Source: Xanthomonas hortorum pv. pelargonii (GTDB lineage Bacteria; Pseudomonadota; Gammaproteobacteria; Xanthomonadales; Xanthomonadaceae). Taken from it: a DNA stretch of 64,000 nt. Below are positions 1 to 64,000 of this stretch, piece after piece. Location: contig NZ_CP098604.1 in NCBI RefSeq assembly GCF_024499015.1, forward strand, positions 1,798,001 to 1,862,000. Reading direction: 5' to 3'. Under the pieces are notes generated by a model. That model had not been told where the DNA came from and ran no database searches. It worked only from the letters and a program-made list of their open reading frames with translations. Each line of letters begins with the position of its first letter. The first letter of the stretch is position 1. Position numbers and translations under genes: made by a program.

Positions 1-1707
1 GCGGCCGATACGACTCAGCAGCGACGGGCTACCCGACGGCTTGGTCGCACTGCGCACCGGCTTTGCGACCACCTGGGTCGGCTTGCGCGGTGCGGCCGGC
101 GCAGCAACCGGTGTGGACGCCACCGCTGGCTCCCCACCTTCGACCGGACGACCGTTGCGGCGACGACGCCGCTTGCGCGGTGCGCGCTCGGCATCGGCCA
201 CGCCGGTCGACGGCGCTTCGGTCGTCGCTGCGGCGACCACAGGGGTTTCCGAAGCTGCTGCAACGGTTGCGGTCTCGGCGGCAACGTCGCCTTCGACACG
301 CGGCTTGCGGCGCGGACGCGGCTTGGCATCGGCACTGCCGCCATCACGGCGGCCACCACCACTGCTGCTGCCGCTGCGCGAGGCGCCACCCGGGCCGCTG
401 CGGCCACCGCCACGACGCTGTTCTTCGGCAGCACGCTGTTCGCGCGCCTCGCGGAAGATCGTGCCCACGCTGTCGCCAGCGTCGGCGTCGACCTCTTCGC
501 CTTCCACCGGCACGCGTGCGGTACGCGGCAACGGGATCAGCAGTTCAGAGGTCACCGGCTCGACCGGGATCTTCTGCGCGATGTAGGCCTCGATGTCCGG
601 CAGGCTCATCGCATAGCGCTCGCAGGCGAAGCTGATCGCATCGCCTTCTTCGCCCAGACGCGCGGTACGGCCGATGCGGTGCACATAGTCTTCCGCATCG
701 AACGGCAGGTCGTAGTTGTAGACGTACTTGACGCCGTCGATGTGCAGGCCGCGCGCGGCCACATCGGTGGCGACCAGGATCTCGAGCTGGCCCTTCTGGA
801 AGCGGTTGAGCAGCGACTCGCGCTTCTTCTGCGGCACATCGCCGGACAACACACCGACCCGGTAACCATGACGCTCCAGCGTGCGCGCCACGCGCTCGAC
901 GAACGCCTTGGTGTTGACGAACACCATGGTGCGCGCGCCTTCGCTACGCGACAGCAAGCCGAGCAGCAGCGTCTGCTTCTCTTCGTCTGAGGGGAAATAG
1001 ATACGCTGACGTACGCGTGCGGCAGTGATGGTCTCGGTTTCGACCACCAGCTTCTCCGGCTCGTTCATGTGCTCGTAGGCGAGCTCGAGCACGCGGTGGC
1101 TGAGCGTGGCCGAGAACAGCAGCGTCTGGCGGGTGCCGCGCTCGGGCATGCGCCGCAGCAGGAAGCGAATGTCCCTGATGAAGCCCAGATCGAACATGCG
1201 GTCGGCTTCGTCCAGCACGCAGATCTCGCAGGCGTGCAGCGAGACCACCTTGTGCTGCTTGACGTAGTCGATCAGCCGGCCCGGGGTGGCGATGATCACG
1301 TCCACGCCCTGCTGCAGCAGCTCGCGCTGCTTGTCGTAGTCCACCCCGCCGTAGACCAGCGCAAAGCGCAGGCCCAGGTCGGCGCCAAACTTGACCGCAT
1401 CCTTGTGGATCTGGATCGCCAGCTCGCGGGTCGGGGCCAGGATCAGCGCGCGCGGGTCTTCCGGTTTGCGGTCGGCCAGCGCCGGGCGGTTCAGCAGGCG
1501 GTTCACCACCGTCACCAGGAACGCCAGCGTCTTGCCGGTGCCGGTCTGGGCCTGGCCGGCGACATCGCCGCCTGGCAGCGCGACCGGCAGCGTCAGCGCC
1601 TGGATCGGGGTACAGCGGGTGAACCCGGCGCTCTCCAGCCCGGCGATCAACGCCGGATGCAGGTCGAACGTGGAAAAAGTCAAATCGGTCAGCGGTTTGT
1701 CGCTCAT
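1..1707 (-). CDS. rhlB: ATP-dependent DEAD-box RNA helicase RhlB (C-terminus beyond window edge)
   Basis: DEAD-box helicase expected to unwind structured RNA, in enterobacteria as part of the RNA degradosome. 569 codons are visible and the frame is still open at base 1, so only the extreme C-terminus is missing. The N-terminal half has a Q-motif region (CTPIQ), motif [13 protein letters not shown] in [10 protein letters not shown] and SAT in LLFSATLSH; the second RecA lobe has HRIGRTAR. After about residue 400 comes a long Gly/Ser/Arg- and Ala-rich, basic, low-complexity tail, typical of Xanthomonas RhlB and probably RNA-binding. Start ATG 1705-1707 opens [11 protein letters not shown]. It is divergent from trxA, with a 198-bp shared upstream region. 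Family identity is firm; a degradosome role in this organism is inferred from the family. Confidence 0.95.
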
Positions 1708-1905
1708 TATTCCGTCTTCGTGAGGCGCCCTGGGCAGCCCGGGCGCGGCTTGCATCGATGCCGACAGCGTCGCAAACTGCGGCTGTTGTGGCGGACAGCG
1801 CGGCTTCAGGACTGACACTTGATTCAGTCGCGCAATACCCCAGTTTAACGCAATGTAGCGGCCTACCCGTTCGGGCGGGCCGTTTTGGTTTCCAGGAGAC
1901 CCAAC

Positions 1906-2247
1906 GTGAGCGACAAGGTTCAACATGTCGGCGATGCCGACTTCGATACAGCTGTACTGCAATCCGGCGAACCGGTCCTGGTGGATTTCTGGGCCGAATG
2001 GTGTGGCCCATGCAAGATGATCGCCCCGGTACTGGACGATCTGGCCGATACATACCAGGGCAGACTCAAGGTTGCCAAGGTCAATGTGGACCAGAACCGC
2101 GCTTTGGCCATCAAGTACCACGTGCGGTCGATCCCGATGCTGCTGCTGTTCAAGGACGGGCAGGTGCAGGCAACCCAGATCGGCGCGGTTGGCAAGGGCC
2201 AGCTGACCCAGATGATCGACAAGACCCTGGGCGGCGCGGCCGCCTGA
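1906..2247 (+). CDS. trxA: thioredoxin TrxA
   Basis: Small cytosolic thiol-disulfide oxidoreductase of 113 residues, the usual family length. The redox site WCGPC follows the strand [15 protein letters not shown], and the cis-proline segment is SIPMLLLF. The GTG at 1906 is preferred because AGGAG (1893-1897) sits 8 bases upstream; an upstream TTG at 1885 stays in frame but overlaps that Shine-Dalgarno. It is divergent from rhlB and lies 220 bp upstream of rho in the same direction, the classical rhlB-trxA-rho arrangement of gammaproteobacteria. Confidence 0.97.
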
Positions 2248-2467
2248 GCGAGCGGGCGTCCCAGCGATGGGCGCCCCCGATGTTTCGCCAGCAGTTAAAC
2301 CCTGCCCCGGCAGACGCTTGCGCGGTTGAGCGCAGCGGTGATAGTGTCAGTCGATCCGGAGCACGTTCGTGCGCCGCCGTACCCCTCTAGAAACGTCTCT
2401 CTAGACTCCCATCACCATAGTTCGCCCCCCAGCCGGGCGCTCGCACTCTTAGCGAGGAATCAAGCAC

Positions 2468-4381
2468 TTGTCCGATCATCCTTCTTCCGATACCGGGAGC
2501 GTCGACGCTCCTGTCGAGAAACGCGTGCGCAAGCCGCGCGTGAGCAAGACCGCCGTTGCCAATGACGACGGTGGCGCGCAACAGCCCAACCTGCCCTTGC
2601 CCGCCAGCCCCGCGCCTGATGTTCCGCGTGCGCCGCAGGCACCGTCGCACGCTGCCGATTCGGCACCGGCGCAGACGTCCAGCGATGGCGCATATGCCGG
2701 TAACGCCCCCAGCGCCAGTCATGGCAATCAAGGCAACCAGGGCGGCGACAACCATGGCGAATCCCGCGAAGGTGGCCAGTCGCAGCAGCAGCGCTTCAAC
2801 CAGGCGCAGAACCAGCAGAACCAGAATCAGGCGCAAAGCCGGGGTCAAGGCCAGAACCAGGGTCAAGCCCAGGTCCAGGGCCAGCCGCAAAATCAAGGTC
2901 AGGGTCAGGACCAAGGTCAGAACGCCGGCCAGAATCAGCAAGGTCAGAGCCAGGGGCAGAACCAGCAGGGCAATCGCCGTGACCGGTTCCGCAACCGCCG
3001 CGACCGTGGGCCGCGCGATCGGTTCGGTAATGAAACCGGTGGCGGCATGCCGTCGTCCGATGGCAGCAACGAGCCGTTTATCGCGCGTCCGCACCCGGCC
3101 GTGCCGGATGGCTTCCCGGTGTATTCGCTGAGCGATCTCAAGCGGATGCCGGCGCAGAAGCTGCTGGATATCGCCGATCAGCTCAACATCCAGGAAGGCG
3201 TGGCGCGTGCGCGCAAGCAGGACGTGATCTTCGCCCTGCTCAAGGTGCTGACCCGCCACGGCGAAGGCGTTGCCGCCGACGGCGTGCTGGAAATCCTGCC
3301 CGACGGCTTCGGTTTCCTGCGTGCCGCCGAAGCCAGCTACCTGGCCGGCCCGGACGATACGTATATCTCGCCCAGCCAGATCCGCCGCTTCAACCTGCGC
3401 ACCGGCGACCATCTGTCCGGCCGCATCCGCTTCCCGAAGGACGGCGAACGCTATTTCGCGCTGTCGATCGTCGACACCATCAACGGCGAACCGCTGGAAG
3501 CCAGCAAGAACAAGGTGCTGTTCGAGAACCTGACCCCGCTGTTCCCGCGCCGGCGTTTCCGTCTGGAGCGTGGCGATGGGTCCACCGAGGACATCACCGG
3601 CCGCATCCTGGATCTGATGGCGCCGCAGGGTAAGGGTCAGCGTGCGCTGATCGTCTCCCCGCCCAAGGCCGGTAAGACGATGATGATGCAGCAGGTGGCC
3701 ACGGCCATCACCAGCAATCATCCCGAAGTGCACATGATCGTGTTGCTGATCGACGAGCGCCCGGAAGAAGTGACCGAAATGCAGCGCACCGTGCGCGGCG
3801 AGGTCATCTCTTCCACGTTCGACGAACCGGCTGCGCGTCACGTGCAGGTTGCCGAGATGGTGATCGAGCGGGCCAAGCGCCTGGTCGAGCACAAGAAGGA
3901 CGTGGTGATCCTGCTCGACTCGATCACCCGTCTGGCGCGCGCCTACAACAACGTGGTGCCCAGTTCCGGCAAGGTGCTCACCGGTGGTGTGGACGCCAAC
4001 GCGTTGCATCGCCCGAAGCGCTTCTTCGGTGCGGCCCGTAATGTCGAAGAAGGCGGCTCGCTGACCATCATCGCCACGGCGCTGGTCGAGACCGGCAGCA
4101 AGATGGACGAAGTGATCTACGAAGAATTCAAGGGCACCGGCAACAGCGAAGTGCATTTGAACCGTCGTATCACCGAAAAGCGCGTTTACCCGGCGATCGA
4201 CATCAACCGTTCGGGTACGCGTCGCGAAGATCTGTTGATCGAGCCGGAGCTGCTGCAGAAGATCTGGATTCTGCGCAAGCTGCTGCACCCGATGGACGAA
4301 ATCGCAGCGATGGAATTCCTGCTGGACAAGATGAAGACCACCAAGTCCAACGACGAGTTCTTCAGTTCGATGAAGCGCTGA
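2468..4381 (+). CDS. rho: transcription termination factor Rho with long Q/N/G-rich N-terminal insertion
   Basis: Hexameric RNA-dependent ATPase that terminates transcription. 637 residues, versus about 420 for E. coli Rho; the excess is N-terminal. Residues 1-85 are basic and Ala/Pro-rich, about 86-169 are almost only Q, N and G with some S, about 170-186 are Arg-rich ([10 protein letters not shown]), and a canonical Rho follows. The primary RNA-binding fold has DGFGFLR; the P-loop is PPKAGKT with K403; Walker B is [16 protein letters not shown]. The start is a TTG with GAGGA about 9 bases upstream; no ATG fits the conserved frame better. The 220-bp leader is C/T-rich, which would suit the Rho autoregulation known in enterobacteria, but I see no proof here. 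A strong intrinsic terminator follows. Confidence 0.97.
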
Positions 4382-4404
4382 TTTCGATCGGCATTCTCGA
4401 TAAG

Positions 4405-4432
4405 AAAAAGCCCCGCATTGCGGGGCTTTTTT
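4405..4432 (+). terminator. intrinsic terminator of rho
   Basis: A GC-rich hairpin AAGCCCCGC-ATT-GCGGGGCTT is followed directly by a T-run, 24 bases after the rho stop codon. The A-run before the stem would also give a T-run on the other strand, so it may work in both directions. Confidence 0.93.
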
Positions 4433-4478
4433 GTGGGTGCGCGATTGCTTGCAGTCACAAGCCTGGTTGGCCGAGTGC

Positions 4479-4586
4479 GCGGTGCCCTCACCGCTCACGG
4501 GACACGCCGTGAATCCGTCCATGGAGGCTCGGTGGCGGCATCCATGCCGCCACACGGTCCCGCAATCGGTAAGGACACCGCACCAG
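4479..4586 (+). repeat. palindromic repeat, module A, copy 1
   Basis: About 108 bp bounded by near-complementary arms of about 25 bases (GCGGTGCCCTCACCGCT... and ...CGGTAAGGACACCGC) with an inner perfect hairpin TGGCGGCAT-CC-ATGCCGCCA. The same module recurs at 36990, 37389 and 53119, the first two in the opposite orientation. It lies between the rho terminator and module B. No coding potential is supported. Confidence 0.85.
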
Positions 4587-4619
4587 AAAGTTTGCTGACT
4601 GCTTTGTTGAAAACCATGC

Positions 4620-4752
4620 GCACCGACCATCTCAATTGGTCATTGCCCGCCCACCGTCGCGGGACCTTACGCGGCATGGATGCCGCGTAAGAGCCTACAT
4701 GGACGTACTTGCGGCGTGTCCTGCGATGGTGGGCGGGCAAGGGCCCTGCAGC
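4620..4752 (+). repeat. palindromic repeat, module B, copy 1
   Basis: Outer arms TTGCCCGCCCACCGTCGCGGG and its imperfect complement flank an inner hairpin TTACGCGGCAT-GG-ATGCCGCGTAA. The inner core is the reverse complement of the module A core. Followed by GGGCCCTGCAGC. Copies lie at 4826, 36801, 37200, 37595 and 53268. Confidence 0.85.
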
Positions 4753-4825
4753 AAACTCACAGCATCAAGGTCGCGGCAAGAACACCGCACCCGACAGTTT
4801 GCTGGCTGTTTATTGAAACTATGCA

Positions 4826-4983
4826 CACCGACCATCTTCGATGGTCCTTGCCCGCCTACCGTCGCGGGACCTTACGCGGCATGGATGCAGCGTAAGAGCC
4901 TACACGGACGTACTTGCGGCGTGTCCTGCGATGGTGGGTGGGCAAGGGCCCTGCAGCCAAATTGCAGATCAGCCGCCCTGCCG
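4826..4983 (+). repeat. palindromic repeat, module B, copy 2
   Basis: Second B module in the same orientation as copy 1, here with the fuller right flank (GCAGATCAGCCGCCCTGC). One base of the inner palindrome is changed (GGATGCAGCG), so this copy is slightly degenerate. The rest of the interval 4382-5086 holds the rho terminator and linkers between modules; no gene is seen. Confidence 0.83.
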
Positions 4984-5086
4984 CCAAGCATCAGATAATC
5001 CGCCCCGCAGCGAAGGCCCAGATCGTCGGCTCCGCAATAGACCGGCATGAAGTAGTTTGCTAGCCGCTCTGATGTTGGCGTTGCGC

Positions 5087-5971
5087 TTAACTTCCTTGCA
5101 GCGGTGTCACCAAGCGCACACCTACTCCGCGTGCCGAGAACAATCCACTTCCAGGTAGCGCATCCGGACTGTCGGTCGATGCTGACGCACCGCGCTGTTC
5201 GTGCCAGGGCGCCGGCTGACGTGGGCCCGGCAAATAGGATTGCCACGTTTTGGCTTGCTTTGCAGCGGTCAGATTGCCTGGCCAGGTTTCGATGTCGAAG
5301 GTGACCGGAACCCGCATGACCCAGTACGGCGCGTCGGCCTCGACGCCTTGCGTTGGCGGCTCAAATGTCCAGCGCTGCGCCTTGGCGATTGCGGCATCGG
5401 CAAACGCCTTGCGCCAGCGCGGGCGCTTCGATTCCGGCGCTAGCGTGGTCAGGTTGACCTGCTCTGCAACCAGATCCTCGACCTTGCCATCGCGCCCGAT
5501 CTTGAGCAGCAGATACACCACCCCTGTCGCACCTTCTCGAAACGCATGCTCGGGATAGGCGGGCGGCGGCATGTCTTTGGCAGCAACGCTGGCTGCACCT
5601 TGCTCCTGGCTGCCGAAATGCGCGCTGCGAATCGATACCGCATACGTGTTGTTGTCGCCCGGCTTGGCGACCAGCAGCAGATTCATCGGTAGTTGCGCGG
5701 GCAATGCGCTTCCATCGTCTTTGACAGGGTCGAAGCGCCAGGAGGCGATCGATTGCTTGACGCGGTCGCGGACCACTGGCGGCAAGCTTGCTTCGTCGGT
5801 GAGCTTGACCGCCGTGACAGTGCCGTCCGGGGTCAGCGTCAATTCGCCCGCGACATTCATGCTGGCCTCCATCTGCGCCTGCACCTGCGCGGCACTGGGA
5901 CGTGCCTGCACGCCGTTGATACTCGCCATTGCCAGCAAAATCCCCAGGCCCAAGCGTTGCTTCCACTGCAT
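5087..5971 (-). CDS. exported TonB C-terminal-domain-like protein
   Basis: 294 residues starting MQWKQRLGLGILLAMASI, a cleavable signal peptide ending near VQA. The middle part (YPEHAFREGATGVVYLLLKIGRDGKVEDL...WRKAFADAAIAKAQRWTFEPP) has the look of a TonB C-terminal fold: a YP start, G-V-V strand, DG-V turn, and A-A...W-F-P end. Such stand-alone secreted copies are common in Xanthomonas and usually of unknown role, with no N-terminal TonB membrane anchor. The start at 5971 has GGAG 9 bases upstream; the longer open frame has no ribosome site. It follows the cytochrome gene by 180 bp, so co-transcription with the oxidase operon is uncertain. Confidence 0.7.
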   Translation of the reverse strand: MQWKQRLGLGILLAMASINGVQARPSAAQVQAQMEASMNVAGELTLTPDGTVTAVKLTDEASLPPVVRDRVKQSIASWRFDPVKDDGSALPAQLPMNLLLVAKPGDNNTYAVSIRSAHFGSQEQGAASVAAKDMPPPAYPEHAFREGATGVVYLLLKIGRDGKVEDLVAEQVNLTTLAPESKRPRWRKAFADAAIAKAQRWTFEPPTQGVEADAPYWVMRVPVTFDIETWPGNLTAAKQAKTWQSYLPGPRQPAPWHEQRGASASTDSPDALPGSGLFSARGVGVRLVTPLQGS

Positions 5972-6151
5972 GACCGCGCTCCATCGTGATTGAATCTTCG
6001 TTGTACCAGCCTTGGTGCATACGCGTAAATCCTGGACCAGGTTTATCCGTTTCTCCGTCGGTAACGGCGGCGTGCCGGGGTGCTTGAATGCCTGCGACGC
6101 GACTGCGCAGTTGCGATACACCGACAGCAGATGGAGGTACGCGCACACGCC

Positions 6152-7453
6152 TCAGCGCTGCAGCAAATGGACGTGCGCGATCTGCGCGGCATCGGACGAT
6201 TCGGCAGTCAGCACTGTTGCGCCTTGCGTGAGTCGGATCGTCTGCAATTGCGGTTGCAGGCGACGCAGCGGGTCGAGTTGCGCCAGCAGATCGCAGGCCG
6301 CCGATGCCCATGCGGCAGCCGGCCCGATCCAGCGACCATCGGCAGCGACCGGATTGTAGGGATAGGCCACGATCCAGCGCCCGGCGCCGGAGGGTGCAGT
6401 GACGACCGTGGGATCTGGTGCGTACATCGCGGGTGCCAGCTGCAACATGGACGTTGGCTGTGCGGAGATGTCGTGATCGGCCGCGACAGGGCGCAGCCAC
6501 AGCCTGGCGGATTCATCGGAGTGCCAGGGACGCAGCGTCAAACCTGTGCGCGGTGCCAGTGCAACCACTTGGCGATACAGCTGCGCGCTGAGTGGATCGT
6601 CGGGATCGTAGGTGATCGCAAGGCTGCGATGGCCACGCGCCTGCGCCACGTCGAGCAGGCGTGCCAGCTGTGCCTGTACGCCGGGAAATGCGTAATCCCA
6701 GCGCGCGCCCTGCGGTGCGTCCAGCATGGAGAACGGCAGCGCAGTGACGATGTTGCGACCATGCATCAGATCGGCGTACGTCTGTTCCCAGCCGGCGATA
6801 AACGGTGCCAGCAATAAGGTGTCGCGCGATGGATGCAGCTGCGACTGCAATAGCTCGGCGGCCTCTTCGGGCGTATCGAAAGACACCACGTCGAAGGCGG
6901 CCAGGCGCCCGGTTTCTGCAGGACGACAGCTGCGCAGCGCATCGTGCAATGCATCGGCAATCGGCTGACGGCCCGGGCGCGGCAACAGCAGTGCGATGCG
7001 CAACGAAGCATCGCGCTGCGCAACCGGATGCGACAGCTGCTGCAGATAGGCCAGCAAGGCCTGCACTTCGTCGTCGGCCAGTGCGACGCGCGGCATGATC
7101 GGGTCCAGACGGCGACCGTCCGGCGCGCTGCCGGCGCGCACCGCATGCGCCAATGCATCCACGTCGTAGCGAGTCAATGGCGCATCGGCGCGACGTGCGG
7201 GGAACCGCGCCGATAGTTGCGACCACCGAATATCCGGCGCACGCACGAAGCCCTCGGATTTACCGCGGCCGTCGTCGCCATGACAGCCGGCGCAGCCGTG
7301 CACGCCGAGGCCGGCGACGTTGCGTCCGTCGCGCCCGATGCCGGTTGCATACAGCGACCGGCCAAGCTCGGCTGGCGGCGCGCCCTGGGCAAATGCAGCC
7401 GCCGCCGCACACGCGCACGCGGTGAGCAACCAGGCGTAAAGGCGGCGGTGCAT
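6152..7453 (-). CDS. exported cytochrome c fused to a periplasmic-binding-protein-like domain
   Basis: 433 residues. MHRRLYAWLLTACACAAAAAFAQG is a signal peptide. Residues about 28-135 form a class I cytochrome c with one haem site, CAGCH (C54, C57, H58), and a probable axial Met in DPIMPRV. From about 150 (LRIALLLPRPGRQPIADAL) to the end, the alternating strand/helix pattern looks like a type 1 periplasmic binding fold as in branched-chain amino-acid or ABC substrate-binding proteins; this half is assigned by pattern only. It is the last gene of the oxidase unit, 10 bp after the SCO gene. Likely job: pass electrons from the oxidase, with the second domain sensing or binding a ligand; the ligand is unknown. 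Confidence 0.75.
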   Translation of the reverse strand: MHRRLYAWLLTACACAAAAAFAQGAPPAELGRSLYATGIGRDGRNVAGLGVHGCAGCHGDDGRGKSEGFVRAPDIRWSQLSARFPARRADAPLTRYDVDALAHAVRAGSAPDGRRLDPIMPRVALADDEVQALLAYLQQLSHPVAQRDASLRIALLLPRPGRQPIADALHDALRSCRPAETGRLAAFDVVSFDTPEEAAELLQSQLHPSRDTLLLAPFIAGWEQTYADLMHGRNIVTALPFSMLDAPQGARWDYAFPGVQAQLARLLDVAQARGHRSLAITYDPDDPLSAQLYRQVVALAPRTGLTLRPWHSDESARLWLRPVAADHDISAQPTSMLQLAPAMYAPDPTVVTAPSGAGRWIVAYPYNPVAADGRWIGPAAAWASAACDLLAQLDPLRRLQPQLQTIRLTQGATVLTAESSDAAQIAHVHLLQR

Positions 7454-7463
7454 CGGCGTGCGC

Positions 7464-8039
7464 TCAGGCTTCGTCGGCAAGCCGCAGCAGATCCAGCGCG
7501 ATCCGCTCCGCCGGCGCATCCGGACGCAGCTTGAGCCAATGCTGGCGCCCGGCACGCCCGGCGATCAGCAGCGTGCTGTGGCTCTCGGGCTCGCCACTCC
7601 ATTGGCCCAGCTTGCCGAGCACCTGCTGCATCGTCTCGGGGGCGGCGACGACAAAGCGCCAACCATCTACGTCGGCGCCATATTTTGCAGCGAAGGCTTT
7701 CATCGATTGCGGGGTATCGCGCTTGGGATCGATCGACAGCGACAGAAAGCGCACGTCCTTGCCGAAACGCTCGCCCAGCTGCCGGCGCACCTGCTGCAGC
7801 ATCTGCGTCTGCATCGGGCAGGCGTTGGGGCAGTTGGTAAACACCAGGTTGACCAGCACCACGCCTTCGCTCAACAGATCGGTATAAAAGCGGTGGCCGA
7901 CGCCGTTTTGGTCAACCAGGGTGTCGTCGCCGAAGTAATCGCGTGCGCGCGTCTCGGGCGCGCCGGTGGAGGTGCCGCGTGCAGCAGCCAATGCCGGCCA
8001 CGCCAGTACCAGCGCCAGACACAAGCGCCGCCGCTTCAT
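7464..8039 (-). CDS. SCO1/SenC-family copper chaperone or thiol oxidoreductase, second of the pair
   Basis: 191 residues, signal peptide MKRRRLCLALVLAWPALAAA. Thioredoxin-like SCO fold with the CxxxC copper site NCPNACP, a downstream ligand His in ESHSTLLI, and the family segment FLSLSIDPKRDTP. SCO proteins deliver or reduce copper at cuproenzymes outside the cytoplasm. The ATG overlaps the stop of the preceding SCO gene (ATGA), so the two are translationally coupled. In this operon the natural client is the giant multicopper oxidase; this is inference from context. Confidence 0.88.
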   Translation of the reverse strand: MKRRRLCLALVLAWPALAAARGTSTGAPETRARDYFGDDTLVDQNGVGHRFYTDLLSEGVVLVNLVFTNCPNACPMQTQMLQQVRRQLGERFGKDVRFLSLSIDPKRDTPQSMKAFAAKYGADVDGWRFVVAAPETMQQVLGKLGQWSGEPESHSTLLIAGRAGRQHWLKLRPDAPAERIALDLLRLADEA

Positions 8040-8665
8040 GGCGCACCTCGCGCGCCGGCATCGGTCGCCAGCGCATCGACGGCGGCCAGTAATCGCGCCG
8101 GCTCGGGCATGCCGACCCATCGCCACCAGCGTCCCTGGCGCGCATCGCCGACCAGCATCACCGGGCCGTGGTCTTCCGGTCGACCACCGACCGGCAGCCC
8201 GAAGCCGCGCAAGACCCGGTCGATATCGGAAGGCGTGCCGGTGAGCCAGTACCAGCGCTCGCCAGCGCGTACGCGCCGACTGAAATCGAGCAGTTGCGCG
8301 GGGGTGTCGTGGCGCGGGTCCAGGGTGATCGAAATCAGCGTGACCTTGCCGCGCGGCCGCAGCGCCAGCTCGCGCTGCACGCTGCCCATCACGGCGGTGA
8401 GCGCCGGACAGATGGTGGTGCAGCGGGTGTACATGAAATCGACCACCACGATGCCTTCCTGCAGCAGCGGTTGCAGATCGTGAGGCTGACCGTGGGCGTC
8501 CAGCAACGCCACTTCCGGCACCTGCACCTCGGTGGGACTGGCGGCCAGGGTCTGCGCCTGTGCCATGCGGTGATGGGCAGCGTGCGGGCCGTGCTGGGCC
8601 GCAGCCGCCACGGCAGTGGAAGACAGCAGCATCAGGCCGCAGGCCGAGAGCAGGAACATGCGCAT
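8036..8665 (-). CDS. SCO1/SenC-family copper chaperone or thiol oxidoreductase, first of the pair
   Basis: 209 residues with signal peptide MRMFLLSACGLMLLSSTAVAAAA, a short His-rich stretch after it (QHGPHAAHHRM), then the SCO fold: RCTTICP (CxxxC), SITLDPRHDTP and EDHGPVMLVGD with the third copper ligand. The His-rich start could add metal binding. Its ATG directly follows the stop of the propeller gene (TAA then ATG), and it overlaps the next SCO gene by four bases. A second ATG six bases inside is possible. Two SCO copies side by side suggest separate copper-loading and thiol-reducing roles, not shown by sequence. Confidence 0.88.
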   Translation of the reverse strand: MRMFLLSACGLMLLSSTAVAAAAQHGPHAAHHRMAQAQTLAASPTEVQVPEVALLDAHGQPHDLQPLLQEGIVVVDFMYTRCTTICPALTAVMGSVQRELALRPRGKVTLISITLDPRHDTPAQLLDFSRRVRAGERWYWLTGTPSDIDRVLRGFGLPVGGRPEDHGPVMLVGDARQGRWWRWVGMPEPARLLAAVDALATDAGARGAP

Positions 8666-10600
8666 TTAGTTGGCTCCTTGCAAAACGGTGGGCTCACGAA
8701 CGAACAAGGTGGCAAAAACCAGCTGCACCGGCGTGGCTGCGTCCAGATAGGCGTAGTAACCGCCGCTGGCCTGCAACGCACCGTGCGCGACCCAGACCCC
8801 TGGCTGCGCAGTGTCCGGATGCATTGGCCAGGTGGCGGTGACGTTGCCGTTGGCCATGACGATGCGCAGCCGCAATGGCTGGCCGGCGATGCGGGCGGCG
8901 GCCTGCGCATCGCGCGCGGCAACCCGCAATGCGAAACGTTCGCCTGGCGCCAACGAGCGCGTCGAATCGCCTTCCCAGCGCATCGCCACCTGCGCAGGCC
9001 CCGCTACAGGCGCGGCGGCGGCGACCTGCAGGCCGATGCATTCCTGCACCTTGGGCAGGGCGCTGGCGATGGCCATCACCATCTGCCCGGCGGCGGGCAG
9101 GCGCACGATGGCGGTGTATTCGCCCACACCGGTCTGGCGCAGACCGCGAAGCGCGAGCAGTGCCGCCATCGGCGTATGCCCGTAGGTGCGCACGCCCGCA
9201 TCCGGCGCGTTCATGCCTTCCATGTAGTGATACAGCGTGCGCTCGGCAGGAGTGGCGATGAAGGCGCCGTTGCCCTCGTAGCTTTCGGCCATGCTGGAGG
9301 CGCGCGGCAACTCCGCACTGGCCGAGGGCGCGGCGGCACCGGCGGGTACGAATTTCAAAAACGGCGCGGCGGTGTCCAGGCTGGCCAGCGACAACAATGC
9401 GACCTGCTCGCTGTCCAGCGCGCGCACATAGGCGTATTGCGCGGAGAAGGCGATGTCGTATGGCCGCCCGGAAATGGTGATGGCATGCCGCAGCGCACCG
9501 CTGCCTGCATCGTGGGCGAGCAGGCGATGCTGCACGGGATTGGCCAGCAGCACATGGCGGGCATCCGGGGTGAGCCGGGCCGGGCCGCTGCCCCGCTCCA
9601 CCACGCGCGTGTCCACCGCTTCGCCGTCGCGGCTATAGCGCCAGATGCGCCCGGCGCGGGCGCTCACCACCCACAGCAAGCCATTGCCGGGGGCGAACAG
9701 CACCGCGGATGGTTCGTCGTCCAAAGACAGCCGGCGCACGATCGCCAGGCTGTCGGTGTCGACAATCGCCAGCGCGCGCCCTTCGCGACTGCTGACATAG
9801 GCCAGGCGGCCATCTTCGGAAAACGCGATTTCGTGATGCCCGGCCGGCAGTGGCAACTGCGCCACGATGCGTGCCTCCACGGTGTCGAATACATCCACGC
9901 CGCTATCGCCGGCCTCGCCGACGCGGCCGATCCACAACAGGCGTTCGCCCGGCTGCAACGCCAACCGCGTGGGGCGGCCCTGCAACGCGACATGCGCGAG
10001 TGTCTTCAGGCCTTGGACATCGAGCACGGCGAGTTTGCGTGCCTCCGGCAAGGCCACGTACAGCCGCGCATCGTCGCTGGTCTTGACCCAATCGAAGCCG
10101 CGCCCTTCCAACCGCATTGCGGCCAGCAGACTGGTGCGTCCGCTGAAACTGACCGCCGGGTCCAGCACCGAGACGCTGGGTTCGGCATCCAGACTGAGCA
10201 GGTAGTAGCCGGTCATATCGAGCAAGGGGCGCTGCAACAGATTGGCGCTGAGAAAACCGGCGATGCGCTGGTGGCAGACCGGCACCGCGCCGGACAGCGG
10301 ATCGGTGGCCCGATCCAGCCAGGCACCCGGCGCCCAGTTGTTCAATGGCTGCCCATCGGCCAACCGCCTGGCATCGATACGCAGCCGCAGTTGCTGCCCG
10401 GCGACCGGCTGCCCCGGTGCGCCCGGCTCCAGCGCTTCCAGGCGCAGACGCAAGCCCACGCCTTCCGCTTCCAATGCCCGATCCAGATAGACCGGCGTCG
10501 GCGGTTTGGGCGGCGGCGCGGCCAACGCCAGCGCGCACAGCAGCAGCCCGGCGAGTGCACCGCCTGTTCGCAGACTCCGGCGCGGGCGCGGCGGTGCCAT
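8666..10600 (-). CDS. secreted YVTN/WD-type beta-propeller protein of the oxidase operon
   Basis: 644 residues, signal peptide ending near ALALAAPPP. From about residue 150 to 430 there are repeated blades of the LxVLDvxGLKTLAHVAL / DGRLAYVSSREGRALAIVDTDSLAIVRRL type, i.e. a seven-ish-bladed YVTN or cytochrome-d1-like propeller; no haem motif is seen. The C-terminal part (about 430-644) is a beta-rich segment with a conserved-looking HYMEGMNAP...RTYGHTPM stretch and may be an immunoglobulin-like domain. ATG 10600 overlaps the oxidase TGA by one base (TGATG). Likely a periplasmic or outer-surface partner of the oxidase; its function is not known. Confidence 0.75.
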   Translation of the reverse strand: MAPPRPRRSLRTGGALAGLLLCALALAAPPPKPPTPVYLDRALEAEGVGLRLRLEALEPGAPGQPVAGQQLRLRIDARRLADGQPLNNWAPGAWLDRATDPLSGAVPVCHQRIAGFLSANLLQRPLLDMTGYYLLSLDAEPSVSVLDPAVSFSGRTSLLAAMRLEGRGFDWVKTSDDARLYVALPEARKLAVLDVQGLKTLAHVALQGRPTRLALQPGERLLWIGRVGEAGDSGVDVFDTVEARIVAQLPLPAGHHEIAFSEDGRLAYVSSREGRALAIVDTDSLAIVRRLSLDDEPSAVLFAPGNGLLWVVSARAGRIWRYSRDGEAVDTRVVERGSGPARLTPDARHVLLANPVQHRLLAHDAGSGALRHAITISGRPYDIAFSAQYAYVRALDSEQVALLSLASLDTAAPFLKFVPAGAAAPSASAELPRASSMAESYEGNGAFIATPAERTLYHYMEGMNAPDAGVRTYGHTPMAALLALRGLRQTGVGEYTAIVRLPAAGQMVMAIASALPKVQECIGLQVAAAAPVAGPAQVAMRWEGDSTRSLAPGERFALRVAARDAQAAARIAGQPLRLRIVMANGNVTATWPMHPDTAQPGVWVAHGALQASGGYYAYLDAATPVQLVFATLFVREPTVLQGAN

Positions 10601-13600
10601 CAGCGGCAATCGCGGCGTAACGGTGCAGCCGGATACGTCGCTGCCGCCGCCTGCACCCGCACGATCGCCCACAGCCCGTTGGTGATGCCGAAGCCGCCGT
10701 GGTCGCGCCACAGGTAATCGCCGGTGACGCCGGCTTGCCCACCGGCCTTGGGCAACACGATGTCGAAGTGCGACAGCGGGGTGACGCTCTCCTGCCCGCC
10801 CATCGCCATCTGGGTCGGGTTGTCGCCGATGCACTGCGATGGCACGCCCCAGTCGGCCGGCTTGCCGCCTTGCGGGAATCCCGCTGCGGTGACGCGCTCG
10901 GCCAGGTACGGGTCGCGCGGCCAGCTGTGGCCGTGCAGCTCGACCACCGAGGCGCGGCCGACGCCGGTCGGCATCAGGCTGCGCAAGCGGGTTTCTTCGC
11001 CTGCGTAGGCCAGCAGCACGGGCACGAACGGTTCGCCGACGTTGGCTTGCGCCGTCGTGGCACCGTTGCCGCAGCACTGATTGTCGAACGCCTGCCAGGC
11101 CTCATCGATGCCACCCAGTCCATCGCCGCCGAACGGCGCATCCGGTGCGATGCCGAAGCGGAACCACATCGGTTCGCTGCCGTAGTTGATCGCCATATGC
11201 CCGGAGTCGTGCGCATCCTCCGGCGCGGTGCGCAGCGGATCTTCGTTGGCGTCCACGCGTTCTGCAGCGATGTTCTGTACCGCCTTGCCATCGGCGTAGC
11301 GCAGGTTCAGACCTTTCTGATGGACCAGGGCCAGATCGCGGAAGCTGCGATTCTGGGTGGCCCCCGCCGCATCGACGATGCGGTAACTGACATCGGCGGT
11401 GGCACGGCTGCGGGTCTGCGGAAAGCTGGCCGATGCCGGGTCCTGGCGATTGCGCATGCGGTCGTCGCTGTACTCGCGCCAGCGCGCGCCCTTGGGCTCG
11501 ATCACCAGCGCGCCTACTGCCGCCTTCTGGCCCTGCTTGATCCGGTCCGGCGGGGTCAGGTTGCTGCCGCCGAACTCGACGCCGACATAGCGGCAGGCCT
11601 TGGCCGACAACGCGACCAGCTCGGTGCTGTCCAGGGTCAGATCCGGATAGCGCAGCTCGCGCCAGGCGTAGGCGCGCCTGGCGCCGGAAGGATCGTTGGC
11701 GGCGCTGTCCACGCCCTCGACTTCGTAGCGGAAACTGGCGGTGATGCGCGCGGTCAAGACGTCGGCTTCTTCGCGGGGTTTTTCCTGCAGCAAACGCTCC
11801 AACACCACCTGGCGCAGCGCAGGATCGGCGACGCATTTGCCACGCGTGTCGGCCAGGCGTTCGCGATACAGATATGCGTCGCCGTCGAGCAGTGCCGCTT
11901 CGTCGAGCTGCGCATCGGCGCCTTCCTTGGGGTCGCGCAACGCCGGTGGCGCGGCATAGGCGCGCAGTGCCTCGCCGGCCAGCGGTTTGCCGTCCGGCAC
12001 GCTCTCCAGGCAGGCCTGTACGGGCGCCTGGCGCAGCAGATCGCTGGCAAGGGCACGCGAGCGCTCGTTGGCACTGCCCTCCAGCGCATAACCTGGTTCG
12101 AGCGCGCTGAGCACCACGTCCTCGAATGCGGCGGCGGTCATCAGCTCGGTCAACGGGCGCAGGTTCGGCTCGCGTGCGAACTGGCTGAGCAGGTCCAGAA
12201 ACGGCGCCTTGTCGCCTGCGTAGATCGGGCATAGCCCGGCCGAGGGCAGCGTGTCGATCACCCCGGCATACCACTGATAGACCTTGCTCCAGTTCGGCGA
12301 AATGGTGCTGATCTTGTTGGTGCCGACATTGTTGCCGTCGTAGGACTGCACGTCGTAATGCACCAGTTGCGGATGCAGACCGACACGGTTGGAGGCGTGC
12401 ACGAGGTTGTTGTTGAACGACTGCATGCTCGAGCTACCGCTGCCGGCCGAGCGCCGCACCGTGCCGGACATCGAGGTATAGCCCTCCAGATCCGGCATGC
12501 CGGCGCGCGCGCGCGGCAGGCGGTTGTGCAGCACCACCTGCAGGCACTCGCCGGCGGATGCGCGCAGCACCAGTGGTTCGACGGGGCGATCGGGCCGCAG
12601 CATGCCCTTGGCATCGAGATCCTCGTTGCGCACGAACAGGATGGCGGAGGGATCGTGCAGCGGCCCACTGCCGTAGCGTTGCGTGGTGACCACGCCCTTG
12701 TCGTCGGTCGTCTTCAAGGTGATCTCGGTGGCGCGCGGGTTGTAGACCAGCGTGCCGCCACGCGGGTTGAGCCGGCTGCCGGCCAGGCCTGCTGGAATCG
12801 TCACGCCCAACGCGTTGCCGAGCGCGGTATTGGCCAGCACCGCAGCGACGTGATACCGCCGCACCGGCGCATTGATCGGGCAATCGTTGAACAGCCCGCG
12901 CCCCTGTTGCGGGGCCAGCAAGGCCGGGCGCAGCTGGCTGGGCAAGGCGACTAGCCGGTCGCTACGCACATCGCGGCGGTTGTGGCTGCGCAACACGCCC
13001 CACACCCCGCTCCACAAGCCGTCCTGGCTGCTGTCGATGGTGTACATGCGGTCGTTGAGATGGGTGGCGCTTTCGTAATCGGTGATCCGCGCCGAGAAGG
13101 TGAACTGCTCGGACAACCCGGCGTTCTGGCTGTTGCGCCAGCCCGAGTGCGGCGCCTGGCCGAAACCGGAGCCGCCCTGCATCCACGCCATGCCGTTGAT
13201 GGAGGCGTTGTGTTCGTGCTCGTGCGCGCCGGCCTGGATTTTCACCCGCACCAGATCGCCGGAATAGGCGCGCAGGATCGGCGTATACGGATCGCCGGCC
13301 AGGCGACGCGCGTTGACGTCGGCGGGATAGTGCGGGCTGCTGCCGGCCAGCGACGGATCTTCGCCGCCGATGCCGTTGAGCACACTGATCGCGCGGTCGG
13401 TGCGGGTCTGCAGCGCGAACGCCAGATCGCCGCGGTAGCTGTCGGCCTGCGCGCCGGACTTGCCATCGGCCGCCGTGGCGCTGGGGTTGTACACGCGCAA
13501 GCCGAGCGGCTCGTTACGATAGTTCACCACCATCATGCCTACGTCGTCGGCCGAGATCGCCTCCGGACACGGCCGCAGCGGTGCGGTGCCGGGCACATAC

Positions 13601-16600
13601 ACCGCGCCCGGCAAGCCGGTGTCGCCACCGGGGCAGCGCGGCTCGTAGGCGACGATATCCGGCAACACGGGCGAAGCGGGTTTGCGCACCGATGGATGAA
13701 TCGCCTGGCGGAAACTGTTGGCCGTGGGCAGCGCCGAGGCATCGATGGTGGATGGCACGCCCTTGCTGGTAACGCCGTAGAAATAGCCCTTTTGATAGGC
13801 GTGCTGGAAATCGCCGAATTGCAGGAAGAACTCGCGGTGCGCGTCGTCGCGGCCATCGCCATCGCTGTCCAGCGGCTTGCCGCCCTTGTCCGTGATCACC
13901 GCCTGCCAGGAGGTCGGGCCACCGTCCATGCGCGTGGCCGCGTCGTACAACACCTTGCCGGTTTCGTTGTGCCGCCATAGCGCACCGGGCGGCTCGGTGA
14001 GCATGGTGGCGTAGAGCCCGAGCTGTTGATGCGTGGAGGGGCCAAGATGGTCGTGGGTGAAGGTGATGCCCAGGCCGCGATGCACGCCCTGCGCATTGAC
14101 CAGCGGGTCAGAGAACCAGCGCTGCAACGTCGTGCGTGCACCCAGCCAGTCGCAGGCGCCGGGGAATCCATAGCTGTGTTCGAATTTTTCGAAATCGCCT
14201 ACAAGTGCGCGCCAACGCGCTTCGCAATCGGCATATTGATGCCCGGTCAATGTGCCGAAATACGGATGCGAACTCGGCACCAGGGGCGCCTGCGTGCCGT
14301 CGTAGGGGTTGACCACGTCCGGCCGCCCCGCCGCGCGTTGCGCCTCGTTCCAGGCGTTGACCGCGTGGATGCGCTCGCGCACCGCACCGGGCGAAAACGT
14401 GCCGTCTTCGTAGTTCCAACCATTGGCGCTGCCATCGGCCGAGGTCAGGTCCCACTTGGGCAGGTGAATATGCTGGCCGATGACATCGGTCGGCGTGGTG
14501 ATCTGGTAATCGTCGGCATAGAAATCCTTCGGCACCAGGTTGGTGTGCGCGTACATCGCGCAATCGAAGGTGTTCATGCGCAGCACCAGCGGCTCGGGCG
14601 GGCGGGTCTTGTCGAGAAGCGACGACACGTCTTCCCACAGGGTGAGGATGCGCTGCTGCGGATAGTGATAACCGACCTTGTTGAACACCACGTCCAGTTG
14701 CAGATTGGCGCCGCGATACACGCGTGGGCTGTCGGCGCCGAATTCGATACCGCCAGGCAATGCGGCCGTGGCAGTGATCCAGGCACCGTTGCTGCCACCG
14801 AAAAAACGCCCATCGCCGCCGCGCTTGAGCAAGCTGCCCTGATCGTCGATGCAGGGTTCGTTGTACGGCGCGCCCGGCACCGATGGCGCACCATTGGTGA
14901 TGAAACGCGAGGCGCTGACCGTGCCCGCCATATCCACCGCGTGGGTGGGATGCTCGCGCACCGCATGGAACTTCATCGCGACCTGTTCCAGATCGGTGCC
15001 GGCCTCGGGGTAATACACCGGCTTGGCCAGCTTGATGTGCTTTTCTGCGGTCATGCGATCGAGCTTGGAGTCGGTCACGCCGCCGGCCGAATAGCCGGCC
15101 AGCGCATGCCGTGGAATGCCGCCGTCGTGGCCTGCCACCACACCGGGAATGCTGGACATATCCAGCGGCGGGGTGGTCGGGCGCGAGCCCATCGTGGTTT
15201 CCGCACCGGCCACCCAGAACGGATAGCCGGGATTGCGATCGCGCTGCTGCACGCGCGCCACCGAGCCGTATTGCACGCCATCGACGATGCGCGGTTCCAC
15301 CTGCACCGCCGCCGGCATCACCGCCATGCCCTTGCCCGGTAACGGCACGACTGCGGGAATCGGCGTACCGGCGACAATCTCGCCATCGGGCAAGGCGCGC
15401 GACTGGCTGGCCGGGCGCCCGTTCTGCAAGCCGAACGGCGTTTCATGGAAGCCCGAACGGGTCTGGCTGACCTGCAGCCGCGTGCCCGCTTCGAACACAT
15501 CGTGATTGCGCCACATGTACCACATGCCTTGCGCGAAATGCGGGTAGAAATGGCAGTGGAAAATCGCATCGCCCACGGTCTTGTTGCGATTGCCCGAGCC
15601 GCCGTACGCGATCTCGTAGGTATAGCCGGACCCCGGCCCCAAGCCCTGGGCATCGATGTAGTTGGCGTTGTCGTCGTTGGGATTGAACAACCACTGATGG
15701 TTGTGCAGATGGAAGATGTGCTGTTCCTTGCCGGCATGCAGATTGCGGAACTTGACGAAGTCGCCGATGTAGCTGTGGTGCACGTTGGCCGGATCGTGCG
15801 GGTAGTACGCCTGAGTGGCGCGTTGCTCCTTGGGCTGCACACAATATTTGGCGCGCTGCGCCGCATAGCGCCGGTCGGTGAGATATTCCGGCTGGCACTG
15901 GCTGATCACCAGGTTGGCCGGGTTATCGACCAGCGTGGCGGCATCGCCAACCGCAAACGAAGAGAGAAAGAATTCTTCGTAGGCGCAATCCAGGCAATCC
16001 TGCATCGGGCCCGCCTTGAGCCGGTTGGCGATGATCTCCGCACCAACGCCGCCGGAGCCGTAATTGATCATGAAGCCATCGCGCACGCCATGCAGCGTGT
16101 GCGAGAGATCGGGGTGTTCGAAGAAATACGGAAATGCCTGGGTGGCAGCGTTTTCGTCATGAAAGACCGAGACGAATTCGCGGAACGGCTCCAGCCGATT
16201 CGGTAGCGCGGGATTGCGCTTGCCCTGCCCTTCCAGCGGATAGGTACGCGCAGGAAAACTGCCGTCTTTTTCCGGCCCCACCACAATCGCATTGACCTCG
16301 CCGTGCACCAGGCGTTGCCCTTGCAGCATGTTGAGGATCGGCAGGCCCGCCTTGCCCTCGCGGCACCACACTCCGGCGCTGGCGCAATCGTTGGGGTAGG
16401 TCGCTTCGTAGTTGAGAATCGGTTGCCCGGAGGGCGTGGCACCCACCGTGGCCAGGCGCAGTTCTTCTTCGGTCAATTGCGCGCGGTAGAAACGCGCATT
16501 GAGCGGCTGCACGGTGACCGCAGCAAACAAGCCGACGCCACTGTTGCCGGCACTGCCTTCGCCACCGAACACCGCTCCATCGTTGCCGACCAGATAGGCG

Positions 16601-17376
16601 CCTTCGTGCGGCGCATGAAAGCAGTAGTCGCGGGTCTGTCCGGGCCTGGCCAGGCTGTCTGCATTTGCACCGGTGTTGGAACTGTCGCTGTCGATCGAGC
16701 CGACCAGTTCCAACCCTTGCGGATGGAAGCCGACGACGCGGCTGTCGACTTGATCGTCGATGCGATAGAGCGGCTCGGTGCCCACTGCATCCTTGACCGC
16801 ATGTTCCATTGGATGGTCCACGCCCGGCAGCGGATCCGGGAAGGAATTGAACGGATTCCCCGGCCCCGTTTCTGGCGGGACTGGCGTTAATTCGAGCAGA
16901 TTGGTCAAGCGCACATGCAGATAGCCACCGGCGGCCACTCGCACTACCAACGGACGCGGACGCAGGTCAGGACGCAGCGCGATATCGCGGCTTTGGTTGT
17001 TGGCAACTACGCGTGCAAACAAGGCCTGGCCCTGCGTGGAATAGTCGAGCACCTGGCTGTTGCTGCGGTGAATCAGATCGTGGCGCAACGCGTACATCGC
17101 CCAATTGACGTTCTGCGCGCCAAGGCGGTTGAACACCATCGGGTGGTCGATGGCCACGACATCGGCGAACACGGCCGATTGCGGGCAACTGAACGCGGCG
17201 CGTTGGGTCAGCTGCCCACGTATCCGCTGCAGCGCGCTGTCAGACACGCGCAGGCCTTGATCAAGGCGCAGATCCACACGCTCAAGTGGCCGCGCCGGCT
17301 GCGCCATTGCCATTGCGGCAAGCACACACAGAGCCACGCAAAACAGACAGCGAGACATCGAGGAACGAACATCCAT
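10600..17376 (-). CDS. giant secreted multicopper oxidase, MofA/MnxG (manganese oxidase) type
   Basis: 2258 residues with signal peptide MDVRSSMSRCLFCVALCVLA and cleavage near AMA-QPARP. Four copper motifs can be seen but in permuted order: HIFHLH (HxxHxH, 553-558), HCHFYPHFAQGM (HCHxxxHxxxxM, 607-618, the type 1/type 3 site), THDH (H1108/H1110), HEHEH (1385-1389) and LHGH (H2148/H2150). Size and order match the multi-cupredoxin Mn(II)-oxidase class (MofA of Leptothrix, MnxG of Bacillus/Pseudomonas) and not three-domain laccases such as CopA. Two DSDGDGRDD-like and other acidic loops may bind Ca or Mn. Start at 17376 has GGGAGAA 8 bases upstream. First gene of a tightly packed unit with a propeller, two SCOs and a cytochrome c. 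The substrate could be Mn(II), but this is untested. Confidence 0.88.
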   Translation of the reverse strand: MDVRSSMSRCLFCVALCVLAAMAMAQPARPLERVDLRLDQGLRVSDSALQRIRGQLTQRAAFSCPQSAVFADVVAIDHPMVFNRLGAQNVNWAMYALRHDLIHRSNSQVLDYSTQGQALFARVVANNQSRDIALRPDLRPRPLVVRVAAGGYLHVRLTNLLELTPVPPETGPGNPFNSFPDPLPGVDHPMEHAVKDAVGTEPLYRIDDQVDSRVVGFHPQGLELVGSIDSDSSNTGANADSLARPGQTRDYCFHAPHEGAYLVGNDGAVFGGEGSAGNSGVGLFAAVTVQPLNARFYRAQLTEEELRLATVGATPSGQPILNYEATYPNDCASAGVWCREGKAGLPILNMLQGQRLVHGEVNAIVVGPEKDGSFPARTYPLEGQGKRNPALPNRLEPFREFVSVFHDENAATQAFPYFFEHPDLSHTLHGVRDGFMINYGSGGVGAEIIANRLKAGPMQDCLDCAYEEFFLSSFAVGDAATLVDNPANLVISQCQPEYLTDRRYAAQRAKYCVQPKEQRATQAYYPHDPANVHHSYIGDFVKFRNLHAGKEQHIFHLHNHQWLFNPNDDNANYIDAQGLGPGSGYTYEIAYGGSGNRNKTVGDAIFHCHFYPHFAQGMWYMWRNHDVFEAGTRLQVSQTRSGFHETPFGLQNGRPASQSRALPDGEIVAGTPIPAVVPLPGKGMAVMPAAVQVEPRIVDGVQYGSVARVQQRDRNPGYPFWVAGAETTMGSRPTTPPLDMSSIPGVVAGHDGGIPRHALAGYSAGGVTDSKLDRMTAEKHIKLAKPVYYPEAGTDLEQVAMKFHAVREHPTHAVDMAGTVSASRFITNGAPSVPGAPYNEPCIDDQGSLLKRGGDGRFFGGSNGAWITATAALPGGIEFGADSPRVYRGANLQLDVVFNKVGYHYPQQRILTLWEDVSSLLDKTRPPEPLVLRMNTFDCAMYAHTNLVPKDFYADDYQITTPTDVIGQHIHLPKWDLTSADGSANGWNYEDGTFSPGAVRERIHAVNAWNEAQRAAGRPDVVNPYDGTQAPLVPSSHPYFGTLTGHQYADCEARWRALVGDFEKFEHSYGFPGACDWLGARTTLQRWFSDPLVNAQGVHRGLGITFTHDHLGPSTHQQLGLYATMLTEPPGALWRHNETGKVLYDAATRMDGGPTSWQAVITDKGGKPLDSDGDGRDDAHREFFLQFGDFQHAYQKGYFYGVTSKGVPSTIDASALPTANSFRQAIHPSVRKPASPVLPDIVAYEPRCPGGDTGLPGAVYVPGTAPLRPCPEAISADDVGMMVVNYRNEPLGLRVYNPSATAADGKSGAQADSYRGDLAFALQTRTDRAISVLNGIGGEDPSLAGSSPHYPADVNARRLAGDPYTPILRAYSGDLVRVKIQAGAHEHEHNASINGMAWMQGGSGFGQAPHSGWRNSQNAGLSEQFTFSARITDYESATHLNDRMYTIDSSQDGLWSGVWGVLRSHNRRDVRSDRLVALPSQLRPALLAPQQGRGLFNDCPINAPVRRYHVAAVLANTALGNALGVTIPAGLAGSRLNPRGGTLVYNPRATEITLKTTDDKGVVTTQRYGSGPLHDPSAILFVRNEDLDAKGMLRPDRPVEPLVLRASAGECLQVVLHNRLPRARAGMPDLEGYTSMSGTVRRSAGSGSSSMQSFNNNLVHASNRVGLHPQLVHYDVQSYDGNNVGTNKISTISPNWSKVYQWYAGVIDTLPSAGLCPIYAGDKAPFLDLLSQFAREPNLRPLTELMTAAAFEDVVLSALEPGYALEGSANERSRALASDLLRQAPVQACLESVPDGKPLAGEALRAYAAPPALRDPKEGADAQLDEAALLDGDAYLYRERLADTRGKCVADPALRQVVLERLLQEKPREEADVLTARITASFRYEVEGVDSAANDPSGARRAYAWRELRYPDLTLDSTELVALSAKACRYVGVEFGGSNLTPPDRIKQGQKAAVGALVIEPKGARWREYSDDRMRNRQDPASASFPQTRSRATADVSYRIVDAAGATQNRSFRDLALVHQKGLNLRYADGKAVQNIAAERVDANEDPLRTAPEDAHDSGHMAINYGSEPMWFRFGIAPDAPFGGDGLGGIDEAWQAFDNQCCGNGATTAQANVGEPFVPVLLAYAGEETRLRSLMPTGVGRASVVELHGHSWPRDPYLAERVTAAGFPQGGKPADWGVPSQCIGDNPTQMAMGGQESVTPLSHFDIVLPKAGGQAGVTGDYLWRDHGGFGITNGLWAIVRVQAAAATYPAAPLRRDCR

Positions 17377-17763
17377 CGAGTTCTTCTCCCACGCAAGACT
17401 GCACGAGTTGTCGCGGAGCAAGTCGCTCCGTCAGAGTGATGCACACAGGCAACAACAGCCGCACGAACGTACAGGCATGCACGTCGTCCGGCCGCGCCAG
17501 ACGACGGATTGGTCTAATGCAGAAAGCGTGGTGAGAGGCGTCCGACTGCCTCGAAGTGAACATCCACTGTCGTGCCGATATAGCACAGCCAATCTGAGGT
17601 GCAAACAAGTTTCGGAGCAACGGTCAGCACATTGCAACAGGCCCAAGCGTGTTGCAGCGCACTGTTTGCGATTTTGCACAAACCCGCAGAGATCACTGAT
17701 AAGCGTCTCGGCTAGTCGGGTTCGTTACGTCGCATCGCCATGCATCGGCGATGCAATCGACGC
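17377..17763 (-). promoter_or_regulatory. upstream region of the multicopper oxidase operon with a candidate promoter
   Basis: 387 bp between aceK (stop) and the oxidase start, without a credible gene. On the minus strand TTGCAC (17604-17599) and TATATC (17582-17577) are 16 bp apart and could form a weak sigma-70 promoter, leaving a 200-base leader. No copper- or Mn-responsive palindrome was recognised by eye. Confidence 0.3.
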
Positions 17764-19503
17764 TCAGGCCAGACGGCGCGAGTCCGCGTAGGGCGGCGTG
17801 TCCGGGTAATCGTCTTCGCGCAGTCGCGCTTGCAGATCGCGCCACCATTGCGGCTCGAACAGTTCCGGATGCGTGTGCTTGACCGCTTCCAGCTGAGACG
17901 CCGGCAAGCCCATAAACAGCGCAAAACGCTCGGGAAACACATCGCGTGGGCCGACATGAAACCAGGGCTCGGCGGACATTTGTTCTTCGTAACTGGTGGG
18001 CGTGGGCCAATCGCGGAACGTGCATTCGGTGATCAGGCACAGCTCGTCGTAGTCGTAAAACACCGCACGCTGATGGCGGGTGATGCCGAAGTTTTTCAGC
18101 AGCATGTCGCCGGGAAAGATGTTGTTGCGCGCCATGTCCTTGATCGCCTGCCCGTAGTCCAGCGCTGCGGCATGCGCGGCCTCGGGCAGTTGTTCGCGCA
18201 GGTATAGATTGAGCGGGCGCAGCCGGCGCTGCACGTAGCACAGCGCGATCAACACATCGGCGCCATCTTCGCTCAGGCTCATCGCACAGCTGGTCTGCAG
18301 TTCTTCCAGCAACGCCGGCGAAAAACGCGCCTTGGGAAAGCGCAGAAAGCGATACGGCTGCGCGTCGAGCAGGCGGCCGATGCGGTCGAGCTGGAACACC
18401 AGTTCGTATTTGCCTTCCACCTGCGCGCGGCTCATGGTTTTTGGATACGCAAAGCGGTCGCGGATCAGCTTGAACACCAGCGGATAACTGGGCAGCGTAA
18501 ACACCACCATGACCATGCCCGGTGTGCCATCGGCATGCACCAGCTGCTCGGCAGGATGCGCCTGGAAATGGCTGAAAAACGTGCGATAACGCTCTGTCTT
18601 GCCCTGCTTTGCACGCCCCAGCATCGTGTACAGCTCGTCGATGGGCTTGTGCGTCAGCAGGCTGCGCAGAAACACCACTGCATCACCGACGGTGGATAGA
18701 TCGGCCTGGAAATAACTGCGCGAGTTACTGAACAATTGCGCGACATCGCTACGCCGGGTCAGCACCGCTTCGGCACGCAGGCCGGCGCCATCGTTGACCA
18801 GTGCGATCACGCAGGGAGAAAAGCGATGTTCGCCGAAAACGCGCCCGATCAGATAGGCGCGCCGTTCGCGGTAGAACACCGTCTCCAGCAGCTCCACACT
18901 GCGCACAGGATGCTCGCCCCAGTGCGCAAGATCGTCCTGCAGCCGCACTGCAATTGCCGCCGCGCAACGGGTGCGGTGCAGGTACGGCACATCGAACGCA
19001 TAATCGCCAAGCACGCGCACCAGCATGTCGGTCAGCCGGCCGGGCGAGACCGCGTAGGTATGCCGCGCAACCGGCAGCGTGATCGCATCGGTCGGCTCGA
19101 TATCCAGCGCGATGAATTCGATCTCCGCATCCACACCATGGGTGCCGAAGTAACGCCGGGTCAGGGTGTTGTAAAAGGTCTTGTACAGCTCCTGATCGAT
19201 CAACCCGGTCAGCAGCGCGGCGTAATGCTCGCGTGCGCGCATCCACAACACGCGGTCGTGCGCCTGCCCCAGCAAGACCGCACGCAGCCGCAGCATGCAT
19301 TCGCTGATGTATTGATCGTAGAGCGCAATACGCGCCACCGCATCCTCGCGCGCGCCGTTCCAGTCGCGTGTCTCGAAACGCTGTTTGGCACGTGCGGTGA
19401 TCTGCGCAAAGCGCGCGTGGTAATCCTCGAAGGCTTCGTACACGGCGCTGCCGATCGCCAGCGCGCGACGCTCGGACTGCGGCGATAACGGAAGAGGGCT
19501 CAT
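17764..19503 (-). CDS. aceK: isocitrate dehydrogenase kinase/phosphatase AceK
   Basis: Bifunctional enzyme that phosphorylates and dephosphorylates isocitrate dehydrogenase to divert carbon to the glyoxylate shunt. 579 residues, the usual length. The regulatory N-terminal half starts [21 protein letters not shown]; the kinase-like half has the P-loop-like [27 protein letters not shown] and the catalytic end [25 protein letters not shown]. The start at 19503 has only a weak ribosome site but fits the family N-terminus. No aceA/aceB lies next to it; the nearest TCA gene is monomeric icd 3 kb away, on the same strand, which is not the usual AceK substrate type. Confidence 0.96.
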
Positions 19504-20060
19504 GGCGGCAGTGTACCCAGCGTGGGGCGTCGGACGACAGGCAATGTCGCAAGTGACCTAGGCAGCATTACGAACTCGCTGAAGATACGATCCTGGCAAA
19601 CGTACGGCACCGGGCGCGACTGCGCGCGGGAAATCCAGCCCGTTGACGCACTTGCCACAGAGAGAGATTCGTCAGGGACCTGAAGACACCGCCTATGCTA
19701 TTTCTGGTTTCAAGGTTCTGTGGAGCAACAGAAGGCTTGTGCTCTTTCCACCGGTCTGGCCTTTTTGAGGACGCACGGCTCAGCCTTGCTGGAACCAAGC
19801 GGCGGCGCAGTCGCGGGGTGTCGTTGCGCTTTCTTCCATAGGCTGTAAGCCAAAGCTTGTCAGGATCTGTATAGACACCGTGCAACGGAGATGCCGCCAT
19901 CAGACCCTTCACGCATACCGATCATTAGCACCGTCGGTAACGTGGCTCGCTGCCGCTGTTGATACAGGATCAGGCGATGTTGTTGCGCCAGGGAGACTCG
20001 TCATGTCTGGCGCCACTGTTCCCCGACAAAGCCGCAACAATGCACTGACAAGGAATACGC
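19504..20060. other. intergenic region between divergent aceK and the LuxR-type gene
   Basis: 557 bp. A 114-codon open frame on the minus strand (19568-19912) lacks a ribosome site and a recognisable family and is not called. No terminator or repeat was seen. It should hold promoters for both flanking genes. Confidence 0.5.
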
Positions 20061-20645
20061 ATGCAGTTGTTGGTCCTGAGCGAGGTACAGATATATGGTG
20101 ATGCGCTCGATTCACTGCTACGCACCACGCAGTCACAGATGACAGTGACCCTGGCCACCAGCATCGGCGGAGCCGTCATCGAAATGGAAAAGCGTGCAAT
20201 GGATGCCGTGCTGCTGGATGTGGGAGCTGATGGCGTTCTGCAAAGCCTTTCGGCGCTCAGGCGTCGCTGGCCACAGACCTTGATGGTGGCATTCGGATTG
20301 AGTTCTTCCAGTCAGGAAGTGATCTGCAGCGGCGCAAGCATGAATTACATCTTTGGCCGTCAAGTGGGCATCGAGGAAATGCTGAGCGTCCTTAGCCACG
20401 AGCGTCCTCCCAACAGACGCGCCACGCCGCCCTCACCACAACCGACGATGTATCGACTCACCCCACGCGAGCGTGAGGTGGCCGACTTGTTATCGCGCGG
20501 GCTGAGCAACAAGGAAATTGCGCGCGACCTGCGTATCGAGCTGGCTACCGTAAAAAATCACGTACATAGCGTGCTCAGAAAGACCGATGCACGCACGCGC
20601 CTGCAAGCGGTGGTGAACATCGGCGCCGCTTTTTCCATGCCTTAG
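20061..20645 (+). CDS. LuxR/NarL-type response regulator with atypical receiver domain
   Basis: 194 residues. C-terminal residues about 130-190 are a clear LuxR helix-turn-helix (LTPREREVADLLSRGLSNKEIARDL...TVKNHVHSVLRKT). The N-terminal 120 residues have receiver-like layout (QLLVLSEVQIYGDAL...DAVLLDVGAD) but the acidic pair normally after the first strand is replaced by S-E and the conserved Lys region reads NYIFGR, so phosphorylation may be lost. AAGGA lies about 8 bases before the ATG. It converges on the metacaspase gene, the stop codons overlapping by four bases; no sensor kinase lies nearby. Targets are unknown. Confidence 0.85.
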   Translation: MQLLVLSEVQIYGDALDSLLRTTQSQMTVTLATSIGGAVIEMEKRAMDAVLLDVGADGVLQSLSALRRRWPQTLMVAFGLSSSSQEVICSGASMNYIFGRQVGIEEMLSVLSHERPPNRRATPPSPQPTMYRLTPREREVADLLSRGLSNKEIARDLRIELATVKNHVHSVLRKTDARTRLQAVVNIGAAFSMP

Positions 20646-22267
20646 ACCAGGGCCAGTGCGATGGGTGCAACGGTCTTTGCCACATCGAGCACAGTGTCAT
20701 ACCAGGCTTTATCGTAGCCCTCATCGTTTGGCGTGCCCGCGCTAACCGCAGGTGTGAACCCCTTGGTCTGCATTGCCTGGGTCACCATCGGCAACACGAT
20801 CGGCAATGCCGTGCTCACCGCGCGGCTGATGCTGTCATACCACGCTTTTTCATCCACGCTGCCCATGGCCAAGCCCTGCGCCTGCGCTGCCGGTGAAAAG
20901 CCCTTGCTTTGTATTGCCTGGGTCACGATCGGCAACACGATCGGCAGTGCCGTGCTCACCGCGCGGGTAATGCTGTCGTACCAGGCTTTCTCACCCACGC
21001 TGCCCACGGCCAGGCCCTGCGCCTGCGCCGTCGGTGAAAAGCCCTTGCTTTGCATTGCCTGGGTCACCATCGGCAACACGATCGGCAATGCCGTGCTCAC
21101 CGCGCGGCTGATGCTGTCGTACCACGCTTTTTCATCCACGCTGCCCACGGCCAGGCCCTGCGCCTGCGCTGTCGGTGAAAAGCCCTTGCTTTGCATTGCC
21201 TGGGTCACGATCGGCAACACGATCGGCAGTGCCGTGCTCACCGCGCGGGTGATGCTGTCGTACCACGCCTTGTCTACCGAAAGCGATTGGCCGGCTAGCA
21301 GGGCCGAGGAATTTAAACCACTGGACATGTATGCGGACATGACATTGACCTCTGAAGGATGCGAAGAAGGAAGGGAAACATTGGCAGGCGAAGAGGCGGC
21401 AAGCGGGTCGAGCTTCAAGAAGCTCAACTGCCCCATTCCGGCCGGCTTGATCGGCAACTTGATTGCGGGCGTCTGCTTCACGAACAGACGTCGAAGTGTG
21501 TTTCCCGCTCCGAGGACTAGGTCGATGGATGAGCGTGCTGCGCCAAGCTGATCGACCTGATCCAGCAAGGCGTATGTAAAGGCAGACATTCCGTTGGTTC
21601 CTGGCGTGGACGCAGATGCGGTCTCATCGGCTTGTGCTGCGGAGATGAGCAAGCCTTTGGACGCCGGAAGCGTGAGCGTGGTGACCGTTGCATCACCGGT
21701 GCCAGGAACATACCCCTTCGACGCAAGGGGCAGGACCAACCCGAATGGCCTGAAAGACACTGCAGCAGGCTCAAATCCCTTGGAGCTAATTACCTGGCTC
21801 GTCGGCGCCTCGGCAGTCCAGAACTTGGACTTGACGACATGGGCAATCCTGCCGTCTTCAGCAATGAAGAGTTTCTCCAAACCACCGGAGAAGCAGGTAT
21901 CCAGAACGATGGTCAGTACACCATCCGGCACCGACACCATTGCATCTGCCAATTCCGTGTCATCGAGGAACTGGCTGTCCTGCGTCACCAGCGCCTCGCG
22001 CAACTCGCCGTTGATCTGCGGCCGGTAGCCATGACCGGAGTAGAAGAACACCAGACGATCCTGCGGCGTGGCTCCATTGAACAACCATGCCAGTCCGTCC
22101 AGAACCGCATGTTTGCTTGCCTGCTGGTCGGTCAGCGCTTTGATTTCCTGAAATGCAAACTTGGACTGCAGGTGGGTTGAAAATGCGGTTGCGTCCTGTA
22201 CACAACTCGGTAGTGCATTGGTCCCTGGGTAGTTGTTGATACCAACTACAAGCGCTCGCGTTGTCAT
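20642..22267 (-). CDS. metacaspase (caspase-like C14 peptidase) with C-terminal tandem repeats
   Basis: 541 residues. Residues 1-270 are a caspase-fold domain: MTTRALVVGINNYPG, catalytic His in FFYSGHG (H79) and catalytic Cys in VLDTCFSGG (C125), so the dyad is intact; metacaspases cut after Arg/Lys. No signal peptide. After a linker, from K333 to the end, there are four copies of a 47-residue unit opening KAWYDSI(T/S)RAVSTALP and a fifth partial copy. The units are hydrophobic, helix-prone and carry Lys/Arg at fixed places. GGGAG precedes the start. Function is unknown; roles in stress-induced death or defence are proposed for bacterial relatives. Confidence 0.88.
   Translation of the reverse strand: MTTRALVVGINNYPGTNALPSCVQDATAFSTHLQSKFAFQEIKALTDQQASKHAVLDGLAWLFNGATPQDRLVFFYSGHGYRPQINGELREALVTQDSQFLDDTELADAMVSVPDGVLTIVLDTCFSGGLEKLFIAEDGRIAHVVKSKFWTAEAPTSQVISSKGFEPAAVSFRPFGLVLPLASKGYVPGTGDATVTTLTLPASKGLLISAAQADETASASTPGTNGMSAFTYALLDQVDQLGAARSSIDLVLGAGNTLRRLFVKQTPAIKLPIKPAGMGQLSFLKLDPLAASSPANVSLPSSHPSEVNVMSAYMSSGLNSSALLAGQSLSVDKAWYDSITRAVSTALPIVLPIVTQAMQSKGFSPTAQAQGLAVGSVDEKAWYDSISRAVSTALPIVLPMVTQAMQSKGFSPTAQAQGLAVGSVGEKAWYDSITRAVSTALPIVLPIVTQAIQSKGFSPAAQAQGLAMGSVDEKAWYDSISRAVSTALPIVLPMVTQAMQTKGFTPAVSAGTPNDEGYDKAWYDTVLDVAKTVAPIALALV
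20645..21271 (-). repeat. in-frame tandem repeat of 141 bp in the metacaspase gene
   Basis: Four near-identical 141-bp units plus a shorter divergent end unit, coding for residues 333-541. Units 1 and 3 carry SITRA/LPIVLPI and units 2 and 4 SISRA/LPIVLPM, an alternating pattern that suggests duplication of a two-unit block. Copy number may vary between strains. Confidence 0.92.
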
Positions 22268-22540
22268 CGGGAAGACTCCCTTGTATCGCGTTGATCGTTG
22301 CCCGGCGGTTTACCGAGTAAGCCAATGCTGGTCGCGTTTGTCCCAACCGGCCATGCATCGATGGATCCGGTTTTTATCCTCCATCGTGCCCATATCCATG
22401 GATCCAACGATCCAGCCGAACGCTCAAGTGTGTGTCTTACAGCGTATTGACATGGACGAGCACGCCAATGGTTGGCGATGGTCGGCGTTAGCGACGGCAT
22501 ACGCGATCGCACGCTGGCGGCCTTCTCATCGGTGTCGCGG

Positions 22541-22574
22541 AAACAGAACGACCCGCTTCGAACGAAGCGGGTCG
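22541..22574 (-). terminator. intrinsic terminator of icd
   Basis: Perfect 11-bp stem CGACCCGCTTC-GAAC-GAAGCGGGTCG, followed on the minus strand by TTCTGTTT, 54 bases after the icd stop. The rest of 22268-22627 is the upstream region of the metacaspase gene; no gene is seen in it. Confidence 0.82.
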
Positions 22575-22627
22575 TGGGGACATGCATGCGGACAGGCCGC
22601 CTCAGAAGGCGGCTTCAGCCATCAGGA

Positions 22628-24979
<2,352 letters not shown>

Positions 24980-25109
24980 TCAGCACGGCATTGTCGCGTC
25001 TGAGCCGCGCCCGGGTAAAGCGACCACAGGCGGATGCTCCATCCCGTGACCCGGCCAATCGACATGGATGCAGCTGTAACGAATGTGTCGCGTCGCAACG
25101 TGGCGCAGC

Positions 25110-25136
25110 AAAAAGGCGCGATCGTGTGATCGCGCC
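25110..25136 (-). terminator. intrinsic terminator after the lipoprotein gene
   Basis: GGCGCGATC-GTGT-GATCGCGCC stem, with five A residues on its left that read TTTTT after the stem on the minus strand. It lies 155 bases after the lipoprotein stop. The interval 24860-25290 otherwise shows no gene and should hold the icd promoter. Confidence 0.8.
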
Positions 25137-25290
25137 CTGATGGCTTACCGCTTGATGGCTTGCTGGAAGAACAGCGACGAAGTGATCGCCCTGTTGGCGA
25201 AATGTTGGCGGGCCAGCGTGTTACCGCCCTGCTCCGCCAGCATCTATGTCTACACGCAGCGTGCTGCGGCGTGCTTGCGCGCGGTTCTTC

Positions 25291-25845
25291 TTACTTTACC
25301 GTAATGGTCTGCGGATTACCCGCCGGCTTGCCATCCACCATCACCTGCGCGGTGTAGGTGCCAGCCGGCCAGCCATCGGGCTTGCTGAAGCTGAGGTTGG
25401 TGGTTTCTGCGCCGGTGGTGGTCAAGGTGGCGTTCTGCTCACCAGCGACCTGGCCGTCCTGGTAGGTGAGCTTGGCCGAAACCGCCACGTTGCTCGCGCT
25501 GCCATCGGTTTTCACCGAGACGATGATGGTGTCTTTGCTGCCGATATTGGCCGACGGAGTCACTGTCTTGTCTGCGGCAGCAGTGGTGCCGACCGCGACG
25601 CTGGACACCGTCACTGCCGCGCCGGTTGCGGCGGCACTGTCGGTACTGGCAGCACCGGTGGCGGTGCTCTGGCCAGCCTGATCACTTGCGGGCGGCGTGC
25701 CCGCCGGGCCGGGCATCGCTTCGGTGGCGGCACCGGAGGTTGGATCCTTCGACACGCTGGCATCTTCTTCTTTCTTGCAACCTGATAGTGCGAGCACGCC
25801 GACAAGAGCAATGGCGAGCGTGCTTGAAACGGATTTGGTACGCAT
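25291..25845 (-). CDS. small Ala/Thr/Ser-rich lipoprotein with beta-sandwich-like end
   Basis: 184 residues. Signal sequence MRTKSVSSTLAIALVGVLAL ends in the lipobox LSGC (C23) followed by KKEED. Residues 30-85 are low-complexity A/S/T/G, and the C-terminal 100 (SKDTIIVSVKTDG...AKLTYQDGQ...WPAGTYTAQVMVDGKPAG) have the layout of an immunoglobulin-like domain. GGAG precedes the ATG at 25845. No enzyme motif is seen; a conserved Xanthomonas envelope protein of unknown function. Confidence 0.8.
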   Translation of the reverse strand: MRTKSVSSTLAIALVGVLALSGCKKEEDASVSKDPTSGAATEAMPGPAGTPPASDQAGQSTATGAASTDSAAATGAAVTVSSVAVGTTAAADKTVTPSANIGSKDTIIVSVKTDGSASNVAVSAKLTYQDGQVAGEQNATLTTTGAETTNLSFSKPDGWPAGTYTAQVMVDGKPAGNPQTITVK

Positions 25846-25935
25846 GAATGAATCTCCGGCTAAACGAATGGGGTTTGTTGAGGAAAGCATTGAGTGGAAC
25901 AGATCACCAAGCCAGCGACTGGCTAAATCAGGCGT

Positions 25936-26229
25936 TTATGCCTTTGGTGGCAAGTGCAACACCTGTCCCGGAAAAATCTTGTCCGGATCCTTGAGCGTCT
26001 CGCGATTGGCCTCGAAAATGCGCGGCCACAGATTGCCGTCGCCATAATGGCGTTTGGCAATACTGGAAAGGCTGTCGCCTGCCTGCACGGTCACCGTCTC
26101 TTCGACGATCTGCGCCGTGCTTTGCACGCTGCTGCGGACGTTGGAAAAATCCGGCGCTGGCGTGACATCGGCGGTGCTGTCGACCGACGAGGTTACGTTG
26201 GAAAAATCTGCTTTCTTGTCGACACTCAT
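25936..26229 (-). CDS. small LysM-domain protein
   Basis: 97 residues from [12 protein letters not shown]. The first half contains two similar segments ([14 protein letters not shown] and [14 protein letters not shown]), an internal duplication. The second half is one LysM domain ([47 protein letters not shown]), which binds N-acetylglucosamine polymers; the layout resembles the C-terminus of YgaU/Kbp. There is no signal peptide, so it may be cytosolic or exported by another route. AGGATG supports the start at 26229; an ATG three codons earlier (26238) is the alternative. Confidence 0.82.
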
Positions 26230-26332
26230 TGCTGCCATCCTGCGTGCATCACGATGACTGCAGCGTGCGCGGAGCGCCGTTAAGCGTGGATCGCGCCGCC
26301 GTGAAGCTGGCGCGATCCTCCAGCACGGCCGG

Positions 26333-27148
26333 CTACTGGCGCAGGTCGCGGAAAATCGACAGCGGTGTCGGCACGCTGGGCGAACTGCGCAATGGGTTGA
26401 TGTCCAGTCCGCCTCGACGGGTATAACGCGCCTCCACCACCAACCACTCGGGCGCGCAGCGGATCAGCACGTCATGGAAGATGCGCTCCACGCATTGCTC
26501 ATGAAACTCGGCGTGGTCGCGGAAACTCACCAGATAGCGCAACAGGCCTTCGCGGTCGATCGGCGCGCCGCGATAGCGCAGCGTGACGCTGGCCCAATCC
26601 GGTTGACCGGTAACCGGGCAATTGGATTTGAGCAACGCCGAGGTCAGCACTTCTTCCACGATTGGTTGTGTGTGCGCTGAGAGATACGCGGCATTGGGCG
26701 GGCCGTAGTCGTCGATGCTGACATCCAGCGCGTCGATCGACTCGCCCTCGCCCACCGCATCGATCGGCGGCAGACCGAATTCCACCGCCACATCGGCACC
26801 GGCGCGCGTGGACAGGTCGGAGGCAATACGCGTGCGCACCGCTTCGGCACTGTTGAAGCGGGTGGCGTTGAGCGAGTTGAGATACAGCTTGAGCGATTTG
26901 GATTCGATCAACGACGGCGAATCGCTGGGCACATGCAAGGTAGCGGTGGCCACGCAGGGTTTGCCCTGTGCATCGAGCCAGCTGAGTTCATAGGCATGCC
27001 AGCGATCGCGGCCGATAAAAGGCAGCGCGCCGGTCAGGCCGATCGCCTCGCGCCCGGCCGCGCGCGGAATCGGAAACAACAGCGACGGATCGTAGCCGCT
27101 GGGATACGCGACCTCACGACCGAGAGAGGAATCTTCTGGGGTATTCAT
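26333..27148 (-). CDS. queF: NADPH-dependent 7-cyano-7-deazaguanine reductase QueF
   Basis: Reduces preQ0 to preQ1 in queuosine biosynthesis. 271 residues, the long two-T-fold form as in E. coli YqcD. The NADPH/QueF motif [11 protein letters not shown] and the thioimide-forming Cys in [11 protein letters not shown] are present, followed by [15 protein letters not shown] with the substrate-binding Glu. No other queuosine gene is adjacent; queA/tgt must lie elsewhere. Confidence 0.97.
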
Positions 27149-27288
27149 GCCGCCATTTTAGGGCGAGCGGGCTGGCCGTGAGGTGTATGGCAGACGCTGG
27201 GGCGAGCTGGCGGCAGAAGCAGCGGGCCGTCAAGCGGCCCGCCGCCCCACACGATCACCAACGCTCAGCGGAACCGCGCAACTGCACA

Positions 27289-27315
27289 CGATTCCCGATT
27301 CCCGATTCCCGATTC
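27289..27315. repeat. CGATTCC-type short tandem repeat downstream of the M20 gene
   Basis: The heptamer CGATTCC/CCCGATT repeats about 3.7 times, abutting the stop codon of the M20 gene. Similar stretches lie at 33561-33590, 62588-62620 and 62675-62706, always between or at the ends of genes. Confidence 0.85.
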
Positions 27316-28630
27316 AGCCAGCCTCACCCTGATGCAGATAATCCAGCGATACCTGCAACAGCGCGCGCAAACCCACATCCAGCGACGACTCGTCGAGCAG
27401 GAACTGCGGCGAATGATTGCTGGGCGCGGTCGCCGGGTCGATGCCCTTGGCGGTGGAGCCGACGAAGAAGAACATCGACGGTACCTGCTGGGCATAGAAC
27501 GAGAAGTCTTCCGCGCCCATCTGCAACGGCGGCTCATAGACATTGTCGGCGCCGACCACGGCCTGCAGGCTGGGCAGCATCTTCGCGGTCAATGCAGGGT
27601 CGTTGACCGTGGCCGGGTTGCCGGGCTGGTCCGGCACCTGTGCCTCAACGGTGGCCCCGTGGGCGGCGGCGGTGTGCTCGGCCACGGTCTTGAGGTCGGC
27701 GAAGATCTGCTGGCGCATGGCTTCGTCGAAGGTGCGGATGGTGCCGACCATCTCCACGTCATCGGGAATGATGTTGTAGCGGATGCCACCCTTGATCGCG
27801 CCGAAGCTCAGCACCGCCGGCTGCTTGGACAGGTTGGCGCGGCGGCTGATCACGGTCTGCGCAGCGCCGATCATGTCGGCACTGGCCACGATCGGGTCGA
27901 TACCGTTCCATGGTGCCGAGCCATGCGTCTGGCGGCCGATCATCTTGATCGCAAAGCGGTCCGAGGCGGCCATCAGCGGGCCGCTACGCACCGCGATCTT
28001 GCCGGCCTGCACGCTGGAGAACACATGCAGGCCGAACACCGCCTGCGGCTTGAAGTCGGCAAACAGGCCTTCCTTGAGCATCAGCGAGGCGCCGCCCTCT
28101 TCGTTGCCGGGTGCGCCCTCTTCGGAGGGCTGGAAGATCAGCATCACTTCGCCGGGCAACTGGTCGCGCATGCCCACCAGCGCTTCGGCCACGCCGAGCA
28201 GGATCGCGGTATGCGCGTCGTGGCCGCAGGCGTGCATCACCCCGACCTGCTCGCCGCGGTACTCGGCAGTGACCTTGGAAGCGAACGGCAGCCCGGTCTG
28301 CTCTTTCACCGGCAGGGCGTCCATATCCGCACGCAAGGCGATCTTGGGACCCGGCTTGCCGCCCTTGATGATGGCCACCACACCGTGATGGGCGATGCCG
28401 GTGCGCGGCTTGAGGCCGAGCTTGCGCAGCTGCGCAGCCACCGTGGCGGCGGTGCGCTCCTCGCGGTTGGACAGTTCCGGATGCTGATGGAAGTCGCGGC
28501 GCCACTGCACCAGCTTGGTCTGCAACGGCGCGGCGGCGGCCTGCACTTCGGGCCGGGGCGCAGCCTGGGCGGCGGCGAGCGTGGGCAGGGCGAGCAATAG
28601 CGCGCTGGTCAGCAGGCGGGAGTGGCGCAT
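27314..28630 (-). CDS. exported M20-family amidohydrolase/aminoacylase
   Basis: 438 residues with signal peptide MRHSRLLTSALLLALPTLAAAQ. Metal-dependent hydrolase of the M20D group (hippurate/N-acyl amino-acid amidohydrolases): FHQHPELSNRE, ALRADMDALPV, HACGHDAHTAILLG, the acidic pair in QPSEEG, and the C-terminal His in ATAPSNHSPQF are visible. It would release amino acids from N-acyl or peptide conjugates in the periplasm. It stands alone, divergent from the RND efflux operon with a 256-bp shared upstream region. Confidence 0.92.
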   Translation of the reverse strand: MRHSRLLTSALLLALPTLAAAQAAPRPEVQAAAAPLQTKLVQWRRDFHQHPELSNREERTAATVAAQLRKLGLKPRTGIAHHGVVAIIKGGKPGPKIALRADMDALPVKEQTGLPFASKVTAEYRGEQVGVMHACGHDAHTAILLGVAEALVGMRDQLPGEVMLIFQPSEEGAPGNEEGGASLMLKEGLFADFKPQAVFGLHVFSSVQAGKIAVRSGPLMAASDRFAIKMIGRQTHGSAPWNGIDPIVASADMIGAAQTVISRRANLSKQPAVLSFGAIKGGIRYNIIPDDVEMVGTIRTFDEAMRQQIFADLKTVAEHTAAAHGATVEAQVPDQPGNPATVNDPALTAKMLPSLQAVVGADNVYEPPLQMGAEDFSFYAQQVPSMFFFVGSTAKGIDPATAPSNHSPQFLLDESSLDVGLRALLQVSLDYLHQGEAG

Positions 28631-28886
28631 CGAGAATCCTCTAAAGATGGTTGCTTAATGTAGTGCACCCGCGCAGCTGGCGGGCTGCGGTGGTGCCCGA
28701 TTCAGCCCGCCGGTCAACCGTGGCGACCGTGGTGCGTTGCTGCTGTACTGCATCTGTGAACGTCGTGGCCGTTTCGCTTGGCGAGCCGTTACTTCAGTAA
28801 CGCTCAATTGCTTGGGCGCAACGATATGCTTCGCACAGCTGCCCCACGGTCGCATCAGCGCCCGGCCCGCCCTCAGGAGTTGTCGC

Positions 28887-30128
28887 ATGTCGCGTTTTTG
28901 GAAGATCACACTGCTGGTCGTAGCGGTGCTTGTCGTGGTGTTCGTTGCAATGCGCATGTTCGGTGGGGGCAATCACGGCAAGCGCGCGGGCGCGCCGGAC
29001 GGCAGCGGCAGCGAAGACCACGGCCCGGTGCCGGTCACGGTGGTGGCTGCCACCACCCAGGACGTGCCGGTCTACGCCAGCGCGTTGGGCACGGTCACCG
29101 CGCTCAACACGGTCACGGTCAACCCGCAGGTCGGCGGCCAGCTGATGAGCCTGAATTTCCAGGAGGGCCAGGAAGTGAAGAAGGGCCAGCTGCTGGCGCA
29201 GATCGATCCACGCAGCCTGCAGGCCAGCTATGACCAGTCGCTGGCGGCCAAGCGCCAGAACCAGGCGCTGCTGGCCACCGCGCGGGTCAACTACCAGCGC
29301 TCCAACGATCCGGCCTACAAGCAGTACGTCTCGCGCACCGATCTGGACACCCAGCGCAACCAGGTGGCGCAGTACGAGGCAGCGGTGTCGGCCAACGATG
29401 CGCAGATGCGCGCGGCCCAGGTGCAGTTGCAGTTCACCCGCATCCTGGCACCGATCGACGGCATTGCCGGCATCCGCGGTGTGGACGTGGGCAATATCGT
29501 CAGCAGCACCTCCACCATCGTCACCCTGACCCAGATCCGCCCGATCTACGTGTCCTTCAACCTGCCCGAGCGCGAGCTGCAGGCGGTGCGCAGCGGACAG
29601 GCGGCCGCCGCGCTGGGCGTGGCGGCGCTGGATCGCGGCGATGCGCACATCATCAGCGGCGACGGCAAGCTGGACGTCATCGACAACCGCATCGCCGCCG
29701 ACAGCGGCACCTTCGGCGCACGCGCGATCTTCGACAACGCCGACAACGCGTTGTGGCCTGGCCAGTTCGTCAACGTGCGCCTGCAGCTGCGCACCATCTC
29801 CGGCGGCACCGTGGTGCCGACCCAGGCGGTGCAGCGCGGCCCGGACGGCGATTACGTGTACGTGGTGGGCAGCGACAACACCGCGCAGATGCGCACCGTG
29901 GTGCAGGGCGTGGAGGTGGACGACAGCCACGTGCAGATCACCAAGGGGCTCAAACAGGGCGAGCGGGTGGTGACCGAGGGCCAGTTCCGCTTGAAGCCGG
30001 GCAGCAAGGTCAGCGCGCTCAAGCCGGGCGAAACACCGCCCGAGCCCACCGAGGCCGAACTCAAGGCCGTGCAGGACAAGAGCCGTGGCGGCGCCGGCGG
30101 CCGACGCAGCGGCGGCGGCCCGCGCTAA
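28887..30128 (+). CDS. mdtA: RND efflux periplasmic adaptor, MdtA-like
   Basis: 413 residues. Membrane fusion protein: an N-terminal uncleaved anchor (ITLLVVAVLVVVFVAM) with no lipobox, first barrel VTVVAATTQDVPVYASALGTV, lipoyl halves VNPQVGGQLMSLNFQEGQEVKKGQLLAQID and RILAPIDGIAGIRGVDVGN separated by a helical hairpin, then the beta-barrel domain and a Gly/Arg-rich tail. Links the inner-membrane RND pump to an outer-membrane channel. ATG at 28887 has CAGGAG upstream. First gene of an operon with two RND pumps; no TolC-type channel gene follows, so the channel is shared or elsewhere. Confidence 0.92.
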   Translation: MSRFWKITLLVVAVLVVVFVAMRMFGGGNHGKRAGAPDGSGSEDHGPVPVTVVAATTQDVPVYASALGTVTALNTVTVNPQVGGQLMSLNFQEGQEVKKGQLLAQIDPRSLQASYDQSLAAKRQNQALLATARVNYQRSNDPAYKQYVSRTDLDTQRNQVAQYEAAVSANDAQMRAAQVQLQFTRILAPIDGIAGIRGVDVGNIVSSTSTIVTLTQIRPIYVSFNLPERELQAVRSGQAAAALGVAALDRGDAHIISGDGKLDVIDNRIAADSGTFGARAIFDNADNALWPGQFVNVRLQLRTISGGTVVPTQAVQRGPDGDYVYVVGSDNTAQMRTVVQGVEVDDSHVQITKGLKQGERVVTEGQFRLKPGSKVSALKPGETPPEPTEAELKAVQDKSRGGAGGRRSGGGPR

Positions 30129-30221
30129 CTCGCGACCACCGGCGACGGGACTTCCGTCGCCGGTGCGCGTCGGCGCATTGCGCGCCGGCACCGATTGACG
30201 TCTTCAGCAAGGATTCCCCCC

Positions 30222-33200
30222 GTGGGCTTTTCGACCATCTTCATCCGCCGTCCCATCGCCACCTCGTTGTTGATGGCGGGCATCCTGCTGCTGGGCATCC
30301 TGGGCTACCGGCAACTGCCGGTCTCCGCGTTGCCGGAAATCGACGCCCCCAGCCTGGTCGTCTCCACCCAGTACCCCGGCGCCAATGCGACCACCATGGC
30401 CTCGCTGGTGACCACACCGCTGGAGCGCCAGCTCGGGCAGATCTCCGGGCTGCAGATGATGACCTCCGATTCGTCGGCAGGCCTGTCCACGATCATTCTG
30501 CAGTTCTCGATGGACCGCGACATCGACATCGCCGCGCAGGACGTGCAGGCAGCGATCCGCCAGGCCACCCTGCCCTCGTCGCTGCCGTATCAGCCGGTCT
30601 ATAACCGGGTCAATCCGGCCGACGCGGCCATCCTCACGCTCAAGCTCACCTCCGATTCGCTGCCACTGCGCGAGGTCAACCGCTACGCCGACGCGATCCT
30701 GGCCCAGCGCCTGTCGCAGGTGCCGGGCGTGGGCCTGGTCTCGATCGCCGGCAACGTGCGGCCTGCGGTGCGCATCCAGGTCAACCCGGCGCAGCTGTCG
30801 AACATGGGCCTGACCATGGAGTCGCTGCGCAGCGCGCTGACCCAGACCAATGTCAGCGCGCCCAAGGGCTCGCTCAATGGCAAGACCCAGTCCTACAGCA
30901 TCGGCACCAACGACCAGCTCACCGATGCGGCGCAGTACCGCGAAACCATCATCAGCTACAGCAATGGCCGCCCGGTGCGGCTGGCCGATGTGGCCAACGT
31001 GGTCGACGGCGTGGAAAACGATCAGCTCGCCGCCTGGGCCGATGGCAAACCGGCGGTGCTGCTGGAAATCCGCCGCCAGCCCGGCGCCAACATCGTGCAG
31101 ACGGTGGAGCAGATCCGCAGCATCCTGCCGCAGCTGCAGTCGGTATTGCCGGCCGATGTGCATCTGGAAGTGTTCGCCGACCGCACCGAAACCATCCGCG
31201 CCTCCGTGCATGAAGTGAAGTTCACCCTGGTGCTGACCATCTTCCTGGTGGTGGCGGTGATCTTCGTGTTCCTGCGCCGGCTGTGGGCCACCATCATTCC
31301 CTCGGTGGCGGTGCCGCTGTCGCTGGCCGGCACCTTCGGGGTGATGGCGTTTGCGGGCATGTCGCTGGACAACCTGTCGCTGATGGCGCTGGTGGTGGCG
31401 ACCGGTTTCGTGGTCGACGATGCGATCGTGATGATCGAAAACATCGTGCGCTACATCGAACAAGGCAAGAGCGGGCCGGAAGCGGCCGAAATCGGCGCCA
31501 AACAGATCGGCTTCACCGTGCTGTCGCTGACCGTGTCGCTGGTGGCGGTGTTCCTGCCGCTGCTGCTGATGCCGGGCGTCACCGGGCGCCTGTTCCATGA
31601 ATTTGCGTGGGTGCTGTCGATTGCGGTGACGATCTCGATGCTGGTGTCGCTGACGCTGACGCCGATGATGTGCGCTTACCTGCTCAAGCCCGACGCCTTG
31701 CCCGAAGGCGAGGACGCGCACGAACGCGCCGCTGCCGCCGGCAAGACCAACCTGTGGACGCGCACGGTGGGCACCTACGAACGCAGCCTGGACTGGGTCC
31801 TGGCGCATCAGCCGCTGACTTTGGCGGTGGCGATCGGTGCGGTGGCGCTGACCGTGGTGCTGTACGTCGCCATTCCTAAAGGCCTGCTGCCGGAGCAGGA
31901 CACCGGCCTGATCACCGGCGTGGTGCAGGCCGATCAGAACGTGGCCTTCCCGCAGATGCAGCAGCGCACCCAGGCGGTAGCCGCGGCGCTGCAGAAAGAC
32001 CCGGCAGTGACCGGCGTGGCCGCCTTCATCGGCGCCGGCTCGATGAACCCCACCATCAACCAGGGCCAGCTCTCGATCGTGCTGAAGACGCGCGGCGACC
32101 GCGACAGCCTGGACGAGGTGCTGCCGCGCCTGCAGAAAGCGGTGTCCGGCATTCCGGGCGTGGCGCTATTCCTCAAGCCGGTGCAGGACGTCACCCTGGA
32201 CACCCGCGTGGCCGCCACCGAATACCAGTACTCGATGTCGGATGTGGACAGTGCCGAGCTGGCCACCTGGGCCGCACGCATGACCGAGGCGATGCGCAAG
32301 CTGCCCGAGCTGGCGGATGTGGATAACAACCTGGCCAACCAGGGACGCGCGCTGGAACTGACCATCGACCGCGACAAGGCCAGCATGCTGGGCGTGCCGA
32401 TGCAGACCATCGACGACACGCTGTACGACGCCTTCGGCCAACGCCAGATCTCCACCATCTTCACCGAGCTCAATCAGTACCGCGTGGTGCTGGAAGTGGC
32501 GCCGGAATTCCGCAGCAGCACCGCATTGATGAATCAGCTGGCGGTGGCCAGCAACGGCAGCGGCGCGCTGACCGGCACCAACGCGACCAGCTTCGGCCAG
32601 GTGAGTTCGTCCAACTCCTCCACCGCCACCGGCGTGGGCGCGCAGAACACCGGCATCGTGGTCGGCGCCGGCAGCATCATTCCGCTGGCCGCACTGGCCG
32701 AGGCCAAGGTCACCAACACGCCGTTGGTGGTGAGCCATCAGCAACAGTTGCCGGCGGTCACCGTCTCGTTCAATCTGGCGCCGGGCCATTCGCTGTCGCA
32801 GGCGGTGGAAGCGATCGAACAGGCGCGCGAAGACCTCAAGATCCCGACCCAGGTGCATGCCGAGTTCGTCGGCAAGGCGGCCGAATTCACCGGCAGCCAG
32901 ACCGATATCGTGTGGCTGCTGCTGGCCTCGATCGTGGTGATCTACATCGTGCTGGGCGTACTGTACGAAAGCTACATCCACCCGCTGACGATCATCTCCA
33001 CGCTGCCGCCGGCCGGTGTCGGCGCATTGCTGGCATTGATGATGTGCGGGCTGAGCCTGTCGGTGGACGGCATCGTCGGCATCGTGCTGCTGATCGGCAT
33101 CGTCAAGAAGAACGCGATCATGATGATCGACTTCGCCATCGACGCGCGCCGAGAAGGCGCCAATGCGCATGAAGCGATCCGGCGCGCCTGCCTGCTGCGC

Positions 33201-33470
33201 TTCCGCCCGATCATGATGACCACCGCCGCCGCCATGCTGGGCGCCTTGCCGTTGGCCCTGGGCACCGGCATCGGCTCGGAACTGCGCCGTCCGCTGGGCA
33301 TCGCCATCGTTGGCGGCCTGCTGTTGTCGCAATTGGTCACGCTGTACACCACGCCGGTGATCTATCTGTACATGGAACGCGCCGGCGTGCGCGTGCGCGA
33401 TTGGCGTGCACGGCGTGCCGCACGCCGCGACGGCGCAAACCCGGCCTCCACCTCGGAGCGCCCGGCATGA
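30222..33470 (+). CDS. mdtB: RND multidrug efflux transporter, MdtB-like
   Basis: 1082 residues, 12 membrane segments. N-terminus FIRRPIATSLLMAGILLLGILGYRQLPVSALPEIDAP is typical; the proton-relay Asp pair is in TGFVVDDAIVMIENI and the TM10 Lys in GIVKKNAIMMIDFAID. The GTG at 30222 with AAGGA upstream is chosen over the TTG at 30195, which has no ribosome site. With the following MdtC-like pump it probably forms a heteromeric pump, as known for E. coli MdtBC; substrates (bile salts, novobiocin in E. coli) are not predictable here. A Ser/Thr/Gly/Asn-rich loop near residues 770-815 is an insertion in the periplasmic part. Confidence 0.92.
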   Translation: MGFSTIFIRRPIATSLLMAGILLLGILGYRQLPVSALPEIDAPSLVVSTQYPGANATTMASLVTTPLERQLGQISGLQMMTSDSSAGLSTIILQFSMDRDIDIAAQDVQAAIRQATLPSSLPYQPVYNRVNPADAAILTLKLTSDSLPLREVNRYADAILAQRLSQVPGVGLVSIAGNVRPAVRIQVNPAQLSNMGLTMESLRSALTQTNVSAPKGSLNGKTQSYSIGTNDQLTDAAQYRETIISYSNGRPVRLADVANVVDGVENDQLAAWADGKPAVLLEIRRQPGANIVQTVEQIRSILPQLQSVLPADVHLEVFADRTETIRASVHEVKFTLVLTIFLVVAVIFVFLRRLWATIIPSVAVPLSLAGTFGVMAFAGMSLDNLSLMALVVATGFVVDDAIVMIENIVRYIEQGKSGPEAAEIGAKQIGFTVLSLTVSLVAVFLPLLLMPGVTGRLFHEFAWVLSIAVTISMLVSLTLTPMMCAYLLKPDALPEGEDAHERAAAAGKTNLWTRTVGTYERSLDWVLAHQPLTLAVAIGAVALTVVLYVAIPKGLLPEQDTGLITGVVQADQNVAFPQMQQRTQAVAAALQKDPAVTGVAAFIGAGSMNPTINQGQLSIVLKTRGDRDSLDEVLPRLQKAVSGIPGVALFLKPVQDVTLDTRVAATEYQYSMSDVDSAELATWAARMTEAMRKLPELADVDNNLANQGRALELTIDRDKASMLGVPMQTIDDTLYDAFGQRQISTIFTELNQYRVVLEVAPEFRSSTALMNQLAVASNGSGALTGTNATSFGQVSSSNSSTATGVGAQNTGIVVGAGSIIPLAALAEAKVTNTPLVVSHQQQLPAVTVSFNLAPGHSLSQAVEAIEQAREDLKIPTQVHAEFVGKAAEFTGSQTDIVWLLLASIVVIYIVLGVLYESYIHPLTIISTLPPAGVGALLALMMCGLSLSVDGIVGIVLLIGIVKKNAIMMIDFAIDARREGANAHEAIRRACLLRFRPIMMTTAAAMLGALPLALGTGIGSELRRPLGIAIVGGLLLSQLVTLYTTPVIYLYMERAGVRVRDWRARRAARRDGANPASTSERPA

Positions 33471-33560
33471 CGACTGGTGCAGCGAAGGCTGATCGGATTT
33501 CCGGCCTGCGGCGGCGCATGCCCGCACGCGCATTCGGGCGTGGCTTTGGCCCTGCTTGCC

Positions 33561-33590
33561 GAATCCCGACTCCCGATTCCCGACTCCCGG
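33561..33590. repeat. CGAATCCCGACTCC-type repeat between mdtB and mdtC
   Basis: Four degenerate units of the CGATTCC repeat within the 130-bp gap between the two pump genes, ending just before the start codon of mdtC. Confidence 0.8.
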
Positions 33591-33600
33591 CGCCACAGCC

Positions 33601-36600
33601 ATGAACATCTCCGCCCCCTTCATCAAGCGCCCGATCGGCACCTCGCTGCTGGCGATCGGTTTGTTCGTGATCGGTTTGATGTGTTACCTGCGGCTGGGCG
33701 TGGCGGCGTTGCCGAACATCCAGATTCCGGTGATCTTCGTGCACGCCACGCAGTCCGGCGCCGATGCCAGCACCATGGCCTCCACCGTCACTGCGCCGCT
33801 GGAACGGCATCTGGGCCAGTTGCCCGGCATCGACCGCATGCGCTCCTCCAGTTCGGAGAGCAGCAGTCTGGTGGTGCTGGTGTTCCAGAACAATCGCAAC
33901 ATCGATTCGGCCGCGCAGGATGTGCAGACCGCGATCAACTCCTCGCAATCGGACCTGCCTTCCGGGCTCGGCACGCCGATCTACTCGAAAGCCAATCCGA
34001 ACGACGACCCGGTCATCGCCATCGCGCTGACCTCGGACACCCAATCGGCCGATGAGCTCTACAACGTCGCCGACTCGCTGCTGGCGCAACGGCTACGCCA
34101 GATCACCGGCATCAGTTCGGTCGACATCGCCGGCGCGTCCACACCGGCGGTACGCGTGGATGTGGATCTGCGCGCGCTCAACGCGCTGGGGCTGACCCCG
34201 GACGATCTGCGCAACGCGGTGCGTGCAGCCAACGTCACCTCGCCGACCGGATTTCTGTCCGACGGCAACACCACCATGGCCATCGTCGCCAACGATTCAG
34301 TCGCCAAGGCCGCCGATTTCGCACAGCTGGCGATCTCCACCCAATCCAACGGGCGCATCGTGCGGCTGGGCGATGTGGCCACCGTCTACGACGGCCAGCA
34401 GGACGCGTATCAAGCCGCCTGGTTCGACGGCAAACCCGCCGTGGTGATGTATGCCTTCACCCGCGCCGGCGCCAACATCGTCGAAACCGTGGACCAGGTG
34501 AAGGCGCAGATTCCCGGGCTGCGCGCCTACCTGCAGCCCGGCACCAAACTCACGCCCTATTTCGACCGCACACCCACCATCCGCGCCTCGCTGCACGAGG
34601 TGCAGGCCACGCTGATGATCAGTCTGGTGATGGTGATCCTGACCATGGCGCTGTTCCTGCGCCGGCTGGCACCGACCTTGATTGCCGCAGTCACCGTGCC
34701 GCTGTCGTTGGCCGGCTCGGCGCTGGTGATGTACATGCTCGGCTTCACCTTGAACAACCTCAGCCTGCTGGCGCTGGTGATCGCGATTGGCTTTGTGGTC
34801 GACGATGCGATCGTGGTGATCGAAAACATCATGCGGCATCTGGACGAAGGCATGTCGCGTCTGGACGCCGCACTGGCCGGTGCGCGCGAGATCGGTTTCA
34901 CCATCGTCTCGATCACCGCCTCGCTGGTGGCGGTGTTCATTCCGATGCTGTTTGCCAGCGGCATGGTCGGGGCGTTCTTCCGCGAATTCACCGTGACCCT
35001 GGTGGCGGCGATCGTGGTGTCGATGCTGGTGTCGCTGACCTTGACGCCGGCGTTGTGCAGCCGCTTTCTGTCGGCGCATACCGAGCCGGAAAAGCCCGGC
35101 CGTTTCGGTGCCTGGCTGGACCGCATGCATGAGCGCATGCTGGCGGTGTACACGGTGGCGCTGGATTTCTCGTTACGCCACGCGCTGCTGCTGTCGCTGA
35201 CGCCGTTGCTGTTGATTGCCGCCACCATTTTTCTCGGCAGCGCGGTCAAGAAGGGCTCTTTCCCCGCGCAGGACACCGGGCTGATCTGGGGTCGCGCCAA
35301 TTCCAGCGCCACGGTGTCGTTTGCCGACATGGTCAGCCGCCAGCGCCGCATCACCGACATGCTGATGGCCGACCCGGCGGTGAAGACCGTCGGCGCGCGG
35401 CTGGGCTCCGGCCGTCAGGGCTCCAGCGCCTCGTTCAATATCGAACTGAAAAAACGCAATGAAGGCCGTCGCGATACCACCGCGCAGGTGGTCGCACGGC
35501 TGAGCGCCAAGGCCGACCGCTACCCGGATCTGGATCTGCGCCTGCGCGCCATCCAGGACCTGCCCAGCGATGGCGGTGGCGGCACCAGCCAGGGCGCGCA
35601 ATACCGCGTGTCGCTGCAGGGCAACGACCTGGCGCAGTTGCAGGAATGGTTGCCCAAGCTGCAGACCGCGTTGAAGAAGAATCCGCGCCTGCGCGATGTC
35701 GGCACCGACGTGGATACATCGGGCTTGCGCCAGAACATCGTGATCGACCGTGCCAAGGCCGCGCGGCTGGGCATCTCGGTCGGTGCGATCGATGGCGCGC
35801 TGTATGGCGCGTTCGGCCAGCGCTCCATTTCCACCATCTACTCGGATCTCAACCAGTACAGCGTGGTGGTCAATGCGTTGCCCTCGCAGACGGCCACGCC
35901 CAAGGCGTTGGATCAGGTGTTCGTGCCCAACCGTGCAGGCCTGATGGTGCCGATCACGTCGGTCGCCACGCAGGTGCCGGGCCTGGCGCCGCCGCAGATC
36001 ATCCATGAAAACCAGTACACCACGATGGATCTGAGCTACAACCTGGCACCGGGCGTGAGCACCGGCGAGGCAGACCTGATCATCAAGTCCACCGTGGACG
36101 GGCTGCGCATGCCCGACGGCATCCGTCTCAGCGGCGACGACAGCTTCAACGTGCAGCTCAGCCCCAATTCGATGGGCGTGTTGCTGCTGGCCGCGGTGCT
36201 TACCGTCTACATCGTGCTGGGCATGCTATACGAGAGCCTGATCCATCCGGTGACCATCCTGTCCACGTTGCCGGCGGCCGGCGTCGGCGCGCTGCTGGCG
36301 TTGTTCCTCACCAATACCGAGTTGTCGGTGATCTCGATGATCGCGCTGGTGCTGCTGATCGGCATCGTCAAGAAGAACGCGATCATGATGATCGACTTCG
36401 CGCTGGTGGCGCAGCGCGTGCACGGCATGGATGCGCGCGCGGCCGCACGCGAGGCCTCGATCGTGCGCTTCCGCCCGATCATGATGACCACGATGGTGGC
36501 GATCCTGGCCGCAGTGCCGCTGGCGGTGGGCCTGGGCGAAGGCTCGGAACTGCGCCGCCCGCTCGGTATCGCGATGATCGGTGGGCTGATCTTCTCGCAG

Positions 36601-36741
36601 AGCCTGACCTTGCTCAGCACCCCGGCGCTGTACGTGATCTTCTCTTGCCTGAGCGAGCGCTGGAAGGCACGTCGCGCACGTGCGCGCGCACGCCGTGCAG
36701 AACGCGCGGCAGCACGGCGCCCGGCAGCCTCGGCGCACTGA
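33601..36741 (+). CDS. mdtC: RND multidrug efflux transporter, MdtC-like
   Basis: 1046 residues. FIKRPIGTSLLAIGLFVIGLMCYLRLGVAALPNIQIPVI at the N-terminus, proton-relay VVDDAIVVIENIM in TM4 and GIVKKNAIMMIDFALVAQR in TM10, and a very basic C-terminal tail (ARRARARARRAERAAARR). The start at 33601 fits the family; a longer frame back to 33556 is translated repeat sequence. The gap to mdtB is 130 bp, longer than usual in this operon, because of the inserted repeat. Followed by a long palindromic repeat array, not by a channel gene. Confidence 0.92.
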   Translation: MNISAPFIKRPIGTSLLAIGLFVIGLMCYLRLGVAALPNIQIPVIFVHATQSGADASTMASTVTAPLERHLGQLPGIDRMRSSSSESSSLVVLVFQNNRNIDSAAQDVQTAINSSQSDLPSGLGTPIYSKANPNDDPVIAIALTSDTQSADELYNVADSLLAQRLRQITGISSVDIAGASTPAVRVDVDLRALNALGLTPDDLRNAVRAANVTSPTGFLSDGNTTMAIVANDSVAKAADFAQLAISTQSNGRIVRLGDVATVYDGQQDAYQAAWFDGKPAVVMYAFTRAGANIVETVDQVKAQIPGLRAYLQPGTKLTPYFDRTPTIRASLHEVQATLMISLVMVILTMALFLRRLAPTLIAAVTVPLSLAGSALVMYMLGFTLNNLSLLALVIAIGFVVDDAIVVIENIMRHLDEGMSRLDAALAGAREIGFTIVSITASLVAVFIPMLFASGMVGAFFREFTVTLVAAIVVSMLVSLTLTPALCSRFLSAHTEPEKPGRFGAWLDRMHERMLAVYTVALDFSLRHALLLSLTPLLLIAATIFLGSAVKKGSFPAQDTGLIWGRANSSATVSFADMVSRQRRITDMLMADPAVKTVGARLGSGRQGSSASFNIELKKRNEGRRDTTAQVVARLSAKADRYPDLDLRLRAIQDLPSDGGGGTSQGAQYRVSLQGNDLAQLQEWLPKLQTALKKNPRLRDVGTDVDTSGLRQNIVIDRAKAARLGISVGAIDGALYGAFGQRSISTIYSDLNQYSVVVNALPSQTATPKALDQVFVPNRAGLMVPITSVATQVPGLAPPQIIHENQYTTMDLSYNLAPGVSTGEADLIIKSTVDGLRMPDGIRLSGDDSFNVQLSPNSMGVLLLAAVLTVYIVLGMLYESLIHPVTILSTLPAAGVGALLALFLTNTELSVISMIALVLLIGIVKKNAIMMIDFALVAQRVHGMDARAAAREASIVRFRPIMMTTMVAILAAVPLAVGLGEGSELRRPLGIAMIGGLIFSQSLTLLSTPALYVIFSCLSERWKARRARARARRAERAAARRPAASAH

Positions 36742-36800
36742 GGCTGGGCTGACAAAAACCGAAGAGAAGTGATTGAACGGTGTGGATGCGTTGCAGTTGT

Positions 36801-36954
36801 GGAGCGGCTGATCTGCGGCGTGGCTGCAAGGCCCTTGCCCGCCCACCATCGCAGGACACGCTGCAAGTACGTCCTTGTAAGCTCTTACGCGGCATCCATG
36901 CCGCGTAAGGTCCCGCGACGGTGAGCGGGCAAGGACCAGTGGAGAGTGTCGGTG
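36801..36954 (-). repeat. palindromic repeat, module B, copy 3
   Basis: Module B in the opposite orientation to the copies at 4.6 kb, complete with both flanks (GGAGCGGCTGATCTGCGG at the left, GGACCAGT...GTCGGTG at the right). Confidence 0.85.
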
Positions 36955-36989
36955 TGCATGTTTTTCAACAGAGCAACCTACGACCTTTC

Positions 36990-37105
36990 TGGTGCGGTGT
37001 CCTCGCTGCTTGCGGGACCGTGTGGCGGCATGGATGCCGCCACCGAGCCTCCAGGGATGGATTCACGGCGTGTCCCGCGAGCGGTGAGGGCGTCGCGCCC
37101 TCGAC
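36990..37105 (-). repeat. palindromic repeat, module A, copy 2
   Basis: Inverted module A: GGTGCGGTGTCCTCGCTGCTTGC arm, inner hairpin TGGCGGCAT-GG-ATGCCGCCA, and closing CGAGCGGTGAGGGCGTCGCG. About 35 bp after B copy 3. Confidence 0.85.
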
Positions 37106-37199
37106 CCGCTAGGTTTCGGAACATTCAAGCAATGCTGAAGCTCAAGATCCCGGTCGCCTTGAGAGGTAATCGAACGGGGCTGGAGATGCCGTCGGGTGC

Positions 37200-37353
37200 A
37201 GAGCGGCTGATTTGCGGGTTGGCTGCAGGGCCCTTGCCCGCCCACCATCGCGGGACACGCCGCAAGTACGTCCGTGTAGGCTCTTACGCGGCATCCATGC
37301 CGCGTAAGGTCCCGCGACGGTGGGCGGGCAAGGACCAGTCGAGAGTGTCGGTG
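37200..37353 (-). repeat. palindromic repeat, module B, copy 4
   Basis: Same orientation as B copy 3. The stretch 36801-37199 (B, A, linker AAGCAATGCTGAAGCTCAAG) recurs almost exactly at 37200-37594, so this is a tandem duplication of a roughly 395-bp B-A block. Confidence 0.85.
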
Positions 37354-37388
37354 TGCAGGGTTTTAAACAAAGCTACCGATCAACTCTC

Positions 37389-37505
37389 TGGTGCGGTGTC
37401 CTCGCCGATTGCGGGACCGTGTGGCGGCATGGATGCCGCCACCGAGCCTCCAGGGATGGATTCACGGCGTGTCCCGCGAGCGGTGAGGGCATCGCGCCCT
37501 CGACC
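37389..37505 (-). repeat. palindromic repeat, module A, copy 3
   Basis: Near-identical to A copy 2, differing by a few bases (GCCGATTGCGGG for GCTGCTTGCGGG), in the second unit of the tandem block. Confidence 0.85.
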
Positions 37506-37594
37506 CGCTAGGCTTCGGAACATCCAAGCAATGCTGAAGCTCAAGATCCCGATCGCCTTGAGATGTAATCGAACGGTGTGGATTGGTTGGTTGT

Positions 37595-37748
37595 AGAGCG
37601 GATGATCTGCGGCTTGGCTGCAGGGCCCTTACCCGCCCACCATCGCGGGACACGCTGCAAGTACGTCCTTGTAAGCTCTTACGCGGCATCCATGCCGCGT
37701 AAGGTCCCGCGACGGTGGGCGGGCAAGGACCAGTGGAGATGGTCGGTG
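37595..37748 (-). repeat. palindromic repeat, module B, copy 5
   Basis: Last module of the five-module array. The remaining 276 bp up to the HglS gene stop show no gene, repeat or clear terminator. Confidence 0.85.
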
Positions 37749-38024
37749 TACGTGGTTACAAGCAGGGCATGGAGCGCGGTAGTTCGATTAGGTGCGGTCT
37801 GATCAGCTTAGTTCTATCCGATCGATGTCACCTCCATCCAACACCAACTCATTCGTCAAAGCAGGGGCATTTGGCCAACACGCCGCCGCTGTCGAGACAG
37901 CGTTGATAATTTTTATCAGTCGCCCTTCGTAGTGCGTGCAGTTGGGCGATATCGCATGCAGCACTTGAAACTGCGGGATACCGCTACCGCACACACCCAC
38001 CTGATACTGTCGCCTGGTGCTGCC

Positions 38025-39392
38025 TTACACCACCAACGCCTGCAGCGACTCCCGCTCCAACTGCGCATACAACGCAAATTCGTCGTGCACCTGCGCGCCC
38101 AATGCCTGCTCGAAACTGCGCTTGCTCGAATGTGCGGCGTAGGCGCGTTGTTCGGCGCCGCCGAGATTCGACTGGAAGATACCCGCCGCACTCACCGGCA
38201 GAAAATCTTCATAGATGATCGGATCGGCGCTGACCAGGCCAAGCGCGATCGCAGTTTCTGCTGGCATCGCGGCCACCTGTGCGGGATCGGCGCGTCCTGC
38301 CTCGGTGAACGCATAACGGAAATAGCCCAGGCCTTCCTGACGCAGCAGCGCTTCGTCATCGGGAAACGCCACAAACGCCGTCTGCAGGCGTGTGGCGTAA
38401 TCGGCGCCGGTGCTGCCGGCGCCATCGCTGTCGCGTGCCTGCGCCAGCAACGCGTCGTACAGCGCGCGGCCCTTGGGCGTGAGCGCAAGCCCGCGCTGCT
38501 CGATCTCGCCAAAGCGCGCGGTGTGCGTGCCATGTTCGGCCAGCCCGCTGTCGCCGACAAAGCGCACCGGCTCTTCCAGGGCCTTGAAGCTGGTCTGCCG
38601 CAGCAGGATCGGAATGCGCCGGTGCGGCGGGCCTTCGATCACCGCCTTGGCATCGATGCCGGCGCGCTGCATCTGCGCCTGCGCCGCATCGATATCCAGC
38701 GTACGCGGGGTGAGATGGTTGATGTGCGGGCCGTGGAAGCTCACCACGTCGGCAATCAGCTTGTGCGCCTCGCTCAGCGCGCGATAGGTCGGCAGCGACA
38801 CAGTGGCATCGCCATGCCAGCGGAAGGTTTCCAGCGCTTGCGCCACGAACTCCTGCGCCTGCGCCGCCTCCAGCCCGCCGTGACGCTCATGCTGCTCGAT
38901 CAAGTCCAGCGCGCCGGCGGTGAAGATCTGCCGCTGCTGCAGGATCTGCTCGGCCTGCGCACGCAGCGCGGCATCTTCGATCAACTCCAGCCGCAGCAAC
39001 GAGGTGAACACGCGGAACGGATTGGCCGACAGCGCTGCATCGTCGATCGGGCGGAACGCGGTGGAATGCACCGGCACCCCGGCCACCGACAGGTCGTAAT
39101 AGCCCACCGGATGCATGCCCATCACCGCAAACAGCCGGCGCAAGGTGGCCAGTTCCTGCGCCGTGCCGACCCGGATCGCGCCGTGGCGTTCCAGATCCAG
39201 CCGCGCGCGCTCGTCGTTGCGCTGCAGGCGCGCGGCCAGGGCGGGATCGGCGCCAAGGGTGTCGGCGTTGACCTGCGCCACCAGCGTCATCAGCTCGCCG
39301 TACAACGGCACCTCGGCGCGATACATGTCCGACATCGCCTGGGCGAACAGGCTGCGGATGTGATCGGGAGAGACAAACACGGTATCGCGCAT
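38025..39392 (-). CDS. hglS: 2-oxoadipate dioxygenase/decarboxylase, HglS (DUF1338/YdcJ) family
   Basis: Fe(II) enzyme that converts 2-oxoadipate to D-2-hydroxyglutarate in lysine catabolism, known from Pseudomonas HglS and E. coli YdcJ. 455 residues from MRDTVFVSPDHIRSLF. H70 in ERHGAIR and H226 in GPHINHLTPR lie at the positions known as metal ligands, with a third candidate E296 in RFGEIEQRG. The ATG at 39392 has no strong ribosome site, and a frame upstream to 39470 is open but does not look like the family. No other lysine-degradation gene is adjacent, so its pathway context here is not visible. Confidence 0.88.
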   Translation of the reverse strand: MRDTVFVSPDHIRSLFAQAMSDMYRAEVPLYGELMTLVAQVNADTLGADPALAARLQRNDERARLDLERHGAIRVGTAQELATLRRLFAVMGMHPVGYYDLSVAGVPVHSTAFRPIDDAALSANPFRVFTSLLRLELIEDAALRAQAEQILQQRQIFTAGALDLIEQHERHGGLEAAQAQEFVAQALETFRWHGDATVSLPTYRALSEAHKLIADVVSFHGPHINHLTPRTLDIDAAQAQMQRAGIDAKAVIEGPPHRRIPILLRQTSFKALEEPVRFVGDSGLAEHGTHTARFGEIEQRGLALTPKGRALYDALLAQARDSDGAGSTGADYATRLQTAFVAFPDDEALLRQEGLGYFRYAFTEAGRADPAQVAAMPAETAIALGLVSADPIIYEDFLPVSAAGIFQSNLGGAEQRAYAAHSSKRSFEQALGAQVHDEFALYAQLERESLQALVV

Positions 39393-39724
39393 GGGCTGGT
39401 CTTGGCAGAGCCGGCCAACGCCAGCGTTATCGCATTCTCGCCGACCGTGCCCTGCGGCGACCAGCTGCACGGCAGCATGCGGGCGAGTGCGTTGGCGTGC
39501 AGACAGTCGCGCGGCATGGAGACTGCGTACGCCTTTTGCCGCGCCAGAGCCGATGATGCCTTTCAGGATCAGAGGCGGTGGTCGTTAGCGATGCGGCGCC
39601 GGCGCTGCGTGGTGCCGGCTCGGCTGGCCGGCCAAGGCAAACCGCGCGACGCACGCTCCATGCCGCTAAACCCCGTGCCGCTGAAGGCCAACCCATTCGG
39701 GAAGCCCGGAGGGAATCACACGGT
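39393..39724. other. intergenic region, nothing recognised
   Basis: 332 bp between the HglS start and the end of the next minus-strand gene. No hairpin with T-run, repeat or plausible small gene was seen; it should include the hglS promoter. Confidence 0.45.
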
Positions 39725-40327
39725 CTAAAGCCCGGCCTGCGCCGCGGCCTCGTCCGCTTCGCTGGCCTGGCGCGCGGCCTCCAGCCGTTGCGCATGGTCG
39801 CCAAGTTGTCGACGCAGCAGCGCATCCAGCGTGATCGGCCGCTCCCAGCGGTCGTAACTGGCGACGATGGCATGCCGCAGCGCACGCATGTGCGCGCTGT
39901 CCGGGCTGGCCGACAGCCGCGTAACCACGCCCTGCCAGCCATCGTGATGGTCGCGGCTGTACGCCCGCACCGCGTCGCGACAGGACAACTGCAGCGTCCG
40001 CGCCCAGAAACAGGCGAAATAGATATCGCCCGCATGCCAGCCACGCACCTGCAGCAGCGCCTGCACGTAACCGCGCGGGGTGCCGGTGTAGCGCGCCACT
40101 TCGGCAATAAAGGTGTCCGGATAGCGCTGCGCATAGCTGCCCATATCGGCCAGATGCTGGTCCACCCACGCATCGCCAGTGCCGGGGATCACCGCCGGCG
40201 CCGGCTCTGCCGCAGCACCGGACGCTGGCGTTGCAGCAGGCGAGGTCTGCGCTGCCGCCAATGTCGGCAACAGCAACGCCATCAGCAATGGCAGAGATCG
40301 CAACAGGGCGGTGGGCAGTAAACGCAT
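39725..40327 (-). CDS. exported protein of unknown function
   Basis: 200 residues. Signal peptide MRLLPTALLRSLPLLMALLLPTLAAA, then an Ala/Pro spacer and a helical domain (DAWVDQHLADMGSYAQRYPDTFIAEVARYTGTPRGYVQALLQVRGWHAGDIYFACFWARTLQLSCRDAVRAY) with two Cys that may pair in the periplasm. No known motif. Start MRLLPT is chosen because it opens the signal peptide; the frame is open further upstream without one. Confidence 0.72.
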   Translation of the reverse strand: MRLLPTALLRSLPLLMALLLPTLAAAQTSPAATPASGAAAEPAPAVIPGTGDAWVDQHLADMGSYAQRYPDTFIAEVARYTGTPRGYVQALLQVRGWHAGDIYFACFWARTLQLSCRDAVRAYSRDHHDGWQGVVTRLSASPDSAHMRALRHAIVASYDRWERPITLDALLRRQLGDHAQRLEAARQASEADEAAAQAGL

Positions 40328-40515
40328 GTGCCGATGATGCCGCATGCCCGCGCCGGTGTCAGGCCGATCGCAGCGCTGCGCCATGTCACGCGTGGTCAAC
40401 AGTGGTCAGGCAAGCAGCGTGGCGCGCCCAGACTTCAGAGTAGGCGCGTGGTACAGGTCGCACCGCGCGTCGGCAATGCACCTGCGCCGGTTGGCGCAGC
40501 AGGAATGAGCCGCGC

Positions 40516-41103
40516 TCAGCGCAGATCGTAAAACCCGATGTGATGCACTTCGCGGCAACCGGTCAGGTCGCAAGACCCAACATAGCCCGGACCGATGTAA
40601 CGCTGCCGCGCATCGCGGTTATGCGGGCTGCTGTAGGGGTCGGGGCCGTACAGCCCGTTGCCGTAATAAATTTGCCCGTAGGGACGGTTACGCGATGCAC
40701 CCAGCCGCAAACCGGCGCCATATCTCGGATACGCACCACGATAGCCGGCGTATCCACCGTAGCGATCGTCCGAATACCAGTCCACCGCGAATGCGGAGCT
40801 GCCATCGCGTCCACTCGGCCGGGTCTGCAAAGTCGCAATGCTCTGACCCTGGGCATCCACATAGCCTTGCTCACGGTCGAAGCGCACCGTGCGGAAATAC
40901 ACCAACTCCCCACCCTCACGACGCGTGCGCAGGCGGACATAGTCGCCGCCATCGTCGTAGTAAGGCTGGCCGTCGCGAAAGATCACTTCGCTGGGGTTGA
41001 TGACTTCTTCTTCAAGCTCGGCAGCCGCCAGCGGCAGCGTAGCCACCAGCAGACTCAACAACACGGCCAGGCTGGTGCGATAGGTAAACGACAACATGTG
41101 CAT
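40516..41103 (-). CDS. exported Tyr/Gly-rich protein of unknown function
   Basis: 195 residues from MHMLSFTYRTSLAVLLSLLVATLPLAAA, a clear signal peptide. The first part (NPSEVIFRDGQPYYDDGGDYVRLRTRREGGELVYFRTVRFD) is beta-like with repeated aromatic residues; the second part (DDRYGGYAGYRGAYPRYGAG) is Tyr/Gly/Arg-rich and ends with a pair of Cys (GSCDLTGCREV). Probably a cell-envelope protein; no enzyme motif recognised. An ATG two codons later is an equal alternative start. Confidence 0.7.
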   Translation of the reverse strand: MHMLSFTYRTSLAVLLSLLVATLPLAAAELEEEVINPSEVIFRDGQPYYDDGGDYVRLRTRREGGELVYFRTVRFDREQGYVDAQGQSIATLQTRPSGRDGSSAFAVDWYSDDRYGGYAGYRGAYPRYGAGLRLGASRNRPYGQIYYGNGLYGPDPYSSPHNRDARQRYIGPGYVGSCDLTGCREVHHIGFYDLR

Positions 41104-41211
41104 TGGTGATCCCCAAGGTCGGCCATGCCTGCGCCCAGCCGGAAACGTCCTGTTGCTAAGGCACCTCAGCGTGCCCGCCTGTTGCATCCGCAGTGATTTT
41201 GTTCGCCGCTT

Positions 41212-41970
41212 TTAGCTTAGCGCGTGCTGCCGGGCCAGTGCATCCAGCGCCTGCACCGCCGCAGGCCAGCCGGCCGCATCGGGCACTTCGTGCATCCGTG
41301 GCTCGTCGGCGGCCACGCCGTGCTCCTGCTCGTGCGCCCAGGTCACCGCGTAGGGGGTGTAGATGCCCCAGCCACCGATGGCCAGCACCGGCTCCACATC
41401 CGAACGCAAGGAATTGCCGATCATTACAAAGCGCTGCGCCGGCAGGTCGAACTCGCCCAGCACGCGCGCATAGGTCTTGGGGTCTTTTTCGGAGACCACT
41501 TCGACGCGCGGAAACAGATCGGCCAGACCGGACTGCTCGATCTTCTGCTCCTGATGGAACAGATCGCCCTTGGTGATCAGCACCACCGCATAGTCGGCCG
41601 CAATCGCGCTGACCGCCTCGCGTACGCCGGCAATCACCTCAACCGGGTGCTGCAGCGTGGCGCGGCCGATCTCGACGATGCGCTGGATGTCGCGCGCGGC
41701 AATGCTCGCCTGCGTCAGCTCGATCGCGGTCTCGATCATCGACAACGTCATGCCCTTGGCGCCGTAACCGAACACCTTGAGATTGCGCCGCTCCACCGCC
41801 AGCAGATGCTGCTGCATGCGGCTGTCGCCCAGGTCCAGATAATCGGCCAGAATCGCTTCGAAATCCGCTTCGGCGCTGCGGTAATAGTCCTCGCTCTTCC
41901 AGAGGGTATCGTCGCCATCGAAGCCGACCAGTTGGATCGCCTCGCCGTCGCGCTGTGCAAAAGAGGTCAT
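41212..41970 (-). CDS. HAD-superfamily hydrolase
   Basis: 252 residues. Haloacid-dehalogenase fold phosphatase: motif I GFDGDDTLW (nucleophile and acid Asp), motif II VLITKGD, Lys and motif IV SEKDPKTYARVL...MIGNSLRSDVEP. The cap is helical and inserted after motif I (class I). Typical substrates are small phosphorylated metabolites; the specific one is unknown. The only neighbour clues are small secreted proteins, which say little. Confidence 0.88.
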   Translation of the reverse strand: MTSFAQRDGEAIQLVGFDGDDTLWKSEDYYRSAEADFEAILADYLDLGDSRMQQHLLAVERRNLKVFGYGAKGMTLSMIETAIELTQASIAARDIQRIVEIGRATLQHPVEVIAGVREAVSAIAADYAVVLITKGDLFHQEQKIEQSGLADLFPRVEVVSEKDPKTYARVLGEFDLPAQRFVMIGNSLRSDVEPVLAIGGWGIYTPYAVTWAHEQEHGVAADEPRMHEVPDAAGWPAAVQALDALARQHALS

Positions 41971-42007
41971 CGCACAAGTCTAGCAGCGCACTGGAGCGTT
42001 GCTATGC

Positions 42008-42445
42008 TCAGTCGCCTGCGGCATCGCCCGGGCCGGGCTGGTAGCTGGCGAATTCGTCGCGCGACAAACGCCCATCGCCATTGCTGTCGAAGCCGGCGAA
42101 ATTCTCGCGCAGGACCGGGTCCGCACCGGCTTCGGCCATCGTCAGCGACCCATCGGCATCGCTGTCCAGGCTGCGAAAGCTGCGTGGCACCAGAGCGCCT
42201 GCTTGCGGTGCGAGCGACGCCTCTGCACCGCCTTTGGCAGTGGATGACCTGGGCACATCCGCAGGCAGCAATGGCGTGCTGGCGGGCGTTGGTGGATCGA
42301 TTGGCAATGGCGACATCGCCGGTGCAGCGGTATTGGATGCCGTCGGCGACGGCAATGGCGCCACGGTGGGCAGCTGTGGCGACGCGGCGAGCGCCAGCAA
42401 TGGACTCGACAAGCCGACCAACAAGACGATGCGCAACTGAAACAT
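42008..42445 (-). CDS. exported protein with two EF-hand motifs
   Basis: 145 residues from MFQLRIVLLVGLSSPLLALA (signal peptide). A Pro/Ser/Ala-rich spacer is followed by two calcium loops, DSDADGSLTMAE and DSNGDGRLSRDE, at the C-terminus. A calcium-binding periplasmic or secreted protein, similar in plan to the neighbouring gene at 42685. The open frame extends ten codons further upstream but the signal peptide argues for 42445. Confidence 0.78.
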   Translation of the reverse strand: MFQLRIVLLVGLSSPLLALAASPQLPTVAPLPSPTASNTAAPAMSPLPIDPPTPASTPLLPADVPRSSTAKGGAEASLAPQAGALVPRSFRSLDSDADGSLTMAEAGADPVLRENFAGFDSNGDGRLSRDEFASYQPGPGDAAGD

Positions 42446-42496
42446 GAAAGAAGACCGTGCAGAAGGCCACACCACCGTAGCGAGGCAGACGTAAAG

Positions 42497-42528
42497 AAAA
42501 CGGGAGCGACCCTGGCAGATCGCTCCCG
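42497..42528 (-). terminator. intrinsic terminator after the second EF-hand gene
   Basis: Stem CGGGAGCGA...TCGCTCCCG (nine pairs, ten-base loop), followed on the minus strand by TTTTCTTT. It ends the unit 42685-43044 and separates it from the EF-hand gene at 42008. Confidence 0.78.
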
Positions 42529-42684
42529 CATGTCCATCCTGTTACTTGCTCATACCGGGCATCCAGAAGCGATGCCACGGATCAAACGACAACTGCTGAT
42601 CAAACACCTGCTACTGCGAAAGCTGCCTCCTGATACTTGGAAAAATGTCAGCAAACAAACTCACTTACGTTGCGACCTACTGTC

Positions 42685-43044
42685 TCAATTGCCTTGCGAC
42701 CCACTCGCTGCGCCGCCCTGCTGCTTGACGACAAACGCCTTGTACTCGTCCGGGGTCAATTGCCCGTCCTTGTCGGAATCGGCGTCGTTGAAGATCTGCG
42801 CAAGCCCAGCGTTGACCTGAGCCTCCTGCGTACTGATGGCGCCGCTGCTGTCGGTGTCGACACTCGCCCAGGTCTGGCCACCGCCGGACTGCGCAGGTTG
42901 TGCCGCAGTGGTGGCGGAACTTCCCGACTGGGCCGATGTCGCGGCGGCATCCTGTTGCGTACTCTGCGCCATGGCCGGTAGCGCCAAAGCGGCAGCAAGG
43001 ACGGCGGTGGCAGCGAGCAGCGAGGTGCGGTTGCGATTCTTCAT
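42685..43044 (-). CDS. exported EF-hand calcium-binding protein
   Basis: 119 residues, signal peptide MKNRNRTSLLAATAVLAAALALPAMAQ. After a Ser/Ala/Gln-rich spacer come two EF-hand loops: DTDSSGAISTQE and DSDKDGQLTPDE, the second canonical. GGAG precedes the start at 43044. With the gene at 42008 it makes a pair of small calcium-binding exported proteins. Confidence 0.82.
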   Translation of the reverse strand: MKNRNRTSLLAATAVLAAALALPAMAQSTQQDAAATSAQSGSSATTAAQPAQSGGGQTWASVDTDSSGAISTQEAQVNAGLAQIFNDADSDKDGQLTPDEYKAFVVKQQGGAASGSQGN

Positions 43045-43269
43045 TTGGGTGGTCTCCTTGGCTTGGGAATGCACGGTATCGCCGCGCATGGCATCACCCT
43101 ACCTGGCGCGAATGAATGCAAAACCCACCCTAAATTTGCGCAAAACATCCTTTTAACCACAGCGCGGATATTTGCGACTAGCCATCTGTTAGGTCTCGAT
43201 GAGCCAAATAGAAGTGGCTCATTCAATGCATGAAAATATGCGAACTCCCGCACATTTTTTAGGGCGATG

Positions 43270-43647
43270 TCAGGCATTCGGCGGCGCGTCGTCCCAGCTT
43301 CCGGAACTGAACAGTTTCCAACCGAGTACCACGCCAGCAATCGCGCCGAACACTTCCAGCACCACACGCGATCCCAGCTCGTTGGGATCGTGGATCCTGG
43401 CCAACGCGATGCGCGCATACAACGGCGACTCCAACCGCACGATGCTGGTGTAGACGAGATTCCAGATGTCGTAACCGGCGCCGATCGCAACCGCGAGCAG
43501 GCAGGCGATCCCCAGCGTGTGCCCATGGGTGAACTGCAGGCGCCGCCCGCTGTACTCAACGGCCGCAAACACCAGCACACCCAACACCAACGCGATCAAA
43601 CCAGCCTCCAGCGAACCGAGCAGGCCGAAGTGCAGAGACAAATTCAT
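43270..43647 (-). CDS. small integral membrane protein of unknown function
   Basis: 125 residues with three hydrophobic helices: AGLIALVLGVLVFAAVEY, TLGIACLLAVAIGAGYDI and VLEVFGAIAGVVLGWKLF. No family motif recognised. The end is GSWDDAPPNA. Likely in the inner membrane. Confidence 0.65.
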   Translation of the reverse strand: MNLSLHFGLLGSLEAGLIALVLGVLVFAAVEYSGRRLQFTHGHTLGIACLLAVAIGAGYDIWNLVYTSIVRLESPLYARIALARIHDPNELGSRVVLEVFGAIAGVVLGWKLFSSGSWDDAPPNA

Positions 43648-43784
43648 CGTGACGATCCGGGCAGCAGGCGCATCAGTCTAGCGGCTGCGGGCGACCGATC
43701 CCTGCCAAACCCGCAGGAACGACCGGTCACGCGAATGGGGATTGGCTGGGCAAACCGATTGCTCGATCGTGCGACAAGCCACGC

Positions 43785-43982
43785 TCATGCATCGTCCTGC
43801 CCGCGCGCGCTCACCTGCGCCTCGCCCTCGTCGTCCCACTGCACGCTCACCGAGATCGGCTTGCAGCAGACCTGGCAATCTTCGATGTAGTGCTGGTCGC
43901 CGCCGGTCAGGTCCAGCGTCAGCGTGATCCACTCCCCGCAATACGGGCAGGCGATATCGACAAAACGTTCCGGGTCGGACAT
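43785..43982 (-). CDS. CPXCG motif-containing cysteine-rich protein
   Basis: 65 residues from MSDPERFVDIACPYCGEWITLTLDLTGG. Four Cys in CPYCG and CQVCC make a small zinc-ribbon-like fold; the family is widespread in gammaproteobacteria and has no known function. AAGGA precedes the ATG at 43982. Confidence 0.85.
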   Translation of the reverse strand: MSDPERFVDIACPYCGEWITLTLDLTGGDQHYIEDCQVCCKPISVSVQWDDEGEAQVSARGQDDA

Positions 43983-44132
43983 GACAGTTCCTTGAAGTGG
44001 CAATACACGCTACGCGGCAATCAGGCCATGCGCAGCGCGCGGATGGCGGGCAGCACGCGCAGTGTACGAGCGGCGTTGACCGCTGCCGAGCGCCAACGAC
44101 CACCGGCGACAGCGCAGCGGCTTCGTGCCCGA

Positions 44133-44837
44133 TCAGTTGACCGGAACGTCGTACGCAGTGTCGGGCGTGGGCTCGGGACGCAGAGTGAAGTGCCACCACT
44201 CCATCGGATAGTTGGCAAAGCCCTCCGCCGCCATCGCACGCAGCAAGCGCTGACGGTTCGCCCGCTGCGCGGCGCCGATATCGGGTGCATCGGTATGCGC
44301 ACGCGCATCGAAGAAATCGAAATCGGTGCCCATATCGACCACAAGACACTGGCCTGATCGGCAATCCAGCAAGCCCAGATCCAGCGTCGCACCGCGGCTA
44401 TGGCCGGAGGTCTCGGCGATGTAATCGCCCAGCAGCGCGCGCTTGTCCACGCGCGGGTAGTACTGCGCCTTGCTCGCCTGCTCCTGCAGATCCGCTGCCC
44501 AGGCCACGAACGCCTGCACCGCCCGCACCGGTCGATAGCAATCGAACACCTGCAGCCGATATCCCTGCGCCTTGAGCGTACGCGCCGCCCGCGCCAACGC
44601 CTCCGCCGCCGGACGCAGCAGATAGCAGGTCGGCGCCGCATACCCCGGCACCACACGCCCGGTGAAGTTGTTGCTGCCCGCATAGCGCATGTCCACCGCG
44701 ATCTCCGGCGCAAGGCTGCGCACATCGATCAGGCCGGCTTGTGCGGGTGTCGTTGCTGGCGAAATCGTGGGAGTGGCCGCTACATTGAACGCCGCGCATA
44801 GAACAGCTAATGCGAGCGACCATCGCCAAGCACGCAT
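44133..44837 (-). CDS. ddpX: D-alanyl-D-alanine dipeptidase, VanX/DdpX family
   Basis: 234 residues with signal peptide MRAWRWSLALAVLCAAFNVA. Zinc peptidase: SGHSRGATLDLGL supplies H146 and D153 with the VanX spacing (His-x6-Asp), and MEWWHF supplies the catalytic Glu and third His. It splits D-Ala-D-Ala in the periplasm. In E. coli DdpX helps to recycle cell-wall D-Ala-D-Ala; there is no vancomycin-resistance gene set here, so recycling is the likely role and fits the murein-salvage genes 5 kb away. Confidence 0.88.
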   Translation of the reverse strand: MRAWRWSLALAVLCAAFNVAATPTISPATTPAQAGLIDVRSLAPEIAVDMRYAGSNNFTGRVVPGYAAPTCYLLRPAAEALARAARTLKAQGYRLQVFDCYRPVRAVQAFVAWAADLQEQASKAQYYPRVDKRALLGDYIAETSGHSRGATLDLGLLDCRSGQCLVVDMGTDFDFFDARAHTDAPDIGAAQRANRQRLLRAMAAEGFANYPMEWWHFTLRPEPTPDTAYDVPVN

Positions 44838-45157
44838 CGAGATGCAGACGGTCTGCGATGTGTTATTTGCGCTGAAGCATGAGTGTGGCATGCGCCAAGC
44901 ATAGGACATCGGCCCGCTGGGCGGGATACGCGGAGATGGTCAGAAAGACACGCTTGCCGGATCGCATGGGCTGCCATGCGGATCCGACCAGGTGGGATCA
45001 GTTGTTGCTGGACTTTGGGCTTGCGAATCAGAAAACAGAAGTCAGGGAACGCTATACATCAAAGCAACACCGATATCCGGTGCAGCACCAGCCCGGTCGA
45101 ACACCGGACTGGCGGCTGCTGTCTCAACAGATCACAACGTCATCCGCACAAGCCTGC
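44838..45157. other. intergenic region, nothing recognised
   Basis: 320 bp between the dipeptidase start and the end of the effector gene. No hairpin with a T-run, repeat or convincing gene; short open frames here have no ribosome site. Confidence 0.45.
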
Positions 45158-47128
45158 TCAGCGCGCCGGGCCCGTCTGTGTCTGCGCGGTCTGCGTGCGT
45201 TGCTGTTCGTCCTGACTTTGCCGCTGCGTCTCCGCTGTGAGCTGTTTCTGGCTCTGCTCCAGCGGCACCGCTGCGGCCTGCTGCTTGTCCACGTAGGCAC
45301 GATTCACATCGAGCGCGTTGTTGGGGTTTCGCTCCACTGCAATCAAGCCCTTGCCATTGGTACTCGGCACCAACTCATCGATACGCGACATACCACTCAC
45401 CTTGGCTTCGAATGCGATCTGGCCGGCAGCACGCTGCATTTCATCGCGACTATTAAAGCCGCCGTTCGGCCCATGCTTCTGAAGATGTTCCATTGCCTGC
45501 TTGACCAAAGGATCTACTGGACGTTGCGCTTCAACAGCGGCAGGAGTTGCGAGCTTAGATTCGTCACTATTTTTACCCTGCCCTTGTTGCTTGCCGAGTG
45601 CTTCAAGCGTGGCCTTATCGGCAATGCCGGTCGGTTCCAGGCCCTTCTCGCGCTGCAGGTTAGCCACCACTTCCTTGGTCTTGTCACCGTAAAAGCCTGT
45701 GCCGGATAACAGCTTGCCGCTGTTGTCTTTAATTCCAAGGTCGATCAGGCTCTGCTGCATTGCCTTTACATCGGGGCCTTGCTCGCCTGGCTTCAGCGAT
45801 GCACGCGCATCATGACTTAGCGATTGCGTTTGCTGTTTGTCCTGCAGCAAATCGCGCGCTTTGGCGAACGGGTCGGACGCAAACAACTTGGCGTTCGGGT
45901 GATCGGCCAGATACTTGTCCAAAGGCATGGTGTTCACGCCCTTGGTGCCACTGGACTGGCTGACCTGCAGTTCGCCGCTCTTGGGATCGCGCACCACCAT
46001 CAGAATGTGGTCGATGCCCTTCCAGTGCTCATGTTTGGTGTTGCCGGCATCCACACCGATCACCATGCCTTCCTTCAACGCGCCGGGCTTGAAAACTTCT
46101 TGACCTTGCAACAGCACGCCGGAACTGTCGAACGCTTTTTTGACGATGCCGCCGGAGCCATTTGCGCCTTGCGTCAGCATATCTTGGCGCCCGAAGACGT
46201 CACGGCCAGCCTTCTGATTGATTTCGCGCATGGTGGCGTTCTGCAGCTCAGACACCCAGCCGGAACAATCGATGTAGCCCTGCTCTAGGTGCTTGCCGTC
46301 GACGCCCGGGTGGTAAAGCTTGTGGCCTGGAATGTTGATCGCGTACTTCACATCGTCGTACTTGATCCCCATAGCATGCGCAGCCGTGAGACTGATGCCC
46401 TCAGCGCCGCTTTTCGTTGCGGCAGGCGTCGTCTTTTCTTCTACAGCGGGCGTCGGCGTGCGTTGCGGGACATGCTCAGCAACAGGCGAGCGGCCTTGAT
46501 TTTCGGTGACCGGCTTGATGCCCTTCTCAGGAATCGAGATGTGGTCGAACTTGGTGTCCCAGTACTTCACAAACGTCTTGGCCATCTCCTGGTCAGACAT
46601 TTTCTTGAAGTCTGCCAATGACGAGCCGGTATAGGCTTCGAATTGCCTGGCGCCGGCAACGTCCTTTTCGCGCGGAACATTGTTGAGAATGTTGGGACGG
46701 GTGTCCTCTCGCGCAAAACTTCCGGTGGCAACCGCCGCCTGAATCGAGCGGTATCCGCCAGATCCTTGCTGATGGGCCATATACATATCCAGGCCATCAG
46801 GCTGTGGCTTACCAGACAAATAAGGACGATTGTCCTGGTCGTGCCGGCGGGTCAATGATGCCTGGTTGTCCTGATACAGGCGCGCTGCCGCGTCGGTATT
46901 GGCAACTGCGTCAAGCTCCTGACCACGAATGCCATAGGCATCAGCGGTGCCCGGCGTGAACTGGAACAGACCCTTGGCGCTATTCGGTCCACGGCTAGCC
47001 TGCTCATCGAACCTTCCACCTGTTTCGATGTAAGCAAAACGCATGAAATCGTCGACCGGAATGTGGCGCTGCCTGGCCTCATTCTCAATGATGTTCAGGT
47101 TTTCGGCTTTCGTGTAATCGCGTGCCAT
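45158..47128 (-). CDS. putative Xanthomonas type IV secretion (X-T4SS) antibacterial effector, peptidoglycan-degrading
   Basis: 656 residues, no signal peptide. Domain order: lysozyme/SLT-like 1-135 (YIETGGRFDEQASRGPNSAKGLFQF, catalytic-type E35); Pro/Thr linker; Cys/His segment 245-420 resembling NlpC/P60 or CHAP (DCSGWVSEL C288, GIDHILMVV H374); peptidoglycan-binding domain 446-511 (GPDVKAMQQSLIDLG...FYGDKTKEVVANLQREKGL); C-terminal 535-656 with VSGMSRIDELVPS, GLIAVERNP and a Q-rich tail, as in the XVIPCD signal known for X-T4SS effectors. It would cut both glycan and peptide bonds of rival cells. Two immunity-like genes lie just upstream on the same strand, the usual order for such pairs. 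The secretion system is not in the window. Confidence 0.8.
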   Translation of the reverse strand: MARDYTKAENLNIIENEARQRHIPVDDFMRFAYIETGGRFDEQASRGPNSAKGLFQFTPGTADAYGIRGQELDAVANTDAAARLYQDNQASLTRRHDQDNRPYLSGKPQPDGLDMYMAHQQGSGGYRSIQAAVATGSFAREDTRPNILNNVPREKDVAGARQFEAYTGSSLADFKKMSDQEMAKTFVKYWDTKFDHISIPEKGIKPVTENQGRSPVAEHVPQRTPTPAVEEKTTPAATKSGAEGISLTAAHAMGIKYDDVKYAINIPGHKLYHPGVDGKHLEQGYIDCSGWVSELQNATMREINQKAGRDVFGRQDMLTQGANGSGGIVKKAFDSSGVLLQGQEVFKPGALKEGMVIGVDAGNTKHEHWKGIDHILMVVRDPKSGELQVSQSSGTKGVNTMPLDKYLADHPNAKLFASDPFAKARDLLQDKQQTQSLSHDARASLKPGEQGPDVKAMQQSLIDLGIKDNSGKLLSGTGFYGDKTKEVVANLQREKGLEPTGIADKATLEALGKQQGQGKNSDESKLATPAAVEAQRPVDPLVKQAMEHLQKHGPNGGFNSRDEMQRAAGQIAFEAKVSGMSRIDELVPSTNGKGLIAVERNPNNALDVNRAYVDKQQAAAVPLEQSQKQLTAETQRQSQDEQQRTQTAQTQTGPAR

Positions 47129-47281
47129 CTCGTTTTACTCCTTGAGGTTGAGAAACAGCAGCGTAAGCCGCCAGAGTCAACCGAGCTCTTCCTTTAGCTT
47201 GAGTTCGCGGTTAACAAAACTTTTGTTGTGCTGCATCGGTACTGCGGCAATGACAATTTCCGCATTGCTTTATCAGTCACG

Positions 47282-48058
47282 TCACATCGGCAGATATTGC
47301 CCACTTGCCTGGTCGTAGCGGTAACGCGCGATGTCGGTTGCGTCCAGCATGCGCGTCTTGCCTGGGCCGGCAATCACGGTGCCTTGCAAGACAACCTGCA
47401 ACGCGGGCATGGTCGCCGCTGGATCGGGTGTCACGCTCAGGATGCCCGTGCTGACTACATGCGGCACACCACCCTCTTCGTCGCTGCTCGGACCATTGTC
47501 CTCGCCCGCCGCGAGGGTGCCGCGATACACCCATCCCTGGTAGTCGCCAAGGTCGTTTTTATTCGGATCAAAGGTGAACAATGCAAACCCGTTACTAGTG
47601 ACGCCGTTACTGAAGCTGGAAGTAGCGACCGCCAACAATAGATGTCCATTGCTCAGCACGAAAGATTGCCAAGCGCGCGTGTCATCGAAAGTGTCGGCAC
47701 GTTCGTATCCACCAAAAGTACCCACGTATTGCTGCGCATGGAACAGCATCCATGGCCGCTCGGTGCCAGGTGCAGTCAGCAGGAACGTGGCTTGGCTAAT
47801 CGACACCCCGACGCCCGGATCAGGAAAGGTCTCTGCTTCGTCGTTTCCGTATTTGTTCGGTGTTGCGTAGGCGAAGCCTGTGTAATAGTGCCTACCGTCC
47901 AGATCGAAATGCTGGCCGCCCCAGAAAGTGGCCACAGCACCGTTATCGATTTCATAGGACGTGGCGCCATCGCCATCCACACCGTAAATCAGATAAAGCA
48001 CACTGCCTGCATAGGGTGCTACCTCGGTCGCTGATGCAACCGTGTTGTCATTGGACAT
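47282..48058 (-). CDS. immunity-like protein, paralogue without export signal
   Basis: 258 residues from MSNDNTVASATEVAPYAG. Aligns by eye along its length with the lipoprotein at 48431: LYLIYGVDGDGATSYEIDNGAVATFWGGQ, SISQATFLL, LFHAQQYVG and the acidic FTFDPNKNDLGDYQGWVYRGT. It has neither a signal peptide nor a lipobox, and the longer open frame upstream (to 48151) does not supply one. It ends 153 bp before the effector. It might protect the cytosol, act as a chaperone, or be a decayed copy; the start AGGA is weak. Family assignment is to the lipoprotein paralogue only. Confidence 0.72.
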   Translation of the reverse strand: MSNDNTVASATEVAPYAGSVLYLIYGVDGDGATSYEIDNGAVATFWGGQHFDLDGRHYYTGFAYATPNKYGNDEAETFPDPGVGVSISQATFLLTAPGTERPWMLFHAQQYVGTFGGYERADTFDDTRAWQSFVLSNGHLLLAVATSSFSNGVTSNGFALFTFDPNKNDLGDYQGWVYRGTLAAGEDNGPSSDEEGGVPHVVSTGILSVTPDPAATMPALQVVLQGTVIAGPGKTRMLDATDIARYRYDQASGQYLPM

Positions 48059-48430
48059 AGCCAGAACATCCTGTTGTCGTTGAAAAGCCAAAGCCTTTAG
48101 CTGACATGCGATGCAGCCAGCCGGGCCGTCGCTTGTCGCCATCCTGCGCATCTACACAACGGCGCACCCTGCATGCAGCACAACTGTTTGCAGGTTGGAA
48201 ACGGACAATAATGGTTTCGTCCGGCCCCGACGCCGGGGGCGGCAATGGCTGCTGCACATGGCAGCAGCAAACCGGCAACTCCATCCGGTCTCTCGGGCGA
48301 GTGCAGCATCCGTTGCCGCTCGCGAATAACTCGCCTGAACATCAGGCCCCGTTCGCATAGCTTAACCAGTTCTCGGCCCGGTCGCCATCGCCATGCCCGC
48401 CAGTCGATGGGTCGACTGACGGGCAACCGC
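48059..48430. other. gap between the two immunity-like genes, with a 3' stem-loop
   Basis: 372 bp. A stem GCCCG(C)CAGTCGA-TGGG-TCGACTG(A)CGGGC at 48395-48424 lies 6 bases after the stop of the lipoprotein gene, without a T-run. Otherwise nothing recognised; length suggests the two genes may have separate promoters. Confidence 0.5.
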
Positions 48431-49348
48431 TCAGCGATCCAGCGGCGGTGTGTACTGTTTCTTGGCAGTGTCGAACGTATAGGTCACCGTGTCGGCATCG
48501 CCCAGAGTGCGGATCTTGCCTGGGCCGGAAACGGCGGTGCCCTGCATCGCGACCCGCAGCGTCGGCATGGGGCCAGTCTTGGACGGCTCGAAGCTCAGCG
48601 TGCCGGTATTGGAAGCGCACTTCACTGTGGCCTCGTCGTCGCAGGCTGCGCTGTTGTCGTCACCCGTGGTGACGGTACCCAGGTAGACCCATCCCTTGTA
48701 GTCGCCCAGGTCGTTTTTGTTGGGATCGAAGGTAAAGATGGCAAAGCCCGTGGTGGTAACACCGGTTGCAAAACGCGTCGTGGGCACTGCCAGCAGCAGA
48801 TGGCCGTCCTTGGTCTGTGTGCTTTGTGGCTTGCGCTTCTCATCCAACGGATCGGCTTTTTCATTGGCACCGAAATCGCCCGCCCACTGCTGTGCATGGA
48901 ACAGCGTCCAGACCGGTTTGCCGTCCACCTTGTCCAGGATGTAAGTAGCCTGGCTGATGCTCACGCCAACAGTGGGGTCAGGCATGTCCTCATCGGCTGA
49001 GTTTGCATATTTCCCTGGTCCGGCATTGGCGAAACCGGTGTAGTACTGCTTGCCGCCAAGACTGAAGGGATAGCCATACCAGAAGGTGGCGAGGGCCCCA
49101 TTGTCGATGGTGTAGGACGCTGACCCATCTCCCTTCATGCCATAGACATCATTCAGCACGTGGCCGGGTGTTGGCACCTCGACGGTCACTGGCTGCGGCT
49201 GTGCAGCGGCAGCCTGCGCTGATGCAACCCCGGCATCTGCGCTAGGTGCTGCCGGCGTTTCCGCCATTGCGGCATCACTGGTCTTGTCCGAGCAACCGCC
49301 AAGCATCAGCATCGTTGCCACCCACAGCACTGTCTTCCTGAGCCTCAT
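48431..49348 (-). CDS. periplasmic lipoprotein, probable immunity protein of the effector
   Basis: 305 residues. MRLRKTVLWVATMLMLGGC ends in a lipobox (C19), placing it in the periplasm facing murein. After an Ala/Pro spacer the folded part has GMKGDGSASYTIDNGALATFWYG, SISQATYIL, LFHAQQWAGDFG and FTFDPNKNDLGDYKGWVYLGT; the last has the DxNxND character of a calcium-binding loop. Periplasmic lipoproteins with such loops are the known X-Tfi immunity type (XAC2610-like), which block peptidoglycan hydrolase effectors. AAGGA precedes the start. Its partner is most likely the effector at 45158; similarity to known X-Tfi is by pattern and context. Confidence 0.8.
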   Translation of the reverse strand: MRLRKTVLWVATMLMLGGCSDKTSDAAMAETPAAPSADAGVASAQAAAAQPQPVTVEVPTPGHVLNDVYGMKGDGSASYTIDNGALATFWYGYPFSLGGKQYYTGFANAGPGKYANSADEDMPDPTVGVSISQATYILDKVDGKPVWTLFHAQQWAGDFGANEKADPLDEKRKPQSTQTKDGHLLLAVPTTRFATGVTTTGFAIFTFDPNKNDLGDYKGWVYLGTVTTGDDNSAACDDEATVKCASNTGTLSFEPSKTGPMPTLRVAMQGTAVSGPGKIRTLGDADTVTYTFDTAKKQYTPPLDR

Positions 49349-49521
49349 TACGGCACGTCCTTCTTAGATTTTCGGCGGGCCGATCCTACCAAGAACGCGA
49401 TCCAGATCCAGTGCATGTGTTCGCTAGACCATGCCACCGCAGGAGACCCGCTGACGCTGTTGGCACGTGCGCACGGAATCTTGCCCAACATTCACCGCGC
49501 AGCGCAGGCACCGGCACCCTG

Positions 49522-50325
49522 CTACGGAACCTCGGCTTCTGGAAGGGGAGACCGGCCCTGCACCCGCGCCATGGCCGGTTGCGTCAACGCGTACAGAATC
49601 CGCAGATCCTCAGCATCCAATGTGCGTGCATCGTTGCCGCGATAGTGATGGTGAAAGGCGCGCAGCGTCGCGGCGGGATCCTCGACGCTGTAGCCGAGCA
49701 GGGCGAGCGCTTGCCACGGGTCGAAACCGGCCGGCGCAGCCGGGGCATCGGCTACGGGCCAGCGGCCGAATCCGGCGTCGGCCAGGCGTTTCCAGGGAAA
49801 CAGGGGACCGGGGTCGTTCTTGCGCGTCGGCGCGACGTCTTCATGGCCGACGATCTGCGTGCGCGGGATGCGCAAGCGCGTGCACAGGTCGTCCAGCAAG
49901 ACCAGCAGACTGTCGATCTGCGCGGACGCGAACGGCTCACTGCCGTCGTTGTCCAGCTCGATGCCGATCGAAGCGGAATTGATGTCGGTGATGGTGCCCC
50001 AGCGCCCGGCACCGCCGTGCCAGGCGCGCTGGTCGTCGCTGACCAACTGATAGCGCTGCCCATCGTCGCCTATCAGATAATGCGCACTGACCCGGCCACC
50101 GCTGTTACGCCCGCGCAGCGTGCTCAGACTTTGCTGCACCGAGTGCTGGTCGGTGAAGTGCAGCACGATCAGGATCGGCCGCCGCGTGTCGTAATTGGGC
50201 GACGGCACCCACTGGGCCAGCGGATTGCGCTGCGGCGCATGCGCGCAAGCACCCAACGACAGCACGACCAGGCAACACGCGGCGCGTAGCCAGAGCGATG
50301 GCAACAGGGCGGTAGTAGGCGACAT
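49522..50325 (-). CDS. amiD: lipoprotein N-acetylmuramoyl-L-alanine amidase (AmiD/AmpDh type)
   Basis: 267 residues; signal ends LSLGAC (lipobox, C27). Amidase_2 domain: PILIVLHFTDQHSVQQSLSTLRG with the first zinc His, VSAHYLIGDDGQRYQLV, ASIGIELDNDG, and VGHEDVAPTRKNDPGPLFPW with the second His and the Asp. It cleaves the MurNAc-L-Ala bond of murein or its turnover products at the outer membrane. GGAGA before the ATG at 50325. Opposite strand to the peptidase/epimerase unit beside it, divergent over 265 bp. It gives the peptides that the next genes could use. Confidence 0.92.
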   Translation of the reverse strand: MSPTTALLPSLWLRAACCLVVLSLGACAHAPQRNPLAQWVPSPNYDTRRPILIVLHFTDQHSVQQSLSTLRGRNSGGRVSAHYLIGDDGQRYQLVSDDQRAWHGGAGRWGTITDINSASIGIELDNDGSEPFASAQIDSLLVLLDDLCTRLRIPRTQIVGHEDVAPTRKNDPGPLFPWKRLADAGFGRWPVADAPAAPAGFDPWQALALLGYSVEDPAATLRAFHHHYRGNDARTLDAEDLRILYALTQPAMARVQGRSPLPEAEVP

Positions 50326-50590
50326 CGGACTCTCCGGGTGACTGGCGAAACGACAAGGGGATGCGCCGTGCCTGCGCCTGGATGGACACCGCACACGGTG
50401 CACCCATTATCTGCCGAGCGTCATGAAGTTGCAGCGGCCGCGAGCAGCCCTGCAAGCGCGGTAGGCACCGCGGCATGCGCCACGCGTACACTGCAATCCA
50501 TTGCGCTCGTCGCAGGTGCAAAATGCGCTTGCAGCATTGGTCTATCGCACAGAACCTAGTCAGTCGCTACATCCATCAAGAGCCTTCTTC

Positions 50591-52003
50591 ATGCCATTGT
50601 CGCGCCGCCTGCTGGCGTTGTTGCTGCTGGTCACCGGCCTACCCTGCAGTGCGGCTCCGGCAACGCATGCCGTTCCTGTGCAGCAGACGGCCCCATTTGC
50701 GATCAGCGATGCGCAGCTGACAGCCGATTACTGGATCCAGCGCAGTCGCACCGCACAAACGCTGCGCATGACTTCCGCACAGATCGCCAGCTTCAATGCG
50801 CGCCTGCTGCGTGACGATGTCTCCATACACGATCTTTCACAGCTGCCCGAAGCTCTCCCTGCTGCCGATGTACGCGCACGCATCGAGAAGCTGTCGGTCA
50901 CGCCAACGCGTGCGTTGTACGGTGCGGACGGAATGCCCATTGATGCGACACGCTTGGCCGCGTTGCGCCGCGCACTGGCATTGGATGCACTCCCCGCCCA
51001 GGTAACGCCACGCTTCGCGCTGGTGGTACAACGCGCGGCACTACGCACATTTCCCACTACGCAGCGTGCGTTCACCACCACCGACGACCGCGACATCGAC
51101 CGCTTCCAGGAGTCGGCGCTCTACCCCGGCACGCCGGTGGCGGTGTTGCATACCAGTGCCGATGGCGCATGGCAATTCGTGCTGGCCGCCAACTACGCCG
51201 CATGGATTGCCAGTGATCGCCTCGCAATCGGCACACGCGCCGAAGTGCTGGACTACGCACAACGCAGCCCACGCGTGATGGTCACCGGCGCACGCGTGCA
51301 AAGCGCTTACACACCCGAATTACCTGCGATCTCAGCGCTGACGCTGGACATGGGCACCAGCGTGCCGCTGCTCACTGACTGGCCACAGCAACAGCCGGTC
51401 AACGGGCAGTTGCCGCTCGCCGCATATGCCGTGCAACTGCCACTGCGCAACCAAGAAGGCCGCTTGCAGCTGGTGCCGGCACTGATCCCGCGCGGTGCCG
51501 ACATGCGCATTGGTCCGTTGCCGGCCACCCATACAGTGTTACTGCGTCAGGCATTCAAATTCCTCGGCGAGCGCTATGGCTGGGGCAACGATTACGACGC
51601 CCGCGACTGCAGCGGCTTCGTGTTGGACGTCTATCGCAGCCTTGGCATCGCATTGCCGCGCAATACTGGCGATCAGGCACGCAGTCCGGCGTTACGCAAC
51701 GTGCCGTTCGATGTGCGCGCGCCATTGCCGCAACGTCTGCAACAACTCGCACAACTGCAGGTCGGCGACCTGATCTATATTCCGGGCCACGTGATGCTGG
51801 TGATCGGGCATGAACAAGGCGCACCGTGGGTCATCCACGATGTGGCCGGCGCCAACTATCGCGCGGCCGATGGCAGCGTGCAGCGCGCGCGATTGAACGG
51901 CGTATCGGTCACCCCGTTACTGCCACTGCTCGCCAGCGACGGCACGCCGTTTGTCGATCACATCACCCGCATCCAACGCATCGCACCGATTGGCTCCACA
52001 TGA
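50591..52003 (+). CDS. secreted NlpC/P60 peptidase with SH3-like domains, YkfC type
   Basis: 470 residues with signal peptide MPLSRRLLALLLLVTGLPCSAA. The N-terminal part (about 35-330) is a helical start then bacterial-SH3-like beta segments (FALVVQRAALRTFP..., PGTPVAVLHTSADGAWQFV); the C-terminal NlpC/P60 domain has Cys in DARDCSGFVLDVYRSLG and His in GDLIYIPGHVMLVIGH. YkfC-type enzymes release L-Ala-D-Glu from murein peptides. Its stop overlaps the ATG of the epimerase that works on that dipeptide (ATGA), so the pair is one pathway step after another. Peptide bond specificity is inferred. Confidence 0.88.
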   Translation: MPLSRRLLALLLLVTGLPCSAAPATHAVPVQQTAPFAISDAQLTADYWIQRSRTAQTLRMTSAQIASFNARLLRDDVSIHDLSQLPEALPAADVRARIEKLSVTPTRALYGADGMPIDATRLAALRRALALDALPAQVTPRFALVVQRAALRTFPTTQRAFTTTDDRDIDRFQESALYPGTPVAVLHTSADGAWQFVLAANYAAWIASDRLAIGTRAEVLDYAQRSPRVMVTGARVQSAYTPELPAISALTLDMGTSVPLLTDWPQQQPVNGQLPLAAYAVQLPLRNQEGRLQLVPALIPRGADMRIGPLPATHTVLLRQAFKFLGERYGWGNDYDARDCSGFVLDVYRSLGIALPRNTGDQARSPALRNVPFDVRAPLPQRLQQLAQLQVGDLIYIPGHVMLVIGHEQGAPWVIHDVAGANYRAADGSVQRARLNGVSVTPLLPLLASDGTPFVDHITRIQRIAPIGST

Positions 52004-53097
52004 AGATCACCGGCTTCCGCCTCGGCATGCTGCGCGTGCCGTTGAAAACTCCGTTCAAGACCGCGGTGCGCACCGTGCAGGCGATCGAGGATGTGGTGGT
52101 GCTGTTGCAGACCGACAGCGGCCATATCGGCTATGGCGCAGCGCCGGCCACCGCACCGATCACCGGCGATACGCATGGCTCCATCATCGCCGCGATCCAA
52201 CAGTGCATCGCCCCGAAGCTGATCGGCCAGGACGTGGCCGATCTCAACCGGCTATGTGCGCTGGTGCAACACGCGCTGGATCGCAATACCAACGCCAAGG
52301 CTGCAGTGGAAATCGCGCTCTACGATCTGTGGGCGCAGGCATTGGGTACCCCGGTATATCAGGCGCTCGGTGGCGGCACGCCGCGCATCACCACCGACAT
52401 CACTATCAGCGTCGATACCATCGACACAATGGTGGCCGAGGCGTTGTCCGCGCTCGCACGCGGCTATGGGTCGCTGAAGATCAAGGTCGGCAAAGACAGC
52501 GATTCGGATGTCGAACGCATCAAGGCGATCCATGCGGCGGTCGCTGGCCGCGCATCGCTGCGCCTGGATGCCAACCAGGGTTGGACGCCCAAACAGGCGG
52601 TGCGCACGATGCGCACGCTGGAAGACGCCGACATCGTGATGGAATTGGTGGAGCAGCCGGTCAAGGCGGCCGACATCGACGGCCTGGCCTTCGTCACCGC
52701 GCACATCGACACGCCGGTGATGGCCGACGAAAGCGTGTTCTCGCCGATCCAGGCGATCGAGCTCATCCAGCGCCGCGCCGCCGACATCGTCAACATCAAA
52801 CTGATGAAGACCGGCGGACTCTCCAACGCAATCCGCATCGCCGATATCGCGGCGTTATATGGGGTGCCGTGCATGATCGGTTGCATGATCGAATCCAGCA
52901 TCAGCGTCGCGGCGGCGGTACATCTGGCCGTGGCCAAGGCCGATAGCATCACCCTGGCGGATCTGGATGCGCCCGCACTCGGGCAGTTCGATCCCACCGA
53001 GGGCGGAGTGCACTTCGACGAAGCGCAACTTCATATCGACGACTCGCCGGGTCTGGGCATCCGACGCATTCGCGGGCTGGAGCTGTTGTCGGATTAA
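52000..53097 (+). CDS. L-Ala-D/L-Glu epimerase (dipeptide epimerase, enolase superfamily)
   Basis: 365 residues. Interconverts L-Ala-D-Glu and L-Ala-L-Glu so that murein dipeptides can be broken down and used. Enolase-superfamily barrel: catalytic Lys in YGSLKIKVGKD, metal ligands in RLDANQGW, VEQP and VMADESVF, second Lys in VNIKLMKTGG, and MIGCMIESSISVAAAVHLAVA. Start overlaps the stop of the NlpC/P60 gene. Functional relative of E. coli YcjG and B. subtilis YkfB. A B-A repeat pair lies downstream. Confidence 0.93.
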   Translation: MKITGFRLGMLRVPLKTPFKTAVRTVQAIEDVVVLLQTDSGHIGYGAAPATAPITGDTHGSIIAAIQQCIAPKLIGQDVADLNRLCALVQHALDRNTNAKAAVEIALYDLWAQALGTPVYQALGGGTPRITTDITISVDTIDTMVAEALSALARGYGSLKIKVGKDSDSDVERIKAIHAAVAGRASLRLDANQGWTPKQAVRTMRTLEDADIVMELVEQPVKAADIDGLAFVTAHIDTPVMADESVFSPIQAIELIQRRAADIVNIKLMKTGGLSNAIRIADIAALYGVPCMIGCMIESSISVAAAVHLAVAKADSITLADLDAPALGQFDPTEGGVHFDEAQLHIDDSPGLGIRRIRGLELLSD

Positions 53098-53118
53098 AGC
53101 GCCGTTGGATATTTCTGG

Positions 53119-53234
53119 TCGAGGGCGCGGTGCCCTCACCGCTCGCGGGACACGCCGTGAATCCATCCCTGGAGGCTCGGTGGCGGCATCCATGCCGCCA
53201 CACGGTCCCGCAAGCGGTGAGGACACCGCACCAG
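53119..53234 (+). repeat. palindromic repeat, module A, copy 4
   Basis: Most complete A copy: 25-base arms 53127-53151 and 53205-53229 match at 23 positions when one is reversed and complemented, with the inner perfect hairpin TGGCGGCAT-CC-ATGCCGCCA at 53181-53200. Confidence 0.87.
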
Positions 53235-53267
53235 AGAGTTAGTCGGTTGCTTGAAAACATGCATACC

Positions 53268-53420
53268 CACACTCTTGACTGGTCATTGCCTGCCCACCGT
53301 CGCGGGACCTTACGCGGCATGGATGCCGCGTAAGAGCCTACACGGACGTACTTGCGGCGTGTCCCGCGATGGTGGGCGGGCAAGGGCCCTGCAGCCAACC
53401 CGCAGATCAGCCGCTCTGCA
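53268..53420 (+). repeat. palindromic repeat, module B, copy 6
   Basis: Module B in the same orientation as at 4.6 kb, including the right flank GCAGATCAGCCGCTCTGCA. The rest of 53098-53658 is linker sequence leading into the YkuD gene, with no gene recognised. Confidence 0.86.
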
Positions 53421-53658
53421 AGTGATCTATACGCACTGTCCAACCACGCCAAGACAATCCGACCCCTCGGTCTTAAGCCGGCCCCGCCAAGCACGCATAC
53501 GAACATCGGCGCGCATGCGCCACACAGCCGCATTGCTGGGTACAGTAGCGATAAGGTGTTGGTCCGTGATGCAGTGCCGAGGCACCGCACTGTCGCCGCC
53601 AACGACCGATCGACTCAACGCAGCTCACCCCTGCCAGACCCATTTCTCCGGAGCCTGC

Positions 53659-54435
53659 ATGCGCCTTGCCACCGTGTTTCGATCCGTCGCGTTGTTGGCG
53701 CTGGCAAGCTGCAGCAGCCTTGCCGGCGCTGCCGGTCCAATCGATGCGCTGAATCGAGCGCGCGCATTGATCGTGGTGACCACACCGGACTGGAACAGCA
53801 CACAGGCGCGCCTGCAGACATTCACCCGTGTGGATGGCCACTGGCAACAGGCCGCACCAGGGTTTGCGGTGGCGCTGGGTCGCCATGGCAGCGCCTGGGG
53901 CGATGGCCTGCATCCTGCACAGACGCAAGGCCTGCAGAAGCGCGAGGGCGACGGCCGCAGCCCGGCCGGTATATTCGCCATCGGCCCGGCCTTCGGTTAT
54001 GCGCCGAGTATCGACAGCACGATGCCATACCAGGCGATGACCGCCACCAACTACTGCATGGATGTACCGAGCTCGCCGCTGTACAACCGCATCGTCGATG
54101 CCGCCCAGGTCGGTGAGACCGCAGTGGCCGGCTCGACCGAACCGATGCGGCTGGACCTGCAACATCCCGGCGATGCACGCTACAGCGAGGGCTTTGTGAT
54201 CGCGCACAACCCCAACGCGATTCCCGGTCATGGCAGCTGCATCTTCGCCCACCTATGGCGCACGCCAGGCCAGTTCACCGCCGGTTGCACCGCCATGGCG
54301 CCGGCCGATATGCAACGCCTGCTCGCCTGGTTGAAGCCCGAAGACAAACCGCTGTTTGTGCTGTTACCGCGATCCGAATACGCACGCTTTCAAGCACAGT
54401 GGCAGCTGCCCAAGTTGAAGGACGCCGCACGATGA
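53659..54435 (+). CDS. lipoprotein with YkuD (L,D-transpeptidase-like) catalytic domain
   Basis: 258 residues; MRLATVFRSVALLALASC is a lipoprotein signal (C18). The domain includes KREGDGRSPAGIFAIGPAFGY, GEGFVIAHNP, and the catalytic segment IPGHGSCIFAHLWRTPGQFTAGCTAM in which His and the last Cys fit the HxxxxGC(S/T)A-like YkuD motif. Such proteins act on murein peptides as L,D-transpeptidases or carboxypeptidases. GGAG before the ATG at 53659. Its stop overlaps the start of the permease (ATGA), so both are coupled. The exact reaction is not predictable. Confidence 0.83.
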   Translation: MRLATVFRSVALLALASCSSLAGAAGPIDALNRARALIVVTTPDWNSTQARLQTFTRVDGHWQQAAPGFAVALGRHGSAWGDGLHPAQTQGLQKREGDGRSPAGIFAIGPAFGYAPSIDSTMPYQAMTATNYCMDVPSSPLYNRIVDAAQVGETAVAGSTEPMRLDLQHPGDARYSEGFVIAHNPNAIPGHGSCIFAHLWRTPGQFTAGCTAMAPADMQRLLAWLKPEDKPLFVLLPRSEYARFQAQWQLPKLKDAAR

Positions 54436-55739
54436 ACACACCGGTTCCTGCTCCCGATTCCACTGGGCTGGTGCGCGTCGTTAGCCGTTGGCAGATCGTC
54501 GGATTGTCGATCAACGATGTGATCGGCAGCGGCATCTATCTGCTGCCGGCGGCCACCGCCGCACTGCTGGGACCAATGAGCCTGTGGGCGGTGATGCTGG
54601 CCGGCCTGGCGGTGGCCTTGCTGGTGTTGTGCTATGCGCAGGCGGCGAGTTATTTCGATACGCCAGGCGGTAGTTATCTGTACACGCGCGAGGCGTTCGG
54701 CCCCTTCGTCGGTTTTCAGATCGGCTGGATGATCTGGCTCACCCGCATCAGTTCGGCAGCCGCATTGAGCAACGGCCTGGCCGACGCGGTCGCGCGGTTC
54801 TGGCCGACCGTCGCCACCGAGCAGTGGGCACGTCTGCTGGTGGTAGTCGGCTCATTGGGATTGCTCACCGCCATCAATGTAATCGGAGTGAAATCGGCCG
54901 CGCGCACCGGCATCGCCCTGGTGATCGGCAAGTTGGTGCCACTGCTGTTGTTTGTCGCCATCGGCCTGTTCTATGTGGATTGGTCATGGGCCTTCGCCGG
55001 CACCACGCCGGACTTGCGCGACCTGGGAAATCTAGGCGAAGCCGCCTTGTTGTTGCTGTTCGCCTATGCGGGATTCGAAAACATTCCGGCGGCCGCTGGC
55101 GAGTACCGCAATCCACGTCGCGACGTGCCGTTCGCACTGATCACCATGATCGTCACCGTCACCTTGATCTATGCGGCGGTACAAGTCGTCGCACAAGGCA
55201 CGCTGCCCAATCTTGCCGCCTCGGCCACGCCGTTGGCCGATGCCGCAAGCCGTTTCGGTGGCGAAGCGCTGGCGCTGATTCTCACCGTTGGCGCCACCAT
55301 CTCCATCCTCGGCACCACCAGCAACACGGTGATGCTTGGCCCGCGCTTTTTGTTCGCGCTTGCACAAGATGGGTATGGCCCGGCATTTCTGGCGCGCGTG
55401 CATCCACGTTTCCACACCCCTGCAGCGGCGGTGATCACCCAAGGCGTGTTGTCGCTCGGATTGGCGTTGTCGGGGTCGTTCACGCAGCTGGCGCTGTTGT
55501 CGATGGTCACGCGGCTGTTTGCGTATATCGGCACGGCTGCGGCGGTCATCGTGCTGGCGCGTCGTTACCGGCAACGTACCGACACCTTGCGTCTACCGGG
55601 TGGGCCAGCCATTCCCATCGCCGCGCTACTGCTGTCGCTTGGCCTGCTTGCCAGTGCCAGCTGGCAGAATCTGGCCGCCGCCGGCATCGCCTTGCTGGTG
55701 GGTTGGGCGTTTTATCTGTTCCCACGCAAGCAGGTTTGA
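54432..55739 (+). CDS. APC-family amino-acid permease
   Basis: 435 residues, about 12 transmembrane segments. The N-terminal signature SRWQIVGLSINDVIGSGIYLLPAATA, GGSYLYTREAFGPFVGFQIGWM and FAYAGFENIPAAAGEYRNPRRDVPFALI are typical of the amino acid/polyamine/organocation superfamily. Translationally coupled to the YkuD lipoprotein, which suggests uptake of amino acids or small products of murein turnover, though the substrate is not visible. Last gene of the salvage region. Confidence 0.88.
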   Translation: MNTPVPAPDSTGLVRVVSRWQIVGLSINDVIGSGIYLLPAATAALLGPMSLWAVMLAGLAVALLVLCYAQAASYFDTPGGSYLYTREAFGPFVGFQIGWMIWLTRISSAAALSNGLADAVARFWPTVATEQWARLLVVVGSLGLLTAINVIGVKSAARTGIALVIGKLVPLLLFVAIGLFYVDWSWAFAGTTPDLRDLGNLGEAALLLLFAYAGFENIPAAAGEYRNPRRDVPFALITMIVTVTLIYAAVQVVAQGTLPNLAASATPLADAASRFGGEALALILTVGATISILGTTSNTVMLGPRFLFALAQDGYGPAFLARVHPRFHTPAAAVITQGVLSLGLALSGSFTQLALLSMVTRLFAYIGTAAAVIVLARRYRQRTDTLRLPGGPAIPIAALLLSLGLLASASWQNLAAAGIALLVGWAFYLFPRKQV

Positions 55740-55826
55740 AGGTTTCGCAACACACTCGCGCAGGGCTCACGCATACCTAACCGCGCGCGCCCAACGCTGC
55801 AGCTCTCACCTGCATGGGAATTTGCG

Positions 55827-56324
55827 ATGAAACTGCGCCGTGTCTACAGCACACCCGATATCGCTAGTGCGCAACGCGTCGTGCAGGCAGCACGCAGCGC
55901 AGGCATCGACAATGATGCGCTGTCGTTGATTGCCCGTTCGGATATCGAGCTGGAAGACGTGCCTGACGAGCGCAAGAATGCCAAGACCGACTTTCTTCCC
56001 GCTGCTGCGCGTGGCGCCGCAACGGGCGGTGCCGCAGGCCTGGTCGCCGGTCTGGTTGCCATCGCGGTGCCTCCCATCGGCCTCACCATTGCCGGGGCCG
56101 GCGTCATGGCACTGGCAGGCGCCCTGGTCGGCACCTGGTCGTCTGCACTGATCGGGGCCACCGTACCCGATCCGATCCGTCGCCAGTTCGAAGAGGAAAT
56201 TCAGGCCGGGCGCGTATTGGTGATCATTGATGCCGACGAGCCGTCGCTGCTGCATGCCGAAACCAGCCTGGTGGCTGCGGGTGCAACACCATTGCCCTAC
56301 GAGGCCGCATCGGCGGCGACTTGA
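55827..56324 (+). CDS. small membrane-associated protein with glycine-rich helix, unknown function
   Basis: 165 residues. Ends KLRRVYSTPDIASAQRVVQAARSAGIDNDALSLIA and GRVLVIIDADEPSLLHAETSLVAAGA are soluble alpha/beta segments; between them is a long Gly/Ala-rich hydrophobic stretch (AAARGAATGGAAGLVAGLVAIAVPPIGLTIAGAGVMALAGALVG), a glycine-zipper-like membrane hairpin. Conserved in Xanthomonas-like genomes with a general stress character; no defined function. Confidence 0.72.
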   Translation: MKLRRVYSTPDIASAQRVVQAARSAGIDNDALSLIARSDIELEDVPDERKNAKTDFLPAAARGAATGGAAGLVAGLVAIAVPPIGLTIAGAGVMALAGALVGTWSSALIGATVPDPIRRQFEEEIQAGRVLVIIDADEPSLLHAETSLVAAGATPLPYEAASAAT

Positions 56325-56505
56325 ATGCGGTCGGAGACGGGCGACAGCCGGCCGATTGCAAAGGCCTTGGTTTCAGCATCGCAGCCGGACCGGTTTTATC
56401 GCACTCATCGCGACCCTACGCCTTGATGCCCTCCTCACCTGCCCTGGCAACGGATTTAACACCTACCCACCTACGGTAGACGGCACATTCACCATGGAGA
56501 CGAGC

Positions 56506-56838
56506 ATGAACGTGCCGTATCAGATTCCAGGCCGTGCGCCGGACGAAGACCGCAGCCAGAACGTATCCAACTATTGGCGTGAGCGCTTCACCGAAGAGTC
56601 GTATTACACCGAAGGTGACCGTTACGAAGATTACGAGGGCGCCTACCTGGCAGGCCATGAGGCACGTATCCGTGAAAACGCGCGTGCCTATGATCAGGTA
56701 GAGGCTGAGTTGCACCGCGAATGGGAAGCCAATCGCGGCACCGAAGGCCTGAGTTGGAGCAAGGCCCGTCACGCAGTCAAGCGTGCCTGGGAAAACGCGA
56801 CGGACTTCGTCACCGGCGACAGCAAGTCAAAGCCCTGA
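56506..56838 (+). CDS. small hydrophilic acidic protein, unknown function
   Basis: 110 residues from MNVPYQIPGRAPDEDRSQ. Rich in Glu, Tyr, Arg and Asp (YWRERFTEESYYTEGDRYEDYEGAYLAGHEARIRENARAYDQVEAELHREWEANRG), probably helical and soluble, reminiscent of stress-related small proteins that lie beside glycine-zipper genes. GGAG at 56496-56499 supports the start at 56506 over an in-frame ATG at 56494. Confidence 0.72.
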   Translation: MNVPYQIPGRAPDEDRSQNVSNYWRERFTEESYYTEGDRYEDYEGAYLAGHEARIRENARAYDQVEAELHREWEANRGTEGLSWSKARHAVKRAWENATDFVTGDSKSKP

Positions 56839-56841
56839 AAA

Positions 56842-56872
56842 CAACAACGCCACCGTCGAGGTGGCGTTGTTG
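56842..56872. terminator. intrinsic terminator between convergent genes
   Basis: Perfect 13-bp stem CAACAACGCCACC-GTCGA-GGTGGCGTTGTTG, four bases after the stop at 56838, followed by T-rich TATC. It separates the plus-strand gene from yiaA on the minus strand and may work for both. Confidence 0.8.
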
Positions 56873-56891
56873 TATCAGCGTGGTCGAGGCA

Positions 56892-57329
56892 TCAGTCCAG
56901 TGGCGGCGGTGCCGCGCGCGAAATAGGCAACCTGTTGTCGACATCCATCGCATCGCGCGTGTTCTTCTGCACCGCAACCGCACCGAACAGACTCAATACA
57001 TACGCCATTGCATAAAAGCCTTTCTCGCTGAGCAACAAGGTCGCGTTGATCAAGCCAATCGCCAATAGCAGCAGTGCGATGATCAGCGAGAACCAGCAGA
57101 TCGCGTAATACAGTCCCGTCACCGGAATACCGTCCGCGCGGTCACGCACACTCTTCTGCAACGACACCGATGCGAACAAGCCAAACAGCAGCAACGTAAA
57201 GTAGTAGCCTTTTTCGTTGAGCATCATCTGCGCATTCCACAACCCGATCAGGTAGGCAGTGCTGCCCAGCAGCAATGCGGCCCAGGATGCGGCGATAAAA
57301 GCAGGTGAGGTTTTTTGCGTGGCAACCAT
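56892..57329 (-). CDS. yiaA: inner-membrane protein YiaA
   Basis: 145 residues, four hydrophobic helices in two similar halves: [28 protein letters not shown] and [40 protein letters not shown], the YiaA/B repeat. Inner-membrane protein of unknown function, induced under stress in E. coli. It is divergent from the sugar dehydrogenase with a 171-bp gap and convergent with the gene at 56506. Confidence 0.9.
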
Positions 57330-57500
57330 GGAAACTCCTTTTCATGGTGGAGCAGGAAGGTGGGACGCACACGTCTCACAGAGAAAGTGATCTACGACAA
57401 GGCGGCCTTGAAGGCGTCGTGTAAGGTACTTGAAAACCCGACGCGGGACACGTTGCGGGAGGGCTGCAGCGTCACCGCGCCTTATCCCCTGGAGGACCAC

Positions 57501-58679
57501 ATGTCTGTCCGACGTCTGCTTGCACTGGCCTGCTCGGCCACGCTGTTCACCACCGGCGCCGCATTTGCCGCGCCCGCCGCCGCACCTGCAGCGGCCATTC
57601 CCAAGGCGCAGTGGCCATTCCAGGCCACCACCGTTGCCGATTTCGACGAACCCTGGGCGATGACCTTCCTGCCTGACGGCAGTTTGCTGGTCAGCGAAAA
57701 ACGCGGCTCGCTGATGCGGCTTGATCCCAAGACCAAGCGCAAAAGCGCCATCACCGGCATCCCGACCGTGGCCTACGGCGGCCAGGGCGGCTTTGGCGAC
57801 GTGCTCGCGCACCCGCGCTTTGCTCGCAATGGCCTGGTCTATGTGAGTTACGCCGAACCAGGCGAAGGCGATACACGCGGCGGCGCCGTGGCGCGGGCCA
57901 AACTGACGCTGGATGCCACCGGCGGCGGCACGCTTTCGGACTTCAAGGTGATCTGGCGTCAGGACCCCAAGGTCACCGGTAATGGACACTTCGGGCATCG
58001 GCTGGCGTTCGATCAGGCCGGCAAACTGTGGATCAGCTCCAGCGAACGGCAGAAATTCACCCCCGCGCAGGACATGAAAGCCAATCTCGGCAAACTGATC
58101 CGGCTCAACGACGACGGCAGCGTGCCGGCCGACAATCCCTTCGTTGCGCAAGGCGGTGTCGCCGCGCAAGTGTGGTCGCTGGGCCATCGCAACATCCTGG
58201 GCATCGCGTTCGACAGCAAGGGCCGCTTGTGGGAACACGAGATGGGCCCGATGGGCGGCGATGAGCTGAATCTGATCCAGCGCGGCGCCAACTATGGTTA
58301 CCCGATCGTCTCCAATGGCGACAACTACGACGGCACCCCGATTCCCGATCACAACACCCGCCCGGAATTCGCCGCGCCCAAGATCAGCTGGACACCGGTG
58401 ATCTCGCCGGCCGGCTTTGTGATCTATAGCGGCAAGCAGTTCCCGACATGGCGCGGCAACGGCTTCATCGGCGGGTTGTCGTCGATGGCATTGGTGCAGG
58501 TCTCGCTCGGCGATCAGCCGCGCGAGGTGGCCCGCTACGACATGGGCGCACGTATCCGCGAAGTGGAACAAGGGCCGGATGGCGCGCTGTGGTTGCTGGA
58601 AGACGAAGCCAGTGGCAGCACCGGGCGTTTGCTCAAGCTGACACCCAAGAGCAAGGCCGCAGTCGAGAACGATGCGTAA
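57501..58679 (+). CDS. yliI: exported PQQ-dependent aldose sugar dehydrogenase (YliI family)
   Basis: 392 residues with signal peptide MSVRRLLALACSATLFTTGAAFA. Six-bladed soluble glucose-dehydrogenase-like propeller: DEPWAMTFLPDGSLLVSEKRGSLMRLD, GGQGGFGDVLAHPRFARNGLVYVSYAE, catalytic His in NGHFGHRLAFD, LGHRNILGIAFD, and WEHEMGPMGGDELNLI. Oxidises aldoses in the periplasm with PQQ and Ca as cofactors; E. coli YliI is the relative. GGAGG lies just before the ATG at 57501. A strong hairpin follows the gene, then the IS element. Confidence 0.93.
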   Translation: MSVRRLLALACSATLFTTGAAFAAPAAAPAAAIPKAQWPFQATTVADFDEPWAMTFLPDGSLLVSEKRGSLMRLDPKTKRKSAITGIPTVAYGGQGGFGDVLAHPRFARNGLVYVSYAEPGEGDTRGGAVARAKLTLDATGGGTLSDFKVIWRQDPKVTGNGHFGHRLAFDQAGKLWISSSERQKFTPAQDMKANLGKLIRLNDDGSVPADNPFVAQGGVAAQVWSLGHRNILGIAFDSKGRLWEHEMGPMGGDELNLIQRGANYGYPIVSNGDNYDGTPIPDHNTRPEFAAPKISWTPVISPAGFVIYSGKQFPTWRGNGFIGGLSSMALVQVSLGDQPREVARYDMGARIREVEQGPDGALWLLEDEASGSTGRLLKLTPKSKAAVENDA

Positions 58680-58748
58680 GTTGGTGCATCGCCTGGATCG
58701 CTGCGCCACTGCGTGCTGCGTCAAGTAGCAGCACTGAGTGATGACTCG

Positions 58749-58786
58749 CACCATCGCCATGCGCTCGTTGAGCGCTGGCGATGGTG
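58749..58786 (+). other. long 3' stem-loop after the sugar dehydrogenase gene
   Basis: CACCATCGCCA(T)GCGCT-CGTTG-AGCGCTGGCGATGGTG: a 16-bp stem with one bulged base, no T-run after it. It may protect the message end or help Rho-type termination. The rest of 58680-58902 shows nothing else. Confidence 0.6.
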
Positions 58787-58902
58787 ACGATCAAGCGAAT
58801 TGCTTGGGTGGCGATTTGCGCTGCATAGCGTTAGCTATCGGCCAAACGCGACGCTTTTACAGGCAACTGCATCAGCGCAAACTGGTGATGACTCGCCACT
58901 AG

Positions 58903-59714
58903 GGCCTGTTAACACTAATGGCCCGAGCGATTAAACTATTGGGCATGGAGATCACGCCAGCACAATTTTCTCTGATCGAACACTGCCTGCCGGCGCAGCG
59001 CGGCAATGTCAGCATGACCAACCTGCAAGTGGTCAACGCCATCCTTTACGTTGCCGAGCATGGCTGCAAATGGCGCGGCCTACCCAAGCGCTTTGGCAAC
59101 TGGCATACGGTCTACACACGCATGAACCGTTGGGCCAAGGCGGGTGTGCTGGACCGGATGTTCGCCCAATTGCAGAAGTCCCAGATCGTGCGCATCAAGA
59201 TCGAAGCAGTCTCGCTGGACTCCACCAGCGTCAAGGTCCATCCCGATGGCACGGGTGCATTAAAAAAAACGGCCCGCAGGCCGTCGGCAAGTCTCGCGGT
59301 GGATGGAACACCAAGATTCATATGGTTGCCGCAGATGCTCGAACAGCCATCACCTTTGGATTGACGCCTGGCAACGTGCATGACGCACCTGCAGGCCGCG
59401 CGTTGCTTGAACACCTGGGGCCAGTGGAGCGGCCGATTCATTTGTTGATGGACCGTGCTTACGAAGGCAACGAAACCCGCCAGTTGGCGCTCGATCTTGG
59501 CTTCGTGCCGGTGGTCCCGCCGAAATCCAATCGGGTCGAGCCTTGGGAATACAACCGGGAGATGTACAAGCGGCGTAACGAAGTGGAGAGACTGTTCCGT
59601 CGCTTGAAAGGCTACCGCCGGATTTTCTCGCGCTTCGAGAAGCTGGATGTCATGTTCCTTGGATTCCTCAGCTTCGTCCTAGTCGTTGATGGGCTTCGGA
59701 TGTGTTAACAGGCC
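58903..59714 (+). mobile_element. intact IS5-family insertion sequence (IS427/IS1031-like group)
   Basis: 812 bp. Perfect 13-base terminal inverted repeats, GGCCTGTTAACAC at the left (58903-58915) and its complement at the right (59702-59714). The flanking bases are CTAG on both sides (58899-58902 and 59715-59718), a four-base target duplication; CTAG is a known preferred target of this group. One transposase gene in two frames joined at a run of eight A. Probably a recent insertion between the 3' ends of yliI and the GH3 gene, disrupting neither. Confidence 0.93.
58918..59708 (+). CDS. IS5-family transposase, expressed by programmed -1 frameshift
   Basis: Frame 1 runs 58918-59364 (MARAIKLLGMEITPAQFSL...), frame -1 from before 59262 to the stop at 59708. 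At 59262-59269 there is a run of eight A, a slippery site for -1 frameshifting, as in the IS427 group. DDE residues: first Asp in SLDSTSVKVHPDG, second in LLMDRAYEGNETR, and the Y(2)R(3)E(6)K signature as YKRRNEVERLFRRLK. The start may be the inner ATG at 58945 (MEITPAQF). The fusion would be about 260 residues. Both parts look undamaged, so the element may be active. Confidence 0.88.
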
Positions 59715-59778
59715 CTAGAAACACGGTCATCCGAAAGCGGCGGCTCCAAACGCACCGGCTTCCTCGGAGGACACGCTT

Positions 59779-61950
59779 TCAGCCTTCCAACAACTCAAAG
59801 GTCACTGCCTCGCCACTCTTGGCCGATGCGCAGACCCACACATCGAACAGCCCCGGCTCGGCGCCGAACACGCCCTTGGGGTCGGTGAAGGCCAGCGCAT
59901 CGCGTGCCAGGGTGAACACCACGTCCGTGCTCTCGCCCGGCTGCAACATCACTTTGCGGAAGCCCTTGAGTTCGCGCACCGGGCGCACCCGGCTGGCCAC
60001 ACGATCGTGCACATACAGCTGCACCACTTCTTCGCCTGCAACGCTACCGGTATTGGTCACGCGCGTGGTGATGGTCAGCGCCTGATCCCAACCAACCTGC
60101 GCGCTGCTCAGCTGCGGCGGCGCATACGCAAACGTGGTGTAGCTCAAGCCATGGCCGAACGGATACAACGGCTCGTTGGGCATTTCGCGCCAGCGCGCCT
60201 TGTATTCGGACAGGGTCGGCAATTCCGGGCGGCCGGTGCGCAGATGGTTGTAGAAATACGGCTGCTGCCCGGTCACCTGCGGGAAGCTGATCGGCAACCG
60301 CGCAGACGGGTTGTAGTCGCCGAACAACACATCGGCCACGCCGGTGCCGGTCTGCGTGCCCAGATACCAGGTCACTGCAATCGCATCGGCATCGCGCACC
60401 GCACCGCTCAATGCCAGCGCGCGCCCGTTGCGCAGCAACACCACCATCGGTGTGCCGGTGGCGGCAATGGCTTCGGCCAGCGCCTGCTGTGCCGGCGGCA
60501 ACACGATCTCGGTGCGCGACTGCGCCTCGCCACTGAACCGCTGCGGCTCGCCCAGCGCCAGCACCACCACATCGGCGGCCTGCGCCGCATCGATGGCGGC
60601 GGAAATCCCGCCCGGCAGCGGCTCTTCCAGGCCGCAGCCCGGCACCACGCTCAGATGCTCACCACCGACCACCGCACGCACGCCCTGCTCCAGGGTCACA
60701 TAGCGTTCCTTGTCGCCGAACAAGGTCCAGCAGCCCTCGATGTTCTCGCGGTCCTGCACGAACGGCCCGATCAGCGCGATGTGCTGTCCGCTTTTCTTCA
60801 GCGGCAACACTGCGCCTTCGTTCTTCAGCAACACGATCGAACGCCGCGCCGCATCGCGCGACAACGCATCGTGCGCCGGCAGATGCGCGGTATCGGCTTC
60901 GCGTGCCGGATCCAGCGAGCGATACGGATTGTCGAACAAGCCGATCGCTTCTTTCAGCTGCAGCATGCGACGCACACTCGCATCCAGCGTGGACATCGGC
61001 ACCTCGCCGCTTTCCACCAGCGACGGCAGATGCGCGGCATAAAAGCCGCTCTGCATGCTCAAATCCAGACCGGCCAGGAAGGCTTTTTTGGTCGCATCGC
61101 GCTCATCGGTGGCGTAACCGTGCGCGATCAATTCCATGTCGGCGGTGTAGTCGGAAATCACCACACCGGGGAACTGCCATTCGCCACGCAGGATCTCGGT
61201 CAGCAACTCGTGGTTGGCGCTGGCCGGCACGCCGTTGATGTCGTTGAACGAGGACATCACGGTCAGTGCGCCGGCATCGAAGGCAGCCTTGAACGGCGGC
61301 AGATGCACATCGCGCAAGGTTTGCGGCGCGATGTCCACGGTGTTGTATTCCATGCCCGCCGCCACCGCGCCATAGGCGGCAAAGTGCTTCGGGGTGGCGA
61401 GCAACGAGTCGTCGGCTTTCAAATCGCTGCCCTGAAAGCCGCGCACGCGGGCGGCAGCAAACGCCGCGCCCAGCAGCACGTCTTCGCCGGCGCCTTCTGC
61501 GCCACGGCCCCAGCGCTGATCGCGCGCAATGTCCACCGCCGGTGCGTAGGTCCAGTGCAGGCCAGCAGCGGTCGCTTCGATCGCGGTGGCGCGCGCGGTG
61601 CGCTCGGCCAGTTCCGGCTCGAAGCTGGCCGCTTCGCCCAGCGGAATCGGGAACACCGTGCGCATGCCGTGGATCACGTCGGCGGCCAGGATCACCGGGA
61701 TGCCCAGACGGCTTTCTTCCACCGCCACTTTCTGGATCTGGACGCCCAGCGCGGCGCCAACGCCATTGAACAGCGAGCCGACCCGGCCCTGCCGGACCTG
61801 CTGCAGCACCTCGTCGGCGTTGAGCACATTGGCTTCGGGATTCACGTCCGGCGCGAACGGCCGCACCATGTCGGCGAACACACCCAACTGTCCGACCTTC
61901 TCTTCGACGGTCATCCGGGCAATCAGGGTTTCGATACGATCAGCAGCCAT
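59779..61950 (-). CDS. cytosolic GH3 beta-glucosidase, BglX-like without signal peptide
   Basis: 723 residues from MAADRIETLIARMTVEEKVGQLGVF. GH3 N-domain with DVIHGMRTVFPIPLGEAASF, KHFAAYG and nucleophile Asp in VVISDYTADMELI; the alpha/beta C-domain has RRSIVLLKNEGAVLPL and ALGEPQRFSGEAQSRTEI; the last 100 residues form a fibronectin-III-like domain. E. coli BglX has a signal peptide and this one has none, so it should split imported oligosaccharides in the cytosol. AAGGA precedes the ATG and a LacI-type operator overlaps the leader, so sugar induction is likely. Confidence 0.92.
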   Translation of the reverse strand: MAADRIETLIARMTVEEKVGQLGVFADMVRPFAPDVNPEANVLNADEVLQQVRQGRVGSLFNGVGAALGVQIQKVAVEESRLGIPVILAADVIHGMRTVFPIPLGEAASFEPELAERTARATAIEATAAGLHWTYAPAVDIARDQRWGRGAEGAGEDVLLGAAFAAARVRGFQGSDLKADDSLLATPKHFAAYGAVAAGMEYNTVDIAPQTLRDVHLPPFKAAFDAGALTVMSSFNDINGVPASANHELLTEILRGEWQFPGVVISDYTADMELIAHGYATDERDATKKAFLAGLDLSMQSGFYAAHLPSLVESGEVPMSTLDASVRRMLQLKEAIGLFDNPYRSLDPAREADTAHLPAHDALSRDAARRSIVLLKNEGAVLPLKKSGQHIALIGPFVQDRENIEGCWTLFGDKERYVTLEQGVRAVVGGEHLSVVPGCGLEEPLPGGISAAIDAAQAADVVVLALGEPQRFSGEAQSRTEIVLPPAQQALAEAIAATGTPMVVLLRNGRALALSGAVRDADAIAVTWYLGTQTGTGVADVLFGDYNPSARLPISFPQVTGQQPYFYNHLRTGRPELPTLSEYKARWREMPNEPLYPFGHGLSYTTFAYAPPQLSSAQVGWDQALTITTRVTNTGSVAGEEVVQLYVHDRVASRVRPVRELKGFRKVMLQPGESTDVVFTLARDALAFTDPKGVFGAEPGLFDVWVCASAKSGEAVTFELLEG

Positions 61951-61961
61951 GAGATCCTTGA

Positions 61962-61974
61962 GAAAACGTTTACA
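61962..61974 (-). promoter_or_regulatory. LacI-family operator in the leader of the GH3 gene
   Basis: GTAAACGTTTTC on the minus strand, a near-perfect palindrome around CG of the TGTAAACGTTTACA class bound by LacI/GalR repressors. It lies 12 bases upstream of the start codon and touches the ribosome site (AAGGA at 61955-61959), where a bound repressor would block transcript elongation or initiation. The repressor gene is not in the window. Confidence 0.65.
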
Positions 61975-62207
61975 TGGCCGTCAATTCTAGCCTGACGCGA
62001 CCGCGAGGATGCAACTCTTCTGCCTGTTCAGGCTGATGTTCAGCCCCATTGGCAGACGTTGGGCGGCAAAATGACGACCTGCCTTGCAGTCGCTCACGCG
62101 CCACCGCAACCGTTCAATACCTGCCATCGGTGGGCGCCCGGAAGCTCCAGACGGCCCAGCCGCCGACAACACCGAGCGCTACTGTACGGCCAGAGAGCGG
62201 GCACACC

Positions 62208-62585
62208 CTATAGAGAAGGTGGCACGTCAGCAGAAACGCGCGTGCGCTCGATGAGCACACCCACCGCCTGCGCGCCGCGCACCGCCCCCGGCTTGCTCAA
62301 TTTCAACCGCAGCCAGTGCACCCCAAACTCGTCCAGCACGATCGTCGCGCAGCGCTCGGCCAGCGTTTCCACCAGCCCGAAGTCAGAGCCCTGCACGAAC
62401 TCGATCAGCCGCTTGCTCACCGCCTTGTAGTTCAGCGTGTCGGCGATGTCGTCGCTGGCGGCCGGAATGCGGTTGTCGAACCCCATCTCCAGATCGAACC
62501 GCAGCGTCTGGCGGATGCGCCGCTCCCAGTCGTAGATGCCGATCAGCGCATCGATTTCCAGGCCTTCGATAAAAACTTTGTCCAT
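62208..62585 (-). CDS. folB: dihydroneopterin aldolase FolB
   Basis: 125 residues. Converts 7,8-dihydroneopterin to 6-hydroxymethyl-dihydropterin in folate synthesis. FIEGLEIDALIGIYDWERRIRQTL at the start and LRLKLSKPGAVRGAQAVGV with the catalytic Lys at the end are the family ends; ADTLNYKAVSKRLIEFV is typical. The start at 62585 gives the usual length. Between it and tsaD on the same strand is an 86-bp gap filled with CGATTCC repeats in both orientations. Confidence 0.95.
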   Translation of the reverse strand: MDKVFIEGLEIDALIGIYDWERRIRQTLRFDLEMGFDNRIPAASDDIADTLNYKAVSKRLIEFVQGSDFGLVETLAERCATIVLDEFGVHWLRLKLSKPGAVRGAQAVGVLIERTRVSADVPPSL

Positions 62586-62587
62586 GG

Positions 62588-62706
62588 GTGGGGAATCGGG
62601 AATGGGGATTAGGGAATGGTGAGAAGCACGAGCAACAGCAAAGCAGCACAGAACGAATCGGAATAGCGCTCTTACGATTCCCTATTCCCGATTCCCGAAT
62701 CCCGCG
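62588..62706. repeat. inverted pair of CGATTCC-type repeats between folB and tsaD
   Basis: 62588-62620 reads GGGAATCGGGAATGGGGATT and 62675-62706 reads the complement type TCCCTATTCCCGATTCCCG, so the two face each other and could form a stem. The right copy overlaps the 3' end of tsaD. The whole tsaD-folB gap lies between them. Confidence 0.82.
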
Positions 62707-63736
62707 CCGCCGCCAACGGCGGCAAGCTCGCCATATCCCAGCGCGGCGTCACATGCACCGCCGCATCGGCGCGCTCGCCGGCCTCCAGCCGCAGCGCGCC
62801 GGCGAAGGCAATCATCGCGCCGTTGTCGGTGCACAAGGCCGGGCGTGGGAAGCACACCCGGCCGCCGCGCCGCTGCGCCGCCTCCTGCAGCCGCGCGCGC
62901 AGGCGCTTGTTGGCACCCACGCCACCGGCCACCACCAGCGTGTTGCACTCGGCCGCATCCAGCGCGCGCAGGCACTTGATCGCCAGTGTCTCCACCACCG
63001 CATCCTCGAACCCGCGCGCGATATCCGCCCGCGTGGTGTCGGACTGGTCGCTGGCGCGCCAGGCCAGCAGCACCTGGGTCTTGAGCCCGCTGAAACTGAA
63101 ATCCAGGCCGGGCCGGTCGGTCATCGGTCGCGAGAATTTATAGCGTCCCGGCGTGCCGGTTTCGGCAAGGGCAGCGAGCTGCGGGCCGCCCGGATACGGC
63201 AGACCCATCATCTTGGCGGTCTTGTCGAAGGCCTCGCCGGCTGCATCGTCCAGCGTTTCGCCGAGCACTTCGTAACACCCCAGCGCCTTGACCGACACCA
63301 GTTGGGTGTGGCCGCCAGAGACCAGCAGCGCCACGAATGGCGGCTTCGGCGGGTCGTCTTCCATCAACGGCGCCAGCAGATGACCTTCCATGTGATGCAC
63401 ACCGATCGCCGGCACATCCAGCGCCCAGGCCAGCGAGCGCGCCACGCCTGCACCTACAAGGAGTGCGCCCACCAAACCCGGGCCGGCGGTATAGGCCACG
63501 CCATCGAGTTCGTCGATGCGCAAGCCGGCCTCGTCCAGGGTCTGGCGGATCAGCGGCAGCAACTTGCGCACGTGGTCGCGGCTGGCCAGTTCCGGCACCA
63601 CCCCGCCGTATTCGGCATGCAGCGCAATCTGGCTGTAGACCGCATGCGCGCGTAGCGCCGGCACGCCGGATAGCGCGGTGTCGTAGACCGCCACACCGGT
63701 CTCATCACACGATGATTCGATCCCAAGAACTTTCAC
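62672..63736 (-). CDS. tsaD: tRNA N6-adenosine threonylcarbamoyltransferase TsaD
   Basis: 354 residues. Transfers the threonylcarbamoyl group to A37 of ANN-decoding tRNAs (t6A). [19 protein letters not shown] at the start (GTG at 63736), metal-binding [26 protein letters not shown] and [17 protein letters not shown] are the conserved blocks. The open frame extends to 63757 but the GTG gives the family N-terminus. The last residues, DSGIGNRES, are coded by the inserted CGATTCC repeat and look non-native. Divergent from the promoter at 63907, as tsaD is from rpsU in related bacteria. Confidence 0.95.
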
Positions 63737-63906
63737 GGCAACTCGGCAGGCAGGCACATGCGGCCTATTTTCGCAGCTTTTGCGCTGCGCAGATCGGCCA
63801 GGGGCGATATGCGGCGCCGCCGTGCGATCATTGCCGGATCAGGCCCAAACCCACGCGTTTCTAGCGCGTTTCTCATAGGCCTGCAGAAGCAAATCTTGCT
63901 GGGGGC

Positions 63907-63934
63907 TTGCAGGTCGTTGGCAAGTCGTTATAAT
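63907..63934 (+). promoter_or_regulatory. sigma-70 promoter pointing out of the window, probably rpsU
   Basis: TTGCAG (63907-63912), 16 bp, TATAAT (63929-63934). The -10 is perfect. Sequence after it is G/C-rich with CCGGGG hairpin arms. In gammaproteobacteria rpsU (ribosomal protein S21) lies divergent from tsaD at this place; the gene itself is beyond the window, so the assignment is inference. Confidence 0.7.
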
Positions 63935-64000
63935 GCGCGGCTCGCCGGGGCAACCCGGAAATTCCGTCACGCGAGTCCGCTCGCACCCGCCCGGGGCTCC

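What the first reader, a model, noticed from the sequence alone, without database searches (positions are those of the whole stretch)
6152..17376. Compact operon around a 2258-residue multicopper oxidase of the Mn-oxidase class
Five genes on the minus strand, three of the four junctions overlapping or abutting, run giant oxidase, propeller, SCO, SCO, cytochrome c. The oxidase carries permuted copper motifs (HxxHxH at 553-558, HCHxxxHxxxxM at 607-618, HDH at 1108, HEHEH at 1385, HGH at 2148), the layout known for MofA and MnxG, not for laccases or CopA. Copper insertion (SCO) and electron removal (cytochrome c) are encoded with it. This looks like a self-contained extracellular metal-oxidation chain in a plant-associated bacterium; its substrate and biological use are unknown to me.
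Basis: partly seen in the sequence, partly recalled or inferred. Interest (0 to 1): 0.85.

Follow-up and report, generated by a model that had tools for sequence, protein, structure and literature searches.

The report
Acquired manganese-oxidase operon in Xanthomonas
A close relative of the plant pathogen Xanthomonas hortorum carries, as one cleanly inserted block of five genes, a variant of the known mnxG operon with which Pseudomonas putida turns dissolved manganese into manganese oxide; most other Xanthomonas species examined lack it.

Summary
The oxidase belongs to the Pseudomonas putida MnxG family (NCBIfam NF041487, 2094 bits, below the 3100 equivalog cut-off). Oxidase, propeller, SCO, SCO, cytochrome c is the published order of the mnxG operon of P. 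putida GB-1, so the operon type is known. New here: (1) a long-form class: MnxG with a large cysteine-bracketed insert in domain 5, a degenerate binding-protein domain on the cytochrome, and no SurA gene found (8 of 8 long-form loci; 56 of 58 others have one); (2) an 11.7-kb island exactly between aceK and a TonB-domain gene, with clean empty sites in four operon-free relatives; 2 of 35 genomes of the genus have the oxidase. Most likely this is a horizontally acquired Mn(II) oxidase using O2 directly.

The parts
6032..17763 (.). Island (11,732 bp) holding the whole operon and its 387-bp upstream region; present here and in X. hortorum jj2001, absent at the same site in four operon-free genomes of the genus
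   Evidence: in L088, L089, L090 and L104 the sequence runs from the base matching window 6031 to the one matching 17764 with a single G between; and for X. hortorum (L004)
10600..17376 (-). mnxG-like giant multicopper oxidase, 2258 aa; N-terminus looks like a Sec signal by eye
   Evidence: NF041487 2094 bits; 9bxa MnxG; N-termini
15523..15720 (-). Domain 2 copper motifs: H553xxH556xH558 and H607-C608-H609xxxH613xxxxM618 (type 1 site and half of the trinuclear site, assigned by the established motif order)
   Evidence: present in 199 of 199; align to 9bxa 249-360
14464..14472 (-).
   Evidence: present in 199 of 199
14047..14055 (-). Domain 3 copper motif H1108-x-H1110
   Evidence: present in 199 of 199
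13210..13224 (-). HEHEH 1385-1389 in domain 4, not part of the conserved catalytic ligand set
   Evidence: no HCH in domain 4; varies; D2-D4 alignment weak
10927..10935 (-). HGH 2148-2150: degenerate counterpart of the domain-2 motif in domain 6
11572..12261 (-). Long-form insert in domain 5 (residues 1706-1935), bracketed by C1716 and C1928 (each 99% of 111 long forms), otherwise poorly conserved; no Pfam hit, no credible PDB match
8666..10600 (-). YVTN-type beta-propeller protein, 644 aa
   Evidence: Cytochrom_D1 2.2e-06, YNCE 1.7e-05; profile of 13 homologues vs PDB: 1l0q 1e-43, NirF 1.1e-21
8036..8665 (-). SCO1/SenC copper-insertion protein a (CTTIC, later His)
7464..8039 (-). SCO1/SenC copper-insertion protein b (CPNAC, later His)
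6152..7453 (-). Mono-haem cytochrome c (CAGCH) fused to a degenerate periplasmic-binding-protein-like domain
17764..19503 (-). aceK, right flank of the island (its stop codon is the island edge)
5087..5971 (-). TonB_C-domain gene, left flank (core; the listed ORF runs to 6148, past the island edge)

Best explanation
A horizontally acquired, long-form mnxG operon. MnxG is exported, the two SCO proteins help load its copper, and it oxidises Mn(II) outside the cytoplasm to Mn(III/IV) oxide: electrons enter at the type 1 copper of domain 2 (H553, C608, H613, M618) and pass to the trinuclear site between domains 2 and 3 (H556, H558, H607, H609, H969, H971, H1108, H1110), where O2 becomes water. The propeller and the cytochrome/binding-protein fusion are conserved partners of unknown detail, perhaps in assembly or in handling the Mn(III) intermediate. 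Shown by sequence: family, presence of the ligands, gene order, island. Inferred: export, copper loading, Mn(II) as substrate, flow of electrons.
For: NF041487 2094 bits. All 12 ligand residues in 199 of 199 aligned sequences; 79 of these are loci found through the peptide patterns HLHNHQW or HFAQGMW, so H556, H558, H613 and M618 are there partly by selection, but they also stand in all 119 listed homologues found by shared words. The motifs align to the Bacillus MnxG chain 9bxa, except that its residue 340, matching H613, is Ala, and the H1108/H1110 stretch scores weakly. Three two-domain repeats: hhalign D1-D5 99.1%, D4-D6 96.0%, D2-D6 87.8%, D1-D3 79.1%. Same gene order as P. putida GB-1 mnxG and in 66 of the 69 loci with room. 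GB-1 with mnxG and mcoA mutated is used as a non-oxidising strain (passages). Island: one exact empty site in 4 operon-free genomes, and the two flanks within 27 bases in 7 more; oxidase in 2 of 35 genomes of the genus and 5 of 297 sampled from the family; carriers are sisters in the aceK tree; the two Lysobacter loci show no aceK, icd or TonB-gene match at E <= 1e-10 and Lysobacter proteins fall outside the clade of 58 that holds Xanthomonas (support 0.983).
Against: Score below the NCBIfam equivalog cut-off (2094 vs 3100), though two other long-form relatives score alike (2041, 2007.5) and two Pseudomonas proteins pass. No SurA gene found. No strict GG-N10-GC sigma-54 element in the 387 bp upstream and no sigma-70-like promoter by the scan (0 found, 1.8 expected by chance), so expression is unproven. 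D2 and D4 pair only weakly (5.4%). No activity data. No shared repeat of 7 bases or more near the island ends and none of its five genes is an integrase, so the way of transfer is unknown. The sister relation rests on one gene tree without printed support, and inner nodes around the Xanthomonas proteins in the oxidase tree have supports of 0.549 and 0.578.
Confidence: 0.74

Rival explanations
1. The enzyme is a metal or phenol oxidase of another specificity (Fe(II), Cu(I), phenolics), with Mn oxidation absent or incidental.
For: The three long-form proteins scored fall below the MnxG equivalog cut-off; identity to Pseudomonas MnxG is only 48-50% in the best segment; multicopper oxidases are often promiscuous (established knowledge).
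Against: Copper centre and operon partners are those of MnxG; some JGI records name relatives 'manganese oxidase' (an annotation, not a test).
Confidence: 0.17
2. The operon is ancestral to Xanthomonas and was lost in nearly all species, rather than gained in the X. hortorum lineage.
For: Relatives of the operon also occur in Lysobacter and in three other genomes sampled from the same family.
Against: Four operon-free genomes share one exact junction without remnants and seven more have the flanks within 27 bases; carriers are nested among non-carriers in the aceK tree; Lysobacter proteins are not the sister clade and the two Lysobacter loci lack the flanking genes.
Confidence: 0.1
3. The genes are present but silent or non-functional in this bacterium (no regulator, no SurA).
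For: No SurA gene found, no sigma-54 element, no promoter-like site in simple scans.
Against: All five frames are intact, the 12 ligands are kept, and the two carriers keep 96-99% protein identity across the five genes; the other long-form loci lack a SurA hit too.
Confidence: 0.15

Closest known systems
mnxG operon of Pseudomonas putida GB-1 (PputGB1_2447 and five downstream genes)
   Same: Order oxidase, YVTN propeller, SCO, SCO, cytochrome c/binding protein (PMC11409713, passages); same 12 copper ligands in the Pseudomonas loci aligned
   Different: Here no sixth SurA gene; oxidase 2258 aa against 1944 aa for GB-1 (length from PMC3600357), with a domain-5 insert; binding-protein domain degenerate (Peripla_BP_6 found in 2 of 2 Pseudomonas homologues and in 0 of 4 long-form ones including this); 48-50% identity to Pseudomonas loci in the best segment (GB-1 itself not in hand)
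Bacillus MnxG (PDB 9bxa)
   Same: Aligned motifs in domains 2 and 3, best PDB match (2.2e-90)
   Different: 1227 aa; works with MnxE and MnxF (PMC5622069, passages), for which the operon has no extra gene
MofA operon of Leptothrix discophora
   Same: Mn-oxidase-class multicopper oxidase with a cytochrome c gene
   Different: Partners are mofB and mofC, no propeller/SCO/SCO series (PMC8218464, passages); MofA sequence not compared here
McoA of P. putida
   Same: Mn-oxidising multicopper oxidase with a SCO gene after it
   Different: Different operon content; sequence not compared here

Membership tests
MnxG (P. putida type, NF041487 equivalog) | Score above curated cut-off 3100 bits | tested here: not met
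   2094.4 bits; two Pseudomonas proteins 3892.8 and 3860.4, two other long forms 2041 and 2007.5
MnxG (P. putida type, NF041487 equivalog) | Type 1 and trinuclear copper ligands in domains 2 and 3 | tested here: met
   12 of 12 residues present here and in 199 of 199 aligned sequences; geometry not tested
MnxG (P. putida type, NF041487 equivalog) | Six cupredoxin domains | tested here: inconclusive
   Repeat pattern D1/D3/D5 and D2/D6, D4/D6 by hhalign with guessed boundaries; stretches of 9bxa matched in order; structure prediction unavailable
mnxG operon | Propeller, SCO, SCO, cytochrome/binding protein in order | tested here: met
mnxG operon | SurA-domain gene at the end | tested here: not met
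   No tblastn hit of three Pseudomonas SurA-type proteins in the window at 1e-4; the next gene is a TonB_C protein outside the island
mnxG operon | Sigma-54-dependent control by MnxS1/MnxS2/MnxR | tested here: inconclusive
   No strict GG-N10-GC in the 387 bp upstream; regulators not searched for in the genome
MnxG | Mn(II) oxidation | not testable with these tools
   needs a bench assay
Bacillus Mnx complex | MnxE and MnxF partner subunits | tested here: not met
   The operon has five genes with at most 10 bases between them and none is left over for MnxE or MnxF; no sequence comparison with MnxE or MnxF was made
MofA operon | mofB PPIase gene next to the oxidase | tested here: not met
   No PPIase domain among the five genes

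The most novel reading that the evidence does not exclude
A plant-pathogenic Xanthomonas lineage gained manganese biomineralisation in one step, as a self-sufficient five-gene island, and uses it in the plant: Mn oxide formation shields cells from the host's oxidative burst or withholds Mn from the plant. The long-form operon would be a second, SurA-free class of Mn oxidase machinery that has moved between nitrifiers, methanotrophs and Xanthomonadaceae.
Probability: 0.2. Interest if true: 0.75.

Novelty: new variant of a known kind. Interest (0 to 1): 0.48.

Why it matters
Why bacteria oxidise manganese is an open question (PMC11930936: abstract, introduction). P. putida GB-1 has three Mn oxidases, which blurs deletion tests. 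This genome shows one MnxG-family gene and one other match to Cu-oxidase_2 (probably an ordinary copper-resistance oxidase, by inference); McoA was not searched for and the search for MopA-class peroxidases was uninformative. It has close relatives that lack the island at the same site. That gives a natural with/without comparison in plant-associated bacteria and one gene to delete. The long-form class also suggests which partners are dispensable (SurA, an intact binding-protein domain). In P. putida, Mn oxidation raised survival under peroxide (PMC3798386, passages), so a role against plant oxidative defence can be tested.

Tried and rejected
Rejected: MofA-type operon (no PPIase gene); Bacillus Mnx-type complex (no gene left over for MnxE/F); HEHEH and HGH as catalytic copper sites; a close plasmid-borne copy (30 plasmid records matched, all below 60% identity, the top-ranked 37.7%); short repeats marking the island ends (none of 7 bases or more in 60 bases around each junction).

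Led nowhere: Pfam and PDB searches with the insert (no Pfam family; PDB E 0.63 and 2.5). The search for An_peroxidase (MopA class) in the own genome was silent, but so were all 14 control genomes, so it shows nothing. Literature for Mn oxidation in Xanthomonas: 46 papers held three of four terms, 20 listed; 6 papers listed, none opened; 2 papers; 6 papers. Passages seen: PMC9765421 and PMC6396730 (Xanthomonas in the reference list only), PMC10130588 and PMC10608702 (incidental), PMC3798386 (its one mention was not among the passages shown). PMC13039529 and PMC9436591: listing only. Gaeumannomyces with manganese oxidation and virulence: 0 papers. PMC12263811, PMC3600357 and PMC5622069: passages only.

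Rows dropped or biased before counts: L014 (cut by the contig end) and one sequence identical to another were left out of the 199; loci added were not checked for identity with one another, so the 199 are not all distinct. Only the best 120 of 1017 homologues were listed and used. The aceK tree leaves out G008, G011 and G027 (broken aceK matches) and G019, G020 and G029 (no match).
Full report
What is there. The five ORFs lie on the minus strand at the stated coordinates: oxidase 17376..10600 (2258 aa), propeller 10600..8666 (644 aa), SCO-a 8665..8036, SCO-b 8039..7464, cytochrome 7453..6152 (433 aa). The junctions are a 1-base overlap, abutting, a 4-base overlap and a 10-base gap. The N-termini look like Sec signals by eye; no signal predictor was run. 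Both SCO proteins keep CxxxC and a later His. The cytochrome has one haem motif, CAGCH.

Family. The oxidase has no Pfam match at E <= 1 but matches NCBIfam NF041487, 'manganese-oxidizing multicopper oxidase MnxG', at 2094 bits, below the equivalog cut-off of 3100. Two Pseudomonas proteins score 3893 and 3860; two other long-form relatives score 2041 and 2007.5. The best solved structure by sequence is Bacillus MnxG 9bxa (1.2e-63 alone; 2.2e-90 with a 12-sequence profile). In 9bxa the residue matching H613 is Ala at chain position 340; I take this to be an engineered mutant of the type 1 histidine (recalled, from no call).

Copper sites. In an alignment of 199 sequences (window, 79 of the 80 fetched loci, 119 listed homologues), H553, H556, H558, H607, C608, H609, H613, M618, H969, H971, H1108 and H1110 are each present in 199 of 199. 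They are the residues expected for one type 1 and one trinuclear site (assigned by the established motif order of multicopper oxidases). Caveat: the loci were found through the patterns HLHNHQW and HFAQGMW, which contain H556, H558, H613 and M618; the listed homologues were found by shared words and keep these residues too (130 of 130, of which 10 are loci). For HEHEH and HGH: hhalign pairs D4 with D6 (96.0%) and D2 with D6 (87.8%), while D2 with D4 is weak (5.4%); D1 pairs with D5 (99.1%), D1 with D3 (79.1%) and D3 with D5 (66.0%). In the D2-D6 alignment HGH falls on H558 and H560, and the position of the HCH cysteine is Asp; domain 4 has no HCH at all. H1387 is Glu in 71 of 199 and H2148 is Asp in 65 of 199. 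The domain boundaries were my guesses from the 9bxa matches.

The operon is known. PMC11409713 (passages) lists the putative P. putida GB-1 mnxG operon as mnxG, YVTN propeller, SCO1/SenC, SCO1/SenC, substrate-binding protein with a cytochrome c domain, SurA domain. PMC8218464 (passages) reports a similar operon with five further genes in Pseudomonas sp. OF001. Here the first five are present in that order. Of the 80 loci fetched, 69 have at least 5.5 kb after the oxidase, and 66 of these have the full order by tblastn; L036, L057 and L066 do not.

A long-form class. 111 of 199 sequences have at least 150 residues between positions 1706 and 1935, from 166 to 451 residues, mostly 200-350. In the 69 loci L015-L083 the stretch is 20-43 residues, exactly 26 in 61 of them. 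C1716 and C1928 bracket the insert in 99% of the 111, C1789 and C1848 are kept in 77% and 74%, and the rest is poorly conserved (mean majority frequency 0.35 against 0.69 for residues 70-2240). No Pfam family and no credible PDB match was found. In 8 of 8 long-form loci with room no SurA hit follows the cytochrome gene, while 56 of 58 other full-order loci have one (L015 and L016 do not). The test was tblastn with three Pseudomonas proteins at 1e-4, so a diverged SurA could be missed; in L012 the next ORF is an acetyltransferase. Pfam finds Peripla_BP_6 in 2 of 2 Pseudomonas cytochrome homologues and in 0 of 4 long-form ones; profile comparison still links the two C-terminal domains (96.2%, E 2.4e-09 for one comparison). 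I saw no paper that describes this class; my searches bore on it only indirectly. PMC3600357 (passages) lists prokaryotic relatives of 1217 to 2681 aa, so the size range is known.

The island. The closest named relative is Xanthomonas hortorum jj2001 (98%); next, by best segment, come Methylomonas (65%) and Nitrospira, Nitrosomonas and Lysobacter (60-62%; one Nitrospira fragment 66%). In the genus search 2 of 35 genomes have the oxidase: the own genome and G021, whose size and coordinates fit X. hortorum jj2001 (my inference). In the family sample, 5 of 297. In L088, L089, L090 and L104, from four genomes without the oxidase, sequence matching window 6031 joins sequence matching 17764 with one G between; 17764 is the last base of the aceK stop codon. 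In seven more operon-free loci (L095, L096, L097, L099, L102, L107, L108) matches to the TonB-gene flank end at 6009-6014 and lie within 27 bases of the aceK match. In the remaining aceK loci the left flank is diverged, rearranged or not reached. In a 29-sequence aceK tree G000 and G021 are sisters, with G022, G023 and G031 as the next branches (no support values printed). To X. hortorum the DNA is 97.1% identical over a stretch of 14,751 columns that spans aceK, the operon and the TonB gene, and 97.9% over the next 4,008, as expected after one gain and common descent. G+C is 66% in the island against 63-64% outside, a weak sign by itself. No shared repeat of 7 or more bases marks the ends, and no tRNA was found in the window. 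I conclude that this is a horizontal gain in the X. hortorum lineage from an unknown donor.

How it most likely works. In P. putida, MnxG and McoA each support Mn oxidation (introduction read), and the double mutant is used as a non-oxidising strain (passages). With the same copper centre and partners, the window's enzyme most likely oxidises Mn(II) too, with O2 as acceptor. The SCO pair fits copper loading. The cytochrome need not be the electron outlet; its fused binding domain suggests a sensing, assembly or ligand-handling role, which is inference. No strict sigma-54 element was seen upstream and no sigma-70-like site, so control may differ from P. putida, where MnxR is predicted to act with sigma-54 (passage).

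What for. In P. putida, Mn oxidation raised intracellular Mn and survival under peroxide (PMC3798386, title and passages). In a plant pathogen the oxidative burst is an obvious place for this; that is inference. No report of Mn oxidation by Xanthomonas was found in the searches, which cover only an open-licence library and of which I opened a part (see Tried and rejected).

Limits. Activity and expression are untested. The species name of the window's genome is not given by any search.

Noticed in passing
window 20642-22267 (-): Caspase-domain (C14) protein of 541 aa with a 141-bp tandem repeat (3.6 copies, 20760-21268), between aceK and icd; in G021 and G023 the aceK and icd matches lie about 325 bases apart, without it.
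   Followed up: partly
window 36802-37749: 399-bp tandem repeat, 2.4 copies, 91% matches; stretches there resemble the N-terminus of the ORF at 2387-4630.
   Followed up: no
window 2387-4630 (-): 747-aa ORF without Pfam or NCBIfam match and with repeats at 2816-2967; its first ~50 residues recur at 36948-37103, 37347-37502 and 53111-53254.
   Followed up: no
window 38025-39470 (-): 2-oxoadipate dioxygenase/decarboxylase HglS (724.8 bits, above cut-off).
   Followed up: no
window 17764-17790: A few bases of the last aceK codons next to the island edge differ from the four operon-free relatives compared but are the same in X. hortorum, perhaps a scar of the insertion.
   Followed up: partly
L053 and L074 (JARFTX010000034.1 and JARFTX010000015.1): One gammaproteobacterial MAG holds two MnxG-like loci; in L053 the oxidase matches span 5135-17114, more than one gene's length, so there may be two in a row.
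   Followed up: no
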